Made by a program: the position numbers and the translations under genes. The notes beneath the pieces were generated by a model. It saw only the letters and a list, made by a program, of their open reading frames with translations. It was not told where the DNA came from and made no database searches. From the NCBI GenBank assembly GCA_022497155.1, contig MU385750.1:186001-250000 (forward strand): a stretch of DNA of 64,000 bases, given 5' to 3'. The first letter of the stretch is position 1. Every line of letters starts with the position of its first letter. The stretch comes from Whalleya microplaca (Eukaryota > Ascomycota > Sordariomycetes > Xylariales > Xylariaceae). Positions 1 through 64,000 of the stretch are shown here, in pieces.

Positions 1-914
1 GTATCAGACCAGAACTTATCGAGAACTGCCCATTCTTCCTCATATTTATCCAGGCTTCCATTGACTATCGTCAACCATCTCCGCTGGTGCCAAGTCGTTA
101 GATCTGAGCTCTCAGGCGCAGAAGTGATGTACTCCCAATATGCCGGATACCACGCGGCTCGCTCCCAATCAATCAAGCAAGGTACTCCATCCTCGCGGAG
201 AATGACGTTTTGAGCATGGAAATCGGCGTGCGTAAACACAGGATTGATATGTGCTCGTGACACATGGTGGAATTCAGTGCGACAGCTTTGAATATTGATA
301 CGAGATGATCTACCACAGGGTGTGGGATGTTCCTTGGGGAATAATATGTCTAGAAACTTATTCGCGGATTCGAATGGGCCCCTTCCTGTACGATCTGCAA
401 TGTTCCAGTTAGGGTCCTCATAGGGACGGCGGGCGAGTACACCGTAGAAGCTAGGAGAAGGCGGAGAAATAGAGCGCAACTCGTTGAATTGTGCTTTCAA
501 CTGTGCAATGACACTCTCTTCCTGTCCCCTTGTAAACCCATTCTGATTTAAACAGTCCCAGATGGTTTTACCGTGGATGTATTCCGTCACAATAACATTA
601 ATCTTCACTATCTCTTCGTCGTCATTTTGATCCTCGATTTGATACATCGCGTACAGTTTCGGCACAGGGATGGTACAATTCTGCCTCACAAAAAGCATGT
701 TCTCGCCTTCGATCAGCTTGACACCCGTCCCATACTTTATGACGAAGTGCTCACCAAAACGGACAATTGATCGGTCATTGTCTCCAAAAACCAACATTTC
801 CTTTATCGAGTCCTTGATCTCTTCAAAACTAGGAAGAGGCACAGGCAGTTGATCTGCTGGTGCAAAGTAGGGAAGCTCGACAGGGGTGTCGAAGTCTATT
901 GTTGTTAAACCCAT
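1..914 (-). CDS. APH-family phosphotransferase, C-terminus outside window
   Basis: An open frame reads from an ATG at 914 (MGLTTIDFDTP...) to the window edge, 304 codons without a stop, so the 3' end is missing. The protein-kinase-like phosphotransferase signature is clear: the catalytic loop HADFHAQN at residues 229-236 and the metal-binding LIDWE at about 248-251, followed by the usual aromatic-rich W-Y-P-A-Y-W. A nucleotide-binding lysine is likely in the FVIKYG stretch near residue 60. The family transfers phosphate from ATP to small molecules; the fungal members are numerous and their substrates mostly unknown, so no substrate or drug resistance is claimed. No intron is needed. It is convergent or tandem with nothing nearby; the next gene starts 2.2 kb downstream on the map and is on the same strand. 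Confidence 0.85.
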   Translation of the reverse strand, partial: MGLTTIDFDTPVELPYFAPADQLPVPLPSFEEIKDSIKEMLVFGDNDRSIVRFGEHFVIKYGTGVKLIEGENMLFVRQNCTIPVPKLYAMYQIEDQNDDEEIVKINVIVTEYIHGKTIWDCLNQNGFTRGQEESVIAQLKAQFNELRSISPPSPSFYGVLARRPYEDPNWNIADRTGRGPFESANKFLDILFPKEHPTPCGRSSRINIQSCRTEFHHVSRAHINPVFTHADFHAQNVILREDGVPCLIDWERAAWYPAYWEYITSAPESSDLTTWHQRRWLTIVNGSLDKYEEEWAVLDKFWSD

Positions 915-1605
915 GATATGTTGTCTGAGAAGGGTCTCGCATAAAGATTCAAGGAGATAGGTTCGCACCGGGTCGAATTCTCGTAGTATCTATAAGTTTA
1001 TAAGACTGTAAGTGTATAGGGACTAGGAAGCGCAACCCAATTATAAGTTATGGGAGATAATGGCACTTTATAGTTTATGTGATTATGATCCTATGTATAA
1101 CTTTACGTCGCGTTAAGTCACAGACAAAGCTAGTTGTTGAACGTTTAATGGTTTAATCAAAGCGTTGTTATATTATATAAGCTTTGCTTTTCACTGTCCT
1201 TTGTTTAATTGCGAAGCTTTTTTAATCATAACAATTGCATTAATAACATAAACTTCTGCATAATAGTTGATTAACTTATGTGTTAGTAGAATAGGAGCCA
1301 CAAAGCATTCAATAAGCGTAATTAAGTAGTTGCTACTACAACAAAGGTTCAGTATAAATGAGCACGTTGAAACATCACTACGCAATCTACTTGATACATT
1401 AAATTCTAAATATCTTTGCGAGTACAAAACAGGACTAGAAATTCTTAGGTAGCTAAATGATTGACTTGTGATTTATTTAAATCAATGTCAACACGAAACT
1501 AGCAAGAAACCAAAATAACCGACCATTATTTTCCTGTTAGCTACTCGACACTAAGCAACTGGTTCCATCACTCCAGGAAATTAGGAGATGTAACCAGAAT
1601 ATTTG
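915..1605. other. Intergenic, no gene seen
   Basis: About 690 bp of moderately AT-rich sequence upstream of the phosphotransferase. Only short open frames are present and none resembles a known protein. The stretch presumably holds the promoter of the minus-strand phosphotransferase. Confidence 0.5.
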
Positions 1606-1610
1606 TTAGG

Positions 1611-1705
1611 AGCCTTTGTTAGGTTTGTGTATAGATGCCGTTTTTCAAACAATCTTATAGTTAGTTGCTCGTGCAACAACTGTGTTGTTTTGCTACCTCA
1701 TACGT
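1611..1705. repeat. Dispersed repeat, copy 1 (possible LTR remnant)
   Basis: Starts at a TGTTAGG (a second TGTTAGG lies just upstream) and is closely similar to 30838-30932. The strongest shared block is CGTGCAACAACTGTGTTG followed by TTTTGCTACCTCATACG. The TGTTAGG start is reminiscent of copia-type LTR ends, but no matching end or internal region was found. It abuts the stop codon of the SRR1-like gene. Confidence 0.6.
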
Positions 1706-3088
1706 TCATTTATCCTTCCGAACGTACATCCGTACGCCGGCATTCCAACACATCTTGTCGGGCTCTCTTTGACCCGGAGGAGGAATTGCATGCGGAGCGA
1801 GGCAAGGGTCATCATCAAGTTCGTTCTCATCTAGTGGGAATCGCTCCTCGTGCGGGAATTCCTCCTCGATGGTGTATTCGTTGTCGAGCATGTCGCATAA
1901 TCTCTTCGATTCAATGCAATAGCTGCATAAAAGCAAATATATCAGCAGTGATCAAACACGAAAGTTCTATCTGTATGAAAATAGTCGAAATGGGAAGGGA
2001 AGGCTACGAACTCAGTGGTGCCCGGTATCTTGATTTTAGTCCCGGTGCCTGGATCCTCCAATTCGTACCAAAGGATATCTGGATCAACCTTGTCAAAGTC
2101 ACTCGGATCCTGGTGCCTCGACAACGATTCGCACAACATCGCTACGGGGCGAGCGTACTCGGACACCAATGATATGGCTTCGCAACCGGGGCAAATTGCA
2201 ATAAGGAATGTTGAGTCGTCGATCATGGTAAAGTGCTCATGCTTTCCGTAATCCGTCCTTAGGACCCTGAATTTGGTTCCATTGAGTGATTCCAAGGCCT
2301 TCTTGTGTGGTTCCCCGTACATAGGATCCCCTGTGTAGAGGTCGATGATCTGCCCGGTCTTCTGTTGCAGCTGGTTGACGATCACGAGTGCCGTCACATG
2401 CTGGGCTAGAGCAGGATGGCTAATGACGCCTTTATTTATGCATGGTTCCCAAGCCTGAGTGTTCCCCTGGGTTTCGGGGTTCTTTGGAACAGCAATGCAT
2501 GTACAAATTGCCCCGAGTCCGATGCACACTACTTTCTTGATACGTTGGGGCTGTGGAAGTCTGTCGATAGCCTTTCGTAGCTTTTGTGCTCTCGTTCTTC
2601 CCTCGGTCTCCCAAATATTCAACCCATTCTCGATTGTTTCTTTGACAATTTTGTCATCGGACATCTTCTGTGCTATCACCCATTCTAATGTCCATTTTTG
2701 AGTCGGACTATGGAATTTGGCTAGGAACCTGACTAATATTAGTCCCAAGAGACTCTTGGCAAGAGTCGTTCTGGCTCGGAATAAGCAACAACTTGGCAAC
2801 GTACCATTCTGGAAGTATCTCTAACTCTGGATTAGGTCTCCCATATTCTGTTTTGATATGCTTCTCCTCGAATGTGTTGAGGAGGTGTATCCATTTCTTA
2901 TTATCTTCAAATTCATGACCTCTAATAAGGTGATTGTCAAACAAGAAATAGTTTAACCTTCCAATTATTTTGCATTTGCGCTCAGAACTCTCGACTGGAT
3001 AATTCCGCATCTCCTGCAGGTCGAGAAAGTTCCATTCGACACCAGAGTACTCGAATGGACTAGAGACAGTCTGTCCTTGGGAAGCCAT
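1706..3088 (-). CDS. SRR1-like domain protein
   Basis: Three-exon model: complement of 1706-1922, 2012-2728 and 2805-3088, giving 405 aa from the ATG at 3088. Intron 1 (76 bp) has GTACGT, an ACTAAT branch point and TCAG; intron 2 (89 bp) has GTTCGT, CTGAT and GCAG, and was chosen because it keeps phase. Residues about 161-260 carry the SRR1 pattern: V-C-I-G-L-G-A-I-C, then a conserved Y-T-G-D-P-M-Y strand, then D-D-S-T-F-L-I-A-I-C-P-G-C. SRR1 proteins were named from a plant light-signalling gene; many fungal relatives have no known role. The C-terminal exon is strongly acidic (E/D-rich). If intron 2 is not used, the protein would stop at 1942 instead. Function is therefore only a domain call. 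Confidence 0.8.
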
Positions 3089-6000
3089 TACAACGAGCGA
3101 CTAGAGGAAGATCTTTCATACGATAATAGAGACGGTATGGGCTTGACTGATATGTGACGTTACCTCCTATGAGTGAGCATTGGGAGGATGAGGATTTCAA
3201 GGGTGGGAAAGATGTGGGAAGCACCTCAAGACTTTTATAGCCAATTCTCAGGCATCTTTGACTCACTTGTATGACAACATATGTTTACTGCAAATAGATC
3301 GATTTTTAACCTGGTTATTTCGAGAGATTGGGCGTAATCCCCAACGTATGCCCGAAGGCGAGGTGTTGGGATTGGCATAGGGATGTTAAATTTTCTGCCA
3401 ACCTCGGAAGACTGCGTCATGTTTGCTGGGGACGGAATGATTCTTTGTTGGCCTTTCCAATAAATAGCGATGAGGCTATAAACTTAGGTACGCATTGCCA
3501 CTTCGTCATGTGCAATTCTTAGGGTGAAATCCTGAATTCCTTGGTACTTAGTGGATGCCAGAATAAAGTCGTTCTATTGAATCTTCAAAGATCGTCAACA
3601 ACAACAACGTAACTCCCATTACATAATATTTATAAATCTGTAAGTCGTACTTCTTTTTCATCTCATGCTCCCAATATTTAGCCCCCAATCACTTAAGTAC
3701 ACTTGTAAGTACACCTGCGAGTGGGATGGTAGCCCAATATAATTTCATCTCTAAGTATGGCAACGTAGTAACTGACTTGTAGGTAGAGCCTCTTTATCAA
3801 TGAATGCCGGAATAATAAACATGTCTCTGAAATGGAAGTCATAGCACTAATAGCCAACAAGATCTGGCGAATGCGTCTTGACTCTAACAAACAAATGTAA
3901 GGGGTGCAGTTGACACACAGGGATATCCATGCGTCGCTGAGTTGTATGCCCCGAATGGAATGTATATCAGCTGCCTATATTCTGCTACTTGTGGATCACG
4001 AGGAAAGAGCACTGGTATGGAAATCTGGCTAACCCATTAATTTTGATATTTTCCGGCATTCTATACATCCGTCCATGAGTCATGCAAACTGCGTATTTTG
4101 TTGTAGTATCTAATCGTAAGCCTAGCTTCTCTGTGTGACCACGGGAAACATGACCATGTGATAACAATACTTCCGCCAACACACGGGAGCTCTTTCGTAT
4201 TCGGTATTCATCCATACCTTAGCACCGTTGAGTCTTCACCTAGATCTTGTTAACCAAGCTCTAACTGGCTAACTGGACGGCAGCCAACAAATTAGCTAAT
4301 AGAGCGAATACCAATAACGTTGTCAGGAATCGAACCTAACTCGCTTTATTACTCACTGTAGCTCCAACCTGCTCAGCTGGTTATTAGGGTCTGATCCCTA
4401 TGTTTGCGATATGCCTCTTGGCATCCGTCACTGGGTGGATGGTGGTGAAGGAGAAGTGCTGCTAATTCCAGATCTACGTACGAAACATTTACAAACATGC
4501 GGAGAAAAGGAAAACCTTGACAACAGCTATGCACGCAAGGGGTTCATTGGATTTTGTAACGTACAGGCTTTCTATCATCTGACATCATGTAATAGAAACA
4601 CACTAGACCCAACAATCTCCGTTATGATAGTGACAGTGCCCTACAGGACCTTCAATACATCAGACTTGTTTATGACCTGTATTGCAAATCATATGTGGTT
4701 AAAGTTAATCTGTCAAGCAGTGGTGTTAAACCTCGTCAGCTACATCATTCATATGATACCATACAGGTGAGCGATTGATCTGTTGACGTTGTTCATCAAT
4801 TCTCCAACTTGCGCCCTTAAAACATTCCCTAGGGCGAAGTGTACGTCTTCAGGTTCGTGCTCTTAGCTAGCTGCTTACAGCAGAATTTTTTCTACTATTT
4901 ATACCTTCCTAGACAGATAGCTCGCAGTCTCCGTAGGTCGATCTACACAGCGAACTCGCACTTATTAATGATAGGGGAACTAGCGAGGTTGAGAGGCTTT
5001 AGTTATAGACCATGTCATAGAATGTTGTTCAAAAGCTGGTGTGACTCGTACGTATTTTCAACTGTTTATTTTCCTTTTTCCCTTTTTTTTTCTGACAAGA
5101 AAAATGTTAACTGGTGCCGTGATACCAAACCGCAACTTTCACTGCTTGTCTCAATCTCATTGCTACTGTAAGCCTTATCGTCGAGTTTTCCTCATTCAAC
5201 ACGCAGACACGTCGAGGTTCTCGCAAACGGATAATCTCGAACTCGAGTCTTTCATCATCGCTAACAACAATTCGCCATCCGTGGTTCCGTCCTATGATCG
5301 GGAAAACCAAGGGGTTCTAGGAGACTATAAGAAAAGCTACGACACTGACGGATTACAGGGATATAATTCAGATGGCTGGACACCCCACTAGCTGTGGCGT
5401 ATATATAGGAGGCGTAGCCTCCTACACACTCCGACTCGAGTGATGATACTTCTCTAATAATAACTACTATACTACTCATAACCTGCTTCTATTTCATCAG
5501 ACACGGTCAAAAACACATCGTATCGAGACAACTCTTGAAAATCTATACTAGTATACCAAAACCAAAACCTGCTGTATTCGCAACAGCAAGCAGCAGAGCA
5601 GAAATGTGGTATCCTTGACGTTCCTTATATTTCCTCTGGGTGCTTGGAGATGTCATTATCAGTATTTTTCTGACACTGCCTGTTCTTGTTTCGCCTCGAT
5701 TCTATCGGCCCAACCCCTTATCCAACCTCTTCACCCATCAGCCCATCTTCTTAGCATAAAAACATTAAAGAGCAAGCCCCTTACGATAAGTATCTTGGGC
5801 CGCTTCTCTCTCACTGACCGTACTTACTAAAGGAAAGTTACCTAGGTTCGATCTCTGACAGCACTACGCAGTAATAGACTATACATGTAGTACCTAGCCA
5901 CCTAAACCCATCTCCGCTTAATTCTCGCATGTCTTAGGTAATCACACAGCTGCCACAAACCCACATGGAATCAAGACTAATCAATCAACAGAACACGCCT

Positions 6001-6796
6001 CTCACCAATGGCAGTCATATGTAAAACGCAATGCATGAAATTGTTCCGTGCTCTACCCTGCCGGCCTACTTAATTCAAGGTTCTGTCTATGCTACTACCC
6101 TCGTGGACCAACCGCAACCGCAACCGCAATTCCGCCTAGCGCGACAGGTCCTTTCCTCTCTCAAGTAAAAGGGGGAAAGAAAAAGGAGTCTCCAAACTCC
6201 GTGTATGGCGTAGTCAACCCGAGTAAAGCACAAAAAGACACGGCGCAGTAGCAGCAGCAGCAGCAGCGGTGGCGGCGACGGCGACGGCTTTGCTGCTCCA
6301 GATCCACATGCTGCAGTAGAGGAAAAATAAAACAATTGTAGGGTATTATGTGAGGAAGAATGCTGCAGTGGTTATCATCAACCCGAATCTTTTTCGCCAA
6401 CTCCTCGATCCTGTACTGTGTGTCTAATACTTTTTTTCTTTTCGTTTTCCTGTATCCGCAAAACAACCCTCGCAACCACATATCAAGCGTGAATGGGAAT
6501 CTGTTTTTTAAAGCCTATTCCGTATGCCGTATGAACGCGTGTTGTGCGAACCACGGATGGAGAGGAACCCCTAGAGCTATACACTCGAGGATATGCCACC
6601 GCCTTCGCAATCAAGTATGTCCACGAAGAAAAGAAAATGATACACCATAAAACACCGAACGCAATGCCGAAGGACCAAACTGAGAGTCCATGCCCTAGAG
6701 CCAATATGCCATGCCATGTAGAACTACCTTGCTCCCGTCGTACCAACCAACTGTCATTCAATCGTGAGCGCGTCACACAAGGTTCCAATGAGCCAG
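3089..6796. other. Gene-poor spacer
   Basis: 3.7 kb without a convincing gene. The longest open frames (for example 4411-4770 on the plus strand) have no recognisable domain and no coding-like composition. It contains a tRNA-like stretch at 4324-4392, a purine/pyrimidine-biased stretch near 5070-5100 and a CAG/GGC trinucleotide run at about 6247-6290. The right part (about 6.2-6.8 kb) is probably the 3' UTR of the BTB-like gene. Confidence 0.5.
4324..4392 (-). other. Degenerate tRNA-like sequence
   Basis: On the minus strand a perfect B-box, GGTTCGATTCC (plus-strand 4326-4336), lies downstream of an A-box-like CAGCTGAGCAGG. A T-arm can pair (TTAGG with CCTGA), and AATAAC near the 5' side can pair with GTTATT near the 3' side. 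Three to four extra bases lie between the T-arm and that pairing, and no anticodon stem forms. It is best read as a decayed tRNA or a tRNA-derived repeat, not a working tRNA gene. Confidence 0.3.
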
Positions 6797-9358
6797 CTAG
6801 ACCATGGAATCATGGGCATTGTACAACGGTGGCTGCACCTGTTTCTGCGGTGCGTCTGAAGCGACGGAAAACTGGGGGACCCATTTCCGTACTACTCGAG
6901 GCACTTCTGCGCCTCTCGGACGGATCACTGCCTCCTGCCAGTTCAAGATGTCCCAAGGCTCGGCAATGGCGTGACGTCGCTGTGCCGAGAGTCGGCGCTG
7001 GATCTCATGGAAGTGAGGAACCGCCCCTGCACGGACTGCCTCGACTGCGCGTAGACGTCTTGCCTCTCTCTCAGCCACCACGTCCGCAACAGCGTGGTAT
7101 CGGTCTTGGGCCGTGTTCCAACCGGAGACGCCGTTGCTCTCAGATGTGAGCACGGCACGAAGCTCGTCGAATGGCAGGTTCAGTAAGACGCGCGAAAGGA
7201 CGGGAGAGCACTGGGCAGGGTCGCGTTGGGGAGCAGGACCGTCCTCCGGGTAAGCAGCCGGGAGGTCGCCAAACTTAATACTGGACAGGCGGTTCGACTT
7301 GGCCGGGTGGCGTATGCTCGTGCCTCTAGCAATGCTAGGTGCTGTGCTGTTCGCGGACAGGGGCGCGGCCACGGTGGTGGCAGCGACAGGTGGAATTCGG
7401 GCGAACTTCGGGGGATCAACGACCGAGGTATCAACTTCGAAGTTAGACGGGAAAGCATTGATGAGGAAGCTCATGACAGCTTCCAAGAGAATCTTCGTGT
7501 CAGGTCCGTATTCGAAGTCCAGTGTGACGTAGGCTAAGTCTATGCCACCCTGCTCATGGTCATATTCGACGTGTCGATGAGTAGCACCCTCGAGCACGAA
7601 AGCAAGGGCCGCCTCCACGGTTTTCCAGTTGATGAGCTCAGCAGCGATCTGAAGTCCACGTATCGAGACATCTTGCATGTGAAGATGATGACCGGCAGCA
7701 GCGTAACCGAGGCAGAAGGCAAACCGGTCAGCATTATCGCCAGTAAAGTCCATGCCATTACCAGTGTTGCCCACAACATCGCCGACGGTCAGCAAAGGAT
7801 ACAGGTACAGACGTCGCACAGCATTCCACCAGGCATCAGAACGTAGGTACGAGTCGTCAGCCTCCACAGTGATGGTGTGCGAGCCTGAATCCGAAGCACG
7901 AGCAGCCATGATGTATTGCTTCAGGGCTGGACTGCGGGCCAAGACGAGTTTGTGGCCAGTAATCTTGACGGGATGGTGCGAGCCTTTGGACGAGACCAGC
8001 TCCAGGACACAATCGGTGAGCTCTCCAGAGTCGAACTGGTCTCGGAAGTATACAATGCTATCCATCAGATCATCGTCTACAATGCTAGGGCGGCGGGTGA
8101 AAGGCTGCGGGTGCATGAAAGGCGGGAAGTGGGCAGGCGGATGAGGATGACCGACGTGGTGATCGTGATGAGCATGGCCGCCATGGAGAGGACCGTTCGG
8201 AGGGTAAGGGATAGCTCCGCCCTCCACACCGTTGGGCTCACCCGAAGCATGTGAACCGTGGAAGCTATGGGGCGTCGGGGGACCGTAGCGACCTCCGTTT
8301 GGAGCGAACGGCTCGAATGGAACGTGGGGCACGGGAGCCGGGATCTGTCTATAGGTATCAATGCTCGACATGGGTAACATATCAGGCCGGAACTGAGTAT
8401 TGATAGGACCGGCAAAACCGTTGCTATTGGAGGGAGCATGGTGGTGGTTATGGTGTTGACCGTTGGCTCGCGGATGAATGCGACTCTCGCCGTTGACCGG
8501 AGGAGGCGGGGGCGGCATGAAACCACCGTGCGGGTGCACAGGAGAGGGAGTGTGGGACTCGGAGAAGCCGCCAAACATGATGCCACCACCGTTGTTCATA
8601 TGAGGGTGGTGTTGGTAGTGATGCATGTGGGGCGGGCCGCGGAAGCTGGCAGAGTCGGGGAGCTGGTCGGTCGACAGCTGTTGTTGGAGCGGGTGGGCGG
8701 GGTGGTGGAAAGTCGCTGGCGGGTCGGGTCGGGTGGACGAAGTGGCCGAGGGAGGCTGCGATGCGTGGTGAGGGGCATCGTGAACACCTACTATAAGTTG
8801 TAAGAGTCTGGACTCGGATGTGGTGGGTGATGACTCCAGGTGCGGGTTACCTTGGTTGTTGGTGTCAGTGGCCGAGGCGGAGCCAACCACGGACTCAGCG
8901 TCAGCTACGGAGACGACGGACGACTGATTAGCAGCTGTAGCCCCAGCAGCGCCAGCAGCACTGTCGTTGGATCCATTCGAGCCATTCGTCTGGGTGGGCG
9001 TGCCGTAGGGCTTGTCAGCTCTGGTACCGTTGGGAGGGGCGGCGTGCTCGGGCTTCTCCACAGCAGAACCGTGGACCTCGTTTTCGGAGGTCTTGGCTGA
9101 CTGCAGAGGCTTCGCACCGTCGGGGGCCGGACCATGGTCGAGCAGGGCCGCTTCCAGGGAGGAAACATTGAACCCGTTGGTCGAGGCGGCGTTCGTGGCG
9201 TGCTTGCTGGGCTTGGCTGAATGCTTCGGCATCATGGACAGGGGAATAGCAGGCTGGACGAGGTGTCGGTGCGGTGCGGCGACTGCAGCTGGGTGCTGTT
9301 TCTTCGCATGGCCGGAAGCGGCCTTAGCAGACTTCGGCTGGCCCTTGGGAGGCGCCAT
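6797..9358 (-). CDS. BTB/POZ-like protein with long low-complexity N-terminus
   Basis: The ATG at 9358 (MAPPKGQPKSAK) is the first true ATG; the open frame extends further upstream only through non-ATG codons. The unspliced frame is 853 aa. Residues 1-430 are rich in H, P, A, S, G and N with His/Pro runs and probably disordered. From about 433 the pattern D-S-I-V-Y-F, then L-T-D-C-V-L-E-L, then I-T-G-H-K-L-V-L-A-R-S-P-A-L resembles the start of a BTB/POZ fold, followed by an alpha-helical region and an Arg-rich C-terminal part. A 63-bp in-frame stretch at 8788-8850 has a GTAACC donor and a TAG acceptor, and its product (with R-L-L-Q-L-I-V) is out of character with its surroundings. It is probably an intron, which would give 832 aa. 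BTB proteins often act as adaptors or in transcription; no specific role is claimed. Confidence 0.75.
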   Translation of the reverse strand: MAPPKGQPKSAKAASGHAKKQHPAAVAAPHRHLVQPAIPLSMMPKHSAKPSKHATNAASTNGFNVSSLEAALLDHGPAPDGAKPLQSAKTSENEVHGSAVEKPEHAAPPNGTRADKPYGTPTQTNGSNGSNDSAAGAAGATAANQSSVVSVADAESVVGSASATDTNNQGNPHLESSPTTSESRLLQLIVGVHDAPHHASQPPSATSSTRPDPPATFHHPAHPLQQQLSTDQLPDSASFRGPPHMHHYQHHPHMNNGGGIMFGGFSESHTPSPVHPHGGFMPPPPPPVNGESRIHPRANGQHHNHHHAPSNSNGFAGPINTQFRPDMLPMSSIDTYRQIPAPVPHVPFEPFAPNGGRYGPPTPHSFHGSHASGEPNGVEGGAIPYPPNGPLHGGHAHHDHHVGHPHPPAHFPPFMHPQPFTRRPSIVDDDLMDSIVYFRDQFDSGELTDCVLELVSSKGSHHPVKITGHKLVLARSPALKQYIMAARASDSGSHTITVEADDSYLRSDAWWNAVRRLYLYPLLTVGDVVGNTGNGMDFTGDNADRFAFCLGYAAAGHHLHMQDVSIRGLQIAAELINWKTVEAALAFVLEGATHRHVEYDHEQGGIDLAYVTLDFEYGPDTKILLEAVMSFLINAFPSNFEVDTSVVDPPKFARIPPVAATTVAAPLSANSTAPSIARGTSIRHPAKSNRLSSIKFGDLPAAYPEDGPAPQRDPAQCSPVLSRVLLNLPFDELRAVLTSESNGVSGWNTAQDRYHAVADVVAEREARRLRAVEAVRAGAVPHFHEIQRRLSAQRRHAIAEPWDILNWQEAVIRPRGAEVPRVVRKWVPQFSVASDAPQKQVQPPLYNAHDSMV

Positions 9359-9550
9359 GACGGGGTTAATAGGAGGTGCAAGATATGTTGACAGATCCAA
9401 AAATGTCAGGACACGGCAAAAGGGGAGTAGGACCAGGACGGAGGCCAGATCGAGGAAGAGGATGAGAAGGAGGTACAGGAGGGAGAGAAACCTGAGGAGC
9501 CAGAGGAGCCACAGCGACCGCGGGCAGAGCGCAGTCAAAGTCGCAGTGGT

Positions 9551-9598
9551 AGCGGCAGCGGCAGCGGAAGCGGCAGCAGCAGCAGCAGCAGCAGCAGT
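9551..9598. repeat. AGC/CAG trinucleotide run
   Basis: Imperfect then perfect AGC repeats in the 5' leader of the BTB-like gene, about 190-240 bp upstream of its ATG. The run ends in a block of nine uninterrupted units. Confidence 0.85.
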
Positions 9599-9899
9599 TG
9601 AGTCTGGAGATCTTCACAAGGTTAGGCATTCGACCAGGACCGTGGGACCAGGACCCCGAAACATCTGCGACTCTCAACCTGACGAGGTCAAAGATGGCAT
9701 GAGGTCGGACTGCACCATGCCAGACCAGATCGAACGAAGGACAATCTAATCTTGACAGACAGATGTGCAGCAAATGCGACGACGATGCGAAAGAGAGGGA
9801 GGGAGAGAAAAGAAGATGTAAAGAACCAAGAGGCCGAGTCAGACGGGGGACAGACAGGGACAGAAGGGGTTGAGTGAGGGTGCGGTGCGAAGTGCGGAA

Positions 9900-9932
9900 T
9901 AGGTAGAAAGTAGGTAGAAAGTAGGTAGAAAG
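9900..9932. repeat. Three tandem 11-bp units
   Basis: TAGGTAGAAAG is repeated exactly three times head to tail, in the distal leader or promoter of the BTB-like gene. Confidence 0.9.
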
Positions 9933-10276
9933 CAGAGTGAAGTAAGGTGGAAGGTGGAAGGTGGATAGAAGGCGGGAAAGGTTCAAGAGACCTCGGTACC
10001 TAAGGTAAGAGGTTGTTGTAGAGGTTGAGTGAGAGGTGTAGAGGTTGAGAGGTAGAAGTTGAGGTGTATACAGTTAGTTAGAGGCTCGGGTGGTTACAGA
10101 TTATTTACTGCATAAACTGTATCGCCGAACGTACTGCGATGCGTAATGCCCGGCGGAATTACCTAAGGCTAGGTATGTACCTATCAAATGTAGGTACCTG
10201 AATGTTGTATGTATGCTGTATGTACTTAGATGTATTGCTTGCTGTACTGCTTGCTACATATACGGTGTATGTTGCT

Positions 10277-10338
10277 TGCAGGCAGGCAGGCAGGAGATGG
10301 TGGTGGAAGGCACTGATGACTGACTGACTGACTGACTG
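10277..10338. repeat. GGCA and TGAC tetranucleotide runs
   Basis: A GGCA-type run (10277-10293) and a TGAC run of five units (from 10317) separated by about 23 bp. They are simple microsatellites. Confidence 0.85.
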
Positions 10339-11642
10339 GACTGACCTGCCGCCGATGATGAGAAATTGATGGACGGAGTTGGGGCAGCTCCAGAAAGAAA
10401 ATAAAAGTCCAAGCTTCTTTCCCAATGGTCCTGGCCGGTGTCTTGGCGCCGCTGCGCAGGTGGTGTGGCGGGCGGGGGGTGGAAAGTCCGATGAGAAATG
10501 AAATTTTTTCTGCTTTCCCCCCCTCGGATTGAACAATTGAGCGCACTGGCTAATCAACTGCTGGCAGCTGTCACCGCTGTCGCCGCTGTCACCACCGTCA
10601 TTCACTGCACTTGTCAGCCAGTGGCCTGGGCTGCCTGGCTGCCTGGGCCAGTGCCTGGTGGGCCGTGGCTGCCTGGTGGGGAATGTTCCTGCACGTTTGC
10701 GATTGTGTTGGGTTTTGGACCCTGCCCCGCGCTCCCGTTCCCGGAAAGTGACCTCATAAGAATGTCGGACTTTAGTGCCCACATGTACCTCCTGTCAGAT
10801 GTATCCATGGATGTACCTAGGTAGCGTAGGGCTGCTACCGGTACGTACCGCATCGTGCCAAATATAATATACGTACCTACCTACGTACCTCACATGGATG
10901 CATTGGGTCGCGCAGCCTTTGGCAAGCCACCAGTGCCACAAACGCCCCATTCTTCATCTATGGGTCCGACATAACCGACCCATCACTTTAACTTCACTTC
11001 ATACCTACTTCTTATTAGTACTCACCAGACATCAGCACAAGAGCAGAGGATGCTATAACAAGTTAATACGTTATTCCTAATACTTTCCCATACTGGATCT
11101 GGCTAAGAAACGCTTTAAATTTTATGTTTCTTCAGTATCCTTATTGAATCCAGCTTCTTGATATTGTAAATACCTACTAGCGGACTTCACTGTCACATTA
11201 TCAGTTGAGCCTCATTTGGCCGACGAATTAATAGGCCGGACATAGGTGACAACGTGGAAATCAAGCAGCTTCAGAAATCTATTTGGCTCCACTGTACCAT
11301 ATCATTTCTCGTCATTCTGGTTGGTATAAACAGAATCATAGTATCGCACTCGTAGCACATGGCAGATCACATATCAAAAGAGCACAATCGCAAGGCAGGG
11401 CGTTTATTTCCCTATAGAGTATGCATGCTTCCATCCACCTCCAATCCCAACCGTTAACACTGCTTGTGCCACGGTGGGAAGACGGCCACGATCATCAGAA
11501 GACGATCAGGGATACAGAAACCGGCTCCCAATAGACGAGCCATTGCGGAGGGGGGCAACCAATCCATTCCACCTCCCAGGAGCCTAAACCGTCGTGCTAA
11601 CGCAACTCATTCAAGGCGACTGAGCTCCTCTCCGTGCAACGT

Positions 11643-12294
11643 CTACTGGCCGGGGCCAGGCTCCACGCACTCGGGCTGGAGGGGCTGGTCCAGCGGCTGG
11701 TGAGTCCGGGGTCGATTGTCGTGGGCGGGAGCGGTGTCGCTGCGCGTGACGTGATCGGCATTGATCACGTCGTCGGCTGGCTGGGCCTGTCCGCTACTGG
11801 TAGCGGGTGCTGCGTCGGTGACAGCAGGAATACCGCGATCCTGAGGGACCTTTTCCCCCATAGTCCGAGCCTCTTCGACAGGGGCGAGGATTCTGGAGCA
11901 TATAGAGTTAGTAACTGTTGTATCAGGAGACGGAGTATGCGAGGCAACATGATGGGTAATGAGGCAAGACTGAATAAGATACGTACCGCTGACCCTGCTT
12001 TTGACCGTGACCTCCCACGCGAGGTTCACTCTGTCCGGTCTCACTGGCACTGCCGTCACTATCACCGTCAATCGCAAAGTTAGTAATTTATAAACAGGTA
12101 GAAATCAATAGTAATCCATCCCGAAATACATACACAGAGGCCTTGGCGTCTAGGAGTTCTAGCGCGAGAATGCTGATGCGACGAAGTTGACTGGCGCTCA
12201 GCGGACCATCGATGTCGGCTATGTTACCGAGATCTTCTTCGAAGGCGGCGTCCTCGTGGGAGACGGGAGGTTGATCTACTAATGAGGCATCCAT
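11643..12294 (-). CDS. Small protein of unknown function, three exons
   Basis: Model: complement of 11643-11892, 11987-12058 and 12134-12294, 160 aa, starting MDASLVDQPPVSH. Both introns are textbook: GTATGT with TTACTAAC and TAG (75 bp), and GTACGT with TTACTAAC and CCAG (94 bp), and both keep the frame. The protein is hydrophilic. An acidic N-terminus leads into a short predicted helix around residues 35-52 (S-Q-L-R-R-I-S-I-L-A-L-E-L-L-D), and the remainder is Pro/Gln/Asp-rich and likely disordered. There is no signal peptide or membrane segment. I do not recognise the family. The strong splice signals argue that it is a real gene despite its size. Confidence 0.65.
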
Positions 12295-15124
12295 TAGCTA
12301 GAGTGAGGTGCGGGTGAGTTTCTGAAGAACGTACCTAGAGGCTCCATGTCTAGGTTGTAGACGGCCGGTTACCGTAGATCAAGATTTATGCCCTCCGGCG
12401 ACTTGAATTGTCTGCTGTACATCTTGTTAGATGTAACAATTCAGTATAGGTCGCAGGTTGCTGTGGAGGAGGGCGACAGTAAGGGTGGAGATGTATAGGA
12501 AATAACTTTTGGTTTGAAGAAGAAAATAAAATGGAAAGAATTGAGGAGAATGATGGTGGGCTGCTTAAATAGAAGGACTGGCCCCGAAAGACCCAAGGTA
12601 GCAAAGGCAAACGATGCTTATGCGCGAGACTTTGCGCATACGCATATGCGCAACAAACCAGAAGTAGAACATCGCGACAAAGCAGTATTGCCTGATTGGG
12701 CAGGGGGGTTGGTTATGGGGTCTATATGTGAAGTGAATCGGCGAACTTAATATCAGATGGGTCTCAACGTACGAAACTCTAGAACAGGAGCTCGGCAGGA
12801 AATGACTTCAGAGGGGGTGATGGATTTGCGATCGTCTGGTCCAATAATAGAGTTAGCCTGATGGATTAATATGTATTGTCAACACGAAGAGGAGAGTGAG
12901 ACAGGGATAGAGTATTGCTGGATGAGGTTTTAGGATAAATGTTACTTACACTTTTGGTGTGTCAGTTTCGGTCGTAGCTTGAATGAGCAGGGGAAAAAGT
13001 TGTGCGAGTTACGGAGGTGTGTGAGGTTGAGTGTTGAAATATTTTGGTTTCCTGCCTGATTTGGCTCCCTCAGGAATAACACAGGAATAAATCTTGCAGT
13101 TGCCCCAGAGCTTCTAGTTTGCTAGCTATTGAACTGCTATCTTATCCAATACCAATGTACAACAAGTACTGCCCATGAGCCTTCAGTGCGTTTTTTTCAT
13201 TTGCCTGGCTAGGTGATTCTAGTCCTATCAAGACACGGAGGGAGTGACAGTTGATACCTACACACGGGTTTCAGAGTACATACGTCTACGTGGTATCGCC
13301 GCTATTATTTCAGCATGTTTGATTCATCTATACATTTAAATGACTCTCTAGGAAGACGAAGAAGCGTCGAAGTCGTCCGCATTGGTACAAGTTCAATATA
13401 CATACTGGAGCTGGTGTTATTGTACTTAGCTGGGCTGTCCGTTATTGCCATCGTCTTGTAGCCTGTTACTCGTTGTCCCATCCTGAGAATCTAGAATCAA
13501 GATAAGATAGGGAAAATGGTGCGAACTAAAGCCATATTTGAATCCATCAGATGATGCCCCAGACCTGAAGACTGGACAACACCACTAATGAAGGAAAACA
13601 CATGATTTTGACGTACTAGAGAAACGATAGTTGCTAAGGCGGTTAACATATAATTTGAGAGGATAACAGAGTCACAAGGGGCAAGTTCCAAGCATTGGTC
13701 GACCTTGCTATTGCCTTCTGAGATTGAGTAGGGGATGCATTTTTATAGGACTTTGGTATGTCATCCTAACACCAGGTACTGAAAGAGAAAAGAGATCCCT
13801 CGCGTGCACCTAGATAGGCATAATTTTCGGGTACCTTATATTCTGACTACACGACATTACGTACCCAAGGCAATCTTTTCATAGACGCACTGCAATTACC
13901 TATATAAACGTACGAGGGAGCAAAACAATACAGTTGCCGCACAGGAAGCTAGCTAAATGCTTGTTCGAAGAACAATCTTCGCATATTGTACCAATTAACG
14001 ATAAATCCTGACATATAAACGTTTGCGTCCATAGTTCTAGGTCAACATTCCTTAAAGTCGGTCTCTTCTCGCTGCACAGAAGCCTATGGCTGGTATCTAG
14101 TCAGATACAGGCGGGGAAATTTGTTAATTCATCATCCGAGTTTTTCTCCTCAATATAGTAGTTCTCATGCTTCTCCACATCCTAGTAGCAATCTTCGTTC
14201 TGCATGGCATTTGCTCTTGGTGCTCTTCGCCACTGATCTCTGTATTACTGGTTTTGAATAACTAAAAAGATTGGCATACCTATCAAGTTTATCTGCCAAA
14301 ACTACTCGATCTACTTCACCACTTCCTGACCCTAGCTGCAAATAATCTAGACATTTATCCATACGTTGTCAAGCCTAATTCAACGACTAATTTAGATATC
14401 CTATTTAAAGCATATATTTTGTTCTTCAAGCTCCTATATGTTCATCTCTCGCTTCATCATACCTCGAACGAGCTGTTGGGGAAAAAGGGGCATGTGGCAA
14501 GCCAGTATTTCTCTAAGAGGTGGTACAATTAACATTACAAGATTTATCTTCATTTAATTGAAAGAATGGAGAATTGACTCTCATACTATTGGCATGTAGC
14601 AATCTTACATACAGGCATTACCTCTCAGTAGCTCATACTGTTGAACACATGGTCTTGGATGTAAAGTTACATCGTGGCGGAGCACGAAGTCTAAGCCATA
14701 GTGTAGGACCAACTAGAAGTCTGCCACGTTATTTTGAATTTGTAGCAACACGCACACCGGTGAATATCCAGTCACACTTTCATTGATCCGTGATTCAGCG
14801 CATGTAGCAGCACAAAGGGTCTATGGGTTCAGTATTCCTGTTGCAGTCTTCTTAAATTACTTGAAATCCATACGCGAACCCTAGATCTTTTGAGGCGGAG
14901 CCCTGGACCCTCGGAGACTCTAAAGCGATCTAAAGCGAACTCTAGTCGAAATGTGAATTCCTCGAATGGCATATCTTCTATCCTTGATCTCTTGATCGAA
15001 ACCCGCGGACCCTTAGAAATCTCACGCGTAAGTCTAGATATAATAGACCCACTGACCTTCAACACCGCCATGTAGCAGTCTCCCAGTGTCTCTGTCGATG
15101 CCTATCCTTCAATATCAATGCCTT
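12295..15124. other. Spacer without recognised genes
   Basis: 2.8 kb upstream of the 160-aa gene and downstream of the 2EXR gene. It contains the inverted repeat at 12632-12653. A 65-codon minus-strand frame at 14165-14362 and an 80-codon one at 14829-15071 have no known domain; the latter overlaps two loosely similar segments (about 14880-14935 and 14985-15040). No supported gene. Confidence 0.45.
12632..12653. promoter_or_regulatory. 9-bp perfect inverted repeat, possible operator
   Basis: TTGCGCATA, a four-base spacer, then TATGCGCAA: perfect 9-bp arms about 340 bp upstream of the start of the 160-aa gene. The symmetry fits a dimeric regulator site, but no named factor is assigned. Confidence 0.4.
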
Positions 15125-16214
15125 TTAGGGCGCTGGTGCCTGATATTGCAGGTAGGGGTTCGAGAGTTTATTGTAACCCTGGAACGCGAAGTCCCAATAC
15201 CCAAGGTGATCTATGACCATCTGTGTGTCACACAGGGTCCAGCACTTGTCACACTGTGTTATCGGATGTGCATCTTCTGGGGTCTCCAAGCAAATCGATA
15301 CAAGGCTCACTGCCAAGTTCCGCACTCCCTCTATACTTTGCTTGATCAAGTCCTCTGTAAATTGACATATCTGGCCACCGTTGCCGTGCTCGATCATGTT
15401 ACCCTGGTATTGTGTCAAGTCATCCACTGGTGGAGAGAATCCGAAAGTGGTTGGGTCTGATGTCTTGGCGAGCATTTTTGTTCGGAATTCCGGCGTCATT
15501 TCGAAACGTCTATTCAACTCCTTGCGTAGATCGGCTCGAGGTATGATAAGATAGAGGGAATAGAGGTTCTTCAGGGCGTTGATAGGAGCTCCTGGTAGAA
15601 ATATGGCTCGAATATTAAATCCTATAGATCTAACCCCATCGACGAAGCTTTGGCTTTTCCATAGCGGCATATTGGCACACGGATCGTCGCAAGTCATGTA
15701 AAATAGATCTTGATCAAAATTGACGAACGCGCAACGCATCTCAATTCTCTGCACAACGCCGTCGGGCGAAAGCATACCATAACATGCTGCCATATCACCA
15801 TGATGGGGATCGAATGGAAAGACCGTCCGTCGGTCCAAGACTGCTTCACTAGCCTCCATATTGACGCGTAGGAGGCTTCGTATCGTTGGGAGGTCTTCGG
15901 GGTTAATGAAGTGTTCTTTGACCCCAAGAGTGACCAGCTGCCACGATCCATTGTCACCGGGATTTTGACTAATGACATGGAGCATTTGATGTCGAGGTAG
16001 CTTATAGCACTACAGTATGCGGAGTTAGTATATTTCCTTTCTGAGACACGTCTCGATTGCTTTGAAATCCGGGATATATTCCATTAAGGAGCCTTTGGAC
16101 ACAGAGAGGAGACCAAATAGTCAATAGATAAGACTGGATGATACTCACCTCCCATACCATACGGCGAAGCTCTAGCGGCATTTGAGGGAAACAGGTGAAA
16201 GTGGATAACGCCAT
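15125..16214 (-). CDS. 2EXR domain protein
   Basis: Two exons, complement of 15125-16009 and 16149-16214, 316 aa. The start MALSTFTCFPQMPLELRRMVWE is the hallmark opening of the fungal 2EXR domain (F-P-x-L-P-x-E-L-R-x-x-I-W-E). The 139-bp intron has a GTGAGT donor, a TACTAAC branch point and a TGTAG acceptor and joins in phase 0 to C-Y-K-L-P-R-H, continuing the domain to the usual L-L-R-V-N-x-E-A-S-E near residues 65-80. An in-frame upstream extension exists but precedes the conserved start. The C-terminal third holds a Cys cluster (C-D-K-C-x-x-L-C). 2EXR proteins are abundant in filamentous ascomycetes and largely uncharacterised; the name refers to a sequence motif, not to a known activity. 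Confidence 0.85.
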
Positions 16215-17256
16215 GGTGCTGAAAAGGGCGTAACTGGCGTGGTGGATGGCGTCGTCGGTGGTGGTGGTGGACAATCTGGGAAAACTGGATAGGCCACTTC
16301 GTTTCCACAAGTGCTCTCGGCCAAGGGTTTGACACAAGGGTGGCAAGGAGCAGCGGGATGAACTTGGTCTGCTCGCAGAGTTTGGCTGAGGAGATGAAAG
16401 TAGTGGTGGTGAAGGTGTAAAACTGCGACGAGAACTCTGAATATCTAGTAGGTGCCAGTGAATAGGTAGAACATCAAATTCCTGGGATTAACAGGTTAGC
16501 ACGGCCCCGGAGGCTCAAAGGGCACAAACATGGTGGGCACGCCCGCATGTACCTTAATAGTCAATTGTTTGAGTCAGAGTACAACGATCCTATGTCACAT
16601 TTTTGTCTCAAATCCGAGCAGGCCTGCAGTTTGAATCAGCTTGAACTAGCTTAATCTAAGCCAAGATCATAACTCAGAACGAACCTTTGTGGTGAGGGTA
16701 CCACACACCAAAATCCGGTCTCCTACTAGAATATCAGGTGCTGGAATATTATACAGAGTAATGGAAAGAGGTGCCTTCGTATAGACTCAAATTGCATGAA
16801 TTATCTTCAATCGTGGTATTATTCAGCTATATTTGTCAGAAGAAATAGTGCAACTGTATAATGATATTTTGTCAAACCGCGTCTGCCTTGTTTCAAGAAA
16901 CTGATTACTTTACGGCCCTTGATTTCTTTACCTTAAGGAAGTCACAGATACACATGTCGAGGCCATCGATGACTTACTTTAGTTAAATTAGGTTACAATA
17001 GACGGCGTACTTGTGACAATGTGCCACCGTTCAGCTTTATATATATTATGTTGGGAAATTTAGCAACTAAAATTATTCCCAGCTGAAGGCAGTTACCGTT
17101 CAGATACGCCCTGTACGGCTGAATATGGACCTTCGTGCAACCGGTCAATGGAACGCGAAAAAGTAAGGAATCATACAGCTAGGGATTGCAGAGTAATATT
17201 TGTTATTATGATTTGCATTACAGGGAAAACAATACCGACACTCCTAATACCCGACA
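16215..17256. other. Intergenic, AT-rich, no gene seen
   Basis: About 1 kb between the 2EXR gene start and the 3' end of the membrane-protein gene. Only short open frames. The first few hundred bases presumably contain the 2EXR promoter. Confidence 0.5.
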
Positions 17257-18750
17257 TCAGTTTCGTAACGGCCAGTCCACAGTGTGTGCTTCTACTTGAA
17301 CCTCGTTCTTGACCCAGATCACACCATTATTCTCGCCTTCGTAATCTGATATGATATCATCCACGCTGTCACACCGTGCCTTGGCATAGGCTACCGCTGG
17401 TCTTGATATACTGGAGTCTTTTCCTGAGTGTGAAAACTTGGAATCACGTATCCGAGTCGAACTGGGAGATTTGTGGTTGCACATCGCGAATCTGGGCAGT
17501 TCGCTAGCCGTGCTTCTATCTTGATCAGCGTAGTTCGAGTAAGCGCCACCCAGCCCTCGTGCTTTGAGGTATAGTGGCCGCAGAGTGGGGATGCCGATGC
17601 AGACCATAGCGACAGCGATCTCTGCGCCGGCCCACGCGAAATAAGGTACGAAGTTTACTGAGATAAGAGTCAGCGCCATTGTTCGGCGCTGAGGCGCATA
17701 TTGTCTCACTCACACGTGTAGTTGAAGACATTGAGGCGCGAGAGGACGACGGTTCTGGTAATGCCACATGCCCCAGCACTGCGGTAAAGTTAGGTCACGT
17801 AGTTAGGGTAAAGAGCGCCATGTCTCTCACATTACACCGAGGCTCATGCCACCTGCAAGCATAATTTTATCCCGTTGAGGCATGCGGAGTCTCCAGATGA
17901 ATAGCCAAGGGAAGATGGCGAAGAAGAAATCGCAGATGCTGGACCAGACTGTGTATAATGTCAGCAGCCACAGTCGAGTTAACACATTAGTCACAGTACC
18001 TCCAAGCCCGACACTCATAGGCTGAATTTGGATATTCCATGTTCCCGGCGTTCGCAATGGGTCCCAGCTTGCTTTGATAGGTGTCGTCTGATTCCATAGC
18101 ACTAAATCACTTGGAGTAAGTATTCGTTTATCTTAGAGGGCTGAGGAAATGGCCGAAATCCCCCAGATGTATTATATGAAATCTTGACTTTTGAATATGG
18201 ACTAGTAGCCGATTGTTCCTCATAAGAAGAGCAGAGAGGCAAAACGGCACCAGCTTGTGCTTACTGATAGTGAGAGCGGTTGACGTAGTGATAGTGACGA
18301 TAACTGCAAACCAAAGCGCAATTTTATGCCATCTGACCTGGACAACGCGGAGAAGAAATAGACCCATCGACAGCTTCGCCATGGCATTTCCTATAATGGC
18401 GAAGCTGTTCGCAACGTAGGTCCAGAAGATAGCATTGGAAGAGTCGTCGATAGTCAGGAGCCAAAAGTCGCGGCCGAGCCCGTAGTGGACGGAGACCTGT
18501 ATGAAGGCAGTGAATAAGAGAAAGAAAAGCTGTTCGATGCGAACACGTTAGCAACGTCCGAAGGACGATGTAAGAAGGGGTCACGCACGCCTGTCCAAGC
18601 GTACATGTAGTCCTCAGCGCCGACAAACCTGACGACATATATTCGGGTGTATAACCTGAGGAAGACCAAGGCGAGCAAAAAGGCGGCCATCGCCCACATG
18701 GCACACGCCAATTGGAGGCCCGGATGCATGGTGAAAGAGCCGGTCGACAT
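17257..18750 (-). CDS. Fungal rhodopsin-type seven-helix integral membrane protein
   Basis: Six exons: complement of 17257-17657, 17714-17778, 17831-17948, 18000-18101, 18265-18529 and 18589-18750, 370 aa from MSTGSFTMHPG. Five introns (51-163 bp) have GT...AG ends and CTAAC/CTGAC-type branch points, and all phases agree. Family signatures read in order: helix 1 followed by R-L-Y-T-R-I-Y-V-V-R and the D-D-Y-like E-D-Y-M; V-H-Y-G-L-G-R-D; K-L-S-M-G-L-F-L-L-R-V; A-S-W-D-P; S-I-C-D-F-F-F-A-I-F-P-W-L-F-I-W; M-P-Q-R-D-K-I-M-L-A-G-G-M-S-L-G-V-I-A-G; and A-E-I-A-V-A-M-V-C-I-G-I-P-T-L-R-P-L-Y in helix 7, then a Ser-rich cytosolic tail of about 100 residues. This is the large SAT4/PTH11-like group of the plasma membrane; ligand and signalling role are unknown. 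No CFEM domain is seen. Confidence 0.88.
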
Positions 18751-19740
18751 GAGAAGACATGGGAGAGGTGAGACAAGCAGAAGCACGGGTCGCGCGGGGG
18801 TATGTTAGTTTTAAATCACAACTATAATAAGTGGATTGCGAGTAAGCGACCAGCGAGTCTCGCGACCCTAGACACTGATCAACGGCGAGGAAAGGAAAGC
18901 TATGGGCAATGGCATGTTAAGTGGCCAACGGTGTTGTGAAAGATGCAAGGCATTGCCCAATTGGATCGTATCACAGCCTTGGTTCACGTGTGACTGCGAT
19001 AAGAGCCATCAGCAAATGGCCGAAGAGCGCACAACAGGCCGATGGATCACTAACCTACTATGTATCGCGTATGTAGATGTTAGTGCGAGGGGATCCATGT
19101 TTCCTGTAGGGTTCCAAGGCTCGAGCCGGGGCTGCCGGGGCGTTGGACGGGACTGGCTATTCTCAATTACCGGATTGGTTGTAAAATAAGCCTCACTCAC
19201 CAATCAGCGTCGAGGCCGTTATAGCGTCAAAACCCCCCACTAATGAACGTTGACCCTCACATCTTATGTGATCGAGTCTTGCAGGGATTAAGCGCCCGTT
19301 CCATCATGCAGGCATGTCTTAATAGTTGACGTGCAGTGCCTACAGGATGCAGTCAACATCCTAACATCCTGTATTAACAGAGTATCTTCCATATCGATAG
19401 CAAACGTTGGTGGTCCCTTGCCTAGAACAGATTAAATAGATCGACATCCCCTATCCAACCGTTCCCCGAAATGGGCCCTCCCTACTGTTGGCTTTTCATC
19501 TAGTTGTTGTGATTCGTTGCACTAATAGGCAGTATCGATTGCGAACTAATTCGGAGGATCACCTATATGAGGACTAGGGACAAGTCTAACATGCAGTAAT
19601 ACATGTGGAGGAACCGAAAGTCAAGCATCTTACGGATGAACAAGTACAGAAGCAGTGCCTTGCTGAATCGTATGAAATCGCATGATACATATATCTAGGA
19701 AGTAAATATAGTGATCAATGGCTCCGTAGACTTATTGGTC
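18751..19740. other. Spacer, no gene seen
   Basis: Upstream of the membrane-protein gene. A plus-strand open frame at 18902-19189 has no known domain. Around 19610-19672 a short plus-strand frame reads V-K-H-L-T-D-E-Q-V-Q and looks protein-like, but it is too short to identify. Confidence 0.4.
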
Positions 19741-19925
19741 ACAATGGTTAAGTTAGCAGAAAGCTCTTAGCCATCGGCTTCAAGTACCATAGGGCGGTTA
19801 TCTTTGGACTAGATCTCAACAACTTTTCTACGGACTAGGCCAAGGATCATGTTCACGCCCGCTTTCTGTGCTAGATATTGCGCCCAGACACAGGCTTTCT
19901 ATGCGTATGGAAGGCCACCAGTGTA
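19741..19925 (-). pseudogene. Fragment of FAD-dependent oxidoreductase (DAO/sarcosine-oxidase-like)
   Basis: One minus-strand frame reads Y-T-G-G-L-P-Y-A-stop-K-A-C-V-W-A-Q-Y-L-A-Q-K-A-G-V-N-M-I-L-G, then K-V-V-E-I-stop-S-K-D-N-R-P, then E-A-D-G-stop-E-L-S-A-N-L-T-I-V. This follows the central segment of DAO-fold enzymes such as sarcosine or fructosyl-amino-acid oxidases: GG-x-A-x-A, then an amphipathic helix, G-V-x-x-x-x-G, and x-A-D-G-x-x-x-A. Three in-frame stops (two TAG, one TAA) lie in about 180 bp with no frameshift. The pattern fits C-to-T changes at Gln codons, but the ancestral codons are inferred. Neither the FAD-binding N-terminus nor the C-terminus was found nearby. The subfamily is uncertain. 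Confidence 0.5.
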
Positions 19926-22016
19926 CTTAGTCAAGAACATCTTTTTGCATCCCATACTCTCGCGATACTGGCACGTATTGAAGTTGTGAGCCCACCGCTA
20001 CTTCTTATGTAGCTCCTTCAAGATCTATCTCAGTATTAGTGACAAAATAACTCCCCATAATAGTGGTTCTTAAAATTGTCAATGCTGAATCCCTTCGTGC
20101 TACACCTCATTAAGACTCTTTATCTTAAAAGCACTGAGCTACAACGCGCAACTCATGCATAGCATACCACCATTCCACCATACCTCGCTATTCCCATCTC
20201 TTGTCCCCTCAGATAGGTATCAAGCTCATGGCCGGGCGTGATGGCGAACTCGCGGTACCCAGACGCTGGTATTCAATCTCAGCGCCGCAGCTAAATCTAA
20301 TAATACTATTTAGGTCCACTGAGACGATACTGAAGCCAGCTCACGGTCCATTGACATACCCTGCAGGGTTAAGACTGCGACATACTCGTAGTTTTTCAAT
20401 AGATTGCTGCCAATTTCTGCAGGGCGTTTGGGACACTGGTCAGGGGCTATGCCTCGATGTCTTGTTTTATGGGTAGATGCTAGGTTCGAGACTGTCTGAT
20501 GATGGGCCCTAGCTGAGGACAGTGGCTCCCCAGGCATCTCCCACCGTTTACCGATGCTGTTAGATCATTGAATGTGAACGTATGATACTTGGAGGAATTT
20601 AGACAGTTTAGGAAAATTCAGTGTTTCAGGCTAGTCATGTTGCTAGGTTAGTGGATATGCTCTGCTCGAATTATCATCATAAGGCTGCGTGCAGTTTGAT
20701 GTCAAGGGCAGTCAAGTTCGCCTCCGGCCACAGCCGATATCAACAGCTCTTTGGCCAAGCTATTCAATCAATCAATGTATTTAATGATATCTTTTACTTT
20801 GTTTAATTCAATTGATGGGGTTAACCGATATATAAGAATGTAACGAATAAATAAATCATCAACCCTGGCCTATGGCAACGGCAAGACTATACAAGCCTCA
20901 CGAGTTCCAGGCTGTGTCAAAACGGCTGAAAGACGTTAATAAAGTGTAATTAATTTGTGTTGGTTATAAAGTATTTCTTGAAACTAGGGTTTTGTATAGT
21001 TCTCTATCCGGGTTGTCATTAGCTTGGTATATGATGAATTCTACAGATGCATCCAGTCATTGATGGCAAGCACAAGTCGAAAAGACATACACGATTGGTC
21101 AGAATATAGAATAATGAATAACTCAATAAAGGTACTATGGTGAGACTAATCATAACACCTGACATTCTCGAGACGCGTGAACTTACCCAGACCCCCGCCC
21201 CTCAACCACTTTTCCCATAAGTACCTATAACGTCTCCAAGCCATTAACCCTAGTAGTCACTGAGTCTACATCCTAGATCCCTTCGTATAGGCTTGTTAGA
21301 TGCTCTGTGGGTGCATTTGAATACCCGTGAGCATTCCTTGATGTGCTTGCAGCTATTCACTAACATATTCGTAGCATAGTCCACGAATCGCCCGCACAGC
21401 TGTATCGATGACGGACTTAGCATCCTCAGAATTGCGGCTGATGCCAAGCTCAATGACATCCGTATCGATGCTCACGTGAAGTGCATCTTCACATTGGAGT
21501 CAGTTAGGCTAAGCGAAATAAACGCAAATTTGTCGCATTGTTGATTAGACTATTTCCTCCTGTCTGTCTCACTACATCTCTAAATCAAAACCTACAGTCA
21601 GTTCTTTGATGTGACGGATATAGCGTGCCGTATCCCTGTGTAGTCTGGGCTGACGAGCGGCAAGCTATGGAGCTCTCTGCCTCATTTACCTGTGGTCCTT
21701 GCAGTAACAAGCCTGGGAAATTACAGTGAGTTTGATAAAGCGCCGGGTAATACCATGTTTGATGCTCATGACAAGAGAGGTGGTCTGCGGAAGTTCCCTT
21801 ATACCCGCTAGGTACCATCTCCCTAAGCTGTTCAACGTGGCATTAAGAGCTACCAAAGATTATTGCAGCGGGTAGTTTTGAGGGAGGCAACGTCGGAAGT
21901 ATAGCTCCTGTGATCTGCGAGGGGAGATTTTAGAGTTGGGCCAGCGTTTCGTTTTGGACACTTTTAGGGGGGGGGGGAGGGGGAAGATATCGAACTTCAG
22001 AGGCGCCATAGCAGCC
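19926..22016. other. Spacer with no supported gene
   Basis: 2.1 kb. A minus-strand stretch at about 21390-21475 reads like protein (I-E-L-G-I-S-R-N-S-E-D-A-K) but is closed by stops and not identified. A G-run (GGGGGGGGGG) sits at about 21967-21976, just past the 3' end of the next gene. Confidence 0.4.
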
Positions 22017-23795
22017 CTATTTCGCCTTAGGTCTAGTTGTCTTGGCTCGCTTTTTGGGCACCCCCTGAGGCTTTACTGAACTCGCGGGCTTTTGACTAGT
22101 ACGAGTTCGCCTCGGCCTCGACTGGGAGCTTCCAACACATGATCCCGCAGGGGCACTGTCTAAGTCGTTCCCAGCTACCTTGGGCTTGGCCTTCTGCAGC
22201 CGCTCACTCCTTCGACGTGGCACAGGAGAAGCCTCAAGGGGCGGTGCAGGTGCATCTGGTTCATGTGAGGATTGCTGAGCCTCGGATGGTAATTTTGGTG
22301 AATTTCGTCCTCGTCGGGAGGTAGATGTGGTCTTCCCGCGATTCTTTGATACCTTGGATGGACGAAGTGGGCCAAGCCCAGAACCGTGCCCAGAACCCTG
22401 TCCCGAGCCCTGTCCCGAGCCCTGTCCACGCTCAGCAGCTAGCGTTCTGTTGCCTCGCTGCCGTTTCTGCCTGGGGGAAAGCTGAGGTTCGTCTCCGTTC
22501 ACAGTATGATCTTCATGTGAATTTGATAAAGCGGGAGTGTGATTCGCATTGCCATTTGGTAAGCCTGCAGAACCAGTCGCTAGATGTGGTTCTCGCGGAG
22601 ATGCGTTCGTGTCGTGGCTATGACTTCGCAGGCCAAGCGCTCGATCCCCGAATATATAGGAGGCACTCAGTGGTAGAGGTTGTACTGGAGGATGAACAGG
22701 TGGTGGAGCATTGGATATATTCCTTGCTGGAGGTGCCCTCCCGGCTCCCTGTCGGCTGCCCTCAGGCGCGCTTGGAATGCCGGATGGTGCAGGTGGGATT
22801 AACTTGATAGGTACTCCGTCCCAACGAGTGACACCCTCCAGGCTGTTCGCTGGAAGCCGGGCGAAATCATCGCCCATCTCCGCGCGAATCATGTCCTCCA
22901 GATCATCTTCATGCTTCCATGACATTCCCGGCAAGACACCCCATTTCCTACTCCAGATCCCCGTGTTCACCCACGTATCCTTCACTCTCTCGTAGGCCGT
23001 CGTATTGATGTCGGGAGGGGTCGGGACCACAGGTCCCTGAGCACTTGACTCGTGCTCTGCCTGGTGGACTGGAACCCCGGCCGAAGTTGTTGGATCAGGC
23101 AAGTCCGGGGCTTCCTGTTCACGAAGGTTTATTTCGTCTTGAATCCGTTCGCGCTCTTTTGACAGGTAATAGATGAACTGGTAGAACGGGCGTGATGCAT
23201 CCCGTTCGCGCACTTGCGCAGCACGCCGCCCCGCAATCAGCCGTATCTCCTCGTCAGTCTTCGGCCGTCGTGGTTTCGGCTGGATTCGTTCGGCCGCAAA
23301 GGCGAAGGCCGGTGCTTCACGATCTGCCTCGGGGTCGGACTCAGGGTCGGACTCAGGCTCCAGAGGCTCTTCGTGCTTCCACCGATAAGCCGGAAGCGAC
23401 CCCCACCTGTCGTCCCAGATGCCCTGCTCAACCCAACACTTCTTGATTGTCTGTTCAGCGACTTCAAAGAGATGGCGATCGGCTACGAAACCAGTCGGAT
23501 CTGGCTTGAAGATCCGGTTGTACTCTTCTCTCCTTTGGATCTCGAACAATTCCCGAGGTTTCGATGCTCCGTGTTCCAGTATTATCTGCCATAAATGACG
23601 ACTAAGGCGCTCCTGTTCTTCGTCGGGCGGGGTCGCCTGGGAGGCGGTCGAGTTGTGTGATAGATGAGTTTTATAGGAAGGGGGAGAGTCGCTGAAGCGC
23701 TCTCTCTCGCGATCAAGTTGCTCTGGATCTTCGGCAAGTGCTGCGAGGGCTTCGTGCGCCCTGACCCAGCCGAATCCCTGGATTGTGGCGGACAT
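22017..23795 (-). CDS. Basic, probably nuclear protein with an internal duplicated motif
   Basis: Intronless, 592 aa from the ATG at 23795 (MSATIQGFGWVRA). I do not recognise a named family. Two copies of a W-V-x-x-G-I-W-x-x-x-W-G-x-L-P...W-K-H-E-x-x-L-E motif occur at residues about 120-146 and 274-300, separated by a helical, charged segment. The C-terminal half is disordered and basic: a G-Q-G-S tandem (about residues 456-475), K/R-rich clusters (S-R-R-G-R-N-S, R-R-R-S-E-R-L-Q-K-A-K-P-K) and a tail ending K-K-R-A-K-T-T-R-P-K-A-K. Such a tail fits nuclear localisation or nucleic-acid contact, which is inference. Three 14-bp tandem repeats sit directly upstream of the ATG. It is divergent from the FHA-kinase pseudogene, with 1.4 kb between starts. 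Confidence 0.75.
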   Translation of the reverse strand: MSATIQGFGWVRAHEALAALAEDPEQLDRERERFSDSPPSYKTHLSHNSTASQATPPDEEQERLSRHLWQIILEHGASKPRELFEIQRREEYNRIFKPDPTGFVADRHLFEVAEQTIKKCWVEQGIWDDRWGSLPAYRWKHEEPLEPESDPESDPEADREAPAFAFAAERIQPKPRRPKTDEEIRLIAGRRAAQVRERDASRPFYQFIYYLSKERERIQDEINLREQEAPDLPDPTTSAGVPVHQAEHESSAQGPVVPTPPDINTTAYERVKDTWVNTGIWSRKWGVLPGMSWKHEDDLEDMIRAEMGDDFARLPANSLEGVTRWDGVPIKLIPPAPSGIPSAPEGSRQGAGRAPPARNISNAPPPVHPPVQPLPLSASYIFGDRALGLRSHSHDTNASPREPHLATGSAGLPNGNANHTPALSNSHEDHTVNGDEPQLSPRQKRQRGNRTLAAERGQGSGQGSGQGSGHGSGLGPLRPSKVSKNRGKTTSTSRRGRNSPKLPSEAQQSSHEPDAPAPPLEASPVPRRRSERLQKAKPKVAGNDLDSAPAGSCVGSSQSRPRRTRTSQKPASSVKPQGVPKKRAKTTRPKAK

Positions 23796-23802
23796 GGGGA
23801 TA

Positions 23803-23844
23803 TAGATGGGTGTCTGTAGATGGATGTCTGTAGATGGATGTCTG
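23803..23844. repeat. Three tandem 14-bp units in a 5' leader
   Basis: TAGATGGRTGTCTG is repeated three times, starting 8 bp upstream of the ATG of the 592-aa gene. Two copies are identical and the one nearest the gene differs by one base. Confidence 0.9.
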
Positions 23845-24339
23845 TTGTAAAACTAGACAGGTTGAAGAGAAGCGATGGGACGCGATCAGGACAGAAATTG
23901 AAAGACGGGCTGAGCAGAGACGGAGAGGACCTCATACATAAGGTAGGCCCAGCCGGTATCCAGTGAGATGTTACATGTATGTTATGTGTGTACCTGTTAA
24001 TGGGCATTACGTATCACTGTCAAATAAAATGAATGGAAAAATTGAACCAACAAATTATTCGAGTTACAATGTAACAACAACAACAACTTTGAAAGGCTGC
24101 TGAAGTGTCGTGCTGGTGTTACGGAGAAGCAGACCTGGCAGACTTATGTTGGATGAAGTTGGGGGCGGAAAAGAAGTTGTATCGAAGGTGGAGGCCTCTG
24201 CTACATAATACATACATATATCTACTGAAGTATCTAAAAGTAGGTATGCTGCATTATTATTGGGGAGTGTACATACAATACGGAATAGATACGGACCTAG
24301 TATATATAGGGAATTTATGTATCCAATCTGATCCACTTG

Positions 24340-24567
24340 CACGTGACTTTCCCCAACTACCTACGTAGGTACATGTACCTACACAGTAGGCACTATGGGA
24401 CGGGCACGTGACCTCACGGTCAAATGCGTAATTCTCTTAGCTAGCTTACATGTACATGTATGTAGAATCGGCCTCCACCACTAATTCAACTACAACTACA
24501 CCGTACGCCTCCAATCTAATAAATCTCTTGATCCTGACTTCAGCACCGAGCTGACAAGCTGCACGTG
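24340..24567. promoter_or_regulatory. E-box cluster in a divergent promoter
   Basis: CACGTGAC occurs at 24340-24347 and 24405-24412, and CACGTG again at 24562-24567, within the spacer between two divergent genes. CACGTG is the classical bHLH binding core. Function is inferred from motif and position only. Confidence 0.4.
24365..24382. promoter_or_regulatory. 18-bp perfect palindrome
   Basis: GTAGGTACATGTACCTAC is its own reverse complement and lies between the first two E-boxes. GTACCTA-type palindromes also recur in the 10 kb promoter region, so it may be a family-wide promoter motif in this genome. Confidence 0.5.
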
Positions 24568-25872
24568 CGAGCTGTACAAATTACATACTTGCATGTATCA
24601 TGCACACATGGAGCGCGTCTGTGCCCGGGACACTGAATACCTGGGTACAGAGAACCACTGAATAACATAGGTTGTCATACAGTTTAGGGAGTGGACTGAC
24701 TGACTGATGGAGGGAGGCCTAGGTATCCACCACCCCATCAGTATGGTTACATAGGTATGTATGTACTATATATTCGCTCTCCTCTTGCCTGAACCGCGCC
24801 TCGATTCGCTCAACAATCGACTGGCTCAGCCTCCTCCCGTCCTGTAACCCAGTCAGCCAGGTCGCTCCAACAGTCCTATGTAGTGCCTAGGCATGTAATC
24901 CGTACGTAGTATCTCAAGGCTCCCTCAGGTGGCTGTGAATGTAGTTATATGTACTGCAGTGGTGCTGTGCTGCATGTGTCTACTACGTACAGTATCACCA
25001 ATACAACTTCGATGTCACCTCACAAGATCGCACGTCAATGGTTTGCTTCCTATGTCACTTCTGCCCCTTCTGCCGGCTTCTTTTGCCCTTCCGAGCTTGC
25101 GCTTATCTTTGACCTTAAGTCATCTTTCGTCGTCTTTCTGCCCAATCCAGCAACTGACGAGATTCCATTGCTGCAATCATGTCTCATCCTGCGCCTCACC
25201 CCCTAGCCTTATTCTCCCTAAGGCCCTTGAATGAACAAGCTCGAGATGTTGTCAAGCATCCATTCAATAAGCATTTCGTCTCGCGTTACGAAAATACATA
25301 TGCTCTCGACATCGGCCATGCCCAGCCAATCTCGGGAAGCAATGCTACCCTTGCCACGTTAGGTCGCAATGGCGATATTCTACTAGAAGGCCGCAGTATT
25401 TCAAAGATCCAGTGCTCGTTCGAGATCGATTACGAGACAAACATTGTCATGTTTTTTGACAGATCGCACAGCCAGACATGTCAAGTTTTCGGTCCAAATG
25501 CGAGACCATTTGAGTTTGGACGCCCTCGTAAAGTTGTCGTGTCAAGGGAGATAAACACGGTTATTGGCATTGGTGGTATAGGGAGGGACTTGATCCAATT
25601 TAGATTACATTGGCATGGAGCAGGGGATACTGAAACGGTAGAGAGGGTCGAGAAGCGAAAGAATGCCATCCTCGAGGAGAATCCCCGTTTCGCGCGAACG
25701 GTCGATGTCACGGACACAGCCCTACCGACTGGGATGGTGACCAGAATTCACGAGCCGGGACCTCGCCAACCAAAGATAAGAGCTGAGAGAGTGGGAGATC
25801 CGCTGGGGGTTGGGAGTTTTGGAAAAGTATATGCAGGTTTCAACGTGGACACAGGTCAATTGATGGCTATCA

Positions 25873-25880
25873 AGGTAGTA
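25873..25880. repeat. Target-site duplication, left copy
   Basis: AGGTAGTA immediately before the left inverted repeat; the right copy is AGGTAGTG. They differ by one G/A transition. A 9-bp reading (AAGGTAGTA/AAGGTAGTG) is possible if the element's last A belongs to the duplication. Confidence 0.75.
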
Positions 25881-26039
25881 TAGCCCACCTAAAACTCTCT
25901 CCCTTTTTTCCTAAAACTCCCCCCCTATCCACTTAATACTCCGCCATTATTTCGGATCATTTATTACACACCAAATTAGTATATAGATCAATGTCGATCT
26001 CTGATTTTTAAATGTAAATATAGTACGCGTTAGAAGTTA
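25881..26039. repeat. MULE terminal inverted repeat, left
   Basis: 159 bp; the reverse complement of 28996-29154 except for 11 transitions. Confidence 0.92.
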
Positions 26040-26779
26040 ACAAAATTTTTTCGAAATTAACATAAAGCTGCAACTTACTTGCAATTATAGTACCTTTTCC
26101 ACACACTTTCAATAATATATACCTTTAATAGCACATACCTTTAATAACACCTTGTCGGCGCTCGATTTCGAAACTATTATAATAACTATTTAATCCCTTC
26201 AATCCCTCCAACCGCCTTTAAATAGAAGTTACGCCTCTTAAATAAAATGTTATGACGCCATTTAAAATTACGCCTCTAAAAACAGTTATGCCCTTTAACT
26301 TAATCCTAAAAAAAAGTCACCCCGAACTGGCTAATATATTCGATACGAAATCAAATGTAATAAATTAAGTGTTTTTAAGTCTCGAACAAAAATCGGCAAT
26401 AAGGCAATCACTTTTAAAAAAACAAATTATCTTTTTAACGCTACCGCAAATATTTGTAATAATGCCTGCCATTATAAAACTATCGACCCTAAATATAACT
26501 ACCCTCTATCCAAATTACCTAAAAATCACTTTCGATATTAAATAATTACTAAAGTCTAAAAGAAATTAATCGAAAAATACGCCATCTATTAAAAGTCGGT
26601 CAGAAACATATAGATAAAGTTTTTTAACGCTAATCCCGAATGCCTCCTCCGCCTTAATAATATCGATAATTACGTTTAAACCTTCCGACAAAAAAACAAA
26701 AGTAACGTAACCGACATCTAAGCCCTCTTTATCGGCCTCCGGAATTAATAAAATATCTAACATAAGCTACGAATAATTT

Positions 26780-28200
26780 AAGGGAACCTTATAGGATTAT
26801 TTTAAGCTACGAAATAATTACAAAAGATATATAAACGTTACTTTAATATAATACTAATAAACTTAATATATATTATTAATAAATTTAACCTCCCTTTTTA
26901 TTAGATTAACGGCATTACAAGTATAGAGTTCCATTTCGGCATTAGCTACGTAATTTTAATAAATAAAACGGAAGACATGCTACTTTAGGTAATAAAGGCT
27001 TTAAATCAGCTACGCCGTAAGCTCGAAATTCCTCGTCAGCTATATATTATAATAACAAACTTCCAAACTTCCGAAAAAAACGCTATTAATACCGTATAAA
27101 ATAAGTTATAGTAGCAATTATATATATAGCATATTATAAAAAACGTTCGAGCCGGTATTCGAATATAATAAAAAGGCATCCTTCTTCAGAAATTTCGTCC
27201 GATTGTTGTCACCAGCTTATTATCCCCTAACGGCGTTATTTATTCCACGTAACGTATAAGCGAAAAAACCGCGGCGGCGTTACAAAATAAAGATATCGTA
27301 AAAGAGCTATTAGACTTAAATTTAACGTAATATTTAGCTAAAAAGGCTACCCGTATCAAATCCCGCTATTACAACAATAAGCCGGCTATCGAATATACCC
27401 CTAACAGCGTATTAACTTTATAAAGGCATATTACTTACATTTCGAGCGCCGAAAAATGTAAGGAATACTAACAGGACTTTAAAAAAACTTTTAAGGATTA
27501 AACAGCTATTGTTTTTTATTTTAAATACATTTATATAGAATTTCGGCAATAATAGTACTATTATTATATTAAGCGGTATCGAAATTATAGTATTATTAGC
27601 AGTTTAAGGTCCGAAAATAGTTATTACAAAATTCAGAACTATTTAAGTAATCCGCACGCTAATTTAAGCTTACTAATCGACACTATCGGCTCCGTTAACG
27701 AAATCAAGAAACGAAAATACGAAACAGCTTTTAGATATTAACAATAACAGCTTAATGCCGATTTATTAAATTATAAAATATTTTTAAATCGAGATATAAA
27801 GTTTAAAATTACGGCGCTAACGTTATTAGCAGCTTACCGGTAATACTGCCTTACTATTAACGCGTATAAAAAGGGATTACCTATTAGCACCTATTTAAGT
27901 AATTTCGAATAGCAAATAGATATACATTATTAGCATTATTTATATCATTATTTATTTATTATTATTAAAAAAAAAAATACAAAGACTATAGGTGCTCGGG
28001 AAAGTTAATATTTAAAAATGTCTGATTTTAATCCGCAACATTACCTTATAGTAAATTTAATAAATAATTCCTATATTAATTATACTGCTTAAATATTTTG
28101 CTAACTATATAACAATAAGCCGAAATAGATCTCTTCCTTTTTATCGGAAATCCTCTTACGCGCCTAAAGCACTATTTACGGCTATAAAATTAACGCATAC
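26780..28200 (+). pseudogene. MULE transposase, inactivated
   Basis: Reading one frame through its stops gives the MULE transposase core. N-L-I-Y-I-I-N-K-F-N-L-P-F (about 26860-26905) matches the D-x-T-Y-K-T-N-R-F-x-M-P block of fungal MULE/FAR1-type transposases. I-I-I-T-N-F-Q-T-S-E-K-N-A-I (about 27045) and the Q-L-Y-I-Q-H-I-I-K-N-V stretch match the second catalytic block and its following helix. In both blocks the expected Asp is now Asn (AAC), as G-to-A changes on RIP would produce. Dozens of stops make the protein non-functional. The exact N-terminus could not be placed. Confidence 0.8.
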
Positions 28201-28995
28201 GCGCCGAGACTTATATTAATAATAACTAAGTCCGGTTTTAATTATAATTTATTTAAAATAGAGGTTACCGAATGCTATTATACGAGAAATTTTTTCTAAA
28301 CAAAGATAGTGCCGCGAAAATATTAAAAAACGTTCAGCAAGTTAGCAACAGCTTGTAGCAGTAAACTACTGCTATAGAATTATATAAGGTTGTTAGAAAT
28401 TAATAGGTCGAAATAATTATAAAGTATATTTAAAAACACCTTAATACGTAACGATTAATAGTAGCGCTGCCAATAATGCTTTAGCCGATACCGCTAATAC
28501 CCCGGGGATTATATAAACTACCGCCGACGAAATCCGTAATACCTTCACTTTTAATCGGCCAATTGCCGCCGACTCCTCGACCGACAGAAATATTATTTCC
28601 GCCGCTACTACGCTTTCGGTAAATAGCTGCCGTAATACTAATAACGCCGACAATAAGCTTACAGCTATTATATCTATAATTATAATAAGGAGGCATAATT
28701 AACGGCTTAGGGTATTAAAGGCAACAACGAAATTAATAATAATAAAGGCAGCAATTAAAGTAGCGGTTAAGTCAGTAATAGGTTTAATAAAGTCGATATT
28801 TTAGCTATTATAATTAAATCTTTAAATAAATAACAACTCTAAATACCCAAAATAAAAAAATAATAAAATTTTATTATAAATTTAACGTATTATATAAAAA
28901 ACTGCTATATAAATTGAAAAAAACACAACTATTAAAAAATTGCGTGTCCTATTAACTCGGAATTAACATACTTAAATAGATCTGACAGATTCCCC

Positions 28996-29154
28996 TAACT
29001 TCTAACGCGTACTGTATTTATATTTAAAAATCAGAGATCGACATTGATCTATATACTAATTTAGTGTATAACAGATGATCCGAAATAATGGCGGAGTATT
29101 AGGTAAATAGGGGGGGAGTTTTAAGAAAAAAGGGAGGGAGTTTTAGGTGGGCTA
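28996..29154. repeat. MULE terminal inverted repeat, right
   Basis: 159 bp, paired with 25881-26039. Confidence 0.92.
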
Positions 29155-29162
29155 AGGTAGTG
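29155..29162. repeat. Target-site duplication, right copy
   Basis: AGGTAGTG directly after the right inverted repeat; it continues the kinase reading frame as V-V-K-R, so this copy preserves the original site. Confidence 0.75.
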
Positions 29163-30837
29163 AAGCGGCCATCCGAACCAGCAACGCAAAAGGAATTTAT
29201 GGACCTGAAGCGTGAAATAGAGATCCACTCCAAGATTAGCCACGTGGGTTAGCCTGCACAGAACTACTAGGTAGACACAGCGAGGACTGACGTGAACGCT
29301 AGGAACATATTGTGGAGTATCTAGGATCTCAGGATTGGGACCAACGCAACCCGATAATCTTCATGGGTCTAAAAGAAGGAACGCTAGCGTCATTAGCAAC
29401 AGGATGGTCTGGCTCTCTCGACGACCTTGCCTAGGTTGCCTTCCACCATATGCTCAAAGCAATCGACTTCCTCGGGGCAAATGGATTGATCCATCGAGAT
29501 CTAAAGCCGGAAAACATTCTCTATACATCGCGTCAAGGCCAATACCATTTCCAGCTCGGGGATTTGGGCTTCTGTAATCACGCTAATCTAGCAGCAACTG
29601 TCGGCGGCACCCAATTATTTGCGGCCCCTGAAATATATTATCGACAGAAGCAAACACACAAGATTGACGTTTTGGTCACTTTATGTCACGATATTGTGGA
29701 CACTTAATGCGGAAGGATTCCGTGAAGTATTGTGTAATTGTCAGAAACACGAGGATGTTTTTGATACCGTTGTACGTACGTCCAGGATGCAATATTACAC
29801 GCGTATTCGCGAAATGGCCATGGTTAACCCAGAAGAGCGCGCCTCCGCCGCCCAGATGCTTGTCAAATTCTTTGACGGAGATGGACTTACAACTCCACGT
29901 GCGCGAGTTCCACCCATCAGCCTCCCGAAAGACAGCAATGAGGTCCCGGCCATGAGTGCCGGCAACAGATCTCCTGCTGCAGCTAGCCCCGGCCCGACAG
30001 TACGAAAACGCAGAAAGGAAACAAACCGAGGCATCCCAAGTCCAATCACGCGTCCGCTTCGGTCTGACAAGTCTCGGTTTCCTCTGGAACAGATGAGACG
30101 GCCGCTGCCGTAGTGCCCAAAGAACATCCAGGGCAGTCCCATGGTTCCGAGGCCCCGGTAAGCCTACAAATACCCGGCTGTTATCCCGGCAACACTGAGC
30201 AGGATGGATAGTTTGGCAGGAATATAGGCCATCGAGCTATACAGGAGCTTCATACGACTCAGGAAGCATGATTGATAGGATAGTGTCAGTTGATGGTACA
30301 GCACCGTATAGTACTAAGGGGGATTTTTTTTTTTTTGAACGAGTGTTTTATTTCTAGTCGACTATTGGCTTGTCAGCCTTACGTTAGCCCTAGGCTTAAT
30401 TGAGATTCAACTTCAAATTCGAATTTGGCCAATTAGCAGGGTCAAGGAACTAGCTATCTGACTCACAAAAAGAAGGATGAGAGGTTGTAAAGGCAGAGAA
30501 AGGAAGAATGCTGTGCCACAAGCTCACCGAGATCTCTACTAATAGATTGTCGCTACGTGTTGTTGCGCACGACATAAGGCACCGGAATGTCACATAAAAA
30601 AATCTGATAGGCGAAGTATTAAGAAGGTTTTTCGTCCAGCCTTCCCCTTAGTTTACATAGTTGTAGCGTAGAGTTTAGCTGAAAGTAATGCCACTAGAAA
30701 GAAGCCTTTCTCATCTACGAGTCGAGGCTATGCAACAGGCTTAGTATATAAAAATGTAAGAATAAAGCTTAGCTAGCGGTATGAAAATGCTTGACAGTCT
30801 TGTCGCTATCAGGACATGAGGTAGATGTCAGAGCTCT

Positions 30838-30932
30838 TTGTTAGGCTTCATGTATATAGAGGCTGTTCGAAGAACAGCATTTTAGTTAGTTCTTCGTGCA
30901 ACAACTGTGTTGTTTTGCTACCTCATACGCTC
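30838..30932. repeat. Dispersed repeat, copy 2
   Basis: Related to 1611-1705; begins TGTTAGG and shares CGTGCAACAACTGTGTTG and the following TTTTGCTACCTCATACG. It also has an inverted TGTTCGAAGAACA core, echoed at about 13960 (TTGTTCGAAGAACAA). Confidence 0.6.
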
Positions 30933-31550
30933 ATCTCGTGACAGTAGACATTTTCGCGGATGTGCTTACTAGTTAATAGACTCGGATGTCGCCAGGACTA
31001 AAGCTTTTCCGCATGTTCTCATTTTGGGTATTACCGCTCGTTAGTAGTGCCTGAGCTAACATGCGCGTGAGCTAATTATTATCGTATATATACGGGTAGA
31101 AGCAGCAAAATATCTAACTATGCCATCGCTGCGTGGGGCTAAGCGCTGGTGGCGTTCGGAACTACTAGGTCCAATTAGAAGTCCAATAAGAAGCTGTTGA
31201 CTATCGAAGTCAATGCGCAGGCGACACATGCAGACTAGCCTACTAGTATCCGGAGAGGAACGAGGACATTGATAATGTACTTTTCGAAGGTGCCGTGGCG
31301 TAGATACAGAGACATGCGGGCGAGGCCAAGGAATAGAACTATCCGGCCTACGTGGTGCAGAAGGAGACGCTATGTGTTCTTCATGATTCCGCAGGCTTTA
31401 AGCAGAGGAGCCTCAGAATCCACAATCAGTCTACAATCCAAATTGAACTATTTACACAGGGGCCTAAATATGAAGATATACTAACGGGGAAGCTCTAAGG
31501 GTTACACGAACAAGACGCAGTACCAAAGTCCGGGCAGAGACTAAGTACAG

Positions 31551-31680
31551 GTGAGGGCCGGAAGGGAGCAGGTGAGAACAATTATTAATAAAAATGCCAA
31601 GAGTCAGAGCGGCAACGGTATATACCATGTAAATCATATCTGGAATATGATGTGCCTTCAAGGATCGTGGCGCATTAGAC
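31551..31680 (+). repeat. Decayed coding remnant, copy 1
   Basis: Encodes R-A-G-R-E-Q-V-R-T-I-I-N-K then H-I-W-N-M-M-C-L-Q-G, matching R-A-G-R-A-H-V-G-T-V-I-N-L ... Y-I-W-N-M-M-R-L-Q-G at 33832-33960. The same sequence flanks the nuclease-like pseudogene on both sides in direct orientation. Family unknown. Confidence 0.55.
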
Positions 31681-32091
31681 AGCGCATAGGCCAGTCTACA
31701 TCTGTGTTCACTCCTATTCGCCCTAGCCACAAGTACTGGGTCTAACAGAGATACATCATATCATACTGTAAGTTGAGTGTGAGAAAGGTATTGGTTGTTA
31801 GGTCAGGGTGCCATGGAGCTGTGGCTCAAGGTGCTGCTCTACGGCAGTTAATCAGATAATTTACATACATCCGTACATACCCAATACTCGCAAGTATGTC
31901 CGTGTGTACGGATTAGTATGGAGTACGGAGTATGGTTACATATGTATGTACTATATATTCGCTTTGTTAGCTCCCGTCATGGGGACCTCCATCCCCCTCA
32001 TCCACCCCTGACACCCTCAGAGCTTGTAAACACCCAGTTGGGATTTCCCACACGCACTAATACTGTTTTGGGGTTTGCTCTGTCCCCTTGG

Positions 32092-32099
32092 TATAAATA
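32092..32099 (+). promoter_or_regulatory. TATA-like box
   Basis: TATAAATA, 116 bp upstream of the ATG of the nuclease-like pseudogene. Confidence 0.4.
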
Positions 32100-32214
32100 T
32101 GCCCCTGGTCGTAAATAATACAGTCGTCGTAAACACTTTTCTAGGACTTTATAGTCGTTATAAACACGTCTTCTGCCCCTGCTTGTGAATATACCTATAT
32201 TTTGTTTGCTCATT

Positions 32215-33699
32215 ATGACAACTAGTTTCAATATCATCGAGTGGATTGGGTCTGTCGCGTCGTCGACTTCAGAAATAGCCCCAAATGAAGATTGCGACGA
32301 ACCCGAATGGGACCGCGACAACAGGCATCGCAAACGTCCGAAGCGCGCCCGCGACAGAGACGATAGGTTTCCATTCCCGTATAACACGCAAGGCGCCCTA
32401 AGCAGCCCTCCTATGAAGGAGATGGACGTCGAGGGTAAGCATCCACCACGGCGATGCCTCGAGCGAGATTACCTCCTTATGCTCGAAACGCCGGTATATA
32501 TCCAACCGCTAGCACCGGATAATATCGAAAGGCCGGGCTTGCGGCAGGTCAGGTGCTTATACGAGCAGGTCACGGACAACCAGTGGAAGCGTGGGGTTGT
32601 ACCGGACGAGGTTCGAGATCGGTTTACGGCTGCATATAGGACGGGTCAAAGAGAAGCACCTATTTCGGACTGCTTCCGCCGCGCAGATCCCAGTCTGGCC
32701 GCCGACGACGATAACCTCACGCCTGCCGAGGTTGCAAAGGCCGAGTTTCTGGTGTTGCAGGATATCCAGCGAGAGGCCGCCACGTCGAAGATATACCAAC
32801 GCCACGAAGCCGGCTGGATTACCAACGTCTACGCGCCGCTCCTGCACCATGTCTTTAGGCAGCAGCCGGGCAAGCAGTCACTCTAGGTCCGCGCCGAGAA
32901 CGTGATGACTGCCACTATGCAGGACGATTCGATACCGATGAGGAGGGCAAGCAAGCGGGACGCTGGGAAGGGCGATGATAATGAACTGTTGTCGGAGTTC
33001 TGCGTCACCGTCACAGCTAGCACCACGAGCTCAGCCAGTTTCATTTCTGCCGAGGCAGGGAAGGTGGGCGTGTAGAGTCGTAGCGACATTAAGATTGTCG
33101 ACTACGTGCTTGTTATGGACCTCCCCGAGGACAGCACCCTTCAGAAGACTGTCTCGGACCTCATCACGCAGGTCATGATCGACGCCGGGGGAGGACGCCG
33201 CCATGTGAACCAGACAGCCTATCCGCCTGTCCAAGACAGTATCATCGCCGTGTCGATCGAGACCACGAATGAATTGTCTGGAATAGATCCCGTCCTACAG
33301 CTCGGAATCTGGGCCGCTGCTTGGTTCAAGCGACTGTGTTCCCTTCGTCGGGAGTTATTTGCCACCGGCGTTTTGGAGATTACCGACGAGCAACTGCTCC
33401 AACAGCAACGTCAGCGAGAGCAGCAGAAACGACTGGTCACGGTGCCTTTGGTCGCCGTAGTGGGTCACCAATGGGACATGTACTTTGCTTGTTTCGACAA
33501 TGCTGCTTTGATTACTCTATACGGGCCCGTGGTGATGGGCAACACAAGCTCTATCTTAGAGATATATGTAGTGGTGGCCTCTCTGAAAGCGGTTAAAGAT
33601 TGGATCAGCACAGTCTTCAAGGAGGCGATGGAGGATTGGTTTATGTGTGAGGCGGGTGCTAGGGGGGATGATTTGGCTTGTGTAAAGCAGCAGCTTTAG
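32215..33699 (+). pseudogene. PD-(D/E)XK nuclease-like domain protein, broken
   Basis: The ATG at 32215 (MTTSFNIIEWIGS) begins a single frame of about 494 codons, interrupted only by TAG at 32884-32886 and TAG at 33073-33075; there is no frameshift. The N-terminal third is charged and K/R-rich, as usual for this fungal family. The C-terminal part has the family landmarks: I-V-D-Y-V-L-V-M-D-L, V-N-Q-T-A-Y-P-P, A-V-S-I-E-T, L-Q-L-G-I-W-A-A-A-W, V-G-H-Q-W and G-N-T-S-S-I-L-E-I-Y. The expected E-x-K is E-T-T (Lys to Thr) at A-V-S-I-E-T-T, so even the pre-stop protein may have lacked nuclease activity. These proteins are frequent in repeat-rich parts of Sordariomycete genomes; their role is unknown. 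An intron removing either stop was considered but not supported. Confidence 0.75.
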
Positions 33700-34461
33700 C
33701 TAGACCCCATCCACCCGACAAACTATATGTGAGGCGGGGAGGTACTCGCCAGAGTCTTCGGGGTAGACTATATTAGGAATGGAGAGGAAGACCTGATCAA
33801 TTCCTATATGCCTAAGCATCGATTATGGAAGTCTACCAGGGCAGGAAGGGCGCATGTGGGAACGGTTATCAATTTACATGCTAAGATTGAGAGAGTCAAT
33901 AGACATCACGGATATTATATTTGGAATATGATGCGCCTCCAAGGGGCCAGCTTACAACTAAATAGGGGCCTAAGTGCTTGTTGGGTTTATATAGTTTAGT
34001 CTTGTATCTAAACTTTACTTCATGAGTAAAAACAACGTTCGCTATATTGTACGAAGTATCTTATTCCATGATAGTCTTCCAGGAACGTATCTCATTTCTC
34101 CTCCTTTTCCTTCTTCCCCTCTTTTTACCAAAATGTCCCAGCACAGCTATGCTATCATAGGTTTCGTACAGCAGTTGTGCTTTTCAATTTATCCATTTTC
34201 TCAATATTCTTTTTCCGGCCATAATGAGTGTATAATGGTACCCGAGTAAGTATCCAAGAACAGCCTGCCGATGCAACTGTAATAGCGAAAAGAGGTATCT
34301 CAGACGAGTAAGTAAGAAGTAAAGCATATCGATTTGCCGCTTCCCCTATTACCCCAACAAACGAGCCCCGGGTTTGTGCCAGCTAGGCACACAACCTCCC
34401 TCCGTGTCAAAAACTAGCGCAGCCCGAGGATTTGTGTCTCCTTGTATGCGCGACACCCACG
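33700..34461. other. Spacer with second decayed remnant
   Basis: Between the nuclease-like pseudogene and the 3' end of the ATPase gene. It holds the second remnant copy (33832-33960). From 34000 on, nothing recognisable. Confidence 0.45.
33832..33960 (+). repeat. Decayed coding remnant, copy 2
   Basis: Pairs with 31551-31680. Here an open frame extends upstream to about 33738 (E-V-L-A-R-V-F-G-V-D-Y-I-R-N-G-E-E), so this copy is less decayed. The protein family is not recognised. Confidence 0.55.
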
Positions 34462-37400
34462 TCAGATTGCCCCGTCAGCACGTTGGCCGTAGACGACGAC
34501 GGCCCCACCAAACCTTCGCTTTCCCGCCTTCCAAGCCTCTACTAATGCGATATATACAAATACGCACGCAGCCACAATAGCCCATTCGACATCTATCGCT
34601 ATATGCTTGAAGACGACTCTGTCTATTACAGGTAGGTAGATGACGGGGAACGTGATAATGAATCCGGCCAACACGGCGCCGAAAAGGAACTTGTTCCTCC
34701 ATACCGTCCGGAGCACGGAGAACGGGCCCCCGTAAATCTCGGGGTACATGTTGAACAGCGACCGCGTAAAATGTTTGACCTCCCAGGCGGTGAACAGGAG
34801 GAGAAAGCTAAGGGTGGCATAGGTGGTGGCGCGGGCGCGGAACACCTTGGAGCACGAGGGGTTGTACTCGGCGTTGCAGTCGTGGCCAAGCTCGACGCTG
34901 TTCGCCTGCGGCGTGTAGATGACGGAGACAAAGGACGCGATGCATAGCGACCCCATGAAGAACCCATAGGTGATCTTGTCGATGATGATCTCCGCGGTGA
35001 AGACGCCGATGCGCAGGTCGTGCGGCGGCCGGAGCATGATGTCGGGCTGAGCTTCCTCGAGGCCGAGTCCGAGTGCCAGGAACGAGGAGGTGATCAGGTT
35101 CGCCCACAGGATCTCTATCGGGGATAGGGGGAAGACGGATTTGTTCTCCGCGTCCTTAAAGGCGAGGCCAATGAGGAGGAGGAGGACCTGGGCGATGTTA
35201 GAAATCAGGAGATGGAGTACAAACTGTAAGATGTGTTAGCTTAATCGCATTGAGCAAGGTTAGACAACGGTGGTACTCATTACCTTCTGGATATTGTCGA
35301 ATAATCGTCGGCCTTCTTCGACGGCCGTAACTATCGACGCGAAGTTGTCGTCCGTGAGAACCATGTCCGCAGCCTCTTTAGCTACATCACTGCCGTTGAG
35401 ACCCATGGCGATGCCGACGTCCGCCTTTTTCAAAGCAGGGGAGTCATTGACACCGTCACCAGTCATAACGCAGAAGGCTCCCCGACGGTGCATTGCCTCG
35501 ACCATTCGCACTTTCGTCGACGGGCTACACCGGGCCAGGACAAGTGGGAGCTTATCTAGCCGGTCAATCTCCTCGTCGGCTAGAGCATCAAAGTCGGCGG
35601 CAGGCATGGTAGAGTTGGCAGCCTCAGCGGCGGTAAGGTCGCTTCCTAGAATACCAACCTCACGCGCAATCGCAGTCGCGGTTTTGATATGGTCGCCGGT
35701 AAGCATATGAACGGATATTCCCGCGATCTTGCATTTCTTCACAGCATCGGCTGTTTCCAGCCGAGGCGGATCGTAAAGCCCAGCAAGACCCAGCGGTGTT
35801 AAATCACTTTCAGCGACCTCACGGACGTCCTTGAGGGCATCGCTCAGTGCAACGGTCTTATGCGCAACACATAAGACCCGCAGGCCCTCGGCGGCGAGCG
35901 ACTCGGCTGTAGCGGTGAACTCAGCCTTCACTTTGTCGGACGCATCAAGCAGCGGTAGTACTGCTTCGAGCGCGCCCTTTGTGTAGACTTCGGCAATCGT
36001 TGAGTCAGGTGCAGAGTATACCACTGACATCCGTTTACACGAAGAGTCAAAGGGGTGTTCGGCGAACAGCTGCACCTCGTTGGCTTGTGAAACGGTAGCT
36101 TTGCTCATGCCAAATCGCATTGCGAAGACGTTCAATGCGATCTCAGTAGGTTCGCCGACGGCAGTCCAACTAGATACTGCGGACGTCGACATCGTCGAGG
36201 TTTCAGCCGTGTCATCGGCTGATATTGACTTAGCGTCCGTCACCGTAGCATTATTGCATAAGGACAGACACTCAACGAACTTTTTCGCGTAAGGGGGTAA
36301 CCGAGAAATTGACTTGAGCGAATCTAGCGATTTGGACATTTGATTGCTCCATGTGATCGTTCCATTGCACGGGTCAAAGGGGTGAGTGCACGCGTCGACA
36401 GTAGCTTCAGAGCCATCGTGAAGCCAGACTTTTCTAGTAATCATCTTGCCTTGGGTCAGGGTGCCAGTCTTATCAGAGCAAATATTGTTTACGCCACCAA
36501 CAGCCTCCAAAGCCGAAAGCTTCCGTACGACCACATTGCCCTTGGCCATCGCCTTCGTTCCAACAGCCATGCTAATGGTTAAAACAGCGATCAGAGATTC
36601 AGGAATCACGGCAACGCCGACGCAGATACCATAGATGAGAACTTCGTCATCGATCTCCCAGCGACTGGTGGAGAAGACGATCACAGCAAGTAGAATTGCA
36701 AGTGCAAAGAGGAGCAAGGCGAACTTGCTCAGCTTGACCTGAAGGGGCGTGCCGTCCAAACCCAAGATACTGCGGGTACCGGCCTTCACGCGTTTCCAGT
36801 AGGCAGCTAATGGAGACAGCTCTTCACCAGAATTAGGATTCGCGCGAAGTAACTCAGCAATCTTGCCGACTTCGGTAGTCATGCCCGTAGCTGTGACGAT
36901 ACCTGTGCCTCGGCCGCGTGTGATAGTACTGGCAGAATATAGCATGTTCACTCGGTCACCGAGAGGAACTTCAGCTTCGTGCAGGACAGATTCTGGATGC
37001 TTGCTAATCGGCAGCGATTCTCCGGTCAGGAGTGCCTCGTCAGTAGACATGTTCAATCCGTCGGCCAAGCGAAGATCTGCTGGGACGATGTCACCAACGT
37101 TCAGAAGGACGATGTCACCTTTGACAAGCGATTCTGCCTTGATCGTGATGATATGCTCCGAGCGAACGACTTTGCATGTTGGGGCGGATAATGCATAAAG
37201 AGACTGTATGGTCTGTTCAGCACGGTAGTCTTGAATAAGCCTATCTATACTTAGTTTATACTACGCAATAGAGTCAATCTGCCAAATAAAGGCAGCAATG
37301 GCACTGGGTGAAAACGTACCCGACAACAATATTGAGTAGGATGACAGCAGCAATGACGCCGCCCTCGATGAAGTCTGAAATGGCAAAGGAGAGAGCCATG

Positions 37401-37768
37401 ACAAGAACGAGGACCATTGTCAAGCTGTTCGACACCTGTCTCAAGAGTATCTTCCACACGGATAGCCCTTTAGCTCCCTCAACTTTGTTTGGCCCATCAT
37501 GCTCCAGGCGATGAGCAGCCTCACTGCTAGTGAGGCCATTATTGACGTCGGTTTTGAGAAGCTGTTCTAAGTTCGCGACTGAGACTGTGTGGGGCTCAAG
37601 GATCTTTTCAGCTACGACAGAAGAAATATTCTCTTCGTGTAGGAATGGCTTTAGGTTAGTACTTGAAACTCTAGCAGTGATACTAGAAATTGTCCCCTGG
37701 GTTTCATTGGTCAAGCCACATATAGGAGGTTCAGTCGACTCGACAGCAGGTTGGTCTTCTATACCCAT
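34462..37768 (-). CDS. ENA-type (P2D) Na+/K+-exporting P-type ATPase
   Basis: Three exons: complement of 34462-35223, 35284-37240 and 37320-37768, 1,055 aa, about the normal length for fungal ENA pumps. Introns of 79 and 60 bp have GTACGT/GTAATG donors and TAG/CAG acceptors, and phases agree. Motifs: an N-terminal cation-ATPase region (L-T-S-S-E-A-A-H-R-L), T-G-E-S at 222-225, V-I-P-E-S in helix 4 at 361-365, the phosphorylation site D-K-T-G-T at 406-410, K-G-A at 571-573, M-L-T-G-D-H at 662-667 and T-G-D-G-V-N-D-S-P at 743-751; four to six C-terminal helices follow. The helix-4 P-E-S and the I-C-S-D-K-T-G-T-L-T-Q-G-K-M context are typical of the ENA branch, which exports Na+ or K+ at the plasma membrane at high pH or salt. 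Ion specificity is inferred. Intact, although it sits next to decayed sequence. Confidence 0.92.
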
Positions 37769-39505
37769 TCAGTGTTGGTAAGCAATTAGTATGCCGAAAG
37801 AGAATCCAGAAAGTGTTCTGGAAATTCAGGATCTCGGACCAAAACTTTCAGATCGTGCGAACCAGCCAGATATATACCTGTACTAATCCTCGCAACCCCG
37901 CCACGTTCCTTGATCATGTGCTCTGGCGCCAACCTGCGCCAAGGTGAATCACCTCAGAAGTGAGGCGAATGGGACATTATAGAATAATGCTAGGCATTCA
38001 TTGGGTTCTCGGCCTCGTCATAAGAGTATTGTGTGGTCTCGGATCTCACGCTAGTGCGTGGAGCAGGGATCTAGGAGAAAGAATAGCAATAACTGGCTGA
38101 CCGTTGAACAGCCAAGCCAATCTGACAGGAACAAATGGTTCTATGAAGAGGCACCAATGATCTCGACAGAGTTCTGATAAGATATTCAGAACATAGAAGG
38201 TCGACGGAACGTGTCTGCATGGCTTACATAGAAGCCTCTACTAGGACCTTATCGGCTCTTCTCGGCAGACCGGCAGACTGACCGTATACTGGTACGCTTA
38301 CTTATTGTGGAAGGCCAAGAAGCTAAGCTGCAGCCCAAGCCGACACATGAGGGGACGCATGTTGGGGAGTCCCAACGGGACCGGAAGGGAAGCTACATCT
38401 GCCAACGGGGATCGACGTAAACGAGTCGAACACCGCCCGTTTACCCCACAAGCACCGCTTGGCCGACACTTTACCGCTCATCGGATACCTCTCCTTTTCT
38501 TTCTTGAGTAACATGGGAGAGGACAGAGGTATTGCCGGGTCTTTGATCGCTCTTATATCTAATGCGTCTAATATCCCGAGCTGTGAGCAAATACACTTAA
38601 GCGCACCTCACTTCTCTGATTAAGCAGATCTATTCAAGGCTGTTCTTGCTCACTAGGATCGCATTGCGATCCACCGGTGCAGTGTCTTGCAGACCGGTTC
38701 GGCTCGGCGTTGATAGCACGACCCCCACAGACATCGACTGAGATCCTGCGCCATCATACGACCTGCGTCTGAGATATCTAAATATCCCCTCGTCCATGAT
38801 TATCATCGATACGGCTTTCTTCCTTTGTATTCCTCTTGCAATCATTGGTCATGGCAATCTCATAATTGGGTAGCTAGTATCCTCACCGTCGAGAGAACTA
38901 CGAATACCGCGATTGCATACCTTCGATGCAGAACGTAAACTAGGTTAGGGGGGGTTAACGAGGTGGCGCATTTGATGTAAATTTAGCAGAAATAACAGGT
39001 GTAACCAAAATATATAGCTTTCGAATCCATTAGATTCACTATCACAACCGTCATACAACGGGGCTCTGCATAGAGTCCGGTTAGATACATTTAATGCTTC
39101 ATAAAGCAGGTTATGGCCTTGCCAATTATAATAGAGCCCTTCCAGGCAAAGTGAAATATAAAGTTCAGCATCAAAACGATCTAGTTAGTACATTAGGAAG
39201 ACATGCGCCATGGTTCCGGGCTCGGAATGTGGACATGAGGTGCGTGGTCGCAACACCATCTTCGGTAGCGGATACTTTAATCATGTCGTGTACAACTGAC
39301 CTGTTCCGAATAGCGTCAGTATCGCAGCGAGGCATAGGCGACCTCATGGTCGCCTCCAACTCCATAGTCCATAGAGCGCGCGAGATTGAGTGGGCGAACA
39401 TGCATATGTAACCTCCGAACAAGCCATTTCGCGTACCACTGTATAACGTGGTGCGAAATAGCGCCCTAAGGAACAAATGAAATACAATTTATACACAATA
39501 AACAG
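37769..39505. other. ATPase promoter and spacer
   Basis: 1.7 kb. The first several hundred bases upstream of 37768 should hold the ATPase promoter. A moderately GC-rich stretch lies at about 38310-38490. The frames near 39100-39480 on both strands lack recognised domains. No supported gene. Confidence 0.45.
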
Positions 39506-40951
39506 CTATAATTCAACGCTCCAGCGGTTCACAACTTCATTCAGCGTCTCTGCCGACCCGACGTTCCCAGGGAATACAACATAAGGCAAGCCGGGCCACT
39601 TCGCCGTTGGCTCGTCGCATCTCCAAAGCGGCACCCCCGGCGCGGCCTGCCCGATAATCATCGCGCGCCTCATCCTCAACCCCTTCGTGGCCATATCCGA
39701 CGACGTGATGCCGCCTTTCGCGACCACGTACCGCGGTCTAGTCGTCAGCCCCACGAGGAAAGAAACCAGAGCCTGCGCTACCGCGGCGCCGATGTCGAGG
39801 CTCTTGGCCTCGTCTGCGCCGGTCACGAGTTCGCGGCTAGTCATGATAAGCACGTCCTGGCCACGTGCGATCTCCCGTTCGGCGACTTCGATAGCCCTCT
39901 GTGTTTCTTCTAGGGTTAGTTCGCTCGATCCAAGCAGCCTTCGGACGTCGATCACGACACTTGTTAACTTGTCCCCACTCATGGCCCTTAGCTTTTCCAA
40001 CTGCGCCGTCGTCTTAGGGACGTAAGACCCGGCGATAACTAATCCACCCGCAGCGCTCGAGAGGTCGAGCTTTTGAGCCGAGATCGGCGGAATCTGTGCA
40101 ATGCCGAGGCGTGCAGAGACGAAGGCGGCGCCCGTCCGGAAAAGATAGCGCTTGTTCTGGCGGGCGGCCTCGAGCAGGGCTAGGACCACCACATCGACGT
40201 CTTCCTCCGCGGCTGCGTTCACCACTATCACTGTTCCCTTCGCGACGCTGGTCAACTGTTGCAACACCGCGTCTTTACCTCCTGCTCGGATCGTGTCGAG
40301 GCTCAAAGATGTCACCTTCTCCTGAGGAATGCCACCCTTGCTTTTCTCCAGCACATATTCCCGCAAATTCGAGCTCTTGTACCCGAACGTAGCGTCCTTG
40401 GCGAACGGCGTTTGTGCTGCTGGGACTAGGGCGTCGCCTTCCGCGACGTAGTGGACGTCTCCGATAGTGTACCTCCCACCCTGCAAGAAGAACGGACACA
40501 GGAGCCAGGCGTTCGCTACGCCTAGGACGTCTTCCGCTGCCTCGGCTTCCAGGGGGAAGTGCCCGCGCAATGTCGAGTCTCCTCGTAGCACGATTTCGAA
40601 GTGGGTGTTAGTCTCTTGGGAAGCCGCCTTCAGATTCGTGCATATCTCAGTGATGAGTACGCGCGCTGGTCCCGGATGCAGGGCCCGCGAGTTCGTGAGG
40701 ATAAAGAAGCCACCCCCTGGTTGCGTGGTCCTGAATTCGGATATTAGCGTCGGCACGTCCCAAACTGTTAGCACAATGATATCATGGCACGTTTGGGTGC
40801 CTGTCGGATCGTCATCTAATGCCACAAGAATCGGGATCTTAGAATCGGTGTTTTTCAAGAGATATTGGACCTGCCCGCGCACGTCTGTCGTTGGTGCAGG
40901 CGGAAGTCCAGCAAGCGTAGACTTAAGACTCAGGGAAGTGTGTGAAGCCAT
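39506..40951 (-). CDS. Four-carbon acid sugar kinase family protein (DUF1537)
   Basis: Intronless, 481 aa from the ATG at 40951 (MASHTSLSLKS); the five codons upstream lack an ATG. The N-terminal domain has the family signature A-L-D-D-D-P-T-G-T-Q-T at 44-54 and R-G-D-S-T-L-R-G-H at 123-131. The C-terminal nucleotide-binding domain has A-G-S-Y-V-P-K-T-T-A-Q-L, then V-A-K-G-G-I-T-S-S-D, and ends near V-F-P-G-N-V-G. Length matches bacterial and fungal members. Characterised relatives phosphorylate four-carbon acid sugars such as threonate or erythronate, using ATP; the fungal substrate is not established. Bacterial members sit with dehydrogenase and epimerase partners; none is visible here, though a VOC-domain gene lies 370 bp upstream on the same strand. 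Confidence 0.88.
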   Translation of the reverse strand: MASHTSLSLKSTLAGLPPAPTTDVRGQVQYLLKNTDSKIPILVALDDDPTGTQTCHDIIVLTVWDVPTLISEFRTTQPGGGFFILTNSRALHPGPARVLITEICTNLKAASQETNTHFEIVLRGDSTLRGHFPLEAEAAEDVLGVANAWLLCPFFLQGGRYTIGDVHYVAEGDALVPAAQTPFAKDATFGYKSSNLREYVLEKSKGGIPQEKVTSLSLDTIRAGGKDAVLQQLTSVAKGTVIVVNAAAEEDVDVVVLALLEAARQNKRYLFRTGAAFVSARLGIAQIPPISAQKLDLSSAAGGLVIAGSYVPKTTAQLEKLRAMSGDKLTSVVIDVRRLLGSSELTLEETQRAIEVAEREIARGQDVLIMTSRELVTGADEAKSLDIGAAVAQALVSFLVGLTTRPRYVVAKGGITSSDMATKGLRMRRAMIIGQAAPGVPLWRCDEPTAKWPGLPYVVFPGNVGSAETLNEVVNRWSVEL

Positions 40952-41318
40952 ATTCGTCAACTTCACACAATGGTGTCATTCATGGTCATCTATCTACGGC
41001 AGACCATCGATAATAATTCATAGCTTAAATAGATAAATCATGCGTACCAGTCAGAATTGGACTTGAACATTCGCAACAAATCCGATGAGGGGCCTGCGGT
41101 GATTTTAAGCAAGCTCTGGTAAGCTCTACTAAAAGTTACAGCTTCGGTTTGTTGTGTAGAACTAGATATCGGGAAGCAAGCCGAGAGGTCTCGGAAAACT
41201 TGCCGGCGGCAAGTTGCCGGGGCCCTACTTCTACCGCTATTGTGCCAATGCCGATGTGCGCCGTCTTCGCTGTAGAGACTCAACTGGGTATCGCATATGT
41301 ATTCCAAGCAAATTCAAG
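40952..41318. other. Short intergenic spacer
   Basis: 367 bp between two minus-strand genes, containing the kinase-family gene's promoter and the VOC gene's 3' UTR. No additional gene; the frame at 41038-41307 has no domain. Confidence 0.5.
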
Positions 41319-41762
41319 TTATTTCTTTATTTTCTGCGCGACTTCCCAGTCATATCCCGCTGGGTCGGTGATGGTGATGGTCTTCATGCCCGAGCGCTGA
41401 ACTCGAGGCCCAGCCTCCAACTTAATGCCTTTCACTGCTAGCGCCTCACAAATAGGATCTAGGTCTGTTACCCAAATACTCAATTGAATGCCTCTCCCAG
41501 AGTTGCTTCCGCCAAGAGCTACAGGCCGAGTCAGCTTCTCTGCCTCAGTCGCCTGTAAGAGATTCACGGCCAAGTTATTGAATTGAATGATGCATGATGT
41601 CTCGTCTTCAAATATGACCGGCACCTCGAAGACATATTTATAAAAAGCTTTCGCATCCGGTATACTGTCAACGAATCGATTGATCGCAGCGACTTTGCCC
41701 AGGGGATTCAGCAGTGCCACATTGGCAGCCGAATCGGCTGTCGGAATAGGGTCCGCTGACAT
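41319..41762 (-). CDS. Glyoxalase/VOC superfamily protein
   Basis: Intronless, 147 aa from the ATG at 41762 (MSADPIPTADS). The chain follows a single VOC module: V-A-A-I-N-R-F-V-D then A-K-A-F-Y-K-Y-V-F-E-V-P-V-I-F-E-D (helix plus strand), C-I-I-Q-F-N-N-L-A-V-N-L-L-Q, then Q-L-S-I-W-V-T-D-L-D-P-I-C-E-A-L, K-L-E-A-G-P and I-T-D-P-A-G-Y-D-W-E-V-A-Q. The D-P-x-G-x-x-W-E end is characteristic. VOC enzymes bind a metal and act as lyases, dioxygenases or resistance proteins; the reaction here cannot be told from sequence. A pairing with the neighbouring sugar-kinase family gene is possible but only positional. Confidence 0.85.
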   Translation of the reverse strand: MSADPIPTADSAANVALLNPLGKVAAINRFVDSIPDAKAFYKYVFEVPVIFEDETSCIIQFNNLAVNLLQATEAEKLTRPVALGGSNSGRGIQLSIWVTDLDPICEALAVKGIKLEAGPRVQRSGMKTITITDPAGYDWEVAQKIKK

Positions 41763-44241
41763 GGTTGGTTATAGGTAGGAAAGCTCAAAACCAACGTATC
41801 TAAACACAGGTAGGCTTTACATTTGACAGATTGTGAAAGAAGTGATGTTGACTAGAAATAGAGAGATAGCTTGAAGGGGTGATACCTGTACAGCATTTCA
41901 GGGTAATTATTGTGTCTTTTATACTTCAATAGCTAAGTAATTAAACTCTAACGCCATTAGCCTCGTACCTTGACATTGTACTGTTAAGCAAGCTACCACT
42001 TCAATCGCTATTAACTAACTGATTTAAGGGTCCATTTGGTACTGATACTTAAGTAGCCTATTGTTTTCTATACATATACACCTATCTTGGAAGAATCTAT
42101 ACCTTTCTACATACTTGAAGTAATTTGCACCAGTTATCGGACTGTATATCAGCTACGGATGACGTGGTTTTATTCGTACCGAAAAGCACAATAAATACCC
42201 CTGAGTGGTGTATAGTATATGCAATTGCAATTGAGGGATTCGCGCGGGTATCAATGACGCACCACGGGCAGATAGGTTACAGGGAACCCCAGCCAATATG
42301 CATGTATGTGCCAACCAGACACTCAACCCCTAGCATTATTACGTAGTACAGTACTGCGGTGGCCGGTTCCTCACCACTCGCCAATAATCGATAGCAGTTT
42401 AGGTTGCTCGTCCTGTCAATCTCTAGAGTACTGCAGACTTTGAACTTTTATTAGTATGTTCTTGGTTACGGAGTATAAGTGGCCCCATCTGTCGTCGACG
42501 GCAGGGGAGGGTAGGCAAGAAGATGAGCTTAATGGCCGCGTCTAGACTCGTGGGGAACCGGGAACCCAGACGCCCATGAATTACGACGCTAGCCAGCCAT
42601 AAACCCAGTTATACGCTAAGCCTTATCTCCTAACCATCCATGCGAGTTACGCAGTATAGATCTTAGTCTTGATGGACGCTATCCATGTCCCCGTGTCACG
42701 TCGATTCATAGATGGTTTCTAGTCTCCGCTGAAGCCTACGTGAACTTGACTTGGCCATATTAGCGTGCGTGCCGTTATTGGAGTTAACCTTGGGCTAATA
42801 GAAAACAGCAAATTGGAGCATTGGGCCAGTAGGTCTGTCCATTTCGTGCAAAGTCGACGCGCGTAACACATTACAATGCCTTGAAACGTGTTAGGTAGTG
42901 CTATGGATGGTGCTACAATGCGTTTCCGAGTCCTGATCTAGAGGATCTAGAACTTGAACAGCATGGACTAAAGCCATCTCTAATGCTGCACTGCCATGAA
43001 GCCACCGAGCATTGGGTTTGCGATATTTCAACTCCATTTGATCTAGTTGTACTAGGCGTTGTCCGACCAATTTTCCGTATCGTCTTCTTTTAGGCCCAGC
43101 CCATCCTAAAGCGGGCCATGAATTTGCATCGGTGGATATCGTTTACTGAACCAGGCTATCCGCTTTATTCTACTTGATAATAATGATGTTGTGGGGTTGT
43201 CACCTTCCATTATCCCCCTAGTCAGGTTGCTGGCCCCGAAGTTAGTATAGTGGACTGGTAGGTTGGCGAAGTTCAGCTCAGCAGGCTTTGTAAGCAACGG
43301 ACATAAACTGTTGCCTCTGGTGTAAATATTACCCAAGCAGGAAATGGTAATCAGGTAATCATTAAGATCAGAGTACGAATAGCATAGTCAATGGATGTCC
43401 ACGGTAAGGACGTGAAGTGCATGGTTAGATCAATTGAGTCTATGACTCTATTCAAGCTGAACTGATAGAATATGTGAGGTCGGGATCTATTACATCGAGG
43501 GCTCTCTTGTATCTAATCCCACTCTTTCCCTTCTTCCGTCAACTGACCTTTAGAAACCCTTGTTCATCTCTATGGTCCCCTTGAAAGATATGCTTTCATT
43601 TATCTTAACGTCACCACTATCGACCTCACCAATGTGTTACAGTGCTATGTATGTCCTAGTAACTATAAGAAGGGTGATGCTACGTTTTTAATTACTCATA
43701 CAAAGTTAACTTATTTGGTATTGTTGATCGTCACGCCTGGGGCTCATGTTATTCCAGGAAAGCTCTGGGAAAATGGGATAACATGCTTAGTGACAAGTTC
43801 AACTGCACTGCCAGTGTGACACACAGCCATAGGAGCGGGATAGCAGCCCGTCCCGGTCGTACCAGCGGCGACAACCCTTCTCTGACCGGAAAATAGTGGT
43901 CAACTCATCCGACTCAGACCTAGGTGAGAGATTGTCCCGTAGCCGCTCAATGGAACCTAAATATTGGCGCGAAGCCAGTATGAGAATATCGAGGGCTTCC
44001 TGATCGCCCAACGTTAAGGGGACTGGTCGAACAGGGATGTTAAGCAGGACTTCCCAGGTCTCAGCTAAGCTAATATGATAAAAAATGATAAGTTGCAGTA
44101 GGTTGTCAGAGGTGAAGAAAGCCGGGTAGACCGAATGGTGTCAAATGGATCAAGAGCTTGCGTGACATGGGATTCATCTTGGCACTTGTGCAAGGATTTA
44201 AGCACCTTCCATCTCGAGCTTAACAAAGAGTGGTATAATAT
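41763..44241. other. Spacer before the AT-rich block
   Basis: 2.5 kb, normal composition. No supported gene apart from a possible decayed frame at 43799-44139. It ends abruptly at the LTR at 44242. Confidence 0.45.
43799..44139 (-). other. Possible decayed coding remnant
   Basis: A minus-strand frame without a convincing ATG reads L-A-E-T-W-E-V-L-L-N-I-P-V-R-P-V-P-L-T-L-G, then G-D-Q-E-A-L-D-I-L-I-L-A-S-R-Q-Y-L-G. Its composition is protein-like, and a stop lies directly upstream. Family not recognised. It lies 100 bp from the gypsy LTR and may be a truncated gene. Confidence 0.3.
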
Positions 44242-44469
44242 TGTTTTGGGATAGGGTGTCAGGGTAAAGGAGGTGCCACTTTATAGCTTAACTAATCGGA
44301 AGTAATTAAGGCGATAAAACAAAAAGAGTCATTTATAACGGCGATTGATCGAAAGGAGAGATATATCTATTCTCGGCGATAAGGCCGTCTGAGCTATATG
44401 TGTTTTATTTGAAAATAAAAGAAAAAAACAAGCGATATATATATATTACAATATACTAGCCCTATAACA
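44242..44469. repeat. LTR 1 (3' LTR of outer element)
   Basis: 228 bp, starting TGTTTTGGGAT and ending ATAACA on the plus strand, so it keeps TG...CA ends. Aligns to LTR 2 and LTR 3 over its full length. Confidence 0.92.
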
Positions 44470-47400
44470 TTTTTCCTAAATTTTGTTATAAATATCTTTA
44501 TTATAAAAAAATCTAATTAATTAATACAAACGCGGAAAGTATTTACCTCATTTATTTTTTAAAAGCTTTCGCTTTAGGTTTAATTGCCTTTTTTTTTTAT
44601 TTAATTTTATATATTTTTTAATAAACTTACGTTATTTTATACGTTTTAATCGATTAGGCTTAATAAAAAAAGGAATTTTCTATCGATTAATAATAGCTAT
44701 ATATTTTTTATAATCTGCTTAATTATTTTATTCTATAGGAAAAGTAAGCTATAATTATTTTTTTAGCGCGGTAAATTTATTTCTTACCTATTTATATAAA
44801 ATATAAGCTTTCTTATTTCGATAAGTAGCTTTTTGTTGTTCTTTTAGAAAAGGTTAATATTAATTAAGATTTAAAAAACTTATATAAGTTTTATATAATT
44901 TAGGCTAATGTCGGGATATTTTTTTCGCTTAAAATAGGCTGGGGGCAAAAATAAGCTTAGGTTCGGGTTCTTATTTTAGTTTATTAAAGCTATCGGGTTA
45001 ATTAATAACCCTATAAACTATTGTTCGCTTTATTTTCGTAATCTAGCTTTTTATTTCTCGTTTTTCGTTAATAAAATAAGAATTTTTATAAAGGCGAAAA
45101 AATATAGTAAGGAAACGAAAAAAGCAAAAAATTAAATAAGCTACTTAAAAGCCGTAATTAAACTTATTTTATTATTATACTGTCTAAATAAGTTTAATAT
45201 AAACAAAAACTATATTATTTTATTAAATTTAAATTTAGCGTAATCGATTAAAAATAGCCCGAACTTTTTCTTTACTATAAGTATTTATAAAGTTAAATAA
45301 AAAAGTAATATAAGTTTTTATTAATATAACGATTAAAAAAAAATAAAAGCTACTTTTTTTTTTAATATTAATAGCTATAAAGTCGTATAAATATATAAAT
45401 GCCGTTAATATAAAAAACCGGAGGTTATTTAAAACAATCCGAAAAAAAAACTGGTTGTTAATTTAAGTAATTTTTTAATTAAGCTTTATAATAGTCCTAA
45501 AGTAAACCTTTATTTTAATAAGTCTTTTTTTAAAAGTGGCAACATTTATTTAAATTATAATAGTTATAAAAGTAATATTGTAATATTAACGCTTATAATA
45601 AATAAAAAAAGCATTATATAAATTTAATACTCTATTTATTTTTTATTTATTTTTATTATAATTAGGAGGGGCGTTTTAATTAAAAATAATTTTAAGTACT
45701 TTATCGCTTCTAACTAATAAAAAATTTATTTTTAAGGAATCGATAATCTGCTTAATTTTTTACTTTAAATATTATAGCCTATTTTTAGTCTAAAATTTAA
45801 GTCCGTATATTTTAATAAAAAAGCCGCAAAATTAATTAATAATATAAAAATAATATTAGCTGCTATAACAAACGTACTAAAATCTAAAAAGAAAAACTAC
45901 TTTTATAAAAGCGAATTAATAAGTAAGATTATTTTAGCTTTATATTTAAGGTCGGAATTAGCCGCAAACTTAATTTCAGCCTCATTTTTAAGTGTAGCCT
46001 TAAACTTAATATCAGCTTTCGAGGCAGGCTTAGGGTTTTTACAGGCCGCTTAATTAACCTTTTTATTTTTATTCCGGTTTTTATACTTATTTTTTCTTTT
46101 TTTAGGTAACTTTTTAAATTGTAACAGCTATAACGACATTTTAATATATAAAAAATAAAGTTTAAAATATAATATTATAATAATAAGCTAATATAAAATT
46201 ATAAAAAAACTAAACTAATTAATTAAAAACAATAAAAAGTAAGGAAAAAAAATTAACAGATAATTAGGTAAGAATTATTAATAAATTAATATAAAAAAAA
46301 CTTTTTTACGCCAGGTTTTAATTTATAATAAATAAAAATAAGTTAGGAAATCTTTTCTATCTTTAATTAATTATTTAAATTTATAATAAACTAAATATTA
46401 AATATAGTAAGATATTTAAGTCGTTATTACTAATTTTAAAAGTCGGCTTATTCGATTTAGCTTTAGTACGTTTTTTAGGCTATTTATTATACCCTTTATT
46501 TATTTTATCTTTATATTTTATACTTTTTTTTTTAATAATTACTAACTTAACTATCTATCCTTTATTTTCGCTTTATAATATTTATTTAATTAATTATTTA
46601 CAGTTATATTATAAGGCTTATTATTATATAAAAAGCAAAAAAAAAAAGGAACTCCTTTTATTAAGCCTTTACGTAAGTCGTCCATTCCTTTTTCCTTTAT
46701 AAAAAATCCTATATTTAGAAGTTAAATTTCTTATTATAATAGCGTTAATCGAAAGCTAAATAACCTTAAACGTTTTTATCGGGTTATAATAGTTCGTTAA
46801 AATTTAATAAATATTTAGGATAAAACGCATATCGGCAATCCTTTTTTTAAAACTCGTAAAGCAGATATTAAACCCCCGTTATTTAATTAAATTAAATCTT
46901 ATTAAAATAACCCTAATTTCTGTAATCTTTTTTCTCGACTTTTTTATCCTATTTTATTCTATTATTACTTCCTTTTTAAAATAGGTAAATCGGCTATATA
47001 AACAGCTAAAAACTTTCGTCGTTTCTTTTTTTCTATCGATTTATACCCTAGCGTTAAGCTTCCTTTACGTTTTAGGTCTGCTGTTTTTAAGCAATCGAAA
47101 ACTCCTAACTCGATAGTAAAAAACGTTAATCGTATTTTTAATCCCTATTTTAATATTAAACCTAGTCGCTTTAATTTAAAGACTAATAAAAATAAGCTAT
47201 TTTAATTTTAGAAAAATAATATAAGCCGCTACTTTTTAAAAACTAATATAATAAATAAGTTTATTCGGGTAAGTCTCTTCTTTATTTAATATATATAACT
47301 TTTATTAATTAATATAAAATAATTCGACTAATAAAAATTAAACTCCTTAATAGTCCTAAGGAAAGTCGGTATTATATTTGGGAATTTATAGCCTCGAAAT

Positions 47401-48439
47401 TCTGTCGTAAAAATTAAATATAAAAGCTTGCTTTAAAATATATTAAATATTTTAAAATAACGAAATACCTTTTTAATTAACGACACCCTTTTTTTATCGA
47501 GATCCGTAAAACTAACCTTATTAATAACTTAATATTTCGCTTAATCGAAAATCGCCGTATATAATTTGGAGTCTTTATTTAAAAATATAATACTTATAAT
47601 AAAATCTTTTGCCGGCTTTACGAAAATCGGTTCATTAGTTTTAAAAATAAGCGCTATAATAGAATATAGCTATTTTATAAATATCGATTAATAAAAAGCT
47701 AGTTCGGGAGTTTATATAAGAATTATATAATCGGTATTTAAACAAATAAATATTCGTTCCGGGATAAAAAATATACACATTTACAAGCTTATCGATCGAA
47801 AGATCTTTTTTTTAATAGCGATATTAATTACGACAATTCTACTTTAATAAGTCGTTTTATAGATAATATATATCTAGGCTAAATTACTAAAAAAATCCGT
47901 CCTTTTTTACTAAAATCGTAAGCGGCTTTATTTATAGCTCGCAATAGTTTCTTTCGTTTAATTAATTAATTATATATTAAAATTTACGGTTATATTTTTT
48001 AATTTAAGCTTCTTTTTCTTCATTATTTTTTTATATCTGCCGTAACCTTATAAAACCTTATTTTTATAAAATATCAATTTATATAAAACGTAAAAAAAAA
48101 TAATCTAATCTATTAATACTATTTCTTTAATACTCGATTATAGATTTCTCGCTCCGCTAATAGTATCCCAGGTAGTCTAACTTTAACTATTCCTTTAAGT
48201 ATTTTATTTTTTATAATCTTCCAATCTTTATTAGACTTAACTTTTTTAATTTAGCTATAAATTACTGGGCCTTTTTATATATTTTTATTTTAATATAGCA
48301 TATTATTATCTGCTAATTTAAAACTTTCTTAATTATTTCCTATTTTATTATAACTATTTAATTAATAATTATTATAAGATTTGTTAAGTTCCTAATACTT
48401 TTTTATATTTCGAATAAATCTTTTTAGTCGATTAAAAGA

Positions 48440-49700
48440 AAATATTTTTTATAATATTACCCCGTCCAATTTTTTAAAAAAAAACCTATTTTATTTTTAT
48501 TTTTTCGCAATTCGATAAAGCTTAGTCTACTTATATTTTAGCTTTTTATTTTTAAATATATCGATATTTCGTATTATATTATAAAATAAAATTAGGCTAC
48601 CTTACTTTAATAGTTTTAACCGTTTTTTTAATAAGTATTATCAATTATTTCGTTCCGCCGCTTTTTTTCGTTTCTTTATTAAAATTTGTGCCACTTTTAC
48701 GACATTTTTATCTTATCGTTTAAATATCCTTACCTTTTTAGTAATAAGATCTTTTTTATTATAAATATCCGACTAATTAAGAACCTATTAAAATAATAAA
48801 ACTATTTCGATCGGTATAATAAATCTTTTATTATAAACTAATTTATATAATATAAACCTATATTTTTATATAAACGTTCGATTAGCTTAAAATATAATTT
48901 TAAGCTTTTTAATCTATAATTTACTAATTTTTTTCGTTATACGTATAAGGGATCTTATAATCGGTCGATAGCCTATCTTTATTTATTTTTACGTCTAAAA
49001 ATAATATACGGGTCCGACTTATATTTTAACACTTAGCTATATAATATTTTCAGCTACTTTTGCCTTATTTTTTAAGCCTTTATCGCATTTAATTATTATA
49101 AAAATACTATAGTTAGTATAAATATAATCCCAAAAGAATTTTTATATCTTAATTACTATAGCATTTTTTAATGCTTTAGTTTTAGGCTACCTTAATAGCT
49201 TATCTCTTATTTCGATAATAGCCGAATATTTATTATCGTTCGGGAAAAATTAAATATTAATAATCTAAATAATTAGTAACTATTTTAGCATTAAAAAAAG
49301 TTCTTAATTTTTAAATCGTTTATTTATAAAAAGCTAATATTTTAAACAATATTTAATAGCAGTTTAAATCTCTTAATATATCTCTTTTTAATAATAAAAC
49401 TTAATTATTTTATTATAAGTCGATTTACGTTTTCGATACGTTTTAACTTTCGAATAATAGTCTTTAATAATACGCTTTCGTTAATTAATATTATTAATAA
49501 TACACCGTTAGTTATATTTCTTATAAGATTTCCGCTATAAAATTTCCTTTTAAATTACGTATTTAATAGCCTTATTCCGGAAGCTTGCTTTTATACGATA
49601 TTATTTTATTATATTAAAACCTTTTAGTCGATTAGATAACTTTAGGGTATTAAAATATATTACGATTTTTTAAGAAGTTTTAGACTAACTTTCTAGCGGG
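48440..49700 (-). pseudogene. Integrase and GPY/F domain, outer element
   Basis: Same order and sequence as 53900-55160 of the inner copy, displaced by 5,462 bp, with independent transitions. The integrase ends in the A-D-R-T-like stretch and the GPY/F-like block. Not functional. Confidence 0.7.
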
Positions 49701-49703
49701 TAT
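49700..49703. repeat. GTAT target duplication, left copy
   Basis: GTAT before LTR 2; the partner is 61194-61197. The same GTAT is uninterrupted at 55169-55172 inside the inner element. Confidence 0.8.
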
Positions 49704-49931
49704 TGTCTTGGGACAGGGTGTCAGGGTAAAGGAGGTGCCACTTTATGGCTTCGCTAATCGGAGGTAATTAAGGCGACGAAACAGAAAGAGTCACTTATAA
49801 CGGCGATTGATCGAAAGGAAAAATGTGTCTATTATCGGCGACGAGGCTGTCTGAGCTATATATATTCTATTTGAGAGTAAAAGAAAAAGACAAGTAATAT
49901 ATATGTGCTACGGCATATTAGCTTTATAATA
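49704..49931. repeat. LTR 2 (3' LTR of inner element)
   Basis: 228 bp, TGTCTTGGGAC to ATAATA; the terminal CA has become TA, as RIP would produce. Confidence 0.92.
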
Positions 49932-52900
49932 TCTTTCTTAGATTTTATTATAAATATCTTTATTACAAAAAAATCTAATTAATTAATACAAACGCGGAAA
50001 GTATTTACTTTATTTACTTTTTATAAGCTTTCGCTTTAAACTTAATTGCCTTTTTTTTTTATTTAGTTCTATATACTTTTTAATAAACCTATGTTGTTTT
50101 ATACGTTTTAATCGATTAGGCTTAATAAAAAAAGAAGTTTTCTGTCGATTAATAGCAGCTATACGTCTTTTATAGTTTATTTAATTATTTTATTTTATAA
50201 GAAAAGTAAGCTATAATCGTTTTCCTAATGTAATAAACTCATTTTTTACTTATTTATATAAAATATAAGCCTTCTCATTTCGATAGGCAGCTTCTTATCG
50301 TTCTTTTAGGAGGGGTTAATATTAATCGAAATTTAAAAGACTTATATAGGCTTTATATAATTTAAGCTGGCGTCGGGATATCCTTTTCGCTTAAAATAAG
50401 CTAAAGGTAGGAGTAAATTTAGGTTCGGGCTCTCGTTTTAGTTTATTAAAGCTATCGGGTTAATTAATAACTTTATAAGCTACTATTTGCTTTATTTTCG
50501 TAATCTAGCTTTTTATTTCTCGTTTTTTGTTAATAAAATAAAGATTTTTATAAAGGCGAAAAAATATAATGGGGAAGCGAAAAAGGCGAAAAATTAAATA
50601 AGCTACCTAAAAGTCGTAATTAAACTTATTTTATTATTATATTATTTAAATAAGTCTAATATAAACAGGAGCTATACTATTTTATTAAACCTAAACCTAG
50701 CGTAATCGATTAAAAGTAGCCCGAGCTTTTTTTCTACTACAAGTACTTATAAAGTTAAATAAAAAAGCAATATAAATTCTTACTAATATAATAATTAAAA
50801 AAAATAAAAGCTGCCTTTTTTTTTAACGTTAGTAGCTATAAGGTCGCGTAAATATATAAATGCCGTTAATATAAAAAACCGGAGGTTATTTAAAATAATC
50901 CGAAAAAAAAACTAGTTGTTAATTTAAATAACCCTTTAATTAAGCTTTACAATAGTCCTAAAATAAACCTCCGTTTTAATAAGTCTTTCCTTAAAAGTAA
51001 CAACACTTATTTAAATTATAATAGCTATAGAAGTAATATCGTAATATTAACGCTTATAGTAAGTAAAAAAAACATTATATAAATTTAGTGCTTTATTTAT
51101 TTTTTATTTATTTTTATTATAACTAAAAGGGGCGTTTCGATTAAAAATAACTTTAAGTACTTTATCGCTTCCAACTAATAAAAAATCTATTTCTAAAAAA
51201 TCGACAATCTATTTAATCTCTTGCCTTAAGTGCTATAGCCTATTTTTAGTCCAAGATTTAAGTCTATATATCTTAATAAAAAAGCCGCGAAATTAATTAA
51301 TAGTACAAAAGTTAATATTAGCTGCTATAATAAACGTACTAAAATCTAAAAAAAAAAGCTGCTTTTATAAAAGCGAACTAATAAGTAAGGTTATTCCAGC
51401 CTTATACTTAAGGTCGGAATTAGCCGCAAACTTAATTTTAGCCTCGTCTTTAAGTATAGCCTCAAACTTAATATCAGCTTTCGGGACAGGCTTAATATTT
51501 TTACGAGCTGCTTAATTAACTTTCTTATTTTTGCTCTAGTTCTTATGCTTATTTTTCTTTTTCTTAGGTAACTTTTTAAACTATAATAGCTATAATAACA
51601 TTTTAATATATAAAAAATAAGGTTTAAGATATAATATTATAGCGACGGGCTAATATAAAGCTATAAAAAAACTTAATTAATTAATTAAAAATAATAAAAA
51701 AAAAGGGCAAAAAATTAATAGGTAATTAAGTAAAAGTTATTAATAAATTAATATAAAGAAAACTTTTTTACGCTAAGTTTTAGTTTATAATAAATAAAGG
51801 TAAGTTAAAAAGTCCTTTCTATTTTTAATCAGTCGTTTAAATTTGTAATAAGCTAAATATCAGATATAGCAGGATATTTAAGTCGTTATTACTAATTTTA
51901 AAAGTCGGCTTACTCGATCTAGCCTTAATACGCTTTTTAGGCTGCTTATTATACCCTTTATTTATTTTATCCTTATATTTTATACCTTTTTTTTCTTTTA
52001 ATAATTACTAACCTAACTATCTATCCTCTATTTTCGCTTTATAATATTCATTTAATTAATTATTCGCAATTATATCGTAAGGCTTATTATTATATAGGAG
52101 GTAGAAAGAAAAAAAAGGAACTTTTTCTATTAAGCGTTTGCGTAAATTATCTATTCCCTTTTTTTTTATAAAAGGTCCTATATCTAGAAGCTAAATCCTT
52201 TATTATAATAGCGTTAATCGAGAGCTAAATAACCTTAAACGCTTTTATCGGGTTATAATAGTTCGTTAAAATCTAATAAATATTTAGGACAAAACGTATA
52301 TCGGTAATCTTTTTTTTAGAATTCGTAAAATAGATATTAAGCCCCCGTTATTTAATCGAGTAAAATTTTATTAAAATAATTCTAATTTTCGTAATCTTTT
52401 TTCTCGATTTTTTTATCCCGCTTTATTCCACTATCGCTTCCTTTCTAAAATAAGTAAATCGGCTATACAAATAGCTAAAAACTTTCGTTATCTCTTTTCT
52501 TTTATCGATTTATACCTTAGCGTTAAATTTTTTTTGCGTTTTAAGTCTGCCGTTCTTAAACGGTTGAGAACTTTTAGCTCGATAATAAGAAACGTTAATT
52601 ACGTTTTTAATCCCTATTTTAGTATTAAATCTAATTACTTTAATTTAAAGATTAGTAAAAATAAGCTGCTTTTATTTTAAAAAAATAATATAAGCCGCTA
52701 CTTTTTAAAGGCTAATATAATAAATAAATTTATCCGGGTAAATCTTTTTCTTATCTAATATATATAACTATTACTAATTAATATAAAATAATTTAACTAG
52801 TAGATATTAAACTCTTTAATAGTTTTAGAAAAAGTCGGTATTATATTTAGGAATTTATAGCCTCAAAATTCTATCGTAAAAATTAAATATAAAAGCCTGC

Positions 52901-53880
52901 CTTAAAATATATTAAATATTTTAAAGTAATAAAATACCCTCTCGATTAACGATATCCTTTTTTTATCGAGATCCGCAAAACTAACCCTATTAGTAACTTA
53001 ATATTTCGTTTAATTAAAAATTGCCGTATATAATTTAAAGTCTTTATTTAAAAATATAGTACCTATAATAAAATCTTTTGCCGGCTTTGCGAAAATCGGT
53101 TTATTAGTTCTAAAAACGGACGCTATAATAAGATATAGCTATTTTATAAATATTAATTAATAAAAAGCTAGTTCGGAAATTTATATAGGAATTATATAAT
53201 CGGTATTTAAGCAAATAAATATTCGTTCCGGGATAAAAAATATACGTATTTAAAAGCTTATCAATTAAGAGATCTTTTTTTTAATAGCGATATTAACTAT
53301 AATAATTTTACTTTAATAAATCGTTTTTAAAGTAATACGTATCTGGGTTAAATTACTAGGGAAATCTATCTTTTTTTACCGAAATTATAGGCGGCTTTAT
53401 TTATAACTTATAATAGTTTCTTTTATTTAATTAATTAATTATATACTAAAATCTATATTTATATTTTTTAATTTAAGCTTCTTTTCTTTTATTACTCCTT
53501 TATATCTGCCGTAACTTTATAAAACCCTATTTTTATAAAATATTAATCTATATAAAATATAAAAAAAAATAATCTAATTTATTAATACTATTTCTCTAAT
53601 ACTCGATTATAGGTTTCTCGCTCCGTTAATAGTATTTTAAGTAGTCTGATTTCAACTATTCTTTTAGGTATTTTATCTCCTATAATTCTTTAATTTTTAT
53701 TAGGCTTAACTTTTTTAGTTTAGCTATAAGTTACCGGGCTTTTTTATATATTCTTATTCTAATATGCCGTATTATTATCTACTAGTTTAGCGTTTTTATA
53801 ATTATCTCCTATTTTATTATAACCACCTGACTAATAGTTATTATAAGGCTCGCTAAGTTTCTAATACCCTTTTATATTTC
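49932..53880 (-). other. Unassigned 3' region of the gypsy element
   Basis: About 3.9 kb between the end of the GPY/F domain and the 3' LTR. At 51500-51590 a minus-strand frame gives a lysine-rich stretch (L-P-K-K-K-K-N-K) followed by acidic/basic repeats, so some coding capacity is suggested, but no domain could be named. The same region is present in the outer copy (44470-48420). Confidence 0.5.
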
Positions 53881-53899
53881 GAACAAATCTTTTTAATCG

Positions 53900-55160
53900 A
53901 TTAAAAGAAAATACTCCTTATAATATTACCCCGTCCAATTTTTTAAGAAAAAACCTATTTTATTTTTGTTCTTTCGTAATTCGATAGGGCCTAATCCATT
54001 TATATTTTAGCTTTTTATTTTTAGATATATCGATATTTCGTGTTATATTATAAAATAAAACTAGGCTGCCTTATTTTAATAGTTCTAACCGTTTTTTTAA
54101 TAAGTGTTGTCGATTATTTCGTTCCGCCGTTTCTTTTTGTTTTTTTATTAAAATTTGTACCACTTTTGCGATATTTTTATTCTATTATTTAAATATCCTT
54201 ACTTTTTTAGTAATAAAATTTTCTTTATTATAAATATCCGACTAATTAAAGACCCGCTAAAATAATAAAACTGTTTCGATTAATATAATAAATTTTTTAT
54301 TATAAACTAATTTATATAATATAAACTTATATTTTTATATAAACGTTCGATTAGCCTAAAATATAATTTTAAGTTTTTTAACTTATAATTTGCCAATTTC
54401 TCCCGTTATATATATAAGGGATCTTATAATTAATTGATAGCTTACCTTTACTTATCCTTATGTCTAAGAGTAATATGCGGGTCCGATTTATACTTTAACA
54501 CCTAGCCGTATAACACTTTTAGCTACTTTTGCCTTATTCTTTAAGCCTTTATTATATTTAATTATTATAGGGATATTATAGTTAGTATAGATATAGTCCC
54601 AGAAGAACTTTTATACTTTAATTACTATAGTATTTCTTAGTGCCTTAGCTTCAGGCTACTTTAATAGCTTATTTCTTACTTTAATAATAGCCGAATATCT
54701 ATTATCGTTCGGGAAAAACTAAATATTAATAATCTAAATAATTAATAACTATTCTAACGTTAAAAAAAGTCTTTAATTTTTAAATCGTCTATCCGCAAAA
54801 AGCTAGCATTTTAGACAATATTTAACGGCAGTTTAAATCTCCTAATATATCCCTTTTTAGTAATAAAACTTAACTATTTTATTATAAGTCGATTTACGTC
54901 TTCGATATGTTTTAACTCTCGAGTAGCAGTTTTTAATAATACGTTTTCGTTAATTAATATTATTAACGACACGTTATTAGCTATATTTCTTATAAGGTTT
55001 CCGCCATAAAATTCCCTCTTAAATTATATATTTAATAGCCTTATTCCGGAAGCTTATTTTCGCATAATGTTATCTCGTTATATCAGAACTTTTTAGTTAA
55101 TTAGGTAGCTTTAGGGTACTAAAATATATTGCGATCTTTTGGGAAACTTTAGACTAGTTT
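53900..55160 (-). pseudogene. Integrase and GPY/F domain, inner element
   Basis: Read through stops, the minus strand gives the gypsy integrase C-terminal core: a Y-Q-L-I-I stretch, A-N-R-T-F-I in place of A-D-R-T, then L-V-Y-N-K-K for L-V-Y-G-R-E and I-E-T. It is followed by S-L-V-L-F-Y-N, K-L-K-Y-K-W-I-R-P-Y-R-I and L-D-G-V-x-L-x-G-V-F-S-F-N-R-L-K-R-F, the GPY/F block in which G of GPY is now R. Many G-to-A and C-to-T changes. Confidence 0.75.
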
Positions 55161-55799
55161 TTTAGCGGGTATAAAATAATAAGTAATAGGAAGAATTCCG
55201 GTACTTCTTATATTAGTTTATCTAATCGAGGTATTCTTATTATAAGGATATTAAACTAAATGTTAATAAAATTGTCGACTTTTTCCTCCCATTAATTATC
55301 TAGTTTATCGGATAGCTCTAATAATTTATATAATAAACTATCCGCTACTTAATATCGTTTTCCAGAAATATATTTTATTTCGAAATTAAACATTTTAATA
55401 AAAGCTATTTACCGGGTTAATGTTACGTTAAATAAACTAGAGAATCTATTATTTAATTAAGCGATTAAAACTTTAGTATTAGTTTCGAAAATAAATCTCG
55501 TGCTGTAAAAGTAATTTTGCAATTATTAAAAAGACTTAATTATCCCGAGATATTTTTATTTTATAATATCGTAATTAAGTTCTGGCCCTTTTTATATACT
55601 AAATTTAAATTTTATAAGTTAAACGTATTTATTAATTTCCTATTTTAATATATACTTTTATCTAATATTTAATATATTAATTTTAAGCTAAATAATATAT
55701 CTGTTTATATAATTAAATATAATTAAATAGGGTATATTAATTAACGCTATCTTAAATTTATTTATAGCTTATTATTACTTTATTTCCTATTCCTAATTT

Positions 55800-56720
55800 A
55801 CGTTTTTCCGGAAAAGTTTTATTAATAATAAAATAATTAATGTATAATATATAATCTATATATAATAATAAACTATAACTTTTAAAAATGCCTGCACTTT
55901 AAAAACATTACTATAAAATAACCATTCCGTAATTTTAATAACCTTAGCTTAATTAAGGAAACGACTATTAATTCCGCATAAATAGCCGACAATAATAGCG
56001 GCGTTCTTATACCAATCGCTTTTTTCCGTACTAACTATAACTCCTGCTAGTTTAAAATTAAGTAAAATATTATTAATATTTTTTAAATGCTTATAAATAA
56101 ATCGTTTTATTTCTAGTACGATCTTTTAATTATCGTATCTTATTTTTAGCCCTTTAATACTAACATTATCGAAAAATAGCTCGTACTTATTAGGTATAAG
56201 GTCGAATAAAATCCGGGTAATAATATATAAAAACTATATTACCGAATTAATCCCTCCTTATAGTAAAATTGTTATTCAGAAAAGCCCAATCGGCATTAAA
56301 AATATAATATAATCTCTACTAAATACAGATAATAGTACTTAATTATATCCTAAAAAAAAATCTACTATAAAAATCATTACTTATATAGCAAATTCCTCCG
56401 TAAATTTATTACAATTACTCGGGAGGAAAGTATTTTATATTTATATAACATTTAATTTTATTGCCGAATTAATTAACCAAAGGCTTTTATTTTTTTTCTT
56501 AACTATAAATTAGGCGTTACGGTATAAGGCATAAGATTCTTCCAATATCCCATTCTTAAGCCGACTTTATAAAACATTTAAAACCTGTATTTTTAATAAT
56601 ACTAAAATAGAAATTAATTTAACTTACTATATATTATATAGTATTATTTTAATTTTATATAAAAAAAATACTTTTTCTTTAATTCGGCCGATTTTTATAA
56701 AGTCCTAAGTTAGTGCTATT
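55800..56720 (-). pseudogene. Reverse transcriptase, inner element
   Basis: Minus strand through stops: F-L-M-P-I-G-L-F, then Q-G-G-I-N-S-V-I, I-I-T-R-I-L-F-D-L-I-P, and F-F-D-N-V-S-I-K-G for the catalytic F-L-D-D-V-G-I-K-G, then F-R-K-N-V-N-W-E near the RNase H junction. The second catalytic Asp is Asn, as expected from a G-to-A change. Clear Ty3/gypsy RT. Confidence 0.8.
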
Positions 56721-58851
56721 TTTCGTTAATAAAAAATCTCGATTAATATTACTTTCTCTTAATTTATAAGCTTTATATTTAATAGTTTTATTTTAATAAT
56801 ATCCAGACGTTCTTTTATTAATTTAATATCTTACGGCGCGAAAACAAAACGCGAAATAATACCCTTATATTTCTTATTTATTTTAGATATATTTTAAAGT
56901 TTAAAATTCGGCTTTATATTTTATAATATCGCTTGTTTTTAATTAATCGACCCTAAAGGAACTATACTATCCGATTCGGCATTATCGACTAAGTAAATTT
57001 TTTATACCTTTAGTTTATATATTATATATAGTTTAATTTCGTTTTTCCGTAATATCTTTTTACGATATAATATTATACGCCGTATTACTTATTTAAATTC
57101 CTTTCTAATAATTTCCCGTAATAAGCCTAGTAATTAATTATTAAATAACAAAGCTCGTACTTAATCGCTATCTTAAAATATCTTACTAATAGCAATTTCT
57201 ATCCGTTTATTAATCCATCTTAAACTTAAATTATTTTAAATTATACTTCTAAATTTCGCCAGGTTTATTATTACTATAACATTTTAAGGCCTTTATTTAC
57301 TGTCGACCTAGCCTCTAATATCAGCGGTTATTAGTTTTCCGAAAGATTAACGACGTTAGCTAAGGTTTATTTAGCTAGCTTATTATATATAAAGAGTACT
57401 ATAATTCTAATACTTCCGAAAAATATCAAAACTATTAATAAGCCTTTTTTAAAATAAATTATTATACGTAATTAAAAAATAAAATTAAGGCCGAGAAGTA
57501 ACGGAAATATAGCTTTAAAGTTTCTAACTATATAAATTAGTAGCAGCAGGCTATAGCTTACTAATTATATAAGTCTTTCGATTAAGCTAAAACTTCCAGT
57601 TTTATTATTTACTAACGTATTAAAGCCGGATTATATAATCCTAATTTTTTATATAGGTATTTAATATTTAAAAATATATAATTACGTAATAATACTTAAC
57701 TAAACACCCGTATTAATAACTATAATAATTAAGTCCTTATATCCTTTAAAGCTAATCCTTATAATTAATTAAGGCAATAATTAAATATATACTCTAATAT
57801 CCCGGATAAATACCGGCAAAAGTGCTATAATAATTTAGGCAGCGTTACCGGGTATTATAAATATATTATTAATCGATATATTCGTAAGGCTATCTTAAGA
57901 TTTATTAGGCGTAAAAACTAACTGTAATATACTTAATATAGAATTAAACTAAAATTACTATTTTTATTGCCACTAATTAATCACTTTAACTAAAGGGATA
58001 TAAATCATTTCATAAGGCTTTCGACCTATTTTACCCGCTTTATCGAACAGATATTAAAGTAATGCCTCACTAAATCCTATATAGTACTTAATCAAATCAT
58101 TCTATAAGACTTTAAATCTTTTCGCTGCATTTTTAAAGATTCTCTTTTTTTAATATTCCGAAATTAAAGCTAAAGCTAGTTAATTAGATATAATGCTTTC
58201 TAGTATATTAGCTTAGGTCTATTTTAGTGTCTTTAGAACTATTAAAGATAGAAGGTTTAACTTTAATAGCACTTTATTAATCGTCCTTTTTACAAATACA
58301 CTACCGTCTATATTTTTATACCTTTTTAATACTAAAACGTTAATCTTATCCTTACTTTTATATTAAAACGGCTTAATTACTGTTTTATATATAGAATTCC
58401 CGCTTCTATTAATAATTAGTTCTTTCTAAAAGTAATTTTACAGGTTTATAAATTTATAAAAAGTATTATTTTTTAGGCCCTTTATCCTAATACTATTAAC
58501 TTTTAAATCTATAGCTAATATTATTTCCGGGTTACAATTTTATAAATTAGCCGTTAATTAAATAAAATTATAGTTTTATTTAAATTTTATATCTTTTTCG
58601 ATTTTATTATATTTATAGAAATAGTAATAAGCCAATTTTTAAATTTAAGTACCGCATACCCTTATTTTATATAAAAATTATAAGTAAGCTTAAATAATAC
58701 TTTCTTTATTTATTTTGCCTTTAGTAATTATATACCTAAAAAACGGGATATTCCTAATCTCGGGAACAGCTTAAAAACCTCTAATAAAATATCCTTTAAA
58801 TTAATTATTATATCGCATTACGTTATCGCGGCTTAATAACGCTATTAGGAA

Positions 58852-58893
58852 ATAGGTAATAAAAAAGTGGCCTAATTCTCCGCAAAAAAAACA
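58852..58893 (-). pseudogene. Gag CCHC zinc knuckle, inner element
   Basis: Minus strand reads C-F-F-C-G-E-L-G-H-F-F-I-T-Y, that is C-x2-C-x4-H-x4-C with the last Cys changed to Tyr (a G-to-A change). It marks the end of gag. Confidence 0.7.
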
Positions 58894-60965
58894 GGTATCT
58901 TAATTATACCCTTAGAATAATATCGGTCGTAATATATATTAATTATTTTAATTTTATCGGCTATTATACCTTTTATATCTTCCTTTTTTATTTAAAAGCC
59001 CGGCGCGATAAATATTAAAAGATATATCCCCTACTTTACGTCTTTAAGTATTTTGCTAAACAAAAGTTTCTCTTTATAAAATATAATATTCTAATTTCGG
59101 TAATATTAATCGAAATTTCTTTATAAATATAATAAAATTTTCGTTAGTTTTAAACTATATAATAAATATTTATTTTATAAACTTAATTAAATCCTTTATT
59201 TCGTCTAGCTGGAAAAATAAAGTCTCTTTTTTTAAAATAACCTTAAGCTATTTTAGACTTACTAATAATAAACGGAACCGAACCGAACGTTAATAATTAA
59301 CCGATTTATTTTTATATTATCGATCGGGCAAAACCCGTTAAATATTGCGGCTATTATAGTTTATTAAGCCGACTATAATATCCGCTTATATACGTATAAC
59401 GTTCTAGGCTTTTTTATAATCTAGTTTAAAAAACTCGTTATATAATTTCGAGCAAAACTATATAATCCGCTTAATAACTTTCTAATCGATTTTCTGCTAT
59501 AAACCACTAACAAAAATAACGTTTTATTTTTTAATCTTTCCTTATTTTCGGACGTCCTTTATCCGAACCGAATAATTTAAAATATAATAATAAATCTCTA
59601 TCGGTTTAAATAGTCTGTCACCTCCTTCCAGATTTTTTAACCGTTTTATAGGAGTTTTTATTTATTTTAGGTTACTAATTTTAAAATATCGCTTTAAAAC
59701 TACTTTTGCTTTTTTTTAAATAATAACACCTTTTAATAAAGTTTTAATTTATCGCTTGTTTATTTAATTATCTATTTAATATAATATTTCCCTAATCTTA
59801 ATATTATTTTTTAAGCCGTATTTATCGAATATATATATTACATTTTCGATTTAATTTATTACATTATTTCTATCGAATAAAAGCTATAAGTAACTTCGAA
59901 AGTTTAGTAATATAGCTGTTACTATAAACCTAGTTCTTCCGGTTATAATAAATCGCTTTTAATTAAAAGCTATATCTTAATTTATAAGCTTTTTATCGAC
60001 TTATACGTCCTTTATTATATTAAGGGATAAAGTCTTTTAGCTAGTTATTTCTAATTAAATATTTTAATTATATAATGCCGAATCTTTTTTATTTTATTAG
60101 TGCCTTTAATTAATAATAAGGTTAATAGTTCCTTAATTATTAGTTAGTCGGAAAAATCCCTTTTTAGCTATATTTAATATAATTTAAGATATTTTATCGT
60201 TTAGCTGTTTTAATTCTTCAGTCATACTTAATCTTAAGGGAATATAATCTATTCCTTTTAATTATATTAAATTATAATCTTATAATACTTTGGATATAAA
60301 ATTACAACTGTTTTTTAGGACGCTAATAATAGCTTTAAAAGTTAGAAAACTTTCAAAAAGAATCTCGATAATAAATCGCCAACCTAATTATTATATTATA
60401 TTAATTAATTAATCGCGTAATAAAACCACTTATAAACTAGTTAAAAGCTCGGATATTATTCTCGTTACCTAAATTCCACCTTAGTTTACTTTATAAGTCT
60501 AAACCGTAATACGTTTTCGTATATTATTTACTATATATTTTATAATTTTCTAATTTTTCCCAATCTTTTATACTACTAATTTTCTTATATTTAACTTGCT
60601 TTATTAAAACTTATACTTTTTTATATTTTCGTATTACTATATTTTTATACTTCCTATACTTTATATTTTTTATATCTCTATATCTTTATATTACTAGCTT
60701 ATTAATATATATTATAGGTCTTTTATAAGTCTCTCTATTAATCTGTTCATTTTTGGCATTACTTTTTTATTTTAAATAATCGTTTACTATTAGTTCTCTT
60801 TTTTAATTAGTACTTCTTTTTTATAAGTTCGGTTAGTTTAATAATTTTAGGGGTTTTATTAAAGTCCTTTTTTTTTAGTCCTATTTTATTGCTGCCTTTA
60901 TTTAGACTATTTTTTTCGATTAATTAGAAAGGCAAAAAAGTTAAAGCCTATCCGGAAGAGCTAAA

Positions 60966-61193
60966 TGTCTTAAGACAAGGTATTAGGGTAAAGGAGGTGC
61001 CACTTTATAGCTTCGCTAATCGGAAATAATTAAGGCGATAAAACAAAAAGAGTTATTTATAATAGCGATTAATCGAAAGGAAAGATATGTCTATTATCGG
61101 CGACGAGGCTGTTTGAGCTATATATATTTTATTTAAGAGTAAAAGAAAAAAACAAGCGATATATATATACTACGGCACACTAGCCCCATAATA
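60966..61193. repeat. LTR 3 (5' LTR of inner element)
   Basis: 228 bp, TGTCTTAAGAC to CCCATAATA. Same length as LTR 1 and LTR 2; differences seen are transitions only. Confidence 0.92.
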
Positions 61194-61197
61194 GTAT
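61194..61197. repeat. GTAT target duplication, right copy
   Basis: GTAT directly after LTR 3, followed by AAAATAATAAATAG, which matches the sequence after the intact GTAT at 55169. Confidence 0.8.
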
Positions 61198-61999
61198 AAA
61201 ATAATAAATAGTAAAAAGAATTCCGGTATTTTATATATTAGTTTATCTAATTAAAATATTCTTGCTATAAAGACGTTAAATTAAATATTAATAAAATTAT
61301 TAATTTCTTTTTTTATTAATTATTTAGCTTATCGAATAGCCCTAATAATTTATATAATAAACTATCCGCTACTTAATATCGTTTTTTAGGAATATGCCTT
61401 ATTTCGAAATTAAATATTTTAATAAAAGCTATCTACCGGGTTAATGCTGCATTAAGTAGGCTAGAAAATCCATTATTTAATTAAGTAATTAAAACTTTAA
61501 TATCAATTTCGAGAATAAATCTCGTGCCATAAAGGTAATTTTATAATTATCAAAAAGACTTAATTATCCCGAGACATTTTTATTTTATAATATCGTAATT
61601 AAGTTTTGGCTTTTTTTATATACCAGATTTAAATTTTACAGGTTAAATATATCTATTAATTTCCTATTCTAATATATACCCCTATCTTATACCTAACGTA
61701 TTAACTTTAAGCCAAATAATATATCCGTTTATATAATTAAACGTAATTAAATAAAATATATTAATTAACGCTATTTTAAGTTTATTTATAGCTTATTATT
61801 ACTCCACTTCCCATTTTTAATTTGCGTTTTTCCGGAAAAATTTTGTTAGTAATAAAGTAATTAACGTATAATATATAATTTATATATAATAATAAATTAT
61901 AACTCCTAGGAATGCCTGTATTTTAGAAACATTATTATAAAGTAATTATTTCGTAATTTTAATAATTTTAGTTTAATTAAAAGAACGACTATTAGTACC

Positions 62000-62700
62000 G
62001 TATAAATAGCCGATAATAACGGCGGCGTTTTTATACCAATCGCTTTTTTCCGCACTAACTATAGCTTCCGCTAGTTTAAAATTAAGTAAAATATTATTAA
62101 TATTCTTTAAATATTTATAAATAAATCGTTTTATTTCTGGTGCGATTTCTTAATTATCGTATCTCGTTTTTGGCCCTTTAATATTAATATTATCGAAAAA
62201 TAGCTCGCATTTATCGGGTATAAAGTCGAATAAGATCTAGGTAATAATACGTAAAAATTATGCTACCGAATTAGTCTCTTTTTATAACAAAATTGTTATC
62301 CGGAAAAGCCCGATCGGTATCGAAAATATAGTATAATTTTTACTAAATATAGATAATAATATTTAATTGTATTTTAAAAAGAAATCCACTATAAAAATTA
62401 TTACTTGTATAATAAATTCCTCCGCAAATTTGTTATAATTGCTCGGGAGGAAGGCATTTCGTATTTATATAATATTTAGTTTTATTACCGAATTAATTAA
62501 CCGAAAGTTTTTATTCTTTTTCTTAACTATAAATTAGGCGTTATAGTATAAGGTATAAGATTTTTTTAATATTCCATTCTTAAGCTAACTTTATAAAATA
62601 TTTAAAACCTGTATTTTTAGTAGCGCTAAAATAGAAATTAATTTAGCTTGCTATATATTATATAATATTATTTTAATTTTATACGGAAAAAATATTTTTT
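62000..62700 (-). pseudogene. Reverse transcriptase, outer element
   Basis: Same block as 55800-56720, about 6,025 bp downstream, with its own set of transitions. The F-F-D-N-like catalytic stretch lies at about 62171-62212. Confidence 0.75.
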
Positions 62701-64000
62701 CCCTAATTCGGCCGATTTTTATAAAATCTTAAGCTAATGTTATTTTTTATCAATAAAAAATCTCGATTAGTATTACTTTTTTTTAATTTATAAGTTTTAT
62801 ATCTAATAGCTTTATTTTAATAACGTTTAAACGTTTTTTCGTTAATTTAATATCTTGCGGCGCGGGAGCGAAACGTAAAATAATACCCTTATATTTTTTA
62901 TTTATTTTAAATATATTTAAAGGTTCGAAATTTAGCTTTATACTTTATAGTATTATTTGCTTTTAATTAATCGACCCTAAAAAGACTATATTATTTAATT
63001 CGGCATTATCGACTGGGTAAATTTTTCGTGCCTTTAGTTTATATATTATATATAGTTTAATTTCGTTTTTCTATAATATTTTTTTACGATATAATATTAT
63101 ATACTATATTACCTATTTAGATTTTTTTTTAATAGTTTTCTATAATAAGCCTAATAAATAATTATTAGATAGCGAGGCTTATATTTAATTACTATTTTAA
63201 AACATTTTATTAATAGCAATTTTTATCCGTTTATTAGCTTATTTTAAATTTAAGTTATTTTAGATTATACTTTTAAACTTCGCCAGATTTATTATTGCCG
63301 TAATATTTTAAGGCTTTTATTTACTATCGACCTGGCCCTTAATGTCGGCGGTTATTAGTTTTCCGAAAGATTAACGACATCAGTTAAGGTTCGTTTAGCT
63401 AGCTTATTATATATAAAAGGTATTACGATTTTAATATTTCCGAAAAATATCGAAGCTATTAATAAGCTTTTTTTAGGGTAAATTATTATACGTAATTAAA
63501 AAATAAAATTAAGGCCGAAAAGTAACGGGAATGCGGCTTTAGAATTTTTAACTATATAAATCGGTAGCGGTAAGCTATAGCTTACTAATTATACAGGTTT
63601 TTCGATTAAATTAAAGCTCCCAGTTTTATTATCTATTAATATATTAAAGCCGGATTACGTAATCTTAGTTTTTTATATAAATATCTAGTGCTTAAAAACG
63701 TATAATTATATAATAATACTTAACTAAACACCCGTATTAATAACTGCAGTAATTAAATCCTTATATTTTTTAAAGCTAATCCTTATAATTAATCGGGGTA
63801 ATAGTCGGATATATATTTTAATATCCCGGATAAATACCGGCAAAAATACTATAATAATTTAGGTAGCGTTACCGGATATTATAAATATATTATTAATTGA
63901 TATATTTATAAGGCTGTCCTAAAATTTATTAGGCATAAAGATTAGCTATAATACGTTTAATGTAAGATTAAACTAGGATTATTATTTTTGTTACTACTAA

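Follow-up and report, generated by a model that had tools for sequence, protein, structure and literature searches.

An FHA-kinase gene of Whalleya microplaca split by a Mutator-like element

A kinase gene of the ascomycete Whalleya microplaca is interrupted within its kinase domain by a transposable element. What did this gene encode, what kind of element interrupts it, and was the insertion the event that killed it? The locus lies in a stretch of 64,000 nucleotides, here called the window, which is part of contig C41 of a 48-Mb assembly. The gene, the element and the neighbouring gene are laid out as follows.

22017 to 23795, minus strand: divergent neighbour gene, 592 amino acids; a decayed relative adjoins a relative of the kinase on contig C4
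25179 to 25880, plus strand: exon 1, with FHA-fold domain (approximately residues 5–160), linker, and kinase N-lobe strands with the G-rich loop and the AIK lysine
25873 to 25880, plus strand: left copy of the target-site duplication, 8 bp, AGGTAGTA
25881 to 29154, plus strand: RIP-mutated Mutator-like element (MULE), 3,274 bp, with a transposase remnant in the same sense as the kinase
25881 to 26039, plus strand: left terminal inverted repeat, 159 bp
26866 to 27144, plus strand: remnant of the MULE transposase domain (PF10551, 37.4 bits against a cut-off of 27.6)
28996 to 29154, minus strand: right terminal inverted repeat, 159 bp
29154 to 29243, plus strand: exon 2 piece, KVVKRPSEPATQKEFMDLKREIEIHSKISH, kinase N-lobe as far as the intron; it begins on the element's final base
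29155 to 29162, plus strand: right copy of the target-site duplication, 8 bp, AGGTAGTG
29244 to 29302, plus strand: intron, 59 bp, at the site where many homologous open reading frames run into theirs (ISH, then GT)
29303 to 29671, plus strand: exon 3 to the frameshift, with HRDLKPEN at 29492, DLG, APE at 29624, and a nonsense TAG at 29432
29673 to 30113, plus strand: exon 3 past the frameshift, with the remaining kinase C-lobe and the C-terminal tail; stop codon at 30111–30113

Exon 1 consists of 234 codons (702 bp) that are open throughout, with zero stops and zero frameshifts. Its final codons, ATC AAG GTA GTA, encode I K V V, and the left inverted repeat, with its opening TAG (25881–25883), supplies the stop codon. 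Beyond the right repeat, which ends at 29154, the sequence AAG GTA GTG AAG CGG (K V V K R) resumes the frame with the same codons duplicated; its first A is supplied by the terminal base of the repeat. The 3' half reads KVVKRPSEP...KISH, is interrupted by the intron, and continues as EHIVEYLGSQDW... with two lesions, the nonsense codon and one frameshift near 29669–29675. The gene is split just past the ATP-binding lysine, both halves are in frame up to the element, and the G-loop, the AIK lysine, HRD, D(F/L)G and APE are all present, shared out between its two sides. A 15-base junction sequence, searched as DNA within the window, occurs once, at the right boundary, and neither a nucleotide orthologue nor an empty site came to light. 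An earlier note on this DNA, which had named the junction sequence, described the split gene, and the sequence confirms that observation. The same note proposed that a 234-residue FHA-only protein could still be made. The length is correct, but the product would not be FHA-only, since the kinase N-lobe contributes its first strands as the final ~30 residues. At most, the locus could still provide a protein with the FHA fold and these first strands, lacking the catalytic core.

The element is a Mutator-like element, as had been proposed: the PF10551 domain scores above its cut-off in two copies, and long inverted repeats and a target duplication accompany it. For the profile search the interior was read through, with stops taken as residues. 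A protein search with residues 230–430 of the read-through transposase returned nothing at E ≤ 0.001. The inverted repeats are identical at 148 of 159 positions, and all 11 differences are transitions, six of them (read by eye) in CpA/TpG contexts as RIP would give, with indeterminable polarity. The flanks AGGTAGTA and AGGTAGTG match at seven of eight bases (the chance of at least 7/8 is 3.8e-4 under equal base frequencies); the single mismatch is a G/A difference in a TpG/TpA context, again as expected from RIP and again without determinable polarity. The duplication was taken as 8 bp because short relatives of the element (see below) show exact 8-bp duplications. Target duplications of 8 bp are typical of hAT elements; a hAT identity was rejected because the element has a MULE domain and long inverted repeats. 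With MULEs, including fungal Hop, the element shares a PF10551 remnant, long inverted repeats (159 bp) and an 8-bp target duplication; it differs in that its transposase is RIP-damaged. MULE target duplications are put at 8–11 bp (PMC6446971), and both MULEs and MITEs are on record from filamentous ascomycetes, namely Hop and mimp in Fusarium (PMC3599309).

A search of the genome with the left end of the element gave 38 matches, the query and its partner repeat counted, of which 30 were fetched for inspection. Selection by both termini, allowing at most 3 mismatches in 17 bases per end, yielded 13 short MITE-like elements (among loci L005–L029) of 475–540 bp, with TAGCCCACC-type termini as in the MULE and pairwise identities of 79–98%. 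Nine of the 13 are flanked by exact 8-bp duplications and one by a duplication matching at six of eight bases. The other three (L011, L012 and L027) have none in register and were scored as misses; L012 and L027 match over 7 bases slid by one. Compared with the MULE, these family members are too short for such a transposase; they suggest that a transposase of the MULE's family moved them fairly recently. Three relatives of the interior were found, on contigs C8 (71% identity), C80 (73%) and C91 (72%), all with 25–26% G+C and RIP-like indices. The C8 copy, read through, matches PF10551 at 28.8 bits; the C91 fragment, searched against Pfam in three frames, gave no match at E ≤ 0.1. The C8 copy carries GCCCCACC termini and, read by eye, a duplication of ~9 bp with its right side one base out of register, which falls within the 8–11 bp range of MULEs. 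More distant end-matches on C36, C11, C64, C70, C49, C13, C6 and C3 begin at query position 3–4, one of them (L031) starting with CCCACC; this group is likely another MITE subfamily.

What the interrupted gene encoded is less apparent from sequence profiles than from structure. At E ≤ 1, Pfam gives no FHA match for the protein of this gene, and among 34 family members scanned 14 have one at this threshold, weakly (best 1.1e-4). In precomputed Pfam annotation none of the 38 listed homologues (P0002–P0039) carries FHA. When exon 1 was searched by sequence against the PDB, none of the 55 matches at E ≤ 1 was an FHA chain; they were mostly kinase N-lobes, the best of all at E 0.0019, so a fold comparison was needed. 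The model of exon 1 best matches the Rad53 FHA1-kinase, and a single Foldseek match reaches E ≤ 0.001. The FHA phosphothreonine-binding motif usually has His and Asn-Gly; by eye, these positions in the family alignment seem to be replaced by Q78 and S/Q. The modelled fold supports the earlier assignment of the host as an FHA-kinase gene. The order of an FHA fold followed by a kinase N-lobe is that of Rad53/Cds1/Chk2-type FHA-kinases, as in Rad53 1-466, but identity in the fold matches is 12–17%. We do not claim orthology to Rad53 because the kinase of the nearest named homologue is best matched in sequence by ULK3, MAP3K2, TAO3 and STK10 chains, among the 60 of 581 matches shown. The case points to a family of FHA-kinases in filamentous ascomycetes whose FHA domain is mostly missed by profile searches. 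Literature searches on lineage-specific FHA-domain kinases of Sordariomycetes and on Mutator-like transposable elements of Xylariales found none.

Exon 1 has 38 homologues besides itself, the named ones coming from Pleurostoma richardsiae (65% identity), Ilyonectria robusta, Clonostachys, Colletotrichum, Trichocladium, Thermothielavioides and Apiospora. Consistent with the earlier expectation of a continuous kinase domain at the junction, 34 of the 38 run past it, 32 with exon-2-like sequence (P0033 and P0036 cross without it); four stop short or did not align there, and eight are full-length kinases. Many homologous frames continue to ISHVS or a similar sequence at the position of the window's intron. 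With so many homologues continuing across the junction, the state of the gene before the insertion can be read, as had been proposed. Seven of the eight full-length homologues, P0033 being left out, were aligned piece by piece. Identity to the P. richardsiae protein is 65% in exon 1, 70% in exon 2, 66% in the part of exon 3 that precedes the frameshift, and 50% in the part that follows.

A search of the genome with the full-length P. richardsiae protein showed one other close relative, at C4:156971-157891, with 52% identity over residues 175–462. This kinase contains two in-frame stops between ISH and PHIV, and we read them as intronic because they are located where the window has its intron. 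It is adjoined, in the same divergent arrangement, by a relative of the window's gene 22017–23795 that has decayed (44% over residues 34–244, two stops); the pair occupies approximately positions 5536–8068 of locus L045 (C4:150001-160000). A tblastn search with 39 family proteins in the 10 kb fetched around the C4 kinase detected no FHA part at E ≤ 0.01. The most plausible reading is that C4 holds an old copy of the two-gene unit in which the FHA part was lost, the neighbour wrecked and the kinase frame left open, while C41 retains the neighbour and the FHA part and has lost the kinase. This second, decayed copy of the gene pair goes beyond what the earlier note had observed. The best candidates scored in the assembly include no intact FHA-kinase of this family. 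Since the FHA part was found only at C41 and the family's uninterrupted kinase domain only at C4, the remnants are complementary, and one could imagine that the FHA-kinase now persists as two products that are both still made, a 234-residue FHA protein and an FHA-less kinase. If true, targeting and catalysis would have become separate products. We regard this as very unlikely.

We then consider how the gene was lost. That a MULE has inserted in an FHA-kinase gene with the anatomy described above is, in our view, close to certain. For the course of events we favour, with less assurance, a chain in which the insertion was the first lesion. The MULE would have entered a still-intact gene by cut-and-paste transposition, with the target duplication taking in the codons after the ATP-binding lysine. 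Translation would from then on have ended at the MULE's own first three bases, so that the product lacked helix C, the catalytic loop and the activation segment. Subsequent RIP would have altered the element but left the single-copy flanks mostly untouched. Released from constraint, the 3' half would have gained its nonsense codon and frameshift.

The composition of the locus fits the RIP step. TpA/ApT and (CpA+TpG)/(ApC+GpT) are 1.26 and 0.57 in the interior of the element, 0.58 and 1.26 in exon 1, and 0.70 and 1.19 in the 3' part of the gene. The element is shifted relative to its flanks in the directions expected of a RIP-mutated repeat, and the sharp difference from the flanking exons indicates that RIP mostly left the flanks alone. 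TpA/ApT is likewise raised in the short relatives (1.31–1.49), so that this index alone is no proof of RIP in this element family and is partly a property of the family itself. RIP can set in shortly after a sequence has been duplicated. The earlier note called the insertion fairly recent relative to RIP of the element; this finds no support, as RIP provides no clock and each of the three interior relatives found is rich in A+T and shows RIP-like indices. Whether leakage of RIP produced the nonsense codon at 29432 could not be decided because homologues vary at that residue.

The lesions in the 3' half could also mean that the gene was already a pseudogene, through the nonsense codon or the frameshift, when the MULE arrived in dead DNA. 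The decayed duplicate on C4 suggests that the family is dispensable in this lineage, which would suit such a course. So would the branch of the window gene, which exceeds that of P. richardsiae in all four pieces (~1.35-fold in exon 1, 1.5- to 2.1-fold in the 3' pieces), at most a weak hint. On the other hand, the 702 bp of exon 1 are free of stops and frameshifts, and residues invariant in all seven aligned homologues are kept at 68 of 71 positions there and at 53 of 57 across the 3' pieces, so that decay is not far gone whichever lesion came first. We consider prior death of the gene possible, and clearly the less probable order. The same counts bear on the earlier suggestion that the insertion was the probable killer: with deviations at 3 of 71 and 4 of 57 invariant columns, neither half shows a clear excess of decay. 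The preserved 3' half fits a death of the gene not long ago, as far as these residues tell, and orders no events. There may also be fewer real lesions than counted. Base-calling errors are common at homopolymer runs, and the frameshift sits at a short one; the nonsense codon, however, lies outside any homopolymer. An error of this kind is improbable and would be compatible with the insertion-first chain.

It is also conceivable that the element is removed by splicing, as a transposon-derived intron. The left boundary reads AAG/GTAGTA and the right CTAAG/GTAGTG, so AG followed by GT occurs in both duplication copies; the left copy offers a 5' splice site and the right boundary a 3' AG, and splicing there would restore the original codons. 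The donor at the left boundary is weak by consensus. The element resembles introners in having AG/GT, and hence potential splice sites, at both ends of the insertion; it differs in being long and in the broken frame downstream. We find splicing hardly credible because the intron would measure ~3.3 kb, the message would retain the nonsense codon and the frameshift, and AGGT is found in none of the nine exact duplications of the short relatives. According to PMC9860276, introners of other eukaryotes recruit splice sites from target duplications, but the introner families of ascomycetes are reported to have neither inverted repeats nor duplications. Insertion of a MULE into this FHA-kinase gene is real and well resolved, and as gene loss in a fungus it is of an ordinary kind. 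It is of value as a clean and readable example of one gene lost to a MULE, in a genome marked by RIP-like decay, with the target, the element family and its small relatives all in one assembly.

The surroundings of the locus complete the description of the window. The 592-residue protein of the divergent neighbour gave no Pfam match at E ≤ 1. Gene 39509–40966 on the minus strand is a conserved neighbour with 84% identity to a protein of Xylariaceae sp. FL0662B; its next named matches, among the best 120 of 7,997 listed, are from Pseudomassariella and Seiridium. An AT-rich block at 44200–64000 (~19–30% G+C, with RIP-like indices) starts ~14 kb beyond the kinase. Between the kinase and this block, at 34462–37768 on the minus strand, there are reading frames in several pieces, which by the look of the sequence we take to be P-type ATPase-like.
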